Positions 1 through 64,000 of a stretch of DNA of 64,000 bases are shown here, one piece after another (the stretch's first letter is position 1; the number at the start of each line of letters is the position of its first letter). The notes under the pieces were generated by a model, which was not told the origin of the DNA, did not search any database, and saw only the letters and a program-made list of their open reading frames with translations. The position numbers were made by a program, and so were the translations under genes. The stretch is from assembly GCF_000003815.2 (NCBI RefSeq), contig NC_049984.1:22179175-22243174 (forward strand), read 5' to 3'. Source of the DNA: Branchiostoma floridae. Taxonomy: Eukaryota > Chordata > Leptocardii > Amphioxiformes > Branchiostomatidae.

Positions 1-613
1 ATACGATGAGACTTACCCGATAATCCATCGTCGCTGAGAGTGGTTCGCAGCAATGTGAAGAAGCCCTTTACCACACCTTCATCTACAGAATCCCTCCGGC
101 CGCGATCGAGGGGGGCAGGCTTTCGTAAGGTTAGGTTATTACGACATTTGAATCCCTTCCACCACTTTTGTGAGAAGCCTTTCCTTCGGTTAATTTTTTT
201 TTGGGGGGGTGCCATTCTCTTCACAGTGACGCAAGTGGATTGCTAGTGCTAAAGCCAACACTGACATTTTGTTGACTGGGAATCCCCTGTCTATTCTATA
301 TTTGACGTAATACACCAGACTTGATTCTTCATCCTTAGACAGGATGATTGACCTGCCATTGCGTGCATCAGCCTGACTCTTACCAAAAAAACTCATTGTT
401 TAACGTAGCACGAGGCACCGCGTACTTTCTTGCAGCCTCTGTCGTTGCTAGGTTATGCTCACCGATGTCCTGTAAGACTTCATGGGTTACTTTTGGGTTC
501 CGTGTTGTTCTTATTCTTTTTATCTTCTCGTACTTTCTACAAGTTTGATTGAGATATTCTGTCATTACAGGTTGGAATAGGCGAAGTTGCTGCGAGTGTT
601 GGCATTCATTCAT
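1..613 (-). pseudogene. pogo/CENP-B-type transposase N-terminus, runs off the left edge
   Basis: Reading the minus strand from 613 towards 1 gives a helix-turn-helix of the Psq/CENP-B type (ATTEAARKYAVPRATL, then GKSQADARNGRS and LSKDEESSLVYYV), as in pogo/Tigger/jerky-like transposases. After a frameshift at the poly-T/poly-G run near 200-212 comes a second DNA-binding segment (WWKGFKCRNN, LRKPAPLDRGR, VVKGFFTLL), which matches the Tc5/CENP-B second HTH. The DDE catalytic domain would lie beyond base 1. Two frame changes (about 390 and 205) mean it is not intact in this window. Seen: motif order and frame breaks. Known: this HTH pair is shared by pogo transposases and domesticated CENP-B/JRK proteins. 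A domesticated gene cannot be excluded, but the frameshifts favour a dead transposon. Confidence 0.72.
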
Positions 614-1290
614 TCTACTATACGAACAAATCTCCCAAATGAAGTATAGTATTTGTTCATCGCTTAGTCAGGATCGATAATTCAATGCCCGTGGATGGTA
701 ACCAACAAAGATTAATTGATTGGTGCTATTTAGTTGTTTTTGTTTCTAATTATTATTTTGTTAGCACTTCCATTTTTCATATTGTATCTAGAACAAACAA
801 AAAAGTTATGTAACGATAATGTATGTCGCACACAGTCCTCGTTGTATAGCGTTCTCTGACGCAAGGTTACCAGTTTACGTGCAGGACAGTTAAGGTCAGT
901 TATAGACATGTGCAGCTTTCGAGGCGTATCATAAAATACTCCCGATCAATAAAAAAAGGAAATGTATATGGTACATGTGTATGTCTCTTTTTTATGATAT
1001 GTATTTTAATATTTATAACTGTCTATCGACTATTATCAAGCAAAAATGCTTTGGACACTTGAAGGTATATCAATGACAGTGCTAGTAATAAAAACATCTG
1101 TAGAACAGTGACAAAAGTCAGTTCAGACTGAGAGAATTTTCTACTGTAACATGGGCACGTAACTTAAATTTTAGCTAAAACAGGAAAAATTTACTGCAAC
1201 CAAATGCTTTTAGTTATATTTGTCTCTCTGCTGTCTTTCCATCTGGTGGGAAGTTCAGTAGACATGAATTGTTATTGAATTTCAGTATAC
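614..1290. other. AT-rich intergenic sequence, nothing recognised
   Basis: No coding signal on either strand, only short A/T-rich runs. I see no terminal repeats here. Confidence 0.5.
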
Positions 1291-1293
1291 TAC

Positions 1294-1715
1294 TTGTATT
1301 GCATATTACTCATATGGAGGATGGTCAGTCTTCCCGCCAATTCCGAGGGCGACATGATGGCGCTGGAACTAAGTAGCAAACCCATGCTGCCGGCTAAGAA
1401 CTCTTCCACGGTGAGGTCGTCGCATTTTTGTTTGTTTTTTGTTTTGGTTCCGCTGAATCAAAACTGTAAACGCACGCCTCCGGGGAGAGGGTGTTACCCT
1501 CGTGTTTTTTCCGAGTGCCGAGCAGGTCTCCGTGCTTAGCGGTCACGCCCGCTGGGAGCGTGTTGTTTTCGCGTAGTTGCTGTAAGGTGATATCCCCGGG
1601 GCCGAGGCGCCTTTCCCGGGCAGCTCCGGGCACGGGCAGATCGGTCACTTCGGCAGAGTCGGTACCACAACGTGCTCTAGCTCCGCCACTTCTCTCTATA
1701 AACGTGCTCTACTGA
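1294..1715. other. GC-rich island with short ORFs, unassigned
   Basis: GC-rich block (especially 1470-1690) between AT-rich flanks. A minus-strand frame (1394-1648) is open for 84 codons and reads DITLQQLRENNTLPAGV; plus-strand frames are also open because stops are rare at this base composition. A short minus-strand piece at about 2770-2830 also reads as an Arg/Glu-rich helix (HEVERRKAELQEQL). These could be two parts of one retroelement ORF split by an insertion between about 1690 and 2767, but I recognise no family. Confidence 0.25.
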
Positions 1716-2034
1716 ACGATCTGCACTGTAGTACGTATACATTATAGCGTTCAAACGTGTTAATCGCTGACTAACTAGCCTTATATAGATAACCGAGTAA
1801 TATCATTTGTATCATAGACTGACATTCTAGATCGTACGACTGCTAGTCAAGCTGTAAACACGGATCACCTCTGTAGTCAAAGTTACATGTATCGTTAATA
1901 CTGTTGTATACTGTATAGAGTCGATTCCATATTACCGAGAGGGTGTTTCTTGCCTTTTGTTCTAACAATTTGGAAATCTTTGTAACAATCTAACTGTGAT
2001 AAGTAACTGTTTAGAACTATTTACAACATCTATA

Positions 2035-2610
2035 TGACGTTCTAAACGTTTCTATGGTATTCAAACATGTTAGAAACATTTCTAACATCAAATACATTCT
2101 TTCTGTTAGTTTCTAAACTGTTCCAACATAGATGCATCATTTGTGATCACATGTTCGAACATGGAAACAATATGATGAAACTGGGTCAGTGGGCTGGGAA
2201 GAGGGCAATTCACACATCCTTGCCAAATGCAGGAAATTATGTCTGTCTGCCACCTTCTCACAAAAGAATCACCAGTGTATACTAAAGAAAGTCTAAAAAT
2301 ACAAGAGCCAAACAAAGGACCAAGCTTATAATTAGCAGCTTTGTTTATGGGGTCAATAAAAGTTTTTATGGAGGGAAAAAATGACACAAAATGTTGGAAC
2401 ATGTTGGAACAATAACAAAAACACATAGATGTTTGAAAATTGTTCTAAATAAAGAAATAATGATATCATTACTTTCCGAAATGTTCCAACAAATATAAAA
2501 AGGTTCAAACATGTTTAAACTTTCATTTTTAAATGTTTGAACAATTTTGAACTTTAGTGACTGAAATGTTCTTTTACTCAAAATAGTTCAAACTTATTAC
2601 AAATATTATT
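2035..2610. repeat. cluster of short palindromic TTCNAACATG-like motifs
   Basis: Variants of a gapped palindrome (catgttcgaacatg, gttcaaacatgtttaaac, atgttccaacaaat, aatgttggaacatgttgg) occur about a dozen times, concentrated at 2040-2170 and 2390-2600, with a less repetitive core between. The open frames across it (for example 2106-2426 minus) follow from the repeat and resemble no protein I know. It may be the ends of a decayed DNA element. Confidence 0.4.
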
Positions 2611-2739
2611 TCAAAACCATCTCGGTGACTTGGAATTGACTCTACTATTGTATAACGTATATTGTAATGTTACAAGGGCTAGCCCTTGATAATAGCCTCA
2701 GGCTAGTTGGGTAGCCCTGGCTGTATTTCTCATGATTAT

Positions 2740-2768
2740 ACAGCCGAATAAATCAAATCAAATCAAAC
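2740..2768 (+). repeat. simple-repeat tail (AAATC)n, probable LINE 3' end
   Basis: A run of ccgaataaatcaaatcaaat type ends abruptly against unique sequence at about 2768. Short tandem tails of this kind end many CR1/L2-like LINEs, which suggests that the preceding segment (from about 1690) is a 5'-truncated LINE 3' end. Confidence 0.4.
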
Positions 2769-3017
2769 GTGCCTGCTTAAGCTGTTCTTGCAGCTCCGCC
2801 TTGCGTCTCTCCACCTCGTGGCACTAGAAGCGGCTCGCTTGACGTTCCCGCCCGCTGGCGGCGTTGTGTCGCAGTGTTATACTGTTGTAGTATTTTTCAG
2901 GTTGCGCCTGCAAGGATTGTAGCGTACACAGTAGCGTATGTTTATCTATGACTTCATAAACTTCATGTTGGTTTCTGAAATAATTATTTCATGGTCAATT
3001 TCATACAAATTGATTAT

Positions 3018-3250
3018 TGAGACCAGTGGGAGCGCGTAGCACAGTGGTAGTGTGTTCGCTTCGGAACCAAGAGGTTGTGGGCTCGAATCCAGCTGCCGTG
3101 TAACCGATCTAGTGCCCTTTGGAAAGGCACTTTACATGGATTTCCTCACTTTATTCAGGTGAAATGAGTACCTAGCTTCGGCTAGGGCCGTCCCTCGGAT
3201 AGGACGTTAAATGGAGGTCCCGTGTATGGTGAGAGCCACACCACATATGC
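3018..3250 (+). mobile_element. tRNA-derived SINE
   Basis: An RNA polymerase III promoter is visible: A box tagcacagtgg at 3037-3047 and B box ggctcgaatcc at 3080-3090, spaced as in a tRNA. A conserved-looking body follows (agtgcccttt...aaaggcactt stem, then ggataggacgttaaatgg) and an A-rich tail at 3257-3267. The A/B box pair and CCA-less tRNA-like head show a SINE, not a functional tRNA gene: the anticodon arm does not lead to a 3' acceptor stem. The GTGCCCTT/AAGGCACTT body resembles the tRNA-unrelated part of deuterostome SINEs; that subfamily placement is inference. About 200 bp downstream (3270-3470) shows imperfect tandem copies of an ATCACCCGGAYGG motif. Confidence 0.75.
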
Positions 3251-3954
3251 ACGTTAAAAAAAAAAACACGTGCGATGGTGAAAATCCTTCTGCTGGGAGT
3301 TGGTGATTCACTTCAAATCACCCGGATGGAGGCCTGGCGAACCTCTGTCTCGTATCAGCCACATGGTGATTACATCATTCACCCGGACGGGAGACCTGGC
3401 GCATCCCCGTCTTGTAATTAGCCAGCCAATGGGTATTCCACCCCCGCCATCAATCACGTCGACTGATGATGATTATTGAACGTTCGATACACGTTTTGGC
3501 TTATCTCATGGTTCCCCCTGTATCTAATTACAGAAAAACAGATCCTCACATAGTTCCAGACGATGAGAACCGACAACTTAAACTGAAGAGGAAGGTGGCT
3601 GGGAAGTCGGGACATTGACAGACCAGAGTGACTCCACTGCAGAACTTTAAGCTGCGTCGTTACAAATTTCTGGATGCACATTACAGTACCCGGACAGGGC
3701 TTCATCCGCATCGGTAAGCATCTATTTATTTGTAGTACACCCTTAACGAGTTGAGTTTACATGCAAATTTGAAACGCCTGACGTAGCATGAATACCACAG
3801 CCCTACTTTACATGTCTGTGCAGTACAAGTGTGTGATGTGACAACATGCGTGTGTCTTGATTGATGTAGTTGATATGGCTGCTAAGCCCATCAAACTTGT
3901 GGTTACTTTTACTAGCTATATACACACCCTGTACTTTTATTGCATATCTTTCAG

Positions 3955-4642
3955 GTTAAGCAGACTGCCTTTACATGTGGCGTGGACGAGGTTGAAGAGG
4001 AAGGGAGCAGCACAGGCCTAGGACCCAGTGATGGACCACGCCATGACGACAGCAAGACGCCGAACCTGCCCCAAAACAAGACGTCCAAGAACGGACTTGG
4101 TGATGTTCTTGTAGAGCTTTTGGCTAACTCACAGAAAGAGCTGAAGCAATCCTAAGTAGCCCTGGCAGAAGTACAGTAGCACTCGTGAAGTTTGATATTT
4201 CTGCCACTGTAGTTTGTAATTACAGTAGATATGTTCTTGCAAAACGTTAAAAGACTTCTAACTGATGAATGGTTTATGATAAATGGTTTATTAGGTTAAA
4301 ATGTCTCTTGCCAGTTTGGGCTGAATTGCGGATTCTTTACAATGATCGTTGTCAACACAGAACTATTTAAAGAATCGGCTTCATTATCATCAATTATATA
4401 TGCCATGTATTGAAATTTATGAAACTAAATCTCCTTTTTCTATAATTATAGGCAGCAAGCAACGCTAGTGGCAGAGCCAGTGCAGGAAGCAAGAGGGACG
4501 CGTTCGCACAGTGGCTGGCCAGGGTGCAGCACGACATCCCTGACGACATGAGGCGGTCGTACCTGAGGGAAGTGTTTGATGTCGCTATGCGCTACAGCAT
4601 GGGGGCGCAGCCTCCCCAGCCCCGCCTACATCAGCCGCTTTA
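3955..4642 (+). CDS. two-exon fragment with a BESS-like motif, unknown gene
   Basis: Exon 1 follows a good acceptor (tatctttcag) at about 3954 and reads an acidic, Gly/Ser-rich stretch ending GLGDVLVELLANSQKELKQS, then a stop. Exon 2 begins after ttataattatag at about 4451 and stays open to TAA at 4640-4642: AASNASGRAS, then FAQWLARVQHDIPDDMRRS and YLREVFDVAMRYSM. The last part resembles the helical BESS interaction motif found at the C-terminus of MADF/Myb-type DNA-binding proteins, including the Myb-like partner ORF of Harbinger elements. An in-frame stop precedes the only GT after exon 1, so the join is not clean: it may be a pseudogene, or exon 1 may be an alternative 3' end. The DNA-binding domain expected upstream is not evident. 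AATAAA occurs at 4744 and 4816. Confidence 0.4.
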
Positions 4643-4649
4643 ACCACCA

Positions 4650-5730
4650 CAGAATGAGTCCTGAGAAGCCAAACTCAACAGGCTGAATAATTGAAAAAAA
4701 ATTCACCACCACCTGTCATTTTCATTATTCAGTGTTGATTATTGAATAAACATATTTTCTTTAGTACTAATTTACTACACTTGTTTTGTCATTTTGATGC
4801 TGAAATTGAACTTGAATAAACAAAGAAAGCAATGATGAAAAATAAAAGAGTAAGATTAAATAACAAAATAAAACTATATCTCATATTTCTTTGCACATAA
4901 CTAGTCGCAATCAAGTTGAAGAAGAGTTTATTGCCATTATCCATTATGTCACATATCCCAACTTCAACATCTTCTTCCGCTACCCATCAAGCAAGAACAA
5001 GGATGAAACGCCTTAAGACCTCTCCAGAAAATATTTGTTAGTACCAAAACTGGTTCCCATTTCTTCGCCCATTCAGCGTCCCTATTTACGACTCTTAGGA
5101 TCTTGAACACTTTTAAAAAATATTTTATATAGATTTCAGCTCACCCTTTCTACAATAAAATTTTCAATAACTCTCTTCCAGACACATTTGAAGGCTTTCT
5201 AAGTCTACATTTACAATTCCACAATTATGAAACTCGACAAACTCTCTACTTACATATTCCTCCAGTAAGAACCAAATGAGTGTTTGATCTAAATGTGTAG
5301 CTGATTGGAACAATCTTCCCCTCTACCTGAAAAGTTTTACGTCCATGATAAGTTTTAAACGCAATATAAAGTAAAAGAATACTTTCTTTCATGTCATGTC
5401 CGAGCTCTTAAGCAAAGGCCGCATATTTAAAATATTTAACATATGTATATTCAGGGTACTTAAATTGCTACATTCTTTGTATTTCAATAATGCGCTATGC
5501 ATATTTGATTTGTTATTACCCTATCAGCTTTATTTATGTTGCAATAGTTATAATTACTATAGTTCTTTGTCGTTAATCATTTGATTGATGATTTATCTAA
5601 TGTTATCATTTGTTTCATATTTCAATTATTTCATTCCAAGTTGTTTAGTATTTGTTCCTCTCCTATGCACGGTATTCATTTGTTCTTATTAATTTTACTT
5701 TCTGTACTTTCTTTTTATGTTCAAATAAAT
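4650..5730. other. AT-rich non-coding stretch
   Basis: Very AT-rich, no coding signal. Several AATAAA-like words (4744, 4816) could serve the BESS-like fragment. Confidence 0.4.
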
Positions 5731-5734
5731 CAAT

Positions 5735-6865
5735 TTAAAAATCAAGGCTAACGAGGTCAGGATCATCCTAGAGCGGTCCGCTCCACACTGCGACCAGTGG
5801 TACTTTAGGGGTCTGATCCTTGACCAATTTGGATTCGGGCTGGAGACGAAAGTCTGCAAGGACATTGATACACACGTGAACCTGCAAAACAAGGTTTACA
5901 ATGCTGGGCGAGGTAAGATATCCACATCGTTGCAATTAAGGGACGGCCGCTTCGGTTACGTGCAGCACCAGGCACCGTACTTCAACCCAGCGAGGAAGGG
6001 GGAGAGGCCGACGGGGCCTCCGCATACCGACGAGTGCTTTAACTATAGAAAGCTAGGACACTGGGTACGAATTTGCCGTGAAACTCCAAGGAAGTAATAA
6101 AGATATAGAACTCCCTCTTGCAGTTGGGAAGCCAGTAACCTATAAGGGGATAGAAATGTTTGGGCTACAGAATAATTATTGAAGTGTTATGGTGGTGTAA
6201 TGTACACGGTTCTTGTCCCAGTGTTTGACACCCGTGGCACACTGATTTTTTTCTAGTTTGTTAATTTTCAGCCAATGAATAAATGTGTAAAGTTGAGCCT
6301 CATAAACGTCTATAGTGCCGCTTGGGTCCGCGTGCCCCCAAGAGTTTCGTTTGTCAAATTGACGAGTCATCATCAATTTTTTACTAATAAATCTATCAGA
6401 TATGATAAATATCTATATCTATTGAATGATGTGCAAGATCGGTGTTTCTAAGCCTTGGGTTATTTCATAAGAGTAGACAAGTCGCAGCTGGACCCTGTTA
6501 TGTTCCTAGAGTTTCTGGGCCTAGGAGTGGACTCCCGTTTACCAACTTTCACAGTCCCTGAAATCAAGAGTATTCAGTAGCTAAGCTAAGGGAAGAGACG
6601 CTCACCGATATTCACCCTACAGAAAACTACTGCAAAGTTGGTATCTTTTAGTCTAGCGGTCCCGGCGGCTAAGCTTTATTGCCAGGAAATGTTCGCAGCC
6701 ATTGCAGAGGCGGAAAGGAATGGCTCTACTATTCCCATGCAGAAGGGGGTGTTGCGTGAGCTGAAACATTGGAGGTTCCTCAATAGTTGGGATGGTAAGG
6801 TGGAGGTAAGAGAAACACGAGGTAGTTACCCTCAAAATGAAACAGGTGAAGGCGAGATATAGATA
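5735..6865 (+). mobile_element. DIRS-like retrotransposon remnant, copy 1 (gag zinc knuckle + RT/RNase H)
   Basis: 5735-6095 encodes a gag-like segment (ERSAPHCDQWYFRGLILDQF, VNLQNKVYNAGRG) ending in a degenerate CCHC knuckle (CFNYRKLGHWVRIC, with a Tyr in place of the second Cys). 6475-6860 resumes in the RT/RNase H part (FLEFLGLGVDSR, LVSFSLAVPAAKLYCQEMFA, LRELKHWRFLNSWDG), which matches the thumb/RNase H junction of DIRS-type elements. The RT palm core (IDDR) is absent, so a large internal deletion has occurred. Stops and a frameshift lie at about 6575. A homologous copy with the same kind of internal loss lies at 15.9-17.8 kb. Confidence 0.7.
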
Positions 6866-7059
6866 AGTGATTAATGTCAGAGGAGCGAGACGGACGAGAA
6901 CATCGACGTTAAAGAAACGAAGGCTCTGACAAGGGTCCTTCTGGCTATGGAGGGGCATGAAAGAATGATAGCGGGAGAAGACAATGCCATTCTCAATCTC
7001 GCGGCATGTGAGAATCAGGGAGAGAAAAGTTTGAGTTTGGTAAGAGCAATGGTTAAGCT

Positions 7060-9110
7060 ATAACTACTAAGTCTCAGCCAGATAATTACCGCCCAGTAAG
7101 TCTCACCTCAGTGGTATGTAAAACTGGAGAAGCTACTTAGAACCGGAATTGTTCAGCACTTAGAGTCCAACTTACTAATTGCTCTAAGCCAACATGGATT
7201 TATGAAGGGGAAATCTTTTTTTTTTCAAGTCTTCTTTGTTACATTGACTCAACGACAAGCCTCGATAAAGGATACCCAGTGGACATACTTTATCTAGACT
7301 TTGCAAAAGCCTTGGATAAGGTTCCTCACAGAAGGTTGCTACTGCAGATATTAGAAACCATGGAATTGATGTGGAAATTGCCAAGTGGATAGAACCATGG
7401 TTAAAGGACCAAACCCAGAGGATAGTGGTGAACGGAGTAGCTTCATGTGAGAAAGAAGTATCCAGTAGAGTCCCGCAAGGATTAATAGTGGGACCTGTTT
7501 TATTATTGATATTCATAAACGACCTGGAAGAGGGAACCAACTCCATGGCGCTCAAGTTCACTGATAATACAAAACTATGACAATAAAAAAACTCCAGGAT
7601 TGGCATTTTAAAAGAGGACGTAAACAGAGTTTGTGCATTGGAAAGGGAATGACAAATGGTGTTCAATGTGAGTAAATGGTGTTGTATTGCACATAGGTTA
7701 CAACAACCCGAGGCATACAGGGGCGTGCAATAAGTAATGGTCCTGACCCACTTCCAAGTTGTCTGATCTAAATGAAATTTTGTATGTGTAATAATTCATA
7801 TCTCTATGGGTTATGTTGCAAAAGACAGCTCTGAACTAATTGTGGTTTCTGATTTACTGGTGTTTGAACTTAGTCAGGTGCGAAATGGACCAGGTGTGAA
7901 ATGGAACCAGTTGAGTGTCGCGCAGTGATCCGGTTTTTGTATTTGAAAGGACGCACACCAAAGAACACTTTTGATGAAATAAATGAAACTTATGGTGATG
8001 ATGCCCCATCATATGACCTTGTAAAACGCTGGCATCCTGAATTCAAACGTGGCTGGAAGTCTGTGGAAACAGCTCCCAGACCTGGTCGTCCCTCTTGTGC
8101 CATTGATGAGGCATCCGTTGGAGGACCAACCTGGGGTGTCCTACAAAATCGGTGTCCAGAGCTGCATCAAACGATGGGAGAAATGCATAACTCTGGGTGA
8201 TTCCTATGAAGAGAAAGACTAATAACTGTGCCAAGTTTCATTAATCTCCTGCTATGGGAAATGGGTCAGGACCATTACTAATTGCACGCCCCTCGTACCT
8301 ATAATATGAAGGGGGTATCCATCGGAGAAACTACAGTTGAGAAAGGTCCACTTTGACAAATCACAAAAACCCGCTCACCATGTTGGGTATGCGGTATAAA
8401 GGCAAACAGATTTCTTGGAATAATAAAAAAGAACATGAAATATAAGAAGACAGAGGTCATAACTTGTTTATACAAACAGCTCGTACGTCCCCACCGATTG
8501 TGCGGCAGGTCGGAGTGGGTGCAAGCTTACCAGTCTGGCAGGAACCCGGCTGCACACCAAAAGGTTCAACAGAACCAGGCGGAAGCCAGGAGAGATAAGC
8601 GTCACCTACGTGAGAGGCAACGAGGGACGACATCGTCGGCACCCGACGGTCGGCCTTAAGCAAGCAAGTAAGCAGCACGTCCCTACCTTGAATACAATGT
8701 GCAGTCCTTGGTTACAAAAAGACATAATTGATTGAAGCTGTACAAAAAAGAGCCAGCAACAAAATGATTACACAGCTACAGAACCAGACGCTCAGGATAA
8801 TGATACTAACAACACTAGCGGTAAGAAGATTTAGAGGGGACATGATCTAAGTCTTAAAATTGTCAAGGGACTTGAGGGAATTGACAAAGACACTACTCCA
8901 TCGTGCACACCCTACAACACCAGAGGTCACCTCTTGAAACTCTCTATACCTCGCATTAAACTGGAAGTTCGGAAGAGGTCCTTTGCAGTAAGGGTTTTGA
9001 AAGCATGGAATGAACCCCCCTTGGATGTTGTAATACACCTGAATACTGTGTGCTTCAAAAACAAGATAGACGGACACATCGAAGCTATACTACATACGAC
9101 AGTGGGCTAC
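7060..9110 (+). mobile_element. CR1-like LINE reverse transcriptase, decayed
   Basis: Reading frames that change several times give CR1-clade RT motifs in order: DNYRPVSLTSV (7080), VDILYLDFAKALDKVPHRRLL (about 7275), SRVPQGLIVGP and LIFINDLEEG (7460-7535), FTDNTKL where the active site FADDTK should be (7555), RFLGIIKKNMKYK (8405), LYKQLVRPH (8470), RRFRGDMI (8830), and the C-terminal RKRSFAVRVLKAWNEPP (8960). The catalytic Asp pair is lost, so the copy is dead. It is interrupted by a mariner (7718-8295) and by an unrelated block at about 8510-8685. Confidence 0.8.
7718..8295 (+). mobile_element. internally deleted mariner element
   Basis: Terminal inverted repeats: gggcgtgcaataagtaatgg at the left and the complement of ccattactaattgcacgccc at the right, extending about 30 bp. 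TA dinucleotides flank both ends (7716-7717 and 8296-8297), the mariner target duplication. Inside, 7901-8110 encodes the N-terminal paired-like HTH (AVIRFLYLKGRTPKNTF, YDLVKRWHPEFKRG, ETAPRPGRPS), as in mariner and SETMAR. The DDD catalytic domain is missing, leaving about 580 bp of a normal 1.3 kb. It sits inside the CR1 copy and so is younger than it. Confidence 0.88.
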
Positions 9111-9344
9111 GTATACCCGCCTTCCAGCTCCTAACCGCGGGGGCACTGCAGTCTCTGCGGTTCAGCTAAACTGTAACCGTAAAGGCGACTGTGGAAAGCG
9201 TAATCAAATATCTAACTGACAAGAGACACATTTAGTACCAAAAGACGAAGACGATATCATTTTTATGGCAGCTGGACTGGGATGGTTCAATTACATTTAA
9301 TAATGGTTTAAGAAACAGTAGAGGCTTGATAATACTTTTACAAA

Positions 9345-9880
9345 ACTTTTAAAAGCTCTTTGGTCCAATGAATCAGAGGTATGTTTGGCGCAGGAAGAAT
9401 GAGGCCTACATGCTGGTGGGTCTGTGATGCTATAGGGGTGTTTTGCTTCTAATGGCACTTGCAATCTTTACCGTGTTGAAGGCATCATGGATTCGATCAA
9501 GTACCAGGACATTCCGGCCAAGAATGTCACCAAGTCCGTGACAAAGTTGAAGCTTGGGCGTCATTGGGCATTTCAACAAGACAATGACCCCAAGCACACC
9601 ACCAAATCAACAAAGTCTTGCCTGGCTCGACAAGAAAGACTGGAAGGTCATCACTGTCACCGGACTTGAATCCGATTTAAAATCTGTGGTGGGGCCTGAA
9701 GAAGGCTGTTGCCGCACGCAAACCCAGGATCTAACAACATGACTGAGTTGGAGACCTGCGCACACGAGGAATGGGAACGAGCGCTTCCAGGGGCTTGTGC
9801 AGTTGCCAGCTGCAACAAGTTATTGCTGCACGAAGTTCTTGAGACATATCGTCGTAGGGGATGAATAACTTTGCAACCTG
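9345..9880 (+). pseudogene. Tc1-like transposase, C-terminal catalytic part
   Basis: Frames joined by eye give LKALWSNESEV (first catalytic Asp region, WSDES changed to WSNES), GGSVMLGCF, RVEGIMDSIKYQDI, HWAFQQDNDPKHTTKSTK (second Asp), then in another frame SPDLNPIENLW-like and LKKAVAARKPR followed by a Tc1-type C-terminus. Point mutations and frameshifts make it non-functional. Further on (10028-10070), aggggtgtatgtgaataatttt looks like a Tc1 terminal sequence, marking the probable 3' end. Confidence 0.8.
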
Positions 9881-10074
9881 CTATTTTTTTTGAAAGTTGC
9901 AATTGTCTTTGTATTATGAAATAAAAACTCGAGTTTTACTCTGGAATTGAATTCTAATAAATCATCTGATCGCCACTTATGTATTTAGTGAGAGTCTGCA
10001 GTTCTCATTTTGCCTAAGTCTCCAAAATGTGAGGGGTGTATGTGAATAATTTTGCATGCAACTGTAGAATCTTG

Positions 10075-10690
10075 TATACAGACCACATGTAAAGGTTTAC
10101 ATATTATTGTAGTAGACTTTAACACTGTTTTGAATCCTAATAGTCATATACGACAACCCCAAATATTGTATAGCTATTAGTGCATTATGTGCGAACATAG
10201 ATTGTATTGACATATGCATGTGCAGAAGTAGAAATCCAACAATCATACAATACACTTAGAGGTGTCGTGTCCAAGCCAGTCGCATTAACTACTTTTTGGT
10301 ATCTTTTTCATTAACCTCCAAAATCGACAATTTTGTAATTGAGGACAGCTTATGATCAGACCATTATCTGATTGACCTTTCTGTTGGACCTTCTGTTTCA
10401 CCATGGCCAAGAGTTCCTGTGCTTTTTTTATAAATTTAATCGAGAACTTTTAAATGACCCAGCATTTGTTAAGAGAATCTCAAGCTTTATTTTAGAATTT
10501 CTGTGTTTAATAACGGTTCAGCTAATCCTTACATGGTCAAAGGGTCACAGAGGAGTTGGCCGAAGAGCATGCGAAGTGCCAGCTTCTCGAAAATAAGATT
10601 AAAGCACATAATGAGGAATCCACTCATCAAATTAGAAGAAGCCAAGGTAAGGGGCCCTGCCTGGCAGTTTACGTGGAGTTTTTTGGCACT
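10075..10690. other. non-coding, nothing recognised
   Basis: AT-rich, no family-level protein similarity seen; short overlapping ORFs near 10500-10770 do not read as a known domain. Confidence 0.35.
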
Positions 10691-10724
10691 TTGGGATCCA
10701 CTGTGGGATCCATGGACAACCACT

Positions 10725-10885
10725 CGAAACAGTGGTGCACGTCAAAGTACTCGGTCTGACCATCCAGAATGATTTAAAGTGGGACATCCAGGTAGACTTT
10801 ATGATTACCACAGCGAATAGGAAACTGTTCCTGCTACGCCGTCGTACGAGATTTGGAGTACAATTAATGCGTTCAGAATTATGTC
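10725..10885 (+). pseudogene. LINE RT C-terminal fragment
   Basis: The frame reads VKVLGLTIQNDLKWDIQVD, then ANRKLFLLRRRTRFGV, the LGV-dLkW-HV-xxxKAxxrLxxLRrL block that follows the RT core in CR1/Jockey-type LINEs. Only about 50 codons remain. Confidence 0.6.
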
Positions 10886-11489
10886 ATGTAAGCAGCGTTT
10901 TAACAATTCTTTGGTTAACCATACAACCATCTAAGTTTTGAAGCAATTCTCCGGTAATGTATGTGTACCATCATAATTCAGACTTTGCTGTTTTCAAGTC
11001 TGCAAAGTGGTATAATGAATGAAAGTTTCAAAGAAGATTTCAAAGACAACTCGCGGTTGCCGTTTTTTAACAACAGTGAGACAGAGCAGGTAAGACGGCA
11101 CATTGGGCAGCCAAAAGCAACAGCAGACCACACAGAAGCCTGTCACCAGTGAGGAGCAGGATGAACAAATTGCCACATTCATTGAAAGCTACTATTTTAT
11201 GACATAACAACGCCTCACTACAAGAACAAACTAAAGAAAGACGCATGGCTTAAGGATGTGTCCTCCGCAATTGGTCTTACTTAACTTTTACAGCATTTAA
11301 GCCTGCCTCTCCTCTTCAGCTACCAATTCAACAAGGACCAGCTGCAAGTTTTGGCGGTGACGAGCTGTCGTCACTGTCAACATCAGACGGGCATGATCCA
11401 AATTCTCTGCAGGTTCGATACATTCTCTGCTTGGATGATTCGCTGGATGGATATTGTATGTACGACACGCGCAGTCGTGACAGAGAAAG

Positions 11490-11950
11490 AAAAAATGTCA
11501 AGGCAAGATAGATGACAAAAAAACTTTCGGAGGCAATCCAGACATTTAAACCTGGAAAGTCCCATGGAATAGATGGCGTCACAATAGATGTGTATAGAGA
11601 ATTTTTGGCTCGCTTAAACAACCTATGTTGGACTGTTTCAACGCTATATACGCAAAGGTCAAATTTCAGAAACGCAGAAAGAGATGATAATCACACTGCT
11701 TTTAAAACAAGACGCCCAGGGAAATTATAAAGACTCCACCGGCCTATAGGTAACTAACGACCTCTCACATTGTTACCCTGCAACAGAATTTTGGCTATTT
11801 CAGTTCGTTTGGAGACAGTTATCTCCCATGTTATTTATATAGATCAAACAGGATTCTTATATGAGCCGTAAATTAGTGACAATATGAGACAAATGTTACA
11901 TGTAATTGAATGCTGTGATGAAGAAAATATAAGTGGCTTTAATAAGATTA
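11490..11950 (+). pseudogene. L1/Tx1-like RT fragment, copy 1
   Basis: KKLSEAIQTFKPGKSHGIDG and TIDVYREF, then (shifted frame) RPLTLLPCNRILA, DQTGFLYEP and DNMRQMLHVIE: the L1-clade order KxPGxDGlxxefYkxF - xxRPIsLLNxDyKIla - DQxGFixgR. Frameshifts break it. A shorter relative lies at 18.83-19.1 kb. Confidence 0.65.
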
Positions 11951-12049
11951 GAATAGAATTTGTATTAGAAACTGGTGTAATTCGAATCAAAGTGTGATTA
12001 TGCAAAACTGTGCACAAAATGTGCATAATAAGATGACGTCACGTGTACG

Positions 12050-12345
12050 TCAAGTCGAAGTGTTTTGTGCAAAAAATGTAACAGAAGTATAAGACTGATG
12101 TAAGCCAAGTCAAGGTGTTTTTTTAGACTTAGACAGTATTGTGAGCAGAATCTATAAAAGAAGTGCAGGACTGGTATAAGTCAATTCAATATGTATTTAT
12201 ACAGTTTTGTGTATAGAAACTATAACAAAGGCTCAGGACTGGTTCGGAGACAAAGCGTACATATGTGGTTATGTCATGTACACAAGCTACAGGACTAGTT
12301 TGAAGAGATGTCCGTCAGGTCAAAATGTATTTGTATCGTGTACGC
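12050..12345 (+). repeat. degenerate tandem repeat, about 60-75 bp period, four copies
   Basis: The phrase caggactggt(a/t)... recurs at about 12091, 12166, 12234 and 12291, each followed by an AGTCAA..ATGTATTT-like segment. Heavily diverged, no ORF. Confidence 0.45.
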
Positions 12346-12509
12346 AGCAGTCATATGCAAGGCAGTAGCCGGAGAGAAATTCTAAACAAGACGAGGCGTA
12401 ATTGAACTCCACATGGAAAGTGCTTGTTCAGTACTGCTGTGTTTTACGTTGTTGTCTAGGTAACACATTTCAATATTTGCATATAGTTTATCACTTTATG
12501 CTCTCCCAA

Positions 12510-12545
12510 GATGGAGGAATAAAGGAATGAATGAATAAATGAATG
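12510..12545 (+). repeat. GAATGAATAAAT simple repeat
   Basis: Short GAAT/AAAT-type run, probably a retroelement tail. Confidence 0.5.
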
Positions 12546-12939
12546 ATGGCGGCCGCATGATTTTCTGAGCAGAGTATGGTACCGTGTAACAAAGTTTGTT
12601 TAACACAACAGAGTCGGTAGGGTACCTTTGCTGACAGCTTAAGCAAGCCAACAACTGCGGTAGCACCGAAGAAGCCAGGGGACCAGAAGAGACCTCCCGA
12701 AAACAGAAGACCAGGTCTCGAGAGGCGCATGCTGCTCCCCTAGCTGCTCACCTCGACGAGGCGCATCACAACCAAAGGGCCCTTAAAAACGGACCCATGC
12801 CGGTGGGTAGCCGGTACATATACTTGCCCAAGATGCTCTGTTTGAGTGTTAAGAGAGCAGTATACCGTAATATTGGTGCAGACTATAGTGATATTGGCAA
12901 GTTTTCTGATTAATTCACAGAGCGCTCAAGAAGAACACC

Positions 12940-13440
12940 AGAGGCATGAACTAGGGGGCTCCAGACTCTCTACGTGGACTGAATCTAACAAAATGGAACT
13001 GAACCCAGGAAAGGGTAAGGCCATGCAGGTGTGCTTTGTCAGGAACCTACCCAACCCCATGTTCTCACCATTAGTGGTCGTGAACTTGAAGTCGTCAGTA
13101 TTGCTAAATTCTAAGGTGTAACCTTAAGTTTGATCTAAAGAAATGACTAAAATAAAGGGAAGCAGAGGTTGTATCTCCTATGTAGGCTGAGGCAGTTTCA
13201 GCTGCCCACACAGGACTTGCTTACAGTCTACACTTGTTTGTACGGCCGGTTCTGGAGTATGCAACCCCCTGTAGCACCCTGGCTTAACCAAGAAGATAGA
13301 GAGCATTCAAGTGCGTGCAGCTAAGATCATCCTTGGCAACAACTTTCACAGTTATACCTCAGCTTGTGAAGCTCTACGACTCCAAACACTCGAGACCCGG
13401 CTGCTAAGTGTTCTTTCAATAAAACCCGTTTATATTGGTT
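12940..13440 (+). pseudogene. LINE RT C-terminal fragments
   Basis: 12950-13060 reads LSTWTESNKMELNPGKGKAM (the LxxWtxxnkMkLNxxKtKxm block). 13160-13250 reads RLYLLCRLRQFQLPTQDLL, and 13310-13400 reads VRAAKIILGNNFHSY, SACEALRLQTLETR, the QkRAlrIILG..Y..al..L.L.tLe.R block. The block order fits the 3' half of a CR1/Jockey-like LINE; frames are broken. Confidence 0.65.
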
Positions 13441-13551
13441 GGAAGACGCTGTGTGTCCCTCTGCCTGTCGAGGATCAAGCACAACAGAAAGGAAAGAACG
13501 TAGAGCAGCAAGTGACGGTCAGGGAAGGGAGAGAGAGAACGAATCCTCCCC

Positions 13552-14680
13552 CATCTTGGGAGGAGCTTTCCAAGTTCTGGAAGGGAGAAAGAGAACGAAT
13601 TCGAAGCCCCCCTCACCCATCTTAAGAGAAGCTTTCCATGTTTTGTAAGTACAGTTAGCACAATGGCCATGGATGAAGAACGTCTCGATAACTCAGGTGT
13701 ATGGCTAAGTAGTGTCTCTTTTGATGACGACTCAGAAACAGAGAAGCAAGTCTACGAACTCATGAAGAGCCACATTGGAGGCCTAGCCTTGACAGGTGTG
13801 GGGCCAGGGGGAAATTCTACCTACAAAGTGAGAACAATGAAGCTATACTAAATCATACCACAAAAGCTCTGTTGTTAACGACTAGACAACATAGGAGAGA
13901 CTGTCCACAAGGACAACCAAAGAGAACTTGTAGAGCAAAAGGCCTTTTCACACTAGTTACCACGTACGCACGGGTGAAAGGAACTCTGGGTAATATGTCA
14001 AAGTTAAACGCCCTCAGACGTAAACAGTCTCGTCTCTACCATTGTGTCAATTTGTGTAACAATGTACTATGTCAGGATCGTAACGGCACCTTAAAATGGC
14101 GGAATGTTGATTTCTGGGGGCCTTCAACTTTGACATATTACCCAGAGTTCTTTTCATCCGCGCGTGCGTGATAACTAGTGTGAAAAGGTTAAATGCTGAA
14201 CCGGGCATCAGCAGACTGGCGGAAGACTTTATCAATTCGTAGAAGGAGGAAAACATCTGGCAGAAATATAGAGGATGTTCCCATGTAACACTCAAGCTCA
14301 CACTTTCCAGAGTCCAGCTTTAACAAGAAGTAGAACATTAAGTACAGTTGCTGAAGAGTGAGAACACGACCAGGACATCCGGACAAGAATACTTGCTGAG
14401 AATACAATGCTTAGAGATCAGTTGAAGCTTGAGTTAAAGGGAATGATTGAGCGAATGATAAAGTTGGAAGATATTACAAAACGCAAGGACAAAGCAAGGG
14501 CAAAAACAGCAAATAAAAATGATAAACAACTACAGCAAATCAAATGTAAGTGCCAAACGTTTAGCATCCTGCAGCCTTTGGTAAGATGTTCCTCGGTAAT
14601 GATAATGATGATGATGATATTTCAAAGCATTTGATTAATATCTCGGTTTTGTATACCAAATGTCTTCAAGGCAAAGCCCA
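13552..14680 (+). pseudogene. TM-NHL family exon-1-like fragment, locus A
   Basis: 13663-13851 encodes MAMDEERLDNSGVWLSS and DDDSETEKQVYELMKSHIG. After an inserted MITE (13943-14188), 14407-14580 encodes an Arg/Lys-rich helix (LELKGMIERMIKLEDI). The segment 14550-14680 aligns base by base with the exon 1/intron 1 junction of the intact TM-NHL gene: gtgccaaacg.tt.agcatcct...ggtaagatg, then the ATTTCAAAGCATTTGATTAAT intron start (32330-32420). In the frame that gives VPNVQHP in the intact gene there is a stop (GTT TAG CAT), so this copy is dead. It is a paralogue of locus B (19.67-25.1 kb). The function of the DEERLDNSG module is unknown to me. Confidence 0.6.
13943..14188. mobile_element. 246-bp MITE with terminal inverted repeats, copy 1
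   Basis: Left end ccttttcacactagtta, right end taactagtgtgaaaagg; the inner arms also pair (gggtgaaaggaactctgggt with acccagagttcttttcatcc). Locus B (around 20034) supplies the uninterrupted sequence: GAGCAAA-CGCTGAACC there, against GAGCAAA..element..AAATGCTGAACC here. A short AAA-like target duplication fits a Harbinger-type 3-bp TSD, but this is not certain. A second copy lies at 34295-34515. Confidence 0.8.
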
Positions 14681-14934
14681 GACTTACAGATGTCAAATTT
14701 ATGTAAATTGACATTATCAAATTTCAGTATATTAACTATACAAATACGGAAAGTATGTTGGAACAATAAATTCACTTTTTGTACTCTGAGAGATGTTTCG
14801 TCATTCTCTGTAACATTGTGAATAAAAGAATTAAGTCCAAGGCTACGGACCATGGGAAGATCTTTTAAGAAAATGACTGCCTCGGAGAAGGGAGCATAGG
14901 ATTTCCCACAGAGACCACCTTACCCCCAGGATAG

Positions 14935-15330
14935 CGAGCCTATGCCATACTTCATCCTGGGAGATAATGTCTTTGAGATAAGGACCTTATTGACGAAGCT
15001 ATATAGCCACAGAAATCTGCAGAGGGACGAACGGACCTTTATTTTTACAGGAACTCCTGGCAAGGCCGACGTGTGGTGGAGAAAGCCTTCGGTATCCTGG
15101 TCCAGAGATGGCAGAGAGTTCTCTTCACGACAATACAGCCAAGGCCTTTCGTTGTACATGGAATGGTTCAAAGCTGCATGTGTCTTCCTCCACAACTTGA
15201 TGAGAATTCGTTCTCTTCACAATGGCATGGTGGATAAGGAAGGTAACCACACAATATTGTGCCAGGAGCCTGGAGACAACTTGCTCGGCTTATGGAGCAT
15301 GTCACAAGAAGAAACAGGGACACCAAGGCT
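14935..15330 (+). pseudogene. PIF/Harbinger transposase C-terminal exon, frameshifted
   Basis: PYFILGDNVFEIRTLLTKLYSHRNLQRDER (split over the 14944-15035 frame) is the PyxiGDdAFpLxxxLmkPYs..L..dexxFNyrlSraR block of DDE_Tnp_4 transposases. A frameshift near 15050 moves RRVVEKAFGILVQRWQ to another frame; a second returns to KAACVFLHNLMRIR. Two frameshifts, so dead. The open frame continues to 15430 without recognisable content. Confidence 0.78.
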
Positions 15331-15434
15331 GGAAAGAGGCAGTGGGCGCTCCTCAAGCATTACTTCAACAGCCCCAGTAGGAGCCGTGCCATGGCAGAAC
15401 AGAATGATTGATGGATGGATAAGAGACTGAGATG

Positions 15435-15895
15435 ACGAGGACATGTGATCATTGGATTTTGTAGTTACAATGAATTGTCATCATTTATAAAAGTCATAAT
15501 TGCCTCTTTTCATTTCACTATAGATATTACTGTAAGAGAACATACAAAGGTTATTAGATAGCTTAGTACATGCATTGGATACTATTCAATTTATTTCTAG
15601 ATGCCTCTTGTTTTATGTCAATATTCTGTGATAGATCTCATCCCATTGCCTGTGGTATAAGCAGGACTGCAACACTGGTTATATATTACGTTACAGCTAC
15701 ACTTATAACAGAATAAAGAGCATGGGCCTCGTCCATCTAGTACTGTGCTTTCTTTTCTACTGTCTGAGTGTTGTATCATGATATGGATTTAAATTACGAT
15801 ATGGCTCTAGCAAAGATATGCTTACGACTGATTTGGATGTAGGTAAAGACATTATTCATTTCACCAAATCATTTTATTCCCTGCATTTGCAAATA
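15435..15895. other. AT-rich non-coding stretch
   Basis: Nothing recognised on either strand. Confidence 0.4.
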
Positions 15896-15899
15896 TCAT

Positions 15900-17850
15900 G
15901 TTCTTCTCCAGGAATGATATTGACGTTCCACTACCAGGGGCAGCATTCTACCCTTACAAGTCTCTCGCCCTCATGGAGACCATAGTGACCCAGGCGAAGA
16001 GGGAAGCGCATCCTAAGGCTAACGAGTTCAGATTCATCCTAGAGCAGTCCGCTCTACATTGCGACCAGCGGTACTTTAGGGGTCTGATCCTCGACCAATT
16101 TGGATCCGGGCTAAACAAGTTAGTCTGCATGGATATCGATACGTACGTGAACCTGCAAAACAAGGTTCGCAATGCTGGGCGCGGTAACATACATCAACGG
16201 CAAGGGGCGGCCGCTTCGGCTACGTGCAGCGCCAGGCACCGTATTTCAACCAAGCCTTGAAGCAAGGAAAGGAGGGAGGCCGCCAAGAGCCTTAGCCTAC
16301 TTACGTTACGTGTGCTTTCAGTGTAATAAAACAACAACAGGACAATGAGTAAGAGATTGTCCTGAAGACGCAATGAAGCAGTAACATATAAGGCTCTCTC
16401 TTGTACTTCTGAAGCCAGTAATTTAGAAGAGGATACAGGTGTTTTGGCTACGGCACGACTCCTACAAGTGCTATGGTTGTTGATGGACGGTATTTGTTCC
16501 ACCTCTCGACATCACTTACGCAAAGTTTGTTTTTGTCATTTCATTTTCAGCCGTTAGATATGTTAGAGTTAAATTTGAGCCTCAAAAGCGTTTTGTAGCT
16601 TCGTACCGTATAAGGTCTGCGTACCCAAGATTTCCGTTGTCAACTTGACGGGTAATGCGTAAATTACTTATTGGTCAAGTTAACGTTGTCAAATATACGG
16701 GCTTAGTGGTCACAAAGTTGGGAGAAGAGGTGTGGTAAAAGATTGATCACTTGTACGAAATTGTAACGGGCATGTTTTCAAGAAGCCGTCAGCATGTCCA
16801 AGATGTGTGAATGAATGGCAACGTGTGAGGGTTACCACTCGAATTTATTTCATGTTAACCGCATCGGTTTCCTTGGGAAAGCGGCGTTTGTAGTTCCTTT
16901 TGAGTACTTTATTGTTAAGTATGGTGTGATATTGGCGTTGTACTCCACTTATGATGTTCGTCTTTTCAAAGCCAGTGACAATTTTCAAGAGCGTGCTGCC
17001 GTGAACAATTAAATGGAACGTTAACTTCACATTGTGCTCGCAACATCGTGTATAGGCTACATACATATCCTCCTATCAAGCCGGATGAGATGGTGTAAGA
17101 AATCCTGTATTATTGAATGATGTTTAAGAACGGCGTTTCTATTAAAAGATCAGAGGCAACAAGAAGTGAGAAGTGGTTGCCAGGATCATATATGTGAACG
17201 TTTTAATTACCACAACTGTGGAAGTCTGCAGGAGAAGAGAATGGAACATAGAAATTGCGTTGTTTCCCTTGAGTCTGTACCTGGTTGTGAGCATTTCGGT
17301 GCCTGCTTCGTTGTACATCGATGACAGGCACGCCCAACACTTCAGAAGATGAGCGAACCAACCGAGCCGAGGGCACAATCTGTAAAAGCTCCGGTGGAGA
17401 TAATGTCAGATTTCGAATTAGCGCAGGCAGCGTGCTTCATAATATGTGCCATATACTGGTTGCCCTACTATGCTCCTAGCTAGAGTTTTTGGACCTAGGA
17501 GTGGACTCCCGTTTGCTAGCCTTCGCAGTCGACTCCCTGAAAAGAAGAGGATTTCAGTAGCCAAGTTAACAGGTGCTTGCTCAGGATAGTGCCAATAATG
17601 AACCTACAGAAAATCACTGGAAAGTTAGTATCCTTCAGTTTAGCAGTCCTTGAGGCTAAGCTTTATTGCCAGCAAATGTTCGCAGCCATTGCAGAGGCGG
17701 AAAGGAAGAGCTCTACGATCCAGGTACAGAAGGCGGTGTTGCGTGAGCTGAAACAATGGAGGTTCTTCGACAGTTGAGATGGTTGCGTAACATGGAGGAA
17801 AGAGAAACACGAGGTAGTCACAATGTCTACGGACGCATTATCACTATGTC
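15900..17850 (+). mobile_element. DIRS-like retrotransposon remnant, copy 2
   Basis: 15955-16260 encodes gag-like YKSLALMETIVTQAKREAHP and EQSALHCDQRYFRGLILDQF, closely matching 5735-5900. A region without a full frame (16260-16650) aligns with 6100-6370 of copy 1 at DNA level (for example the TTTTCAGCC...GAGCCTCA stretch). 17485-17830 carries the RT/RNase H tail (LEFLDLGVDSRLLAF, EAKLYCQQMFAAIAEAERKS, LRELKQWRFFDS). An extra block of about 300 bp (17150-17450) is absent from copy 1. Copy 2 also extends further 5' than copy 1. Confidence 0.7.
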
Positions 17851-17884
17851 ACTCCTCTTACGCCTCTTGCTCTCTGCTGGTAAA

Positions 17885-18190
17885 ATGTTGAAGACAAGAG
17901 AGTTGTCCCAGTAGTTCAGAGATGACATAGTAGCCTTGTACAAAAAAAAAAACAAACAACGGGTACAAGAAGCTATATAAGCTGTTAAATACTCCCAGAG
18001 AGACCGTTAGGAGCATCATTCGCAATTTCAAAGCTACTGGTTCTGTGGCTACTCAACAAGGTCGTGGACGAAAGAAGCTATCAGCAGCAACAGGCAGATT
18101 CCTGATGAAACAGGTGGACAAGAACCCTTAGGCCTAGGCTGACTGCAAAGGACCTGCAACACAGTTTGGCTGATGGAAGAACTGATCTGA
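17885..18190 (+). pseudogene. Tc1-like transposase, N-terminal DNA-binding part
   Basis: RELSQ, stop, FRDDIVALYKKK, then YKKLYKLLNTPRETVRSII, RNFKATGSVATQQGRGRKKL and SAATGRFLMKQVDKNP: the paired-like HTH pair and GRPR-type linker of a Tc1 transposase. It ends in frameshifts about 18130. The catalytic part is not found next to it; the separate copy at 9345-9880 is the complementary half. Confidence 0.8.
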
Positions 18191-18224
18191 TCTGATCCAC
18201 AGGAGGCAACAGGCGCACAACAAG

Positions 18225-18345
18225 AGCTATGTGGTATGGCACTTAACCGCTTCCTGAGAAACAGAATTGACCGGGAATGCAAACGTGCAAAGAAAGAGTA
18301 CTACAAAGAGACCATGTGGCGAGGTTGAAAAGATCAGACCCGTCC
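18225..18345 (+). pseudogene. LINE fragment
   Basis: LNRFLRNRIDRECKRAKKEYYKETM, the basic linker (split here over its two halves) that precedes the RT in CR1/L2-type LINEs, then a stop. Too short to classify further. Confidence 0.4.
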
Positions 18346-18829
18346 GAGTGGCACAAACACAAGGGTATGACACCTGGCAAATCCACCTCGGCAAATCTCT
18401 CCAAACCTACTTCCACAGTTCATATTAACTACTGATCGTATTGAATCATCCCTTTCCAGGCCTCACATGGTAAAACCCAAAGATCTGACAGCAAGAAGTA
18501 GGCCATAGTCTTTATAAATGTTGTAAGTTTGGTAAGCTGCAATTTGTTCGTGTCCTTGTCGTCTTGTGGACAGTCTAACGTGAGAAGCTGTGGATGAATC
18601 CTTTTAATATACATTATGTGTCAAAGTCAATGCCCCTATTGGTTTTTAGTATACAGCAGTGGAAATTTCGGATTTGATATCTCGTTTTCTAGACACATTA
18701 TGTTTGTGATCTTTCGATGGTACATAGGTCTAGAGAGGGGGGGGGGGTAAATATTTCAGGCCGAATTTGGCAATAGTTTATCAACTGTAACAGTCGCAAA
18801 GTTGTGAAGGTAAGATAAATAGAAAAATA

Positions 18830-19260
18830 AATTTTGGAGGTAATCCAGACTTTTAATTTAATCCTGGAAAGTCCCCCGGAATAGATGGCATCACAATAGA
18901 TGTGTACAATTTTGGACCTGCTTTAACGACATATGTTGGACTGTTTCAACACTATATACGAAAAAGGTCAACTTTCAGAGACGCAGAAAGCGGGGATAAA
19001 CACATTACTAAGACGCTCAGGGGAATTATAAAGACCTTACCAGCCTGGGTAACTGGCGACCTCTTACATTGATACCCTGCAACAACAGAATTTAGGCCAA
19101 TCTGTTTCACTTTTAAGAAAGTCATTGTTTTCACCCTTTAAACTTCCCCGGGGTGAGACAGGGTTACCCATTATCATCATACCTATCTATATTGTCAATA
19201 AAGATTCTTGCTAAAAGATATCAAAGTGTGTTAAACCACACTTAGAATAAAAACTATCAC
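18830..19260 (+). pseudogene. L1/Tx1-like RT fragment, copy 2
   Basis: FNPGKSPGIDGITIDVYNF is followed by a shifted frame with matches to 11560-11790 at DNA level (atagatg..gtcacaatagatgtgta, gacctctcacattg..taccctgcaac). 19185-19250 reads IKILAKRYQSVLNHT, the KILAxRLxxvl block. Broken by stops. Confidence 0.6.
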
Positions 19261-19664
19261 AATTTCGTGACGATACCAACTAAAGGTACAGATGAAACCA
19301 TCTGACAAAATGGATGTTATGAACCAATTGTTTTGATAGAATTCCAATGTTTTGATTGGTGGAAATCATTCCTGACAAATCTAAGTGATACTGAAAATAA
19401 GTCAAACAAAGCAAGTTGTCCTCCTGGAACTGACTGTTCCATGGGAGGACAGAGTAGAGGAAGCTTATGATAGAAAGGTCTTTTAAGTATCAAGAACTTG
19501 AACAGAATTGTGTAGACAAAGGATGGAGGACCCATTGTGGAGGTCGGTACTAGAGGCTTCATTTTCTAGTCAGTGTGGAAGGCACTAGGAGAAGTGGGAG
19601 TGTATGCTTTATTAGTTCATCAGGAAATACCCCCCCCCCCCCCCCCTAAGCCGTGTTGGGACAA

Positions 19665-20073
19665 GTTTTCCAAGTTCTGGAATGGAGAGAGAGAAAGAAG
19701 AACCCCCTCCCCCATATTGATAGGAGCTTTCCATGTTATGTTACTACAGCTAGTACAATAGCCGTGGATGAAGAACGTCTCGATAACTCAGGTATATGGC
19801 TAAGGGGAGTAGAAGACATCTCTTTTGACGACGACTCAGAAACGGCGAAACAAGTTTACAAACATGTGAAGAGCCACATAGGCATTGGCAGGTGTGGGGC
19901 TAGGGGAAAAATTCTATCTGCAAGTGAGAACAATGAAGCTATACTGAATCATACCAGAAAAGCTCTGTTGTTAACGGCTAGATAACATAGGAGAGACTGT
20001 TCACAAGGGCAACCAAAGAAGAGAACTTATAGAGCAAACGCTGAACCGGTAGTCAGCACACTGGCGGAAGACG
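19665..20073 (+). pseudogene. TM-NHL family exon-1-like fragment, locus B, 5' part
   Basis: Encodes VDEERLDNSGIWLRGVEDIS and DDDSETAKQVYKHVKSHIG, matching locus A (13663-13800) in protein and DNA, including the GA-rich 5' flank (ccaagttctggaa.ggagag). Homology to locus A stops sharply at about 20073, where a DIRS-like element begins, and resumes at about 24903. Confidence 0.65.
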
Positions 20074-20074
20074 A

Positions 20075-20200
20075 AGAAATTGGCTATATTTTACTCTTGA
20101 AAGTATCCCTCCGCTGCAGTGGAGAAATGTCTCACATGTTAGGTGTGGGGATTAATATCCGGTGCAAGTGGGACATTTCTGCACCGACTGAGCGTTTCCC
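20075..20200 (+). repeat. direct repeat 1 of DIRS-like terminus
   Basis: Shares gtatccctccgctgcagtgg, agaaatgtctc and the aagtgggac.tttctgcacc block with 20509-20630, at an offset of about 430 bp. Its outer edge coincides with the inferred element border. Confidence 0.75.
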
Positions 20201-20508
20201 CAAGCGTGCCTCACTACTTTGGGGGATCAAAATGGCATCTTGCCGAATTCTTCACACCTTACCCCCTTAGTTCCTTCTACTACGCCCCCTCACCCTATCC
20301 TCCCCTGCACACTATCCTCTCCCCTGAGCTTATGGCCTTCCGCGGATATCCTAAGCCCTCTTCCTCGGCCTTTGTTCTGTGCGTGTCTGCTCCTGCTTCT
20401 CTTCCTTATATACCACCCCCTACATTCCTAGATACCACCTGCATTGTTTCACCTGTGTTAGATTAATCTGTTTACGCTTTCTCCAATCACGCGAGGGACT
20501 ACTTGATT

Positions 20509-20630
20509 GAAATATGGCTATATCTTATCAAAGTATCCCTCCGCTGCAGTGGAGAAATGTCTCGCAGGTTAGGTATGGGGATTGCTATCGGGTGTAAGTG
20601 GGACGTTTCTGCACCTCCTCCACCAAGCGT
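20509..20630 (+). repeat. direct repeat 2 of DIRS-like terminus
   Basis: Partner of 20075-20200, same orientation; a CT-rich spacer (20230-20460) separates them. Confidence 0.75.
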
Positions 20631-20738
20631 CTTTATTGGCAATAGCAACGTCTGTCTTCCGACTCTCCTAGTCCTCCTGATAGCACCATCTGAGTCGCTT
20701 CTAACAGTATTTACATACATGGTAACGGCATGTCTGCC

Positions 20739-21846
20739 CTAAAGCAGTTTCATGACTAAGTGTTGGAAGTCCCTTAATGCATTGTCGTTCTCATACACTC
20801 TGACCAACTGCTGTATATTATGCAGCCCTATGCCAGGGACAGCATTATTATTTGCCATATTAGCCAGGACTTCAGCGGCTTGATTCATGTACATAACTGA
20901 GTCTAATTGCATAAAATGGTTAGCAGATCCAGCTGTCTTCCACCTCACGTGCGCCATGATGTATGGTAGCGGGACCCCTAACCCCAAAGTTATTTATATA
21001 TTGCGGACCCCATTCTAAAACTGTGCACATGTGGAAGGTTTCCCCATCACTATTATATAATACCAGCCTCTTGTAAATACTCCTTCAACCTTCTCTCTGC
21101 CGCAGCCGACTAAACCATCCCTTGATGTGTCCCTGAACAAATAATCCCCCGTTACTGAGATTCCTATCCTTAAAGACTCAAGGTACCTGTTACCCCTTGC
21201 ACTGGACAGAATTCCCGAATTGTTGCTACCCCAAACATATTGTTGGTACCTCCCCTAAGTGTTTTACCATATGTGGTTAAAGATCAAAGTGTCTCGATTC
21301 GAAGCTATGAGAGACCTCTGCTGCCGAAGTTTGGCCTAGATCCCCAGCCCTATCTCCACCGAAAATAAGAATCTTGAAAAAACATAAGTCCCTCTCCAGA
21401 ATGTACATGTCAATACTCGAAATACCAAAACGTTCAGCCTATGGATCCATATGTTGGACCAACCGTCTGAACTTATCGGCAAACATTGGTAATGCCTGGG
21501 TTGGGTTGACATGCGGTCTAGCCTGTTCCTCTGCAATGAGTTTCGTGTACCTATTCACTGTAGGATGTGCGGCTGGATAAGTAGCTCCCATTGCTGGCTC
21601 CGACCTATCCCCTCGTCCTAGGGCACCCAATATAGCCTTTAACTTTCCAACCAAGGCTTGTACTGTTCCTGCTGCCAACCGAACCGGACAATCACATGAG
21701 CAGGCTGTTTTCTTTCCTATTTGAGGGCAATTAATACCATGGACTTTAGTTTTTCCTTTTTCTTCTTTCCACACCAGAAACCTTAAAATGTCCTTGGGGC
21801 ACACATTGTGTAAAACCTTTGACGTAGGAAGGGATAACATGAACAA
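20739..21846 (-). pseudogene. DIRS-type tyrosine recombinase
   Basis: 21846-21439 reads NVCPKDILRFLVWKEEKGKT, CDCPVRLAAGTVQALVGKLK, HPTVNRYTKLIAEEQARPHV and TQALPMFADKFRRL, the N-terminal domain of the recombinases found in DIRS/Ngaro-like elements. 20987-20739 reads LPYIMAHVRWKTAGSANHFMQLDSV, the region around the expected catalytic His/Trp and C-terminal Tyr; I do not see the Tyr in a clean YMQ context (it reads FMQ). The middle (21000-21438) is frame-broken. Confidence 0.7.
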
Positions 21847-22367
21847 CTCCTATTCCGATTCTAACGCATCTTTCTGTTTACTGTATGCAGATGACACGTT
21901 AAACAAAGTGTCTATTCTGCTGTCTAAGCTCGTTACGTCTACAGCTGCCGCTCTCGCATTGCCCAGCTTCGTCTGCCCTCTAGGCTGTAGCCTCGGTGTC
22001 GCACACTTCTTACAATACTTAAAGTCGCTATCATTCGTCTCCCCGCAAGCTCGGCAAATTATAGTTGGTGCCCACCAGAGTTTTACTTTAGGCTGAAATC
22101 AAAACAATAACCTTCATTGAGTATGTAAGAGCCCTGTTTACTTTGGGACACTAAGATTACAATCAATCTATTACACGATACACATCGGAATACCCATAGG
22201 TTCCATGGTATCCGGTTTGAACCCTTTTTTGGAGGGATAGAGCAAAACCGCCTTTTGGCCCTTTGCCGCTAGGAGGCGGGACTCTGTTGCCCTTGCCTTT
22301 ATGATAGGCCACCATAGAGGAGTGTTCGGCGCTTTAGGTGCCACTTACGCGAAAGTTGCTTTCTTTG

Positions 22368-23190
22368 CTAACAAGAAACTAATGGTGGGAAAATCAAAAG
22401 TAATGGGGGGAAAACATACCCGTTCTCCCTTTGACCTGTATTACCATTAACCACAGGGTTTTGTGCAACCAGGTTAACCCCTGCCGAGAGCGGAGTGGGC
22501 CAAGGTGTGTAGTGTCTGAGTGGTCTTCCTTTACAGTCCAGATGAACATTGGAATCTAGGGACATGTAATCTATTGTGTACCCCTCCGGGCCCCCATAGA
22601 CCTCCTGCATGTGCTTCCAGAGCGCCGGCTCAAGCTTCGCGTCCAACTTGGATAAACTTCTAGAAGGAACGTCTGCTGGATTGGCAGCCGACTCTGCGTA
22701 TATGAGCTTAAGAGCGATGTTTGTCTCCACCGTTACCCAAAAATAGATGTTTTATAGCCTCGTTAAGCTCCTTTGACTTACCACCTCTCTTTCCCATGTC
22801 GCCTGGACTACCTTGCTATCTACCTTAGCTGTCACCCTGGCATCGGTTATCCACTTCTTGGCTGCCTTTAAAGCACATACTAATGCATTCGCCTCCTTAA
22901 CGTTTATGTGTGGCACTTTATCCTGATCAGTCCATTATTAGTCCAGAAATCGGAGAGTGTTATAGACTGACTGCCTGGGAGATCTAGCACTGCCCCCCAT
23001 TTATAGTGATGCGTCCGACGAGATTGTTAAAGTGAGATGTCTCTCCCTTGCATGCAAACCTCCCAGCAATCTAGAAATCTCCATTCTTCAATTTCCTCCA
23101 TCAACTTCCCCGTAATTCTGACCACTTCTTGTGTTATTTTCCCTATGTGCCACTCTGGCGAAAAGCTTCGCCGCAGGTACCACTAGCTGG
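22368..23190 (-). pseudogene. DIRS-type RNase H region
   Basis: 22730-22368 reads IALKLIYAESAANPADVPSR, KLEPALWKHMQEVYGG, MSLDSNVHLDCKGRPLRHYT and WPTPLSAGVNLVAQNP, the segment that follows RNase H in DIRS-like polyproteins (NPADxPSR is characteristic). 23010-22740 holds broken RNase H frames. Confidence 0.65.
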
Positions 23191-23202
23191 AAAGAAACAC
23201 AT

Positions 23203-24166
23203 TTATTTACCCGCCCACTTCTGCAGGGTTTTTATGGAAACCTGATTCTGGGCAAGGATGTATTCTCGAAGGTTTATAAAGTTCTGCTTCTTATCTTTTG
23301 GCAAGATAAACGCTAATCTAATTGAGTCACATCCATAGCCCAACCTGATCAAGATCTGACACAAAATGGCCGCGTTAGCTGCATCTAAATGAGTCTCGGC
23401 GCTTTCCAGGACACCTTTCAATCGCGACAACAGTTCGGCTGCTAATCTGTCATCTATGTGCTGCGTAGCAGGCACTTCCAAAGATCTAGCGTAAGAGGTT
23501 GCAATCATTCCCGTGGTGTTGTAGAAGGAGGCACTCGTTTTGAACCCAAAACTAATAGAGCGACAGACAAATATATACCCTCCCCATTGGAAACCTAACA
23601 GGGCTTGGCTGTCCTCCGTCACCACCAGGTGGTCATAACCACTCTTATCGTTAACTGATGTTAAGTATGAATCCTTCCTCACTATTCTGGGAACATCTAC
23701 CAACGTGTCGAGTGTGACAGGGGTATTCTTTATCCAACAATTCAAAAATCTTTGGTCGCAGCATAGCCTCGGTTTTGACGGCTCTACCGTTAATGGCATA
23801 ACTAAATGCTGGGGGTCACATTCCCAATCTTCCCCCATAACCGAATCGCCTGTGTTCAATCTACTGCGTATTTCATTAGTAATAATGTCCGCGAATTTCC
23901 CACAGACTTTACCATTCCTGAAGAAGGCCGCTGGTTGAAATGGACTATCATACCGCTGCCCTTGGAAAGGGTACTATGAAATCTTTAACATCCACCTTGT
24001 TTCTTATCCTCCCTAACACTTTCTGGTGATCTAAACTGTCCCCCGCAATACGCTCCCATTCTGCGACATGGTTGTGAATTTCCCCTGCTCTAAGGGTCGC
24101 AGGATCTGTAAACCTTAGCATGGTCGCATCCACCGCCACATTATGCGTTGCGACAAACCCTGCCAC
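23203..24166 (-). CDS. DIRS-type reverse transcriptase
   Basis: 24166-23948 reads LRAGEIHNHVAEWERIAG and VLGRIRNKVDVKDFIVPF; 23940-23203 reads FQPAAFFRNGKVCGKFADII, HLVMPLTVEPSKPRLCCDQR, FLNCWIKNTPVTLDTL, NDKSGYDHLVVTEDSQALLG, FGFKTSASFYNTTGMIATSY and ATQHIDDRLAAELLSRLKG. KPRLCxDxRFLN and xIDDR are hallmarks of DIRS RTs; the active-site block is HIDDR here, where YIDDR is usual, with both Asp kept. The main 218-codon frame (23859-23203) is open, a relatively young piece. A stop at 23948 separates it from the upstream part. Confidence 0.8.
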
Positions 24167-24170
24167 AGGG

Positions 24171-24270
24171 NNNNNNNNNNNNNNNNNNNNNNNNNNNNNN
24201 NNNNNNNNNNNNNNNNNNNNNNNNNNNNNNNNNNNNNNNNNNNNNNNNNNNNNNNNNNNNNNNNNNNNNN
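24171..24270. other. assembly gap, 100 N
   Basis: Exactly 100 N, a fixed-size placeholder of unknown true length, inside the gag/RT region of the DIRS-like element. Confidence 0.99.
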
Positions 24271-24427
24271 GCCGAGCTAAAATTCTTGATTTGTAAAGGG
24301 GGCTTAAACAGGACAGCCTGCCAAGATATCAACAACTTGTCCATTCAATGAGAACTTAAGAACCATGTTACAACATGCTAAATATTTTTACACAAATCAA
24401 CGTATATCCAGTCGATTCAATTTGTCT

Positions 24428-24902
24428 TTAATATCGATCACTTCGCCGCATTTCAATACCCCCTGGCCGCCCTACGCTTACCCCTCCTTTTGCTACGGCC
24501 GCGACCTCGGAATACACTACAAAAACGCTCCGAGTGCCCATACTCGCCACATGCATAACACTCTCCATGGAACACCGGCGGGAGCGGCCTACTAGGCCGA
24601 AATTGTAACGGGTATATGTAAGGTGGTTCCCCGAAAGACGTGGCATTTTCCGGACCTTTGCAAATTTAGAACCTAATCTCTCGTCAATCTCATATCCTAA
24701 CGAACTCAGAATCATTTCGCCCAGTAAGGGGTCTCTCTCGTTTCTTAGAGCGTGCCTTAAGGTATCGGAGTACTTGGGGAGCTTCGCGTGGCCTGCCAGC
24801 CGCGCCTTCTCCTCAAGCCTTTTCAAAGCCGGTATCGTCATGGTCTGTTTCACGTAAGACGGAGCCTTAGCTAGGTCAAGTAGTTGTTCCAGGGCCTTAC
24901 TC
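24428..24902 (-). CDS. DIRS-like gag-type ORF, 5' truncated
   Basis: Open on the minus strand: GVSKALEQLLDLAKAPSYVK, ALKRLEEKARLAGHAKLPKY, RHALRNERDPLLGEMILSSL, then a Gly/Arg-rich C-terminus. The apparent Met at 25015 lies in host (locus B) sequence beyond the element border, so the true start is lost. It lies directly upstream of the RT, in the position of gag. Confidence 0.55.
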
Positions 24903-25125
24903 ACCCCAGATATTACAAAACGCAAGGACAAAGCAATGGCAGACGCAGGAGAAGACAACTGCGTATACGACGACAGCAAGTCCGATGTACGTGCCAAACG
25001 TTCAGCACCCTGCATCCTTCAGCTAGGATGTTCCATGATAATAATTATGGTGATGATATTTCAAAGCATTCGATTAATCTCTCGGCTTTTGTATACCAAA
25101 TATCTTCGATGCAAACTCTGATTTG
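24903..25125 (+). pseudogene. TM-NHL family exon-1-like fragment, locus B, 3' part
   Basis: Resumes the locus A homology at GATATTACAAAACGCAAGGA. In the right frame it reads TASPMYVPNVQHPASF, against NPMYVPNVQHPVSC at the end of exon 1 of the intact gene (32322-32361), followed by a matching start of intron 1. The donor GT is changed (caGCTAGGATG where the intact gene has ggTAAGATG), so splicing would fail. Confidence 0.65.
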
Positions 25126-25129
25126 ATCA

Positions 25130-26470
25130 TGTGGATGACATCCGGCACGCATCAATTTTCAAGCTGTTTGCAAAAAAAATCGACCATAGTGTAAATTGTG
25201 CAAAGCAGTTGGAAAATGATATCCAGTAAATTGAAAAAAAAATATCGGAAAACAGATTACTAATGTCATAGAATTCCAAAGTAAATATGACGTAAAAGAA
25301 TAAGATGTGAAACAGCAAAAATGAATCACAATCTATTGTGTAATCAAGGCTTAATGCCTCTGTACCTTTGAATGTTGAAACTTGGTACAAATGACTATAA
25401 ACTCTAATGTTCAACTGTTTTTTTCAGGTCTTGGTTTTTTTAGGACAGGTCCAAGAAGAATAAAAAAAAAAACGATATTGTACCCATAGTTGTTGGCATA
25501 CCATACTATGCGTCTTGAGTCATATATTCAACTTTCCTGACCACTAAGATTCCGTGCCCAAGACAACCTTTCTTGGGGGAGGGGGTGGGGAGGGGGGTCA
25601 AATTGTTTTTTATTCGCACGCAAGCATTAGTTTTGGAGTTCCCAGAGGATGTTAATAAAAGACAAGTAATCTATCACGCTGAGCGTTCTGTTTGTAAAGT
25701 TAGTTTTGCTAGTAACCTCTGGAGATAGATATTTTGTCATCAGTACTTGTTGATTACTTATAACTCTGTACTTCCAATACAGCGCCCTTTAAAGTTAATT
25801 GGCTTTCAAAATGTAATGCATCGATATATGTTTAAATAGGGGGGGACATTAGTACAAACTTTTTGAAATACGCATCCTAAAATATGGAGATGATCTATAT
25901 AAACACAGAAATCACAAAAATTAGGCAATTGTAAAACTCTAACCCCCCTGTACATACCCCCTGAAGATTGGATACCCCCTCGCCATATACTTGTGTGACG
26001 TTGCTGAGGTCTGCAAGCACTAACTGCATTACTTCAGTTCTTTTTGCACATTTTGTGTAATTAAATTATACATAACACTCCAAGATACCTTTCTATCAGG
26101 TTTTGGCTTAATATTCTTGGTTGCCATGGCAACAAGGCAGCAAGTATTGGGGCGAATTTCAGTTATTTGGCCAAAAACAGGGAAATCACGGTAGTGCAGT
26201 AATTCGACAAGTGCTGAGAATAACAAAGAGTACCCAAATCAACTACAGATTGTCTTCACAAGAATAGTGGTAAAAATTTCAGAAACTCGATGCCAAGGAA
26301 TTGGGCAACTTCAAAAAGAAACATTGTTTCAAGGTTACAAAAACACAGTTTTTTGCCAAGCTTAAAACCAGTGTTTTTGTATATGTGTCGAGAAGTATGG
26401 ACAGAAAAGCAACAGTTGGCTGTTCTCTCTACTACTAAGCTCTCTTGTACATATACATACGCTCGTACTA
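25130..26470. other. AT-rich intergenic region
   Basis: No coding signal. 25840-25985 is a diverged inverted partner of 28434-28620 (see findings). Confidence 0.45.
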
Positions 26471-26474
26471 TATC

Positions 26475-27137
26475 CAAGGCTCGAAATACTTTTTCTGCAT
26501 ACCTGCACTGTTGCAGGTAACATTGAAAATAGCCTGCACCAGACAAATTTTATCTGTACCACTCTGAATTTTGGAAGTATAGTTCATACTAAAATTGTTC
26601 AGGAACCATTGCTATTTTTTTCTTTTCTACAGAATATTACTTAATATAGGTGGTAGTGGTAACATTCACTGCAGCTAATAACAATCCACGTACACCTGCA
26701 TCATATAACGTTTATGTATAAAATCCTAGCATTTGGGACCAGTGCATGTTAGGTGCAGGTAGACATCAAAAATACCTGCACAGCTCCAATTTTACCTGCA
26801 CTTACCTGTATATACCCATTACATGGACAGTGCAGGGTAGGTGCAGGTAGACACCAGAAATACCTGCACAGCCCCAATTTTACCTGCACTAACCTGTATA
26901 TACCCAGTACATGGACCAGTGCAGGTTAGGTGCAGGTAGACACCAGAAATACCTCTAACACAGCTCCAATTTTACCTGCACTAACCTGTACCCAGTACAT
27001 GGACCAGTGCAGGTTAGGTGCAGGTAGACATCAAAAATACCTGCACAGCTCCAATTTTACCTGCACTAACCTGTATGTACCCAGCACCTGGACCAGTGCA
27101 GGTAGACACCAGAAATACCTGCACAGCTCCAATTTTA
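26475..27137 (+). repeat. TIR-like end plus 89-bp hairpin-rich minisatellite, cut by a gap
   Basis: 26475 starts caaggctcgaaatac, matching the TIR of the element at 62602. From 26739 an 89-bp unit repeats about 4.5 times (starts near 26739, 26828, 26913, 27002, 27091). Each unit contains gtgcaggtaga and its complement tacctgcac several times, so each can fold into hairpins. The reading frames across it come from the repeat. A gap (27138-27293) truncates the array. Confidence 0.85.
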
Positions 27138-27293
27138 NNNNNNNNNNNNNNNNNNNNNNNNNNNNNNNNNNNNNNNNNNNNNNNNNNNNNNNNNNNNNNN
27201 NNNNNNNNNNNNNNNNNNNNNNNNNNNNNNNNNNNNNNNNNNNNNNNNNNNNNNNNNNNNNNNNNNNNNNNNNNNNNNNNNNNNNNNNNNNNN
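27138..27293. other. assembly gap, 156 N
   Basis: N run inside the minisatellite, probably a collapsed or unresolved array. Confidence 0.99.
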
Positions 27294-27414
27294 TGTCAAT
27301 GGCGTGTAACATTGTTCAAGTACAATTTTAGGTCGACCGCAGATGGAGTTTTCGTTGTTATCGGTAGTTGGGCCAGCTTTTCACTTACAATGTATCAACT
27401 TCTGCTGTTGATGT

Positions 27415-27790
27415 GAAAGATCCATGTTGGGTTTTCAGGGTTTGTAGTAGGTATTTGTCTCTCTTTCAATCAACAGCAATGTTTGCAATCTCTTTCGCAT
27501 TGAGTCCTTGCTTCTTAAGCTCCTCTTCATTTCTCTTCCAAGCTATCAGAATCTCTGGTATCATGCCTCCTTTCCTGACTTCTCTATTGTACTGTCTAAA
27601 CGATCCAGGTTCTCTTCTCTTTTTCAGTACCCTTGTAACTTCAGATTGGTAATTGTGGTTACCACTTGGACAATGGCACTACAGACTTCTTATTGCCTTG
27701 TCTGTTGGAACATCTCCTTAGAGATAAACCCAAAGGCTGCATCCTTTACCTCCAGCAACAATGCTCGAAATACCCACCTGCACACTTGAA
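27415..27790 (-). CDS. unidentified ORF, possibly part of a DNA transposon
   Basis: Minus-strand reading (about 27660-27460) gives SEVTRVLKKRREPGSFRQYN, REVRKGGMIPEILIAWKRNE and EELKKQGLNAKEIANIAVD, then a stop. A frame upstream (27789-27700) reads RALLLEVKDAAFGFISKEMF. The composition (basic, helical) looks protein-coding, but I recognise no family. It lies between two TIR-like GCTCGAAATAC motifs (26478 and 27763), so it may be transposon cargo. Confidence 0.3.
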
Positions 27791-27955
27791 AATGCATTTC
27801 GGTTGGCGCAACGTAAGTCGTAATTTTAAATCCAGGTAGCGCAGTGGGCAACCTGAAATTTTTCAGTTGGAACACAGCTTTCCCCCACCTACATGCATAC
27901 GTATTTATTTCTTGATAGAATAAAAGATAAGTTACATGTAACAACAGGGATGCCT

Positions 27956-28200
27956 AATAGGGGTGAGTAAATGGTACAGAAAATTCAGGTTCATGCAGGT
28001 CTGGTTCAGGTCCAGAGGTCCGGACCTGAACCTGGACCTGATTCAGTATGTGAAAACTTGTGATACCCCATTTCGCTACAACGAAATCTGTTTTGCAGAG
28101 TATTTGAGTACCACTGGCATTTTAAAATCCTACAAGGCTTACTGCCTCTGTGCGATTGAGTGTAAAAATTGGTAGAAATGAATACAGACTATACTATGAT
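27956..28200 (+). mobile_element. decayed 5' half of the GGTACCGGTA hAT-like element
   Basis: taggggtgagtaaatggtac, agaaaattcaggtt and the ggtccagaggtccggacctg block match the first half of the complete copy at 51820-52338. The terminal ACCGG core is mutated. Confidence 0.7.
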
Positions 28201-28599
28201 ATACCTGTAGCCCGTTTTGTCCAATTTTGAGTTTGGATCAGTCCATTTTTGCCATGGGGGTGATTTGGAATAGTCCATATTTGCATGGGAAATACATTTG
28301 GAGGTTCAGATATCCACACTGATCTCTCCTGAAGTCAAATATTCTGCCAAGGATGCCAAAGTACAATTTCTAAGGCATTAAGCATGTTTGGTAGTATAGC
28401 ATTATACTAGTTTAGTACATTGTCAACTTAAAAACTTCAGGGGGCATGTACAGGGGGGTTAGCAATCAAATATTTTCAAAATTTTTACATTTTCATATTC
28501 AGATGGACCGTCTCCATATTTCTAGGGGCGTATTTCATCAAAAACTGCATTTTTGCAAAATAGTGTCCCCCCCTAGTTTAAAACATGTGTACACGTCAC

Positions 28600-29980
28600 C
28601 AGGTATGCTCAGTTATATCCCAAATACGAAAATATGACAATGTTGTTTGATCTCACAACAGCTAATGTCAGAATTCGAGCAATGGTTCTATTAGTGAGAC
28701 GTGAACTTGTCCTACCTGTCTCCTCGGTTTAAACACATTGACATTTCGCTTTTCTCTTTCTCACTGATGAGTGATATCTTGAGCATTTAAGTGTTAAACT
28801 TTGAGAACGTATCCGTATGTTTGGTTCATTTCTGTGTAATCCATTTTTGTATATACCTAGATGAAAATATTTGGTCAACGTCTTTCTTTGAAGAGTGTTG
28901 ACTGCCTGATTATCATGTATGTCACCCATAGCGACAAAAAGTTCCTTACTGTCACTCAATATCGTATCGCTGTAAGGAGACCAATAGAACATTCAAGAAC
29001 TGTAAAAAATCTTTAGTATACCATGTATGACCTCAACGAAAAGTTTCCTAAAGGTAGATTTAATCTTTTCATAAGCAGATAAACGTTAAAGAAACTAAAC
29101 AAAACAAATCTGAAATGCTTCAAACATTCTTCTTGTTAAGTATTCACAAAATATACTGTTTAATCTATGATAATGTAATACACAGTACCAAATCAGTCAG
29201 CAAAGCAAATTATTAAATTGTATTGAATCACAAAAATAACAACAAGGAAAAGAAAACAACAGGTAACTTACAGCCAGCATATCCGAGACGGTTCAACACT
29301 GATGTCAATTGTCTGGTATCAGAAGATGACTCGTGGGCTCACTGATTTACGTATAGATTGGTTTTTGTTTTCGTGGGCCTCAGTCAGTCTGTATAGACGA
29401 AGATTACTTTTTTTCTACGGATGACTATGAATGAAAAAAGCTATTTGACCCAAAATGTCTTCTGATTTTTAAGCAAGCAGTGTGTAAATTTATTTTTGTT
29501 CTTCTAAAAATGTTGAATTAGTAAATCTAATGGATTTTCAAACAAAGTCTGATAATAAACAAAGCGACACGCATATGAGCGATGCATACACCAACATCAT
29601 GTTTGCATTTATGCCGACGTGATTTAAAAAAAGGCAATACTCGAGGCAGTTTCAAAGAAGAGCCGTTATTGCTAAGCGACGAAGGCGTCACCATTTCTAC
29701 ACTGGCTGCAGTTCTGCACACCACCGACAGTCTCCAACAGCTCACATCATGAAGGTGAGGCTAGCTCAAGGTTAGTCTTAGTGTGGTGGTATGGGAGTGG
29801 GGAGCGTTGCGTCAACTGGGAATCCGTGTGTGTCACTGTGTCAAGATATTGGACACGGAACAATATTAATTCCTAGGGGACGTGCGAGGAAACTGTTACA
29901 GTATTATAAGGTTATCAACCTTTCGTTAAAGACCCCAGAAATACTATATAAATTACCAAACCATACATGTACTTCTACAT
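28600..29980. other. intergenic, with sequence shared with the TM-NHL locus
   Basis: 28627-28690 (cgaaaatatga caatgttgtttgatctc) matches 34188-34265 in an intron of the TM-NHL gene. 29320-29380 (agatgactcgtgggctcac) resembles 31475-31540 upstream of that gene. This suggests an older, eroded copy of the locus. No open exon remains. Confidence 0.4.
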
Positions 29981-29989
29981 AAAAGTAAT

Positions 29990-30060
29990 GTATATATATA
30001 TATATATACATATAAACATATATATGTGTGTGTATGTGTGTATATATATGTGTGTATGTA
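29990..30060 (+). repeat. (TA)n/(TG)n microsatellite
   Basis: Mixed TATA and TGTG dinucleotide run. Confidence 0.9.
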
Positions 30061-30064
30061 AGCA

Positions 30065-31755
30065 GATGTATGACCAGATTGTCCTTAAATGCAGAGGTTG
30101 TCAATTGTACAAATTACCTTGCTGTAGTCTCCGCACAATTCGGTAGTTATAGAAACAGAAATAGGGGCCATAAAACCTTGGGAAGATCATAACTTATACC
30201 GGGATGACTCCTGCTCTTATCAGCAATTCCCGTGAAACTAGCTACTTCTTCCAGTATAGCCTCAGAGTCTTCCTACTGCTAAAACAGCGAGAAAACTGGG
30301 TGCCATTACCGTAGCAACAGGCTACCCACACATTATGCTGTATTTAGCTCTACATTATGTAGTCTATGGAAAGTACGTGAGTGTCTAAATAAAGTTGAAC
30401 CATGCATATGAGTATATACATGCCACCACCTCCCATACCTCATCCAAAGTCTTCAGACGAAGAAGTTGGGCAAGTCTACTTTAGGCATTCCCAGGAAAGG
30501 GGAGCTCAACGCCATGAGACATCTCAATTTATAGAAACATATCTTACTTCTATTTGTCTAGTACATAACATCGCCTTTCGAAAGTTTGTAAATGTTCCAT
30601 CTAACTACTATAAGTTATCGTAAGATCTTGTGACCATTGGAATGTGCCTTTTTTTAGAACACAGTGTCCAATGCCCAATTTGTTTATTCAATATTTTTGA
30701 GCGTCTACGCAAGTCATGCCTCGGCCCTGAGCGAGTCTCATGATCAGTTGTACTGCTGAGTGCGAGACGATTCCAGAATCTTTACCGTAAGTCACAATCT
30801 TTGGTCTTTGCATCATACCGGAGCTAGAATCTGTCACGTTATATAAGATTAACACAACTTTAAGAACCTTATGCCAATTCATAGGATGCCGATTAATAGG
30901 ACATTTTTTCTTACCCATCCGCAGTAGAAACACATCTGTATGTACTGTTTCGAAGGCATTGAATGTTGTTTTGCCCCAGTTGCTCACATTGAGTAGATGT
31001 ATCTGATATTCCGTCGGACCACAAACAAATCAACAAGAGGTTCAACAAGACTGTTGTCATGATCTTACTCAACAAGGCCATGTTCCATTAAGTAAATGTT
31101 TCCGAGCAGATTCATTTTCCCCACAAAGAGTGAGCTCAAAATTAATGACCATGTAGAGTGTAGACCTACGTTTGTAAAAAAGAATGAACGTATAAACGTA
31201 ACAAGATGTTTAAACAGAGTAGATGTATCTGATTTTATGGAGTACAACAATAAATTAACTAAGCCATACTATGATTTTAACACAACGTTTAACATGAACT
31301 TTATCAACAAGGAGAACTCTTCAAGCGTACATTAAGTTAACACACCACGAAAAAGGAGGCAACATATTTAGTAAAAGTACCAATTTGTGATGAGTCCCTA
31401 AAATAACATCAGTATAACGTGTCAGCTGCACGCTCAACATTCGAGTTCTTCAAATCCTAGCAGTGATACATAAAAGATGACACGTGGGCTTCTTCATCTA
31501 GATATAGGTTAATTTGTCTGTCCATTGACGTCACGTTTTGTTTTCAGTGGGCGGCGGAACTGATGCAGTGCATAAGGCCACATAGGATTTGGGATGACCA
31601 ATTTTCACGTGTATGGCACTCACGATATTGAAGTAAAAGAGAGAGACGTCGAGTAACGGGAACGTTTGGAACTTTGGAAAAAGACCACGGGATTGTAGAA
31701 AAGTGACGCCTCTTACCATCAGCAGATACCACGGTTTTCAATACAAAATCGTAAC
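30065..31755. other. intergenic/5' region of the TM-NHL gene
   Basis: Short open frames (for example 30987-30688 minus, 31096-31335 plus) show no domain I recognise. The final 200-300 bp before 31756 would hold the promoter and 5' UTR, but no clear TATA box or initiator was found. Confidence 0.35.
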
Positions 31756-32362
31756 ATGTCGTCAAGAGGTATCGAAGCCATGGCTGAAGATTCATCCCCT
31801 GACAACATCTTGAGTGAAAGTATAGCAACACCTGGTGTAGAGGCTGAAAACGGACAAGCAGTCAGTATCGCTGATGATGTGGACAATATACCATGTGCTG
31901 TCGCAAACATGGAACGGGATGACATGGCGTGTGGCACAACATCAGGGAACATTCGTCACACCCAAACGAACAAGGGAATAGATAAACCTTTCCATGGGTC
32001 AGTTGAATGTGATGTCGTCCAGCCATATGCTGTTAGATACGAGGTAAATGATGTTGCAGCTGAAAACGGACAAACAGCCAGTATCGCTGATGATGTGGAC
32101 ATTATACCATATGCTGTCGCATACATGGAACGGGATGACATGGCGTGTGACACAACATCATCAGGGGACATTCACACCCAAACGGGACAGTTCTTGCAGA
32201 CACAAACAGCGGCTCCAAACAGCACCAATGATGTCTTGACCAGCCCATCGAGCAATGATGGAAATGCCTCTGATGTTGTCAATGAGGAAAGGCAACATGC
32301 CCCGAATGCGCTTCATCCGAATCCGATGTACGTTCCAAACGTCCAGCATCCTGTATCTTGCG
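31756..32362 (+). CDS. TM-NHL exon 1 (cytoplasmic tail)
   Basis: The start ATG at 31756 is the first in an open frame; another Met follows at residue 9. Residues 30-72 and 102-143 are near-copies (ENGQAVSIADDVDNIPCAVA against ENGQTASIADDVDIIPYAVA; MERDDMACG against MERDDMACD), a 72-residue duplication. Ends HPVSC then G at the donor ggtaagatg, phase 1. Confidence 0.8.
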
Positions 32363-35246
32363 GTAAGATGTGTCTAAAAAATGATGAATATATTATGTCC
32401 AAAGACTTTGATTAATCTATCGGTTTGTATGCCAATTTGTTTTAAGGCAGAGCTTGGCTTCCAGTTAAGTTGATAAAAGATGTCGATAAGTGATTTATTA
32501 GGATGGACGTTCCGTTTGTGAAGCTAAACCAAGTCTTATTCCAAGGTTTAAATTTCCAACTTCTTGAGAAAAATTCTTTGTCTTTTAATCATAACTTGTC
32601 TGTTTATTGAGATACAATTTACCTTTGTAATGCAACACGATTTTTCTTACATTCAATATGCTATGTTGCGATGTATTTGATATAACGTGCAATGTTTTAG
32701 AATGTACACGCCAGCAGGTATTCTCAGTTGTAAGAGGGGTCATAGCCCTTGCTCTGTTCATCGCCGGCGGAGTCTTTCTCTGGTTATTCTTTGATTCCGA
32801 CACACTACCGGTAAGCTTTCGTCCTGCAATGAGAGGCTTTGTCCCGCATGCCATAATGACATAGATAAAGGAATTCCACTTCATGAGGGATTGTCCAACC
32901 TATGAAGAAGACCGCCAAAAGTTATTACAATCTATTGTACGAGGGGTGATCAATAAGTTCTCGGCCTCACCAAGAAATAATAAGCACAACTCAAAATTTG
33001 AGGCACAACTTTATAGTATGAAGTCTTTTATCAATATCCTCCAAATTACAAATCATTGGAGTCATTACTTTCCAGGCATTCGTTTTTCTCTAAATTAGAA
33101 GGTAGGTGGGGAGAAAAAGAAGGGTGAAGTGTGATCAGACAATTTGACCTCACACCTCAGGTTGCAGATCAATTGTCCACCTTTTTATTCGTTATCCCTT
33201 ACCTGACGTTACTGGGTGTCGCCTGCAACATAATGATCACAATAATTTGAATTTTGGTACACATTTATATAAGACTTTGTACATGTACGCGGGGTTATCA
33301 ATAAGTCCTCGACTTTACCGAGAAATAATAAGCACAGCTCAGATTTCGAAGCAAAGATGTCAAGTATAAAGTCTTATATAAATATATACCAAAATTCAAA
33401 TTAGTGTAATCATTACTTTGCAGGCGACACCCAGTAACGTTAGGTGAGGGAGAAGGAAAAAATCGAGGACAATTGACCTGAACTGAGTGTGCGGGTCAAT
33501 TTGCGCTGCTGGAAGTTAGAAACCTAATTCTTTTTGCTTGAAATAGGAAGAGAATCATTAGCAAACATTTTGACAATGTCTTTTGTTAATTTATGGCATG
33601 GGGAACTAGACCCACACATGTCTGATCAAAATTCACACCACTTTTTTCTCGCCATTTACCTTCTAATTTAGGAAAAACGAATGCCTGGAAAGTAATGAAT
33701 CCAAGAATTTGAAATTTGGAGGATATTGATAAAAGACTTCATTCTATGAAGTTGTGCCTGAAAATCTGAGTTGTGCTTGTTATTTCTTGGTGAGGCCGAG
33801 AACTTATTGATCACCCCTCGTATGTAAGTCCGATACTGTACTACCTCATGCTAAGACTGAGGTATTCAATATGTTGTTATCATGTCCTGTTCATATATCT
33901 ACCTGCGTAGCCAATTCATTTACAAAAACGAGACAATGCAATATTGACATAATGTTCTGAAAAGGTTTTTTAAAAAAAATTAGCTGAAAAGGTTAGCTTG
34001 TGTAATATTAACTAGACTGTTTATGCTGTTACATTACATTAGATTAGATTAGTTTAGTTGTAGTTGTATTTAGTTCAACTTCATTGTAACACTGATTGCC
34101 ATACATTGTACCTCTTACAATTGTCGCACAATAAGGTTCTTCTTCTTCTTGCAGACTTGGTAGAGATAGCTGTAGGTTTTGTCCCGATTTCGAAAATATG
34201 TCAATGTTGTTTGATCTCGCGACAGCTGACAGAGGCTTACATCCGTCAAAATTCAAGCAATGGTTATATACTTTTTACCGGATAAAGCAATATGCCTTCT
34301 CACACTAGTTAGCACGCATGCGCGGGTGAAAGGGACTCTTGGTAATATGACGTAAACAGCCCCGTCCCTACCATGATTTCGATTTGTGTAACAATATCCG
34401 GGACGTAATGGCGCCAGCAAAATGGCGGAATGTTGATTTTCTGGGGGCCTTCAACTTTGACATATTACCCAGAGTTCCTTTCACCCGCGCATGCGTGCTA
34501 ACTAGTGTGAGAAGGCCTANNNNNNNNNNNNNNNNNNNNNNNNNNNNNNNNNNNNNNNNNNNNNNNNNNNNNNNNNNNNNNNNNNNNNNNNNNNNNNNNN
34601 NNNNNNNNNNNNNNNNNNNTAATTGACTCAGTTGCATCAATTTTGTCTTAGCGTTGTTTCCCATAGAAATCCAAATTGTCTTTAGCTTGACTTTGCCTTA
34701 GCTTGGTTTCCATTGGAATACAAATTCTCTTCAGCCTGAATTTGTCTTACATGTTGACTACTGGACAGCTAAAATTGTCTTCATTATAAGATAGGTATAA
34801 AAGACCAGTTTCTTCCAGATCACTTCAGTGTCACTGACGAAAACTGCTGAATACAAGCTAAAACGTCTGACCGTTTCCAAAACCATATCCAGTTGTTTTG
34901 GCGTATCTTATTACCCGGATGTCTAACCTAGATAGAAGTAAACAAGATTATTTCTAGAATATTCTGGATACGATTTTATTGCTAATTGCAGAAAACTATC
35001 TACAACCGGCAGCGACTTTGAATGCTACCAACTTTAGCCCCACAAGAAAGGCAGTCTCCAATACCGAAAAAGATGAAGGTGAGCCTTGCACGAAACTTTG
35101 CATACCGTTGCTCAGGTCAGAATTTCTTGAGGGAGAATTAGGGAAGCTCTATACATCTTGGCTCATCAGCTATCCCTGAACAAAGACGGAGGACGGTACC
35201 GACTTCACCAGCACACGCACGCACGCACACACACATACACACACAC

Positions 35247-35316
<70 letters not shown>

Positions 35317-36299
35317 TTATATATAACAAGGAAACTGCAACTGAATGGCACTCTTGTTACGCGTCAATATACATATTTCTCTATTTATATGTACTAAAAT
35401 ACATCAAATTACTGTTGCAAATGTGAGAATTATACCCACAATACTCATTCTTTCTTGTAGAAAATCATGACAGAAACATACAGAAGATCACTTTTGGTGA
35501 GAGAGGAAACGGACCTGGAAAGTTCAACACTATCTCCGGAGTAGCTGTGTCAGCTGACAATGAGATATTTCTGACTGATCATATTAACAATCGGGTCCAA
35601 GTCTTCAGCATAAACGGTACCTACCTGCGCCTCTTCCCAACGTTAACGGCAGTACCGGGTGAGGCTACGAAAATTTATCCTGTCAGTGTTGCTGTTGATG
35701 TAAACCCTGGCTACCTGTGGGTAGTGGGGAGTAGAGTTCCATATCATCCTCATTCACATGTCGTACAGTACCGTAGGGACGGACTGCCCATTAAGACTTT
35801 TAACGTACGCTTCACGAGTCGTTTTCCCTATCCCAGCATTGCGATAGACGTGCGCAACAACAAAGTTATCGTGGGAGAGGGACATACAATAATGATGTTC
35901 CAACCGAATGGCTCACTTGTTCGGAGTTTTGAAGTGTTCAACAAAGAGGTGACTCATAAACGAGTCGGCGGAGTCGTATCGGACATGAAGGGGAATATCC
36001 TTCTTGCAGACTCCTTTACAGGCATTGTGAAGTACAGTCATTCTGGAGAGAGGATATTGGAATTCGGAGAAGACCAATTGCTTGTCCCCAAAGGTATGTG
36101 TGTGGGCCTCTTGGATCGCATCATCGTGGCAAACAAGGCCAACAACAGGGTAGACATGTTCACAAGTCGCGGGGAGTTTGTCCGTACTGTCGCGAACATG
36201 AATGACCCGTGGGGTGTCGCCATGGGACCTGATGGACAGTTGGTGGTAACTGACATTTTTAACGCCACTATATTTCCACGCCACATGGTGTTTCCTTGA
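31756..36299 (+). CDS. type II transmembrane protein with NHL-repeat ectodomain (4 exons, 549 aa)
   Basis: Exons 31756-32362, 32728-32810, 34958-35078 and 35461-36299 total 1650 nt, exactly 549 codons plus stop, with GT/AG junctions and phases 1, 0, 1. Residues 1-202 are an acidic, Ser/Thr-rich tail with an internal repeat; 206-224 form one hydrophobic span (VIALALFIAGGVFLWLFF) followed by Asp residues; 231-270 make a stalk; 272-549 hold six NHL blades (for example FNTISGVAVSADNEIFLTDH, NNRVQVFS). NHL propellers bind proteins or RNA (TRIM2/3, Brat); here the predicted topology puts the propeller outside the cell. Ligand and role are unknown. Exon 3 is the least certain: an alternative acceptor at 34992 would need an extra exon. 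No RING or B-box is present, so it is not a TRIM protein. Confidence 0.8.
32728..32810 (+). CDS. TM-NHL exon 2 (membrane span)
   Basis: Acceptor ttctcag ends at 32727. The first two bases complete a Val codon split with exon 1, then 27 codons: VRG, the hydrophobic helix and DSDTLP, ending at donor gtaagc. Confidence 0.85.
32940..33820. mobile_element. 881-bp MITE with long TIRs and TA target duplication, in intron 2
   Basis: Left end cgaggggtgatcaataagtt, right end the complement of aacttattgatcacccctcg; the arms pair over about 110 bp (through aagtcttttatcaatatcctcc). TA flanks at 32938-32939 and 33821-33822 fit Tc1/mariner. A second, inner inverted pair with related ends lies at about 33215-33290 and 33285-33440 (ttatcaataagtcctcgac), so a sister element seems to be nested or fused inside. 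Confidence 0.88.
34295..34515. mobile_element. MITE, copy 2 of the 13943-14188 family
   Basis: ccttctcacactagttagca at the left and the complement tgctaactagtgtgagaagg at the right, same inner sequence (ccttcaactttgacatatta). Lies in the TM-NHL intron next to a gap. Confidence 0.85.
34520..34619. other. assembly gap, 100 N
   Basis: Fixed-size gap in an intron of the TM-NHL gene; an additional small exon could hide here. Confidence 0.99.
34958..35078 (+). CDS. TM-NHL exon 3 (stalk)
   Basis: With the acceptor tttctag at 34957 the phase matches exon 2 (0) and the donor aggtgagc (phase 1) matches exon 4. Reads NILDTILLLIAENYLQPAAT, LNATNFSPTRKAVSNTEKDE, with one N-glycosylation sequon (NAT). 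Confidence 0.6.
35208..35326 (+). repeat. (CA)n-(TA)n microsatellite in TM-NHL intron 3
   Basis: About 15 CA-type dinucleotides, then about 40 TA dinucleotides. Confidence 0.95.
35461..36299 (+). CDS. TM-NHL exon 4 (six-bladed NHL propeller)
   Basis: Acceptor tttcttgtag, phase 1. Six NHL blades, the last closing with DPWGVAMGPDGQLVVTD and NATIFPRHMVFP, then TGA at 36297-36299. The open frame is 279 codons with no damage. Confidence 0.9.
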
Positions 36300-36400
36300 T
36301 ACTCCATGATCCAACGTAGAGCGTGCCGTATTATCCTGGGTTCCCAGACACAGATGCCTACCACCGACTCGGTCCCAATCCCTACATGGTCACATTGGTC

Positions 36401-36406
36401 AATAAA
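36401..36406 (+). terminator. polyadenylation signal AATAAA of the TM-NHL gene
   Basis: AATAAA about 100 nt after the stop codon. Confidence 0.55.
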
Positions 36407-36409
36407 AAG

Positions 36410-39165
36410 CACAAATAGGTACGAAATTTAGACTAAAATGATTTTTATTCCATCGTCGGACACTCACATTCTAAAGGGAAAGAAAGATTGATGTATGTAA
36501 GATGTATGTATGTATGTATCTGATTGATCTGAAAACAGATGAAAGTTTGATATTCTTATTGTAATGTAGCAGTTAATTTTTAAACAACAAGTACTACATA
36601 TATGTAATAGTAGAATTTAACGAATTGTAAATGTTATATTTTAGAGCCGTATTTGTCTTAGACGTCTGTTAGTGATCCAGTCCGAGTTGTATCAATTTGT
36701 TGAACAGTGCAATTCAGTTAGCTACATTCTAGTTGACTGCTATACTGTCATTTTGAATGTTGGAATTAATAAAACCGAATCATCATCATCGTCACCCTGC
36801 AGCCTGAGGGAATAGTAGCTGTTGACACTCCTTTCTATTACTCTACATATAAAAAAAGATTTCTCTGCTAAACGGAATATTATTGAAGCTAAACACACTA
36901 CAACACCAGTGGAATCCCCCCCCCCCCCCTGCTGTAGTACTTGCACCTATGTGTTGCACCAGGGCTATAAAACGGAGATGGGCGCCGGACCAGACGCATC
37001 TCACTAATGTATGGGCAACTTCGTTTTTAACTTAGTCGCTACCCATTGGACCCTAGCTAACAAGGCCGTACTCCAGGCTATCTACACTGTTAACCATTGG
37101 TACATACTTTTTTTATCCCATATTGAAATTCACTTAAGACCAATTCGAAATTAATGTGAATAAAGATGTAGTGGACAATGCTACGTGTAGAAAATGAAGT
37201 CCATTTTCAAGTAGCGTATCCCATATACAGTGATATACGTAATTCTTTTAGCAGTGCTCTCAATATAGACACCCGATGTCAACCAAAGACGACCTATTTG
37301 TATGTATAATGACAGACACAGACAACGCGGTACAACAACAAAAAACTATATATGTGAGTTCGTATACAGTTGTTTTAAAAAGAGGGAATAGATATGTAAA
37401 CAATAGTTCTAGTTGTTAAACTGCTCGCTTGTAACACTACTTGTAATAGTATCTTGTCTCTAGTATTCCATGTAATACCATCGAATAATTGCATTTAGCT
37501 CATGTGGGCAAGAACATGCATATACAGATCATTATCATCTGAACTATCTCAACTGACATAAACGTATTGGCAGAAGCGAAAGCTTTCCGGCGTCTAGTTT
37601 GTTACAAGTACTTGACGAATGGTGTTCATATCCAGTGGTACAAGACAGTATCGGGATCCTGCCAAAAATAGCCACTAATGGACACTGCTAGGCCGGCTTT
37701 GATCCTGTCTTATGCCAGGAAATAGTTATCGAGCATCAAAATACATCAGGGTAATGACGAAACCAAGTAAACTAGTGTATCTAGAACATTCCATTATAAA
37801 ATGAAATTCATCTTCAATATGATTTGGGCAGAATGGACAGAACCTTTGGTCAGGGGCTACATTGTACTATCTGCCTGTTTCAACATTCAACCTATGGCTA
37901 CTAATTCTTAACTATTGTTAAGTTATTGCTTTGCAAATCTCAAAGATATCTATATTATAAAGGTACATTTTTTTCAAAACATTCTTTTGATTTGCTAAGA
38001 AAAGGCAGTTTTGAATTGTTTTCAATAGAACTAAACCACTCCTGTATGTATATATCTTGTAGCCTGGTGCGCAGTTGGTTAGCAATATAATCCGTTTTAT
38101 AAGTCAAAGGTTTCGTCCATATTTGCCCAAGGCCGTGGTAACAGAGAATGTCCTAAACATGATTAATCCAGTCTTGATTATCATTAAATACAGTATTGTA
38201 TGCATCGCGGAGTAGCGAGTCCTCATGTAAGATATGTATTCAATAACAAGCAAGTGAAACGATTGAGCCAGTATTTACTACGGAGGATGGCACCCAGGCT
38301 ACCAACGTCTTACTACTGAAAACAGCCGTAGAGCTTGTTCCCGTATGTGAAACAAATGGCTACATGTCCATGCGTTTTGGTTACGTACATAGTTGTACGT
38401 AGGTGTGAAAATGAAAGCACACATCGAGTCTCAGATGCGTCTCTGACGTCGGTTCGACTGTGCAGACGATACGCTTCCAGAAGCTTCACTGTAAGTGACA
38501 AAACGTCTGAATCCCGGTTAGAACTTCGCATCCTCATAGACATCCATTAGTTTATGTTACCACATTAATACATAATTAATAACATTTAGTTTATGTTAAC
38601 GAGTATTTTTTCTTGAAACCAGGAATGAATACATAAATTTATTCAAGAAGGCCACAGTTTGTGCTTTGCGATTCTAAATTTCCCCTCAAAGGAAGAATTG
38701 AAAATTTATGTCGACTAGATAAACTCCAGCTAGTTGAAAACTTGAAATTTTTATTAAAATACCATATTGCAGACGTTTGCAGTCAAGTCTGAATTGTGTT
38801 GGCATTTACATGTACTCCTCCAGGGAGAATTGCACTAAAAGTTAAGTACAGCAATTTAAAAAGATACCATGGTTCAAAATCTTAATTGCTTACAAAAGGA
38901 TTTTTATCAAATATCAAGGACTTTTAGTTTTAGACTACATATCACGAGAATCAAGACAGGTGTTCAGTTATTATGTACAGACATTCACAATAGTCGACAG
39001 AATTTGAGGGATTGTCTTGGAGGTCATTCTGACTCATTTAACAGTTCACTCAAAAAGGCAGAGTTTTTGTGTCTCTTGGTGTGACAGATCGGCGTGTCCA
39101 GCTTGTTGGCATTCCGTGTCAGTCTTCCGGAGATTTTACTCTTAAGCGGAGGCTCCGACATGGAC
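36410..39165. other. intergenic, no gene recognised
   Basis: AT-rich. A C-run (36918-36929) and a (GTAT)n run (36500-36520) are present. Short ORFs (38313-38550 on both strands) overlap each other and look non-coding. Confidence 0.45.
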
Positions 39166-39169
39166 ATTT

Positions 39170-40010
39170 TTGGATGCATCAGGGTGCATCAGAGATATGT
39201 AGGATGAATGGGAATGCACAAGGATTCATGAGGGTGCATCAGAGATGTGTAGGATGAATGGGAATGCACAGGGATTCATGAGGGTGCATCAGAGATGTGT
39301 AGGATGAATGGGAATGCACAGCAATGCATGAGGGTGCATCAGAGATTTTTAGGATGAATGGGAATGCACAGGGATGCATCAGGGTGCATCAGAGATAGGT
39401 AGGATGAATGGGGATGCATGAGGGTGCATCAGGGATAGGTAGGATGAATGGGAATGCACAGGGATGCATTAGGGTGCATCAGAGATTTTTAGGATGGATG
39501 AGAATGCATAGGGATGCATAACGGTGCATCAAAGATAGGTAGGATGGATTGGAATGCACAGGGATGCACGCGGGTACATCAGAGATAAGTAGGATGAACC
39601 CTCATGCACAGGGATGCATGAGGGTGCATCGAGATGGGTAGGGTGAATGGGAATGCACAGGGATGCATAAGTGCCGGTGCATCAGAGATAGGTAGGATGA
39701 ATGGGAATGCATAGGCTAGGGATGCATAAGGGTGCATCAGGGATAGGTAGGATGGATGGGAATGCACAGGGATGCATGCGGGTGCATCAGAGATGGGTAG
39801 GATGAATGGGAATGCACGGGGATGCACGAGAGTGCATCAGAGATAGGTAGGATGAATGGGAATGCACAGGGATGCATGAGGGTGCATCGAGATGGGTAGG
39901 ATGAATGGGAATACACAGGGATGCATGAGTGCCGGTGCATCGAGATAGGTAGGATGAATGTTAGTACATAGGGATGTACTAAGGTGCATTAGAGATAAGT
40001 AGGATGAATA
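39170..40010 (+). repeat. 50-bp minisatellite, about 17 copies
   Basis: Unit starts ggtgcatcagagat, then gtaggatgaatgggaatgca, then caggatgcatgag. Copies start about every 50 bp from 39182 to 39983. The minus-strand ORFs (MHPHASLCIPIHPTY-like peptides, 39579-40181) are produced by the repeat. Confidence 0.93.
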
Positions 40011-40059
40011 AGGAAGTGCATAGGAAGTGATGTTGACTACACAGGGTGAAAATGTGTTG

Positions 40060-40485
40060 TGTGTGAGTAAATGCATGGTTAGATGTTTCTGTAGTAATGC
40101 ATGATGACATACCGGACCCAGTTGGCAGGGGAGGATCAGGAAACGTCTTGAAGTATTCTTTCTCCATGTACAGGTTGACAACTATCGAGGATACTGGTGA
40201 ACCCATAGCACAGCCATGCAACTGCTGGTAGTACTGTTCATTGCAGACAAAGTATGTGTATCCCACGCAGAGCTATAAGAGTTCACATATTTGTTCAGTA
40301 GGCTTTTTCTTCTCCCAGAGGAAGTGTCAGACCCAAGGAACTCCTTCTCTTCGGCTACTGCTCCCTTTGATGGTGTGGAGCTGAAAAGGGAGCACCTGTC
40401 GTGAAAGGGATTATCTCGTCCTTTTCAACCCGGATGTCCTTAATCTTGTTTACGAAATCAGTTTGTAGATTCTGTACATGCATTT
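40060..40485 (-). pseudogene. Penelope-like element RT fragment
   Basis: Minus strand: DFVNKIKDIRVEKDEIIPF, then (other frames) VGYTYFVCNEQYYQQLHGCA, MGSPVSSIVVNLYMEKEYF. TYFxFNxxfYxQxxGxAMGSPvSPixANlyME is the Penelope RT core. Frame changes between the blocks and loss of the downstream YxDD block make it dead. Confidence 0.75.
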
Positions 40486-40489
40486 CCAT

Positions 40490-40900
40490 TTTCCACCATT
40501 CATTGACCTTTGTAGATCGTTTTGGAGGATCTGCTCCATGTTGTTGGAGTTCTTGTGACTGTAATAGATTACAGTATCATCTGCGTACATTGAGATATCA
40601 CAAGACTGAAGTCATCCAAGCATGATGTTAACGCAGATGATAAAAAGGAGTGGGCCCAGTATTGATCCCTGAGGCACCCCGTACTTTATATGTCGAAAGC
40701 CAGAGGTTGCTCTGTTGATGTACGTGCAGTGTTTTCTACCTGTGAGATAAGACCAGAACCAGTCAACGTATAGTAACCAGTCAGCGTGGCCTTGTATGCC
40801 GTATCTGGACATCTTCTGGAGAAGGATGGAATGGTCCATGTGTTAATTGCCTTTGACAGGTCAGTAAATACTGCTCCCGTTAGTTCACCGTCGTTCACGG
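40490..40900 (-). pseudogene. LINE RT core fragment (CR1/Jockey type)
   Basis: Minus strand: TDLSKAIN, DHSILLQKMSRYGIQGHAD, YLTGRKHCTYINRATSGF, IKYGVPQGSILGPLLFII, then (shifted) MYADDTVIYYSHKNSNNMEQ at about 40590-40530. The catalytic YADD is kept, but frames are broken. It runs into the Penelope piece at about 40490, so one was inserted into or joined to the other. Confidence 0.75.
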
Positions 40901-40919
40901 CAGATTCACGGCATTCTAA

Positions 40920-43500
40920 TTAAGTTAGTAAGTGTACAGCTGTTTGAGTTATAGGCAGGACAGTTATAAGAATGATATTCATCTTCAACCAATGTTTTGT
41001 AACATGTGTATGTAGTGACATTTGTTGATAGGTTTATTAGGACTCAATGTAATAAATCTGTATCTCTTTGATATTTTATCTGACCCTTACTTCCCTCATG
41101 ACGTAAGGCCTGAGGGCCTGAGGGCCGATTTGAGCTTCTCATGAATAAAAAAAAGGTTCAAAGAAAAGAAAACAAACAAAAAAACACCATCTTGACATTT
41201 TAATGAAATTGACATTGGTTGGCTTGTATATTACGGTGCCGACTTTTTTCTTCTTCCAAGCAGATTCGTAATTGGTGACTACGTATTAATAAAAGGTAAT
41301 TTACCAACGTTCGATGTCAGTTTTGATTTGAGAATAAGTTTATAGTTTGTTGCAACTCCCTGGTCGCCAACCAGAAAGAAATGTGTCCTTTTTGCAATAT
41401 GTTGAGTGTTTAGCATCGACGACAGGGTTTAACCAAAATTTTGGCAAGCCTGTCCAAAATATCTTAAACATGGACAATCCAATGTTCTTGTACATCTTGT
41501 GTGTCATATGCTTCCTTTACAATTCTATTGTCTGGTAGGGTATTTTGTCTAAGTCAATATTTAATAAGGTGTCTTTTAGTGTCAGTATATAATTCCCAGT
41601 TTACCTCTTATGAAGGCGTTCACAAGGCCTCTTGGGACACTGCAAGATAGACAAAGAGGAGCTGAATGNNNNNNNNNNNNNNNNNNNNNNNNNNNNNNNN
41701 NNNNNNNNNNNNNNNNNNNNNNNNNNNNNNNNNNNNNNNNNNNNNNNNNNNNNNNNNNNNNNNNNNNNAGGCGGCCTGTGTGGTAGTGCTTCAGCGTGGG
41801 GCGGAAAGATCGAAGGTAGGGCGATTTTGTGCACTTGTGGATGTACAGTTACATAAAGATACACGGGTTGACATGGATGTGTGTACATATGGATATCATT
41901 TTCTCGGCCTTAACAAGGCATGGGTGGTGGGTAGCCGATTTTCTGTATTTCGTAAGGAATTCCGAGTTATCATTTCGTAGCGAGGCCACCAAATTTTGCG
42001 TAATGGCCTTACTGGATCCGGACCCTATTAATACGTCAGGGATCGTCTGAGTTCAGCGTGTAGTGTCACTGGGGTCCCAATACAGAATTTACACAACCCT
42101 AGAAGATACTACCAGGAGGTCAGGCTAACCATGCTGTGTTGAATGACGACATGTAACACCGAAAGTGCAGGTCAAAAGGACACAAGAGGATTTGCATTTT
42201 CCGTAAGGCACAGGCAGCCAATTTTGACTTCCTGTAAGGTAATGTATATTGATTTGATCATATCGATGACATAGAGGCTTTAGAGGCTTTATTTCGTCCA
42301 TTAGCAGAGAGATATAAACATTTTTCAATGCTAGTCTTCCTGGACTTAAAATCCCTAGGCCCTTCAATTTTTGGTTGTTTCAATCATACTGCAAATCGTG
42401 CAATCAAAATTCCAACGTTAATTCCAAGGTCAAAGAAGATGTGATAGAACAAAAATCACGAATCTGTTCAGTTTACCATACGCTGTTGTGTATACATTTG
42501 TTCCACCTTCCTGGCCCCTTAAAGTCCTCCATAATGAAGGCAACTTTTTTGCCAAACTTCTTTTATTTGCACAGTTTGGGGTTCCCAGAGGATGTCATTT
42601 ATATAATCAAATGGCCTATTACGGTGGTTTTTCTTAGCGGGGTGACCAAATTGAGTAATTGCCTCCCCAGATTTCGTAGCGGAGAGAGACCAATTTTTGC
42701 CTAATTGTCTTTCTGGATTTCAACGCAATTAAAGCTTTGTGAGGAAACCCCATGCAGAGCATGACATGCCTTACAGCAGTCAATGATGACAAAGTATTTC
42801 TCTACGGGCTAAAATAACTGCCTACAACAAAACACAATTTTTAAAACAAACACTAATTCACACAAAGCACACTATATATTCCCGTCAGGTATACGGTCAT
42901 AATGAGATACCCACGTCCAAAACTCAATCCACAAAAAAGAACACATACACACTGCAAACACTACACAAATGTTCACACACATACACACACACACCACACA
43001 TACATTGAATAAATGCGCTAAATTGCCTATGTTAATCTCAACTGTACGTTAAATATACAACAATGCTTTTGAATCAATGCTTTTGAATCAAGTTTTAAAT
43101 TGTCATTCAACACAATAATTTTCTCACCTTGAATTTTCGGTCGCTCATCCGTCGACCTTCGTCAGGAGTGGTGATTTAATTACTCTGAGCACGTGACCTA
43201 GGGGCACATGACTCAAGTTAAGAATAGCAAATACCTGGAAAGTGGTACCGGCCCCCGTCTCTGGTAAGTGTCGTCTGGTGTGCTCTTATCCGGATATCCG
43301 GACAGATTGAATTGATCTGAAGAACGGAGAAGAAACCCTTCACTTTTTTTATAAGGGTTGTCTTTTACGTGCTTGAGGTGTGTCTCTACACAACACGGAA
43401 AGTAAATTATGTTTGTCTTTACATGTATGTGATGTTAATGCGAAATGTGATGAACGTCGTGTTAAGTGCTGCTGCACCCACCCCAAGTACATGTTCTGGG
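40920..43500. other. intergenic, no gene recognised
   Basis: Contains a 100-N gap (41669-41768), an AC-rich stretch (42930-43000) and a loosely repeated GGTAGCCGATTTT/GGTGACCAAATT theme (41930-42720). The 500 bp before 43528 would be the distal 5' region of the RTK gene. Confidence 0.4.
41669..41768. other. assembly gap, 100 N
   Basis: Fixed-size gap; neighbouring frames with X residues are meaningless. Confidence 0.99.
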
Positions 43501-43527
43501 TAAACATCGTTAATTATCAAAGATGCC

Positions 43528-43740
43528 TCCTGCTCGAGTCCTGTTCGGCATATCCAGGACGTGTCCTCCTGCTCGGGCCGTATTCTGGATATCCAGGACG
43601 CGTTCTCATGCTCGGACCGTGTCCTGGATATCCAGGACGTATTCTCCTTCTTTGGCCGTGTTCTGGATACACAGGAAGTGTCCTGCTGCTTGGGCCGTGT
43701 TCTGGATATCTAGGAAGGGTTCTAATGCTCGGCCATTTTA
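43528..43740 (+). repeat. 39-bp tandem repeat, about 5.5 copies, upstream of the RTK start
   Basis: Unit ggatatccaggacgtgtcct then ctgctcgggccgtgttct. Because 39 is a multiple of three, frames stay open on both strands (13-residue peptide repeat YPGRVLLLGP...), but codon choice and flanks do not support a gene. Confidence 0.9.
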
Positions 43741-43971
43741 TGCCGTGTAGTGATTCTTGCGTATCCGATAAGATTGAAAATCTTATGTTTTTGAATAGTG
43801 ATTCGTGCGTATCCCATACATTTCTTACGAATTTGATATAAAAATTCGGATTCGAGCAAGTGCTTACGCAACCCTGCATGCCTTTTTGATATCATTATTT
43901 AATTATAAGTCCCAAGGGCAATATATGAGCAATATCATGTTATTATGGTTTTATTGCCCAGCAGCAGCAGC

Positions 43972-45556
43972 ATGCAGCGGGGCCGTGTGACGTGCCGAGC
44001 TGCTGCAGTCAGTGTCCTCGGTCTCCTGTGGGTCGTCACGGCTGTCTTCATCTGCCCAGAGACATGTGATTGCCGATCTAACGGGGAGGTTGACTGTAAC
44101 GGACGGGGATTCAAAGACGCTCCCGTTAACATACCATTGGGTTCAAGTATTCTCCGCCTGGGAGACAATCGCATACAGAACCTGTCTGATACGGATTTCT
44201 CCTACCTAACTAACCTGGAGGAGCATTATTTGCACAACAACGACATCCGCGTTCTCCCTAGCGGAGTTTTCTCCCACCTCACTAGCCTGACGTTGCTTGA
44301 TCTGAGCAACAACGATATCCGCTTTCTCCGTATTGGGGTTTTCTCCAACCTCACCAGCTTGGAGAGGCTTGATCTGAGCAACAACGACATCCGCGTTCTC
44401 CCAACTGGGGTTTTCTCCAACCTCTCCAGCTTGGAGAGGCTTGATCTGAGCAACAACGACATCCGCGTTCTCCCAACTGGGGTTTTCTCCAACCTCACCA
44501 GCCTGGAAGAGCTTAATCTGGACAACAACAACATCCGCGTTCTCCCTACTGGGGTTTTCTCCAACCTTGGCAGCCTGAAGAGGCTTTATCTAAGCTTCAA
44601 CAACATCCGCGTTCTTCCTGGCGGAGTATTCTCACATTTCACCCGCCTAAGAGGGCTGTTTCTATCAGATAATAATATAGCTGACCTTCCAGATGGAGTG
44701 TTCTCAAATCTGACCAGTTTGACACATCTTGACTTGCGCAGCAATAACATCCCGAGTCTGCCCACAGGGGTGTTCTCCCAGCTCACCCGTCTGACGATCC
44801 TGTGGCTAGATGAAAATCATATAGCTCACCTTCCTAATGGCGTATTCTCAAACCTGATCAGTCTGGAGCGGCTTTACCTTTACAAGAATAACATCTCGAG
44901 TCTGCCCATTGGAGTTTTCTCACATCTCACCCGTCTTATTACGCTCTATCTATTTGACAATCATATAGCTGAGCTCCCAGATGGAGTGTTCTCACAACTG
45001 ACCAGTTTGGAATTGCTTCGCTTGAAGGACAACAACATCTCGAGTCTGCCCGCTGGTGTGTTCTCAAACCTTACCTGTGTGGTAGAGCTTGATCTGGACA
45101 ACAATAACATCTCGACTTTGCCCACTGGATTATTCTCAAATCTTAACCGTCTGACGGGACTGTCACTATCTGGTAATCATATAGCTGAGATCCCAGATGG
45201 AGTATTCTCTAATCTGACCAGTTTGGAATGGCTTCACTTGGGCAACAATAACATTTCGAGTCTTCCCACTGGAGTGTTCTCGCATCTCAACAGTCTTCTG
45301 TTGTTTAAATCCCTTTACATAGCCAGAAACCCATGGAGGTGTGACTGTGGTCTACATGGTCTGATGACTTCGGCACGTCTGCGCACTCTAATTTCCGATG
45401 ACCCTACCTGCAGTTCCCCTCCCCACATGAAAGGCGACGCGTTGTCATCTGTTGTGGCAGACACGGTTCGTCGCCGCAGTGGGGACTGCGCTTCGGGACG
45501 CGCTGAGGGCATTTGTTCTTGCACCATCGGCTGGACTGGCCTATACTGCGATAAAG
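43972..45556 (+). CDS. RTK exon 1: signal peptide, LRRNT, 16 LRRs, LRRCT, EGF-like start
   Basis: I prefer the ATG at 43972 to the one at 43945: it gives MQRGRV, then a hydrophobic core ([17 protein letters not shown]) ending at the LRRNT ([15 protein letters not shown], residues 28-42). Sixteen 24-residue typical LRRs (LxxLxLxxNxIxxLPxGVFSxLxx) span about 58-445. LRRCT starts NPWRCDCGL and has the four-Cys pattern up to about 505. The exon ends [13 protein letters not shown], the last half of an EGF-like domain, at donor aaaggtaagatg, phase 1. LRRs 4 and 5 are almost identical in DNA. The long LRR series without introns is typical of Slit/Toll/Trk-like LRR exons. Confidence 0.88.
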
Positions 45557-48500
45557 GTAAGATGTTTGTTTGTATTCTTAAAACGGTTTCAAGAAGACCT
45601 CAGCAAAGTGGTTAAAACAAAAAAATCACGTTTATGGGATAAGGGCAGTTTGGATTAAGTGCCTAAACTGAAAAATTCCAAAAAGGCTTTTATTGCGTAG
45701 TCTTAGTTTTGGCCTCATCGCCCTCAATCATTATAGCTATGCTCTGATTTCTTCATTGTTAGACAATCCTGTTGACAGCAGGATTGTTGGTGAAATGTGC
45801 CCCCCCACCTCCCCACCCCCCTGTAGACTATTTGACATGCAGTAGTTTCTAGCCAGGACCCATTAAATAGCTGACATGACTAGGCAATAACTGTCCAGGT
45901 GCGAGCAATTCGCACCCTTGCTTATCATGTAAATGTCGTGAGCTAAAACCAAGCAGGCATATATTGTTCGTCATTTTGCGCCGTGTGAGACTTTTACATG
46001 TTCACAAACAGCTGGTGTATACTATTAGTTTAAAAAAGGTTAATTTTTAGGAAAAGAGACGTCTATGATGACCCGATGTACAACGGCTGTAATAAGTTGT
46101 CAAATATATGCGTTATGTACTGAAATCGTGTTGACTGTGATTCCTCAGTCCGTTCTTCTATTCTATATACATGTAACTAGCACTTGAATGGACCACCTCA
46201 AAAAATATGTCCTTTGTAATGTATTGCTGCTATCTAACAGTCAGTAATCGACGGACAATAGGTGCGAAATATTCTTCCCAGCCCTCGCGAGCCACCAGTT
46301 TAGTGCTAATTAGTTACTCTGCATCCGAAAGAACCGACATCATGGGCGTTGATCTCGCTTCAAATCTAGTTCATGTCATTCAGAGATGCTCCCCCCACAC
46401 AAAGACTTCCTTGCATTCCTTGGCGATTTCGGTAATGCGGTCTTGTCGCTGAATGACCCCGATAACGGTCCGATTAGATAATAGATAATAGATAAATTAA
46501 AAGTAACAACGGAGAAATAAAAAGAAAAATGCACAAGAAATACATCGTCTGGGTGCTATTTTCATAAATGTACCAGGTTTAGATGTGCAATCACCATAGC
46601 TGAGGATAGTATGACATAGTCGACTAGGAACAAATAATCTGTACAAACGCAAACCCTGGCGCCCTACGCGCCCGCCACCATGGCCCATGATGGTCTGCTT
46701 CCCGTTGGATTGGCACCTGTGATTTTCATATTGTATAAATTACCATGGGATAACTTAAAGACGTCACACAACTTTCCCCTAAGGGGATGCTACAGGGATG
46801 CATGTTGAGTGAGTGTATTTTCTTTACAGATTCGAATTCGTGAATTACCCACAAGACACAGCGTGATAAGTGGGCGGCAGAAACCGTTAGTTTAGGGACA
46901 CAACCTAAGTAGCATGTTGGGAGATTGGAACCCAAGACCTCTGGTTCCTAGGTCAAACGCCTTTACCATGACAAAAATTGCAACATGACTCAATATCATA
47001 AGCCACTAGGAGGCCCCAACATTGATCTTAACCCTCGACTCACTCACTCACTCACTCATCATCGCCGCGTATCAGACTTCGCTGAGGCGGGCCGTCATCG
47101 TTCTCCAAGCTTTCTTGTCTGCTGCTGCTCCCTGCACCCCCTCCCATGTGCATCCCATCTCTGCCAGGTCTCGCTCTACTGTTCTTCTCTACGTCATGGC
47201 TTGTCCTCTCCTCTTTCTCCTTCCATCTGGACACCAGCTTAGCACTACTCTGGGGAGTCCCTGTCTTGGGGAGTCTCTGTCTTGACATTCTCACAACATG
47301 CCCTAGCCATCGTATCATCGTAGTTGACCCTCGACGTTCCACCCAGTTACTAAGTATCAAATTGAATGAAAGATCTCTATTGTACATTCATTCCTCGACG
47401 GGCTAGGTACAGATCACTGGTAACAGACAAATGAAGAAAAGCTATACTATTAAATACTGTCTATCTATAGCGCCTTCTCTTATGCCGCTCCAGGTATTCG
47501 GAAATTCTGCAACTCCGAATGAGTGAACTTACAAAAGCACGACACTAACTCTCGCCTACGTATTTGACGAAAATATCTTTAGAATTTCCTGCCTTTGAAG
47601 ACATGTACGCGTATCTACTTGTCGTTACTGTCGGTCATAACCTGGAATCCAGTCTAGTTGTGGTACGGCCTACCGTAGTTAGTGTAGGCTCTCTACGGGA
47701 CCAGTGCAGCTCTCAGCCGCCGATTTAATCATTCACACCCGGTAGCATTTTCCTAGTAGGACTTTGCCCAGTGGGAGTTAATTAATAGGCCACAACTACA
47801 CTCCCACCGTGCAAAACCCCTACCGGGTGTGAAAGATTACCCCGGCGGTGGAAAGACCCTCCTGTCCCGAAGGTAGCCTGACCAATCCACGGTAGACTGG
47901 ATTCCAGGTTATGTCGGTCACTGTTCACTTGCAGAAGATTGGCCTTTGGAAAGAAAGCAACGCAGTACTACTCATCCGAAGGCGTGTGTTATGGGGCCGA
48001 AAATGCTGTGAACGGTCCAAATGATGTGTGCGTTCGAACAGAACGGGAACACCAGCCGTGGTGGAAGGTGGACCTTGCAGATTTGTACACTGTCAGCCGG
48101 GTCACCATTATAGACGCCACCTCCGAATATGGTAAGTTGTTTCTGCACGGAGGGGTTCAGCTACATATACTTGTATCAATGTCATACCTGGGCCGCGATA
48201 ACGTTCCATACAGGTGTTCCGAACCGGGTGATAAAAAGCCGTATCACACAGGCTTCGAAGTTTTACCACACAGGCTTCCATCGAATAATTAGAACATACC
48301 CTGCCGAGTGCGAAGCGGTCGAAAATTCAAATACCTGATAGGGACGTTTGAACATTGCTCTCCCAGGGGCGTCCCAATAACCCCTTCGGTAAATGTGAGA
48401 AAACTCCCAACCCCTTCAACTACTAGCGGTACCACTACGAATACACATGGCAATCAGTATACATTGACGTACCAGACATGACTTCTTTTCATGCAAAATC

Positions 48501-51500
48501 ATAGTTCTCTCCTTTCCTGCTGTGCGAAGTTGTCTGGTTTCTTTACTGAAGGTGGAACATTTCTACGATACCTGCCTGATTTTACAGAGAAGATTTCTAT
48601 TTGTCACAGTGCATTTATTGACTTTTTTTTACAGGAGCTATTTTAATGGTTCGTGTTGGCCAAAACGAGAACTTCACCCAGAATGGCCAATGTGGACAAA
48701 ATTACACCGTTGGGTTGAGGTCAGGGTTGCAGATCAGTGTGGTACGCTGCGCCCCGCCGATGTTCGGCCGTTATGTTTCTGTACAGGCAATACGACCGCC
48801 GTACTGGGAATCCATCGATTTAGTTATGTGCGAGGTCAAGGCCTACGCTACAGGTAACGGACATAGCTCAGATTTTCTATCTCTCTACAGCAGAGAATGA
48901 AGAGTCAGTTTGTAGAGAAAAAATTACCCAGAAACGTTATCAATGTCTTTTACCAAACAAAAACTACTATCATTGCACATGGTACATAGAGAAAAATGAC
49001 CCAGAAACGTTATTCATGTCTTTTACCAAACAAAAACTACTATCATTGCACACGGTACCGTACTCAAGCCACACTACGGGATGGAATAGTAGACATGAGA
49101 CTAATACAGTCAAACCTGTATTAGCGGCCACCTTTGCATAGCGAACAATAAGCCATTGCGGTCATTTTTGTCAGTCCCTTGGATTGCTCCCATTGACCTA
49201 AGCATTAAGAAATAGTCGATAGAGGCCACTCGTCCATAACCTTGTCTTATATCCGTGGATAGTTTCATCAGGTTGGTACGTCACTAAATAAAGATACTTT
49301 TTGTACACAACCAATGCTTTAATCTCACCGACGTTTCGGTGACGTCGGACAGTTTTCTTACGAAGTAGACGAAGCTGTTACATCATTTCACCGTTAATTG
49401 TCATATAGCCAGGTGCGTGGACCAATTAGAAGACCCCGTTCCATGTTGGATATGACGCCGTAACACATAGATTCCGGCCAGCCCGTTGTGCATCGCTCCT
49501 TCTGATAGGACAAAATGAATCGACACCGACACCGGTGTAGATTTGCATCACAGCCCAGACACAATATAAACTTCGGGGCGGGTCATGAACCCTTAATTGA
49601 CAACTGTTATGGATGTTTTACACTCATTTGCGTTTGGGACCGCATTGTAAATATTTTGCATAAAGCTGCCTGTACATATTCAAACACTTTACGTTTTGTG
49701 ACCGCATCTGTACTGTGAGAAGCTACACTGTCCTGCAGTACAATGTGAACCAGTCAGAATTGCCCTGAAAAAGGTGACAGACGATCACCGAAACGTCGGT
49801 GAGAATAAATCATTGGTTGTGTAAAAATGGTCTCTTAATTCAAAATGGATAAAAGTTTTCATTACTATCATCATTTTGCTGCAAACGACAAGTCATATCC
49901 AAGATGCCTGATTCCAATAAGTTTGAAATATAAGAGGAAAGAGACATGTAAACTGCAGAATAGCATAGCATTGCATATTTGACTATTTTGTAAACGATAG
50001 ATGTACTTATAGTGTAGCATAGCCTTAGTTGTTCTGTCTCTCCCACTGACACTGTAAAGATTCTTTGCAGAAACGTTTTATGTAACTACTGCATTTAGCC
50101 CTTATGGGCAAGGACATGGAAATAAAGATCATTGTCATTGATATTGCTGTAAAGAAAATGATAATGAATGAATAATGAACAGACTCATCATTTTCATCCC
50201 AGGGGCCTGCTGCAACAATACAATCAGCATGATGAACGGCCAGATCACTGCTAGTGACGGCTTCTGCTCCGGGAGCAGTATCGAGTTCTCCTGTGACACC
50301 GGATATGAGCGTGTCGGCAGCTCTTTCGCTGTCTGCCGGGACAAAAATTGGGACCGAGAGATTCCGACATGCCAGCGTGTGTTGACGAAGCTGTTTCTTA
50401 TTTCTGTTTTCTTTCCCGTTTTCTGCTATGTACAAAAAAGATTGTACCAACTACGACATACTAAATAAAATCATGGCATTGTAACAAAACTAAACTTTAC
50501 CTAAACAACACTGAAAAGAGTTTGGACATACCGAAATTTCGTTGAAAGTTTGAAATACTTCATTGTTGGTTTGTAAACTTAATTTTGTTTACATAATAAT
50601 AATAATGCCATTTACCAACAGATGGACCTTAATGCTAAAACCATCGTACTGTAAGCATACATTCCAGACAGTATCTTTCTCGACATGAAACGGGATGGTT
50701 GGATGTGTGTATGGTTAGGTTGATGTTTTCGACTTCATGTTAGTTACCTCCATGAAATGTCTAGGAGGTTATATTTTCACTAGCAATTGTCTGTCTGTGT
50801 ACAAGATAACTCAAGAACGGCTGGATGGATCAGTTTCATGCTTTGTGTGTTGGTGGGGTGTGATGAAAGCTGGAAACGATTAGATTTTGGGCTCCCTAGC
50901 GGCTTTCCTTGGTACTGCAGTGCAACTTCCGGGTTTGCTATCTCGTGCTTTGATCAAGCTTTGGTCACGAATTTTGAATATTAGATAGCTCTTGTACTCA
51001 GGAATAAGTGACATAAGTTTGGGCCCCCTAGCAACTAGTTTTGGGATAGCAGCGGCATTTTTGTCAAGTGGATAACTCGAGACGGGAACAACGAATTTTC
51101 GTGATTTTTGGTATGTAGGTACCTTAGACGATATTGTACTAAATAAAATACAAATTATGCAAAATATGAGACATTTGCATAATTAATGAGAATAATCTAT
51201 CATAGCAACTCATTTGCATAAAATTTACAAAAGCTCTAAATATTTCATGGAGGTATGAGGTCACCGAACTCTAGTTTTATATGTTTTCAGGTATCTGTTG
51301 TGACAATACAACCGAAATCATAAACGGACTGGTTAACGCTACCGACGGTTACTGCTTTGGGAACGACATCCAGTTCTCCTGTAATCCTGGGCACGAGCTT
51401 GTTGGCAGGTCTTCAGCCACCTGCGAAGACGACGGAAGCTGGGGAAGAGAACTTCCGACTTGCCGACGTGAGTTACCGAAGTCTCTTTTGCCGTCTACGT

Positions 51501-54500
51501 CTAAAGTTTGTTTGATCTGATCCGCCTATCCAAAACAGCTTCCTCGGCCTCAAATAGAGCTCAGGTAATACTTACCCAAGCTTCCACTAACCAAGTCTAG
51601 GTAATCATTTATGATGGTCCTTGGTGGTACAGCCCAACTTAATAAGTTCGCTTTGTTGCACAATTCGGATAATTGCACGAAATGCACTGGCAAATGGGGT
51701 GTGCAATTAAGCGGCTCCTACTGTACTAGATGGTGTAAATAACAGATTGGAACTGTTGCATCGTAATCTAGATTGCCAGAAGCAAATCAGAAAATTGTAA
51801 TCCCAAATTTTCTGTAGACTAGGGGTGGGTACCGGTACAGAAAATTCAGGTCCGGTTCAGGTCCAGAGGATCAGGTCCGGACTGGACCTAATTGTCTATG
51901 AAAAATAATCTCCAAGCAAATCTTGCCGGCAAAACTCCTTCCCCAGCTTATGATACTATCTTATGCCACCGCAAGATCTGCTTGGAGATTATATGAAAAC
52001 TTGTGAATAGACGATACTCAAAAAATGGTCCATTTCGCTTTCTTATTTGGAGTATTCGACTCCTACTGACGTTTTAAAAATCCTACAAGGCTAAGTGCCT
52101 CTGTAAAATTGACTGTAAAACTTGGTAGAAATGACTATAGACTCTACTCTACTTTGCACTTGTTATTTTCTGTGACCGGTAAGCCCCTAAACAGGTCAAT
52201 GCCTGATCATATAATCTATTCATTTTCCAACAGGTCCAACATCCGGTCAACCAATTTTTTTCAGGCCCGGTTTTTCCTGACCGGTCCAATAAGAAAAACC
52301 GGTTTTGTACCGGTACACCGTTCCGGTACCCACCCCTACTGTAAACCTAAGTATCATATCCTACTAATTTGACGGACCTTGCATCCCTCGTCACTGACAC
52401 CTGACTGAAAAGTTGTTATTGTAGAACATAAAGTACCTACAGAACAGAGCCCCGCGTCCGTCCAAGCCATCGTTGGCAGCACCAGTGCCGGTATCGCCGC
52501 GGCGCTGGTTGTGGCAGCTGTCTGCTTCGTGGTCTTCCTGAGAAAAAGAAGGAGAAGAAGAAGAGAGGACAATCCACAATCTATCGAGGCTGACTTCCTA
52601 CCAGATGATGTAGCAAGTGAGTGAGATTTACTTTAATCAAAGTTGCACCGGAAGACATTTCACCCGTTGCTTGTATCTCTTTTTGTCCTTTTTGTTGCCT
52701 GGCCCTTACCTTTTCCCCATGAACTTAGTGAAAAGTAACTTGTAGGCCGATTGCGGTTGTCATGACACGCAGTTTACGTTGAGGCAAACTTTGCAGGTCA
52801 TATGTATTCAATCTATAAAGGCCCAGATTTAGTTTTGACAACAAATGTATATAACCACGGGATATGTTTTGTGTCATTGTTTCCCTTTATTTACAATCAA
52901 CACTTTGTGAGGATATTGCCGGGAACAAGGGTTTAGAAGAACATGGACTCAGATGTAGATCGGAGGTTGGGGGAGACACTTTTTTGCTGGGGTCCGTTTG
53001 GACCCCAGACGGATTGGTCACGGACTTTCTTTATAGCTTCCACAGTATCGTACCAATCTTCATAAAAACTTGGGAGAAGGTATAGAAGATGTTGACTGAG
53101 AAAGTCACGGAAGGAATTTTTCTTCAGATTAAAAATGTTTAAATGGCACTGCAAAATGTACGCCTGGGGTCCAAACGGACCCCACTCGGGTGTTTGAGGG
53201 TTAAATAGCCACTTAATTTCTGAATCATTATCATATTTGATTGGATAATTTGTGAACTTGTAAATGTTTACGGCATTGGAAAATGATGTATGGGTATCGT
53301 TAAATTCTGTATGAAAAATTATGTATGTCGGTATGGATAAGAAACCATTCTATCAAAGTTCGAGTGTTGCATCTGTACGTATTTGTGCAAATTGAAACAT
53401 ATTCTGGGCCAGAATATGTGATAGATTCTGGAAAGTTCGTAGTTTGAATCTGACAACATCTGACAAAATCGGATTTGAGGTTCTGAACAACGGAATTCGA
53501 TGCTCGGATCTTTTAAGTTTCCACAAAAGATATAGACACAATGTGGTTCCGCATTTTCGGATTTGTCGTAATGAGATTCCGGATATGTCACCGATTTCTT
53601 GTCGGATCAATAAAAAATATAGACAGAATACGGCTCAGTACTGTTGAAATCCGTGTTTTCGGATTTTTTTCGGATTTGAGGTTAAAATAAAGGAATCTCA
53701 TGTTCGAATCTGTTACGGATTCACAAAATAAACAACAAAAAATACGGTTCCATATTTGTCGAAAATTTGCATTTTCAGATTTTGTCGTAAAGCGTTTACG
53801 GATAACCGTGTCCGATGTTCGGATTTGTTACGAATTCCCTTTAGGATCCACTTGCATTCGCCTGTATTCACCCAAAATAGATAGAGAAATGCCCGTACGT
53901 ACGTATTCGCCAGAATTCGAGGTCATTTCGTTCAATGATACAGTAAACTGATTTCATCCCGATGTGTGTTCATGCGCACTGAAAAATGGCTGCCTTTTAA
54001 AACAAGTCCCTTGGGTGAGACATTTTATAGTACGTCGTACTTAAACTCTCTAAGATTAAATAGATAAAGATAAAATTGAAGGGTTTTACAGGCAGGTTAC
54101 ATTACCAGTAGAAGGGTGAAAAGTAAGGTTTCTATTCAGATAATTTGTATCGAAACATTATATATTCTTTTCCCATGTTGTGCAGTGCACAGAAGGAGAA
54201 TGGAGGAGATGGTCCCACTGGTTCCCCCCAGGCCACAGTTCCCGAAGCTCGAGGTCGATCCCAGCCGGGTGACGCTTGGCCAGAGGATCGGCAGCGGGGC
54301 GTTCGGCCTCGTTTACCGGGCAACCCTGACTCGGGACGACAGGACGGAAGACGTCGTCGTAAAAACGGTCAAAGGTTTTGTGCTTATCTTAGTTTATAGT
54401 ACTGTTTTAGATGGGACATGTGTGCATCATACAACAGATTTCAACGCGATTTTAATCGAGATTTGTGCGTGATCTAAACGTAAACGCAACTGGACTTTGA

Positions 54501-57500
54501 TTTTTCGACATCTGTCCGAAGGGTGATGTGACACGAGAGATTGTTATAGAGAGAGTTGTACATGTGTATTACCATATGTGCATGTGCTTGCAAATGTATG
54601 ATTTTCCATTTCTTGTAAGGATTCACAAGTAAATTTCCTCAGTAGATCTTTTCGCATTTGTAACCATTTCTCGGAATTTCCCAATTTTCCTTTACACTTT
54701 TTATACAAGTGTTTTATGCAATCGACGTAATGGTGACAGTCTGTACTCAAGAAAAAATCCAACAGGTTCACACTGCACTGCAGTATAGGTGTCGCTGCCT
54801 AGAGATGCGGGCCCAAACGTCGGTGGAATTTAACACTTCGTTGTGTACAAAACATTATGTAATTCATTTGATCAACTGGGTCAAAGTACGCACGTATGTA
54901 ACCGTTTTTCATTTACAAACTTTCATGCCATTTTGAATGTTCTGCTCTATCCACAGACAACGCCAGTGAGGGCGACAAGCTGGGTTTTCTGGAGGAAATC
55001 CGCTCTGTTGTAGACCTGGGGGCTCATGAGAACCTGTTGGGTCTGATCAACTGCTGCACAGTGGTGAGAGACCATCTGTATCTCATCACGGAGTTCATGC
55101 CATACGGGGACCTGAAAACTTTCTTGAGGAAATGTCGTGAGGTGAGCCAAATTGTTGTTTGAAAGGTAGAGTACGTTTAGTAATCAGCTACACTTTGCAG
55201 ACCATCCAAATCGTTTAGGATGAACATTGAGGCGTCATTTCCAGAGCAACGTCGTTACCATATAACAATTAGGATTTTGTTAAACGTTGTTTACAAATGT
55301 TTCCTAACATGTAGTGATATAGAATATTTTGCTATTCTACAGGAAAAGACTTATGTTGGATGTCAAGACGATATATACAACTTCGAGGTGCTGCATATGT
55401 ATCAAGTAGCCCGGCAGATCGCTAGAGGCATGGTAAGTACCAGGTGCTGCAGGTGTACCAGGTGCCGGATGTTTACCAGGTACTGCAGATGTACCAGGTG
55501 CTGCAGATGTACCAGGTGCTGCAGGTTTCCCATGTGAACCAGGCGCTGCAGGTGAACCCGGCTCTACAAATGTATCAGGTGTACTAGTCGCTGCAGGTGT
55601 ACCAGATACTGCAGGTGTATCCATTGCCGAAGAAGGTTTGCGGTATGGCAAAACTCAACAGGCAACCATCCAAACAACATCAACTATCATAATTCTGCCG
55701 GGTACCTGAAAACCTGAAACAGAAATGTAAAAAAATCCATCATTGGTTGGCTTTCCCATTATTTAAGACATTCTTGAGAAGGTTTCGGATTTCAAGAAAT
55801 GTGATGTCCGTCGTATTACGAGAGCTATTACCAGCACTTTTGGATGATATGAGACTTTTTCCTTCCGCTACCTGGATTCAAGCACAAATAGGCTGGATTT
55901 CAGCTCATATGATGCATGAAATGACCTTTCTGTGGACGTTTCTACCTCAGGCTACATGATATAATATCAAAATAGTCACGATCTTTCTGTGGACGTTCCT
56001 ACTTTGGAATACGGACTTGTGACGAAATAGGATTGCGTAGCGTTACATTTTCGTATTTGTCAGCATGAAGCCGGCATATCATCGTCTATGGTCACTATAT
56101 GTTTACGTGATCGGCAAAATATACGAATTTTTGACTCATTCATATCATACGAATTGTATTTTGGTTGTAATGTGGTCACTGGCGTGTTTGTCAACTTGTA
56201 GTTGGCATAGGAACTATGTGGACGTACCTATTTTAGCCTTTATGATGTAATATAACAAACTAGTCACGAACTTTCTGTCGACGTTCCAATATTAAGCCAT
56301 ACGACGTAATATAACAAAGAAGTCACGACCTTTTTTGGACGTTCAAATATTAGACTATATGATGTAATATAACAGAGAGGTCACGACCTTTCTGCGGACG
56401 TTCCAATGTTAGACTATATGATGTAATATAACAGACTAGTCACGACCTTTCTGTGGACGTTTCTATCTCAGACTATATGATGTAACATAACAGACCAGTC
56501 ACGACTTTCTGTGGCCGCTCCTATTTCAGGATCACATCGCTCGGTTTCGTTACGTCCACGGAGACCTGGCCGCTCGGAACGTCCTGGTCGGGGAACACCT
56601 GATAGTGAAGATTTCCGACTTTGGGCTGGCAGAAGACATCTACAGCCGAGGTTACCGTCGGCAGGATCGCCTCCAAAAGATACCGTGGAAATGGATGGCG
56701 CCGGAGCGGCTGCATGGTGGGGAAACGTACACCGCACAGAGCGACGTGTAAGTGGTGTTATGCTATTATCTACATTAGGGCTGGGTACCGGTGTGACAGC
56801 GATCTCGCCCCCCCCCGCGATCTCGCCCCCCCGGGGGGCGAGATCGCTAGCGTTTTCGCCCCCCTCTGGTGTTTTCGCCCCCCCCCCAATCCCAGCGTTT
56901 TCGCCCCCCCACTAGGGATATCCTTCCCGTTTTCTAGAGTGTTCGGTTGAATCTTAATCCTATTGCTGTGATAATGATTAGCACTGTCTTGTTACCTACT
57001 TTTGTATATATATATATACTTTTGTATATATATACTTTTGTATATATATACTTATATATATAGGGTTTACAAGGGAAATATATATACTTTTGTATATATA
57101 TACTTATATATATATACTTATAGATATATGTATATATACTTTTGTATATATTTACCTACTTTTTTACATAGCCTTAACATACTTAACTTGCAGCTTGTTA
57201 CTGCATATTAATCGAGCTACCTGGAACAATATGGTACTTGGATGTAACGTATATAGTGTGTTACCTGGTATCTATATATACGTGACACCTTAGTATGTTA
57301 AGATGAGATACAGTACCTGTGAAGCCGATCCTACCTGGTTGGGTGCAAGCACACTTTGCATTGAAATAGAACAGATACATTTTTGTTGTGAATTTGTGGT
57401 GACTTTTATTAACATCACGAACGTATATTAACATATGCATATCAACACACCTGTTGCTAAGTTGTAACAAAACTGGTAAATATTTGCCAATCAGCACAGA

Positions 57501-60500
57501 GGTATACACACCTGTCTATGAGTTGAAACAAATTGTGCTGTTCAAAACTAACAGTTTTGACAGTCTCACACTAAACCTGCAGTTCAAAAAATATAGCCTT
57601 CCTGTGCGAAGGTAACAAGCTGCTAGGGGACCCAAACATACACCACTTGCTGTCGGCCCCATGTGCTATCTAACGCTAAAAATTAAAAAGCATGACAACA
57701 GCACGTCCATAACTCGAGATATCCCTATCGGAAGTTCCGCTGCAATAACAAGCCGCTAGGAGGCACAAAATACAGGCGGTCTTGAGTGATGGCGCTTTTC
57801 CACAAATACACACAGAATTCGAAACGCTACCCAAAATATAAAGTGAAACTTCTTGGCGAAGGTAACAATAGGAACAATGCAGTCGTAGATTCGAGCAAAA
57901 CTGCACAGTGCAGTGTGGTGATTAGGGTCTCAGACATGAAGTAAAGATATTGAACGTAGCGTATGGGGTTAACACTTTCCTCTTTGAGCCCAAATTGAGG
58001 ATATTTGCATCATTCTCGGAGCGAACCTAGTATTAAATGTTTGTATCCATTATCTTTAAGATTATTTGTAAACCTTATATAATACTTGTACAGTAACTTT
58101 TATACTTATCATCTTGTAAAAATGATGCGGAATAGAACGTATGGTATACAGAATATTTTGCACAATGGTTCTGTACCTGTGTTTGTTGGTTAGTCTGTCG
58201 ACCAAAATAGCATAATGGATCCTATACTTATATCACGTCAATGGACGTCATTGTTGGCTGACGAAATGATTTCATTCTCAAATATATTTCATAACTAATT
58301 ATTTTTCATAGATAACAACATGTGCTAATTACAGATACATGTATGTAATCTGCTTGTGTCACTGAAACAGAACTTCCTTTTTTTCTTTTTACCTTCACAT
58401 ACCATGATATAAGGGATAAGTGGCATGGGCTTTACGAAATGACATGCAAAAATGCAAATTAGCACATAATGTGCATGATTCAGGAGACGAATATGTAATT
58501 CTAGTGTTTCCATGTTGTGACTTTAATACACGTAATCTATGTAATTTAAAGGTTATGGAAGGTGAAACATATCAGATAATGATTATGAAAATGAGATTCT
58601 GATTTGCATAATTAATGTCAAAGTACAAAAATTCTAAAGTGCAATGTGCAAATTAATTGTGCACCACTATGTATAGATTGTGCAAATGCGCAAGTCATTT
58701 TCTTAATTCAGGACAAAATGTCATCATAAAATGCAGCTAAACGAAAGTATCTGCACACGTGTTAACTTAAACGTGTCAATTACAGCTTCATTTGCATAAT
58801 GAATGAGACTAGATGACACTATAAATCTGCAAGAGCTAAAAATATTTAATGGAGGTATGATGTGATTTGTACGAAGCAAAAGTAATGTAACTTATAGGTT
58901 TATTGGAGATGCAAATCACTAGAAGGATGCAAATCACTGGAATCCCTAGCGATTTCGCCCCAAGGTAGCGCTACGAGAANNNNNNNNNNNNNNNNNNNNN
59001 NNNNNNNNNNNNNNNNNNNNNNNNNNNNNNNNNNNNNNNNNNNNNNNNNNNNNNNNNNNNNNNNNNNNNNNNNNNNNNNNNNNNNNNNNNNNNNNNNNNN
59101 NNNNNNNNNNNNNNNNNNNNNNNNNNNNNNNNNNNNNNNNNNNNNNNNNNNNNNNNNNNNNNNNNNNNNNNNNNNNNNNNNNNNNNNNNNNNNNNNNNNN
59201 NNNNNNNNNNNNNNNNNNNNNNNNNNNNNNNNNNNNNNNNNNNNNNNNNNNNNNNNNNNNNNNNNNNNNNGGGGCGAAATCCCAGAGGGGGGCGAGATGG
59301 GGGGGCGAAATCGCTAGTGATCCTGCCCCGGGGGGGGCGAAAACACTAGTGATTTTGCCCCCGGGGGGGCGATATCACGGGGGGGGCGAGAACGCTGTCA
59401 CACCGGTACAGAAAATTCATATCCAGGACCGGTTTAGGTCCAGAGGATCAGGTCCAGGTTTGGACCTGAACCTGATTCAGTATTGAGAACTTGTGAATGG
59501 AGGATACTCAAAACAATGGTCTATTTCGCAAAAAAGACACCTGTTTTGTGGAGTATTCGACTCCCACTGGCGTTTTAAAATCCTGCAGAGCTAACTGCCT
59601 CTGCCCGAAACGTGTGAATGCCTGATCATATTATCTGTTCATTTTCCAATAGGTCCAACATCCGGTCCACCGATTTTTTTCAGGTCCGTTTTTTCTGGAC
59701 GGGGCCAATAAGAAAAACAGTTTTGTACCGGAATACCGTACCGGTACCCAGCCCAATCTACATGCAATGTAAGAATGATGACCTAGCTATAAGTGTAAAC
59801 TTTCAACACACAAAGCAATAAGTCAGTAGTCTTATCAAAATATGTATCTGCATGTAGTTACCGATCCTGACCTACATTCTAAGCTTTCGGTGGTCTGATA
59901 TCGATGCCGCCTTGCCTCAACAGGTGGTCCTTCGGTGTAGTGCTGTATGAGATATGTACGCTAGGGGGCGATCCTTATCCTGACGTGGCGACATCCAATC
60001 TAAAAGACCACCTGCAGGCTGGATTTAGGATGCTCCAACCTGAAGACTGTCCCTATGCCATGTACGTCTGCTGGTTTCTGCACTCTAATCCCGAGTAATC
60101 GGACAAGTTAGTTTGTTTCTTGTGATGAAAACACATTTAGTAACCGATCAAGTTATCCTGCTCCACAGAAAACATGCACACCGGGGGTAACAGTAGTGTG
60201 TCCTTCTAACATCACAAAACCCACACATAATAGAAAAGGTGGTATCTTTCGTCTTCCACTGTCTTCGAAAAAGGAGTCGAACCCAATAACCCAGGATCTA
60301 GAGTTAACTCTTACTAACTTTAGACTAGAGTAGACACTTGCGATATTGTTTTTACACTGTTTGAATCTTTTATGTTACCTGCAATTAGCCCACGGGCAAG
60401 AATTTGCAATAAACTTTATTGTTGTAAACTGGTAATTCCCTGTGCTTTGCGTTTTGTAAACTTCATCGAGGTTACGAGACAATAACGACTTTATAGAGCT

Positions 60501-60714
60501 TTAGTTCTCTAACGATCGCTAGATATTGCTTGGGTAAGACTTGATAATACAGTTCATATAACGATCGTTGGGGATATCACTTTTCCACAGGTACGACCTG
60601 ATGCTGCAGTGTTGGCGATGGCAACCCACCGAGCGGCCGTCATTCCGCGCACTGGAGGGCAAAATAGACAAGAATCTCGCCTTCTACGGACCCGAGTACG
60701 CTAAAACAGCCTAA
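43972..60714 (+). CDS. mosaic receptor tyrosine kinase: LRR-EGF-F5/8C-CCP-CCP-TM-TK
   Basis: Predicted single-pass receptor tyrosine kinase. I could follow twelve exons: 43972-45556, 47935-48131, 48635-48853, 50203-50376, 51291-51467, 52425-52616, 54186-54374, 54957-55141, 55343-55432, 56530-56747, 59924-60061, 60591-60714. From 47935 on, every junction has GT/AG and matching phase. The LRR exon ends in phase 1 and the next exon starts in phase 2, so at least one small exon (length 1 mod 3) is missing, probably EGF/linker. At least 1,160 residues: signal peptide, LRRNT, 16 LRRs, LRRCT, EGF-like, fucolectin-type F5/8C, two sushi domains, TM helix with a basic stop-transfer ([10 protein letters not shown]), kinase. 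LRR, lectin-like and sushi modules suggest glycan or protein ligands at the cell surface; the ligand is unknown. I know no vertebrate RTK with this order. Alternative: the LRR exon belongs to a separate gene. Confidence 0.8.
45560..47050. other. RTK intron 1, 5' part
   Basis: No confident exon found, although the phase mismatch requires one between 45556 and 47935. 46900-46980 looks like a tRNA-like SINE head on the minus strand (ggttccaatctccc, weak B box). Confidence 0.4.
47052..47387 (-). pseudogene. LINE C-terminal fragment in RTK intron 1
   Basis: Minus strand: [40 protein letters not shown], the RWxGHvlRMxxxRlpkxxx...R.RGRPxxxW block at the end of many non-LTR retrotransposon ORF2 proteins. 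Opposite strand to the host gene. Confidence 0.65.
47638..47911. mobile_element. 274-bp MITE with 9-bp target duplication, 23 bp from an RTK exon
   Basis: TIRs taacctggaatccagtcta and its complement tagactggattccaggtta; perfect direct duplication tgtcggtca at 47629-47637 and 47912-47920. A 9-bp TSD is typical of MULE/MuDR elements. The inner arms (cacccggtag / ctaccgggtg) also pair. Confidence 0.92.
47935..48131 (+). CDS. RTK exon: F5/8C (fucolectin/FTP type), first half
   Basis: Acceptor ttcacttgcag. Reads [26 protein letters not shown] and [20 protein letters not shown], which are the ALxKxatqSS..yg..a..AvDG and PWWxVDL blocks of fucolectin/tachylectin-4-like F5/8C domains that bind fucose-type glycans. 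Starts in phase 2, ends TSEY in phase 1 at ggtaagtt. A MITE ends only 23 bp upstream. Confidence 0.82.
48635..48853 (+). CDS. RTK exon: F5/8C (fucolectin/FTP type), second half
   Basis: Acceptor tttttttacag, phase 1. Reads [39 protein letters not shown] and [12 protein letters not shown]: the RIG.n...N..Cg...., C.pp..GRYVsvq and l.LCEVev closing strand of the domain. Donor caggtaac, phase 1. Confidence 0.85.
48860..49295. other. RTK intron, with a tandem duplication
   Basis: A 75-bp unit (gagaaaaatgacccagaaacg..ttaccaaacaaaaactac) occurs twice, at about 48918-48990 and 48988-49065. Confidence 0.6.
49297..49829. mobile_element. Penelope-like element ends in inverted orientation
   Basis: Both ends carry caccgaaacgtcggtgaga followed by an AAATCATTGGTTGTGTA-type tail, facing outwards (49297-49370 as complement, 49765-49829 direct). 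ACCGAAACGTCGGT palindromes next to terminal repeats are common in Penelope-like elements. No RT frame lies between, so it is non-autonomous or fused. A third, weaker end lies at 54810-54870 (ccaaacgtcggtgga, cgttgtgtacaaaac). Confidence 0.5.
50203..50376 (+). CDS. RTK exon: sushi/CCP domain 1
   Basis: Acceptor catcccag, phase 1 at both ends (symmetric 1-1 module). Reads [20 protein letters not shown], then [18 protein letters not shown] and WDREIPTCQ, the CCP pattern with four Cys and Trp. An unusual CC pair replaces the usual C...P start. Donor c|gtgtgt. Confidence 0.85.
50746..51258. mobile_element. short-TIR repeat element in RTK intron between the CCP exons
   Basis: Starts tacctccatgaaat and ends atttcatggaggta. 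Parts (ggctccctagcggctttcc; gcataattaatgag) recur inverted or diverged at 57690-57790 and 58560-58860, inside the nested element of the later intron, so this is a repeat family. Confidence 0.6.
51291..51467 (+). CDS. RTK exon: sushi/CCP domain 2
   Basis: Acceptor atgttttcag, 1-1 module. Reads [49 protein letters not shown]. It is a paralogue of CCP 1 with the same CC start, so the pair arose by exon duplication. Donor c|gtgagt. Confidence 0.87.
51820..52338. mobile_element. 519-bp hAT-like MITE with 8-bp TSD, complete
   Basis: TIRs taggggtgggtaccggta and its complement; flanks ctgtagac (51812-51819) and ctgtaaac (52339-52346) differ by one base, an 8-bp hAT-type target duplication. Inside, a ggtccggttcaggtcc-type array is enriched near both ends. 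Lies in the intron between CCP 2 and the TM exon. Confidence 0.9.
52425..52616 (+). CDS. RTK exon: transmembrane helix and juxtamembrane
   Basis: Acceptor gttattgtag, phase 1. Reads [20 protein letters not shown] then the span [16 protein letters not shown] and the basic stop [10 protein letters not shown], then a short acidic juxtamembrane ([12 protein letters not shown]). The basic run sets the cytoplasmic side. Donor a|gtgagt. Confidence 0.85.
52985..53204. mobile_element. piggyBac-like terminus with palindromes
   Basis: Two inverted copies of ctggggtccgtttggacccc (52987-53006 and 53164-53183), each itself nearly palindromic. The right side ends ...tgtttgagggTTAA (53201-53204), i.e. TTAACCCTCAAACACC on the other strand, like a piggyBac end at its TTAA target. 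No matching left TTAA end found. Confidence 0.45.
53430..53850 (+). repeat. degenerate tandem repeat around a CGGATTTGT motif
   Basis: The phrases cggatttg, gttccgcattttcggattt and tatagacagaatacgg recur about every 100-130 bp, about three to four diverged copies. Keeps several short ORFs open (53319-53647) without coding character. Confidence 0.5.
54186..54374 (+). CDS. RTK exon: kinase N-lobe (Gly loop, VVVK)
   Basis: Acceptor ttgtgcag, phase 1. Reads [40 protein letters not shown] and EDVVVKTVK. The GxGxxG loop is intact and the lysine of VAxK is present as VVVK. Donor aaag|gttttg has a weak consensus. Confidence 0.88.
54957..55141 (+). CDS. RTK exon: kinase helix C to hinge
   Basis: Acceptor ctatccacag. 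Reads [20 protein letters not shown] (helix C Glu), [20 protein letters not shown] and [20 protein letters not shown]. HxNLLGLxxxCT and the TEFMPYGDL hinge are RTK-like. Phase 1 in, phase 0 out. Confidence 0.9.
55343..55432 (+). CDS. RTK exon: short kinase insert and helix E
   Basis: Ninety bases, phase 0 at both ends: [30 protein letters not shown]. It ends inside the QvArGMxyL motif at donor atg|gtaagt. Confidence 0.88.
55436..55640 (+). repeat. CAGGTGCTGCAGATGTAC minisatellite in RTK intron
   Basis: 12- to 18-bp units (caggtgctgcaggtgtac and variants) starting directly after the donor of the preceding exon. The apparent Cys-Thr-Arg or Pro-Ala-Gly peptides on either strand are repeat artefacts. 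Confidence 0.9.
55920..56529 (+). repeat. 59-bp tandem repeat containing 3' splice-site-like sequence
   Basis: Unit gtcacgacctttctgtggac, gttcctattttag, then actatatgatgtaatataac. AG positions near 56236, 56295, 56353, 56412, 56472 and 56529 are 58-60 bp apart; two earlier copies lie at 55950 and 56007. The last unit supplies the real acceptor (ctatttcag) of the catalytic-loop exon. Confidence 0.88.
56530..56747 (+). CDS. RTK exon: catalytic and activation loops
   Basis: Acceptor cctatttcag. Reads [65 protein letters not shown]. Catalytic Asp, AARN, DFG and APE are kept, but the Arg of HRD is Gly. The activation loop has two Tyr (IYSRGY), where many RTKs have YxxxYY. Ends in phase 2 at gt|gtaagt. 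Confidence 0.92.
57000..57150 (+). repeat. TTTTGTATATATATAC simple repeat
   Basis: Alternating TA runs with tacttttgta units; the predicted Tyr-Ile peptides are artefacts. Confidence 0.9.
58980..59270. other. assembly gap, 291 N
   Basis: N run flanked on both sides by G/C homopolymer-rich subterminal repeats, which probably stopped sequencing. Confidence 0.99.
59924..60061 (+). CDS. RTK exon: kinase C-lobe, subdomains IX-X
   Basis: Acceptor cctcaacag. The split Val codon completes [20 protein letters not shown], then [20 protein letters not shown] and PEDCPYAM. Phase 2 at both ends; donor at|gtacgt. Confidence 0.9.
60591..60714 (+). CDS. RTK last exon: subdomain XI and C-terminus
   Basis: Acceptor ttttccacag. 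Reads [40 protein letters not shown] and TAA at 60712-60714. CWxxxPxxRPxF is the end of tyrosine kinase domains. The C-terminal tail is only about 15 residues and has two Tyr (FYGPEY). Confidence 0.92.
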
Positions 60715-60784
60715 CATACAATGGACTAGTATCCAGCCCACTGTGAATGATGTATGTGGGAGAGAAAAAAACACTTCGAACAAA

Positions 60785-60790
60785 AATAAA
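60785..60790 (+). terminator. polyadenylation signal AATAAA of the RTK gene
   Basis: AATAAA 70 nt after the stop; further candidates (ctaaataaatg) at about 60813. Confidence 0.6.
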
Positions 60791-60929
60791 GGCATCAAGT
60801 AAGATAGAAAGACTAAATAAATGAATGGAAAAATCATCTTGATTATCTCCTGCGCAGACACCAATTATTTGGGTAGAGAATAAGTGTAAGGAATCAGTGA
60901 GAATGGACTTCCCATCAAGAAAGTGTTCA

Positions 60930-61240
60930 GTGGCAATGAGCTATTTATGAACAGCTGAAGAACAGAAAAGCAGCAGGCCTAGATGCTGTACCTTTTAAGT
61001 CTGACGTTGTAATAATATCCTGGAGCGATGCTGCAATGGAGTGTACATGCAAAGCTCGATCCAGATATCAGTGGACGAAAGGGTGCATCTTTCCCTATAC
61101 GAAGAAAGGAGATCTGTCCCTTACATCTAATTACAGGGGTATCTCGCTCATGCCAAGTTCTACTAACATCTACAATGCAATGCTGAATAGAATACAACCT
61201 GAAATGGAAAAAAAATACTGAAACACTTATATCCAGTATG
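60930..61240 (+). pseudogene. RTE/L1-like RT fragment just downstream of the RTK gene
   Basis: LKNRKAAGLDAVPFKSDVV (the KxxKaaGpDgIpxE block), GCIFPYTKKGDLSLTSNYRG, ISLMPSSTNIYNAMLNRIQP: the fxPixKKGdxxxxxNYRGISLxxxxxKiyxxiLxxRl block. 5'-truncated and decayed. Confidence 0.65.
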
Positions 61241-61244
61241 TGCT

Positions 61245-61929
61245 TAGGTATCAGTGTTAGGTTGAAAGGTTAGAAACAGGTTAGAAACGCATGGTTAGGT
61301 ATCGTGATGTATTAAACGGACTACATTCGTATAGCATGAATGTACATAGGTTGTGCTAAACAGCAACATTTTAGCGTCAATACTGTAGTAAAGATAAAAT
61401 TAACCCTATCCAGACTAGGCGTTTCTGGCATTCCCTCGCCTGGAGGGGGGAGGCGTTTTTTTTACCTTGTTCCAAGGTCCAAGTTGTGAGTTTTAGAATT
61501 AAGTATACTTTTTTATGTAAATAACAACGATGCATAATGTGACACGTGTCTTACAAAACTTTACAAGCACTAGCCATCGTTGAATATATGCAATACATGT
61601 AAATGCAAAGGACATTGTCAAAATTCCTTTTCAATTGTGTTAGCGCCTCATCAATCTTGCAGATTAACAAAGAATACCTATGTAACGATATGGTAATTTA
61701 AGATGTGCAAGCATTCAAGTGTAACATTTGCAGAAACTTTTTTTAATTCGGGTCATATCGGGCACCTAATTCCCGTCCTGTACCGATGTTACGTGCAGCC
61801 ATGTGGGCAAATTGTACATGTCCCATTTAACTGGGAAACTATCTATTCATTGGAAAACGCAACACAATGGCGTCGGAACGCTGTCGTGTGACTGTCCTCA
61901 GAATCAAACTCGCCAAGCCCCCCCCCCCC
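61245..61929. other. AT-rich intergenic
   Basis: No gene recognised; ends in a C-run (61919-61929) against a gap. Confidence 0.45.
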
Positions 61930-62456
61930 NNNNNNNNNNNNNNNNNNNNNNNNNNNNNNNNNNNNNNNNNNNNNNNNNNNNNNNNNNNNNNNNNNNNNNN
62001 NNNNNNNNNNNNNNNNNNNNNNNNNNNNNNNNNNNNNNNNNNNNNNNNNNNNNNNNNNNNNNNNNNNNNNNNNNNNNNNNNNNNNNNNNNNNNNNNNNNN
62101 NNNNNNNNNNNNNNNNNNNNNNNNNNNNNNNNNNNNNNNNNNNNNNNNNNNNNNNNNNNNNNNNNNNNNNNNNNNNNNNNNNNNNNNNNNNNNNNNNNNN
62201 NNNNNNNNNNNNNNNNNNNNNNNNNNNNNNNNNNNNNNNNNNNNNNNNNNNNNNNNNNNNNNNNNNNNNNNNNNNNNNNNNNNNNNNNNNNNNNNNNNNN
62301 NNNNNNNNNNNNNNNNNNNNNNNNNNNNNNNNNNNNNNNNNNNNNNNNNNNNNNNNNNNNNNNNNNNNNNNNNNNNNNNNNNNNNNNNNNNNNNNNNNNN
62401 NNNNNNNNNNNNNNNNNNNNNNNNNNNNNNNNNNNNNNNNNNNNNNNNNNNNNNNN
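61930..62456. other. assembly gap, 527 N
   Basis: N run next to a poly-C tract; the long reading frames crossing it are spurious. Confidence 0.99.
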
Positions 62457-62601
62457 GGTCAAAATGCCACAAAAGAGACATTTCAGTACAGCACCTCCAT
62501 CGGGAAACTCGGCAACGCGTACCCGACGTGCTGCAGATAGCCTACAAACTTACCTCTGTATTGTCAGCCATGGTCAGGAAGAAAGGTGGGTATGATATAA
62601 A

Positions 62602-62925
62602 CAGGGCTCGAAATACCACCTGCATATGCAGGTTAGTGCAGGTAAAATTGGAGCTGTGCAGGTATTTCTGGTGTCTACCTGCACCTAACCTGCACTGGTC
62701 CATGTACTGGGTCTTATACATAAATGTCATATGATGTAAGTATATGTCGATTGTTTCTAGCTCCATTGAATGGTACTACCAATAAAGTATTTAAAAAAAA
62801 GGTTCCTGAACAAACTTATCCATAATTCCTAAATTCAGAGTGGTGCAGGTAAAATTTGTCTGGTGCACGTGATGTTCAATGTTACCTGCACCATAGGTAT
62901 GAAGAAAAAAGTATTTCGAGCCCTG
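62602..62925. mobile_element. 324-bp TIR element with 6-bp TSD and one minisatellite unit
   Basis: cagggctcgaaatac at the left, complement gtatttcgagccctg at the right; perfect tataaa flanks at 62596-62601 and 62926-62931. Inside is one reverse-complement copy of the 89-bp unit amplified at 26739-27137 (gaggttagtgcaggtaaaat-type arm, ctgcacctaacctgcactgg). Confidence 0.9.
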
Positions 62926-62934
62926 TATAAAGGA

Positions 62935-64000
62935 GGAGTTGTTGATAAGTAATACAAGAATAACCGAACTAAATAAAACTGTGTATTGTAGTTTTACCGT
63001 GTCTGTTAATTAGTGCGTGCGTAAAATAGGTCTATTTGTACATGGAATAGCTTAGGGAAATGGGGATTCCCCTAAACAGCTTCTAATATGGCTAGGGAAA
63101 ACAGGGTCTGAACTGAAAATGGAGAAGGACCTCGCGGTATTTTAAGCTTAGATCTTCACTACACCTTTCTAGGGAGGGCAGGCAGAAATTTTTAGATTGT
63201 AGCATGTTATTCGCCCGGGGCGAAAATGCTCCGTAGTGCGTTCTGTATACGCCCACTTGCGATCGTCCTTATTTGCTGTTGTACCGTAATACCTGATTGT
63301 ACCATATCACCATGTAAACCTGATATCATTCAGTTTAAACCAAACATGATTTAATAGAATGAGTTAAAAACTATATCTTTACTTGCAATGAATTCAACAT
63401 GGTTGTCCCATCTGACTTATGGAATAGCCTTATACCGATAATGCACGAATTCACCATTGGTGAATTCTAGGAGCTTGTCAATGACAGTAATTCCTTGGAA
63501 GGGAAGTAGTATAGTATAAAGACTAGCAAATCGTTAAATAGGGATATCATAAGGCCGCCCCCTGTAATAAGGCCACATCAAGTAAAGTTTTTTATGGATG
63601 ACATCCTCTGAAAAAACAAAACAAGATGGGTAAAAAAACAAACAAGATGGCTACATTTTCAAAAGTAGGCACCATAAAGTTGTGATGATTGTTGTAAAAA
63701 GAATTAAAGGGGCAAACATGGTATTAGAGCCAACAAGGAATTCATTCCTGTATTTAAGACATGTACTGGTGTGGTAAAAGTGACACTAGTGTGGTAGACA
63801 AACAAAGTTGGTAATCATACTCATAGCTTCTATATTGGTGTCACTTTTACAACTATCCAATAAGTTTCATTTCTACAACTGCAGTCCTGGGTACCTCGCA
63901 AGTGGCACTTCTACTACAAGTATAACTATTAGGCTACAACACAAATTATTTGCTCATTTTGGTACTTTATCGTCATGTTGACTATTCCTGCAGAAGAAGA
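62935..64000. other. intergenic to window end
   Basis: AT-rich, no coding signal; short repeats around gtggtaaaagtgacactagt (63770-63850). Confidence 0.45.

Follow-up and report, generated by a model that had tools for sequence, protein, structure and literature searches.

In animals, the sensing of microbes is mostly carried out by receptors that borrow kinases, and in plants the non-RD leucine-rich repeat (LRR) receptor kinases display an LRR ectodomain on a kinase that has lost the HRD arginine. For lancelets, D'Aniello et al. 2008 are said to have found that the TIE/FGFR/PDGFR/RET group was expanded by duplication and exon shuffling. That expansion shares with the family described below the kinase group, the animal group and the massive duplication. 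Trk receptors also join an LRR ectodomain to a receptor tyrosine kinase, and DDR receptors an F5/8C-type domain to a tyrosine kinase. A precedent for an LRR ectodomain on an FGFR-family kinase is ApLRRTK of Aplysia, which carries nine LRRs and a GCC2_GCC3 region according to the available portion of its description (PMC4200351). Unlike that receptor, as far as the same portion describes it, the lancelet family has F5/8C and sushi domains and a longer LRR array; the catalytic loop of the lancelet family reads HGD. In the open-licence literature, no paper combined amphioxus, receptor tyrosine kinase, leucine-rich repeat and sushi, nor amphioxus, tyrosine kinase, leucine-rich repeat and complement control protein. 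Ryk receptor kinases are named in PMC6071037 and PMC4967905, in neither of which the terms sushi, leucine, LRR or fucolectin occur; the accessible text of PMC2575513 describes TIR, NACHT and caspase hybrids, and in the accessible parts of PMC12837073 and PMC2754479 D'Aniello et al. appears only in the reference lists. The gene analysed here lies in a 64,000-nucleotide stretch of the Branchiostoma floridae genome (the window). It very probably belongs to a family of type I receptor tyrosine kinases that has several copies and an HGD kinase, whose architecture is real at the level of sequence and whose copy in the window, as assembled, is frameshifted.

All exon joins, in the window and in the paralogs, are based on splice sites, phases and paralog comparison. 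Exon 1 (43972..45556, plus strand, like all exons of the gene) contains a hydrophobic signal-like start, the LRR array, the LRR C-terminal cap and the C-terminal half of an EGF domain, and ends in phase 1 at a donor that ranks first among the 1106 GT sites of the region. The F5/8C domain is divided between exon 2 (47935..48131) and exon 3 (48635..48853), and is followed by sushi domain 1 in exon 4 (50203..50376) and sushi domain 2 in exon 5 (51291..51467). Exon 6 (52425..52616), matched in the paralogs, encodes a putative transmembrane (TM) segment, a hydrophobic stretch identified by eye from the translation, and then a basic stretch. The juxtamembrane region, the P-loop and the VVVK lysine are found in exon 7 (54186..54374), the N-lobe with the alpha-C glutamate and the hinge in exon 8 (54957..55141), and the segment up to the catalytic loop in exon 9 (55343..55432). 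Exon 10 (56530..56747) carries the catalytic loop HGDLAARN, with the HRD arginine replaced by glycine, together with DFG, the activation loop and APE; the C-lobe occupies exon 11 (59924..60061) and exon 12 (60591..60713), where it ends with the stop codon. Three splice sites are weak, namely the donors of exons 4 and 7 (ranks 232 and 424 of 1106) and the acceptor of exon 6 (rank 350 of 911). When the window exons are translated, the 11 exons from 47935 to 60713 are joined by 10 introns, all in phase, and no stop is met. Pfam confirmed the LRR (LRR_8, E 5.6e-112), kinase (PK_Tyr_Ser-Thr, 5e-81), sushi (Sushi, 1.5e-18, in two stretches) and F5/8C-type (F5_F8_type_C_2, 2.7e-07) domains. The modules of the initial annotation are located where it had read them for the LRR, F5/8C, both sushi, TM and kinase parts, with the EGF reduced to a half.

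The sequence as assembled does not support a complete receptor encoded by this copy. At the junction 45556/47935 the LRR exon leaves one base and the F5/8C exon has one lead base; the frames disagree and a direct join reaches a stop at residue 554. Exon 2 is out of frame because its 5' end is four bases shorter than in the paralogs (4/4 of those with both exons), and a transcript spliced at 47935 would give no more than a truncated LRR protein that is secreted. Either the window copy is an allele with a frameshift or a young pseudogene, or the assembly is in error at this place. Upstream of the shortened exon, intron 1 contains a MITE-like inverted-repeat insertion (47638..47911, no strand assigned) with 19-nt terminal inverted repeats and 9-nt target-site duplications (47629-47637 and 47912-47920), the second of which ends 14 nt before exon 2; no further copies of it were found in the window. 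A bridging exon that would restore the frame between exons 1 and 2 was rejected, since the five candidates (4-37 nt) do not exceed chance expectation (mean 6.8 in 200 resampled introns). Rescue by a downstream acceptor, with an exon start at 47982 that keeps the frame and drops 47 nt of the F5/8C start, is improbable: this acceptor-like site has the right phase, and scores of about 3 or below occur among the sites that the paralog models use, but it reaches 4.05 against 7.15 for the main acceptor, which also matches the paralogs, and its use would remove the start of the F5/8C domain.

The four-base difference might be an assembly or consensus error, or belong to one haplotype, with an undamaged gene in the animal itself or in other individuals, a possibility that deserves attention although we would not bet on it. 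In its favor, the exons are open and all ten remaining junctions keep the phase, and a coarse pairwise estimate of window-branch dN/dS (0.15-0.30 for the kinase, 0.35-0.43 for the ectodomain plus TM) falls well below 1, as would be expected of a gene constrained until recently. Protein tyrosine kinase activity is also enriched among the dispensable genes of two lancelets, as stated in the available part of PMC12373286. Against such an intact gene, a second damaged copy, C8 at 1.51 Mb, carries a different lesion, a frameshift in sushi 1, which suggests decay of family members.

The out-of-frame junction could also be taken to mean that two adjacent genes, one with LRRs and another with F5/8C, sushi and kinase domains, were wrongly joined, and erroneous fusions of this sort are documented among lancelet gene models (PMC4967905, in the portion available). 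This model was rejected and is very improbable, as four other loci of the same genome have the same adjacency and exon order, with the LRR part running in frame into F5/8C at the same intron (4/4 with both exons). Exon 2 of the window, moreover, lacks its own start codon, and between exons 1 and 2 the search for another first exon found none: at the thresholds used, 45557-47930 yielded no phase-2 candidate beginning like a signal peptide, with four phase-2 first-exon candidates further upstream (38000-43971). Since the paralogs carry the joined architecture, separate transcripts are, on the same sequence grounds, unlikely as the state of the family. The shared exon order and in-frame junction indicate that the LRR-to-kinase architecture is real as a family state, and in this respect the single receptor proposed in the initial annotation is supported.

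In three of these four paralog loci the receptor reads open, over 1269, 1003 and 1160 aa. From exon 2 on, the phase string 1,1,1,1,1,1,0,0,2,2 is identical in the window gene and in the paralogs C5 and C15, and C8 has one extra phase-1 sushi exon. In the gene models of C5, C15 and C8 a signal peptide, an ectodomain, one TM helix and a tyrosine-kinase domain follow in one frame, as in a type I receptor, with signal and TM assigned by eye, the domains of C5 and C15 confirmed by Pfam, and one exon boundary uncertain in C8; the window copy as assembled does not keep them in one frame. The family layout would consist of a signal peptide, an LRR array with its C-terminal cap, half an EGF, F5/8C, two or three sushi domains, a TM helix and the kinase. 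Phase-1 exons build the ectodomain, the pattern that exon shuffling would leave. Among six neighbourhoods of close kinase relatives, one (C18) is without F5/8C and sushi and another (C2) is without detectable ectodomain.

Compared with eight reference kinases, the window kinase scored 198 bits with TIE2, 197 with FGFR1, 195 with VEGFR2, 184 with RET, 164 with MUSK, 161 with TRKA, 131 with EGFR and 129 with DDR1, the lowest (129.2 bits, 32.2% identity); in the PDB its nearest relatives are FGFRs. In the tree, where a long-branch warning concerns EGFR with TRKA, DDR1 and MUSK, the seven family kinases group together (100/100), and TRKA, DDR1 and MUSK make up a clade (97/98) that excludes them. 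By sequence similarity the kinase is FGFR/TIE/VEGFR/RET-like, a placement at the level of the group, and not of Trk, DDR or MuSK type, in agreement with what the initial annotation had suspected. The family thus differs from DDR by a kinase that is not DDR-like and by its additional LRR and sushi domains. It also differs from Trk by the position of its kinase and, as from canonical FGFRs with their Ig-like ectodomain, by the Ig domain, of which Pfam, at E 1e-3, detected none in the window gene, C5 or C15. The alignment row of the window kinase retains the P-loop, the VAIK lysine, the alpha-C glutamate, the HxD aspartate, the RN asparagine, DFG and APE. HGD replaces HRD at each of the 21 related multi-exon loci inspected, a set picked for its similarity to an HGD-containing query; HRD is found in 11 other kinase loci. 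Because the catalytic-loop arginine is absent, activation would be less dependent on activation-loop phosphorylation, a testable prediction on how HGD kinases switch on.

In intact copies the ectodomain would most likely bind a polyvalent ligand, and the clustering driven by it would allow the kinase to phosphorylate in trans. The varied LRR surface, the lectin fold and the sushi modules point tentatively to the surface recognition of microbes or other cells as the likeliest use. An immune role, and the glycan or microbial sensing put forward initially, are conjectural. If true, a gene-rich family with LRR, lectin-fold and complement-type modules on its own tyrosine kinase would wire surface recognition directly to phosphotyrosine signalling in an invertebrate chordate; the genes suited to testing this are the copies that read as intact, not the one in the window. 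A role in development or cell-cell adhesion, with growth signalling of FGFR or TIE type in place of immunity, is a serious contender short of being probable. The proximity of the kinase to TIE2, FGFR1, VEGFR2 and RET among the references, and to FGFRs in the PDB, speaks for it, as does the neuronal action of the Aplysia LRR-FGFR-type receptor (PMC4200351, available portion), but the number of copies, the decay of some of them and the turnover of LRRs agree better with recognition of changing ligands, an argument rather than a test. It is doubtful, though conceivable, that the at least 21 multi-exon HGD non-RD loci constitute a fast-changing LRR, lectin-fold and sushi repertoire, where these were read, wired to tyrosine phosphorylation as a convergent counterpart of the plant non-RD LRR receptor kinases. 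The likeness to the plant receptors is one of working only; the window kinase is an animal one of tyrosine type, and common descent of the combination is not implied.

The modules themselves qualify some of the initial domain calls. The EGF of exon 1 is only a C-terminal half that stays below the cut-off of every Pfam EGF model touched (best score 20.6 bits against 27 in the window, 22.1 against 24.3 in C5), and no complete six-cysteine EGF is present. The sugar motif of F-type (fucose-binding) lectins is HX24RXDX4(R/K). Its strict form is present in 0/4 F5/8C domains tested and a loose form in 1/4 (C15); the fucolectin-like label stands as a fold call only, and sugar binding is not supported. 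The LRR array of exon 1 comprises 15 repeats with G[VL]FS as their anchor, of which 14 are full 24-aa units. Adjacent units differ by pS values down to 0, with the strongest variation at repeat positions 11, 13, 21, 15 and 16, and the array, judging from its sequence, changes via tandem duplication of 72-bp units. A fold model of the LRR exon, computed without an alignment, has a mean pLDDT of 68.1.

In the genome searched (513,431,437 bases in 431 contigs, the window being C6:22179175-22243174 on the forward strand), eleven exons from the F5/8C exon at 47935 to the stop codon at 60713 can be joined free of stops, with AG/GT at all intron ends. Pfam recognizes a kinase, two sushi stretches and an F5/8C-type domain in this gene, and the exon placed before them (exon 1, 43972-45556, 1585 nt) is matched as LRR. 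The latter starts with a hydrophobic, signal-like segment and carries 14 complete 24-aa repeats, one further repeat with the same anchor motif, a C-terminal cap and the C-terminal half of an EGF. The modules named in the initial annotation were recovered, but the EGF only as that half. The same annotation read a single gene from LRR to kinase, which holds over the eleven exons from 47935 but not at the LRR join: exon 1 leaves one base and exon 2 (47935-48131) has one lead base, and because these sum to two, direct joining shifts the frame and meets a stop at residue 554. Poor splice sites do not explain this frameshift, given that among the region's 1106 GT sites the exon 1 donor has the highest simple score, and that the exon 2 acceptor ranks 36th of 911. 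Candidate bridging exons between exons 1 and 2 were no better than chance, and no first exon with matching phase and a signal-peptide-like start was found in that interval. The gene copy in the window, as assembled, is broken. Intron 1 also holds a MITE-like inverted-repeat element of 274 bp (47629-47920 with its duplications), with 19-nt terminal inverted repeats and 9-bp target-site duplications, the second of which ends 14 nt upstream of exon 2; no further copy was found in the window.

Lancelet gene models have been described as error-rich and as including false fusions of neighbours, with a lectin and fn2 case (PMC4967905). This warning fits the LRR-kinase join, but the paralogs answer it at genome level. 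Searched with the 633-aa translation, the genome that contains the window gave, among the 70 of 1628 candidates scored, close relatives matching exon by exon. The regions read comprised 40 kb around each of five loci and 13.5 kb around a sixth, and the order LRR, F5/8C, sushi, TM, kinase was present in four of the six. Three of these have an open frame to the stop codon: contig C5 near 16.40 Mb (1269 aa), C15 near 1.48 Mb (1003 aa) and C8 near 24.43 Mb (1160 aa, three sushi domains), the last in a model whose catalytic-loop exon start was set by hand and whose first kinase exon start is uncertain. The fourth, C8 near 1.51 Mb (C8:1512500-1525999), has a frameshift in sushi 1, its exons being located singly rather than in a joined gene model. 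Wherever both exons are present (four loci), the LRR exon has a phase-1 end, from which the F5/8C exon reads on in frame; exon 2 of the window copy is four bases shorter at its 5' end than in the paralogs. From exon 2 on, intron phases are the same in the window, C5 and C15. The five copies with full architecture thus include three open and two broken ones, with lesions at different places. Two other loci are less complete. That on C18 near 1.53 Mb (C18:1511000-1550999), read without an identified signal-peptide exon, has LRR, half an EGF, a TM-like frame and the kinase only, with no F5/8C or sushi match in its 40-kb region, and is possibly a simpler or reduced family form. That on C2 near 29.24 Mb (C2:29229000-29268999) has a kinase 92-100% identical to the C5 kinase in five of six matches and 67% over a longer stretch in the sixth; no ectodomain match lies in the fetched stretch, and it looks like a recent partial duplicate. 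Two more stretches, both partial and respectively 10 kb and 8.9 kb long, contain sushi, TM and kinase; F5/8C is present as well in one of the two, and no LRR exon lies inside either, one having 408 unread bases. On these sequences, the mosaic architecture is real, multi-copy and odd.

Regarding the age of the break in the window copy, pairwise counts with three choices of reference pair put window-branch dN/dS at 0.15-0.30 in the kinase and at 0.35-0.43 in the ectodomain plus TM, and no other lesion was seen across the twelve exons. These low values and the otherwise intact exons favour either an error or a break that is recent or polymorphic over an old pseudogene. The dispensable genes of two lancelets are enriched for functions including protein tyrosine kinase activity (PMC12373286).

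In the initial annotation the domain order was not known from any vertebrate RTK class, Trk, DDR and MuSK included, and the kinase tree agrees in placing seven family kinases in one fully supported clade outside the TRKA/DDR1/MUSK clade; the nearest-family branch lacks resolution, and a long-branch warning applies to EGFR. Among the best 60 of 2421 PDB sequence relatives, FGFRs are closest, two entries ranking above them only through matches in several stretches. Scores against eight reference kinases decrease in the order TIE2, FGFR1, VEGFR2, RET, MUSK, TRKA, EGFR and DDR1, the highest identity being that of RET (40.0%). The catalytic loop in the window reads HGDLAARN. HGD occurs at 21 of 21 loci (all seven family kinases, plus each of 14 more multi-exon loci whose catalytic exon was fetched), which were chosen by likeness to an HGD-containing query and so describe the clade rather than an unbiased sample; in the first 16 search loci, the other kinase loci, 11 distinct ones, all have HRD. 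The arginine of RD kinases, as opposed to non-RD kinases, normally contacts the activation loop. Since this arginine is absent, an HGD kinase may depend less on activation-loop phosphorylation. Beyond what the sequences show (domain order, three open frames, catalytic residues, HGD, repeat duplication, one kinase clade and copy number), the ectodomain might recognise microbes or other cells, and a ligand would cluster the receptors for trans-phosphorylation by their kinases. As regards related systems, ApLRRTK is described in PMC4200351, and LRR and FA58C domains predate the kinase motifs in the families tied to them (PMC8662651). A lancelet expansion of this kinase group is probably already known.

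Family counts are lower bounds, with 150 of 386 candidates scored for the kinase exon and 147 of 1574 for the ectodomain. Under that kinase-exon scoring, catalytic-exon matches of 80% or more fall at 11 loci at least, and ten further multi-exon loci fetched match at 54-68%. Ectodomain matches are grouped on C8 at 24.39-25.27 Mb. On C4, matches to F5/8C and sushi near 31.50 Mb precede a second-tier kinase exon at 31.52 Mb by at least 16 kb; on C14, another second-tier kinase exon, at 20.62 Mb, has a sushi match about 4 kb ahead of it. Many other kinase matches in the genome are long single open frames; groups of them in frames of 900-1000 aa on C1, C4, C7, C8, C10, C12, C17 and C18 suggest intronless receptor kinases. 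C15:11345259-11352515 holds one open frame, 2423 aa long, in which there are many sushi-like matches. The LRR exon varies in length among copies (1867 nt in C5, 1144 nt in C15 and 1369 nt in the C8 model). In the window, adjacent repeats differ with pS from 0 to 1.0, with near-identical units on the N-terminal side, followed by a two-repeat period. The most variable repeat positions are 11, 13, 21, 15 and 16 (2.36-2.81 bits); positions 11, 13, 15 and 16 lie in the strand segment making up the concave face of LRR solenoids, with 21 outside it.

Elsewhere in the window, pieces resembling a DIRS-type retrotransposon lie on the reverse strand at 21439-25018, among them an ALOG-domain match (21439-21849, E 1.1e-18) and a reverse-transcriptase-like frame read by eye, without a Pfam match (23203-23973). 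A 290-aa open frame with NHL repeats (35427-36299, E 9.2e-13) may represent an exon from a TRIM/NHL-type gene, and a tandem array of about 17 copies of a 50-bp unit occupies 39172-40009.
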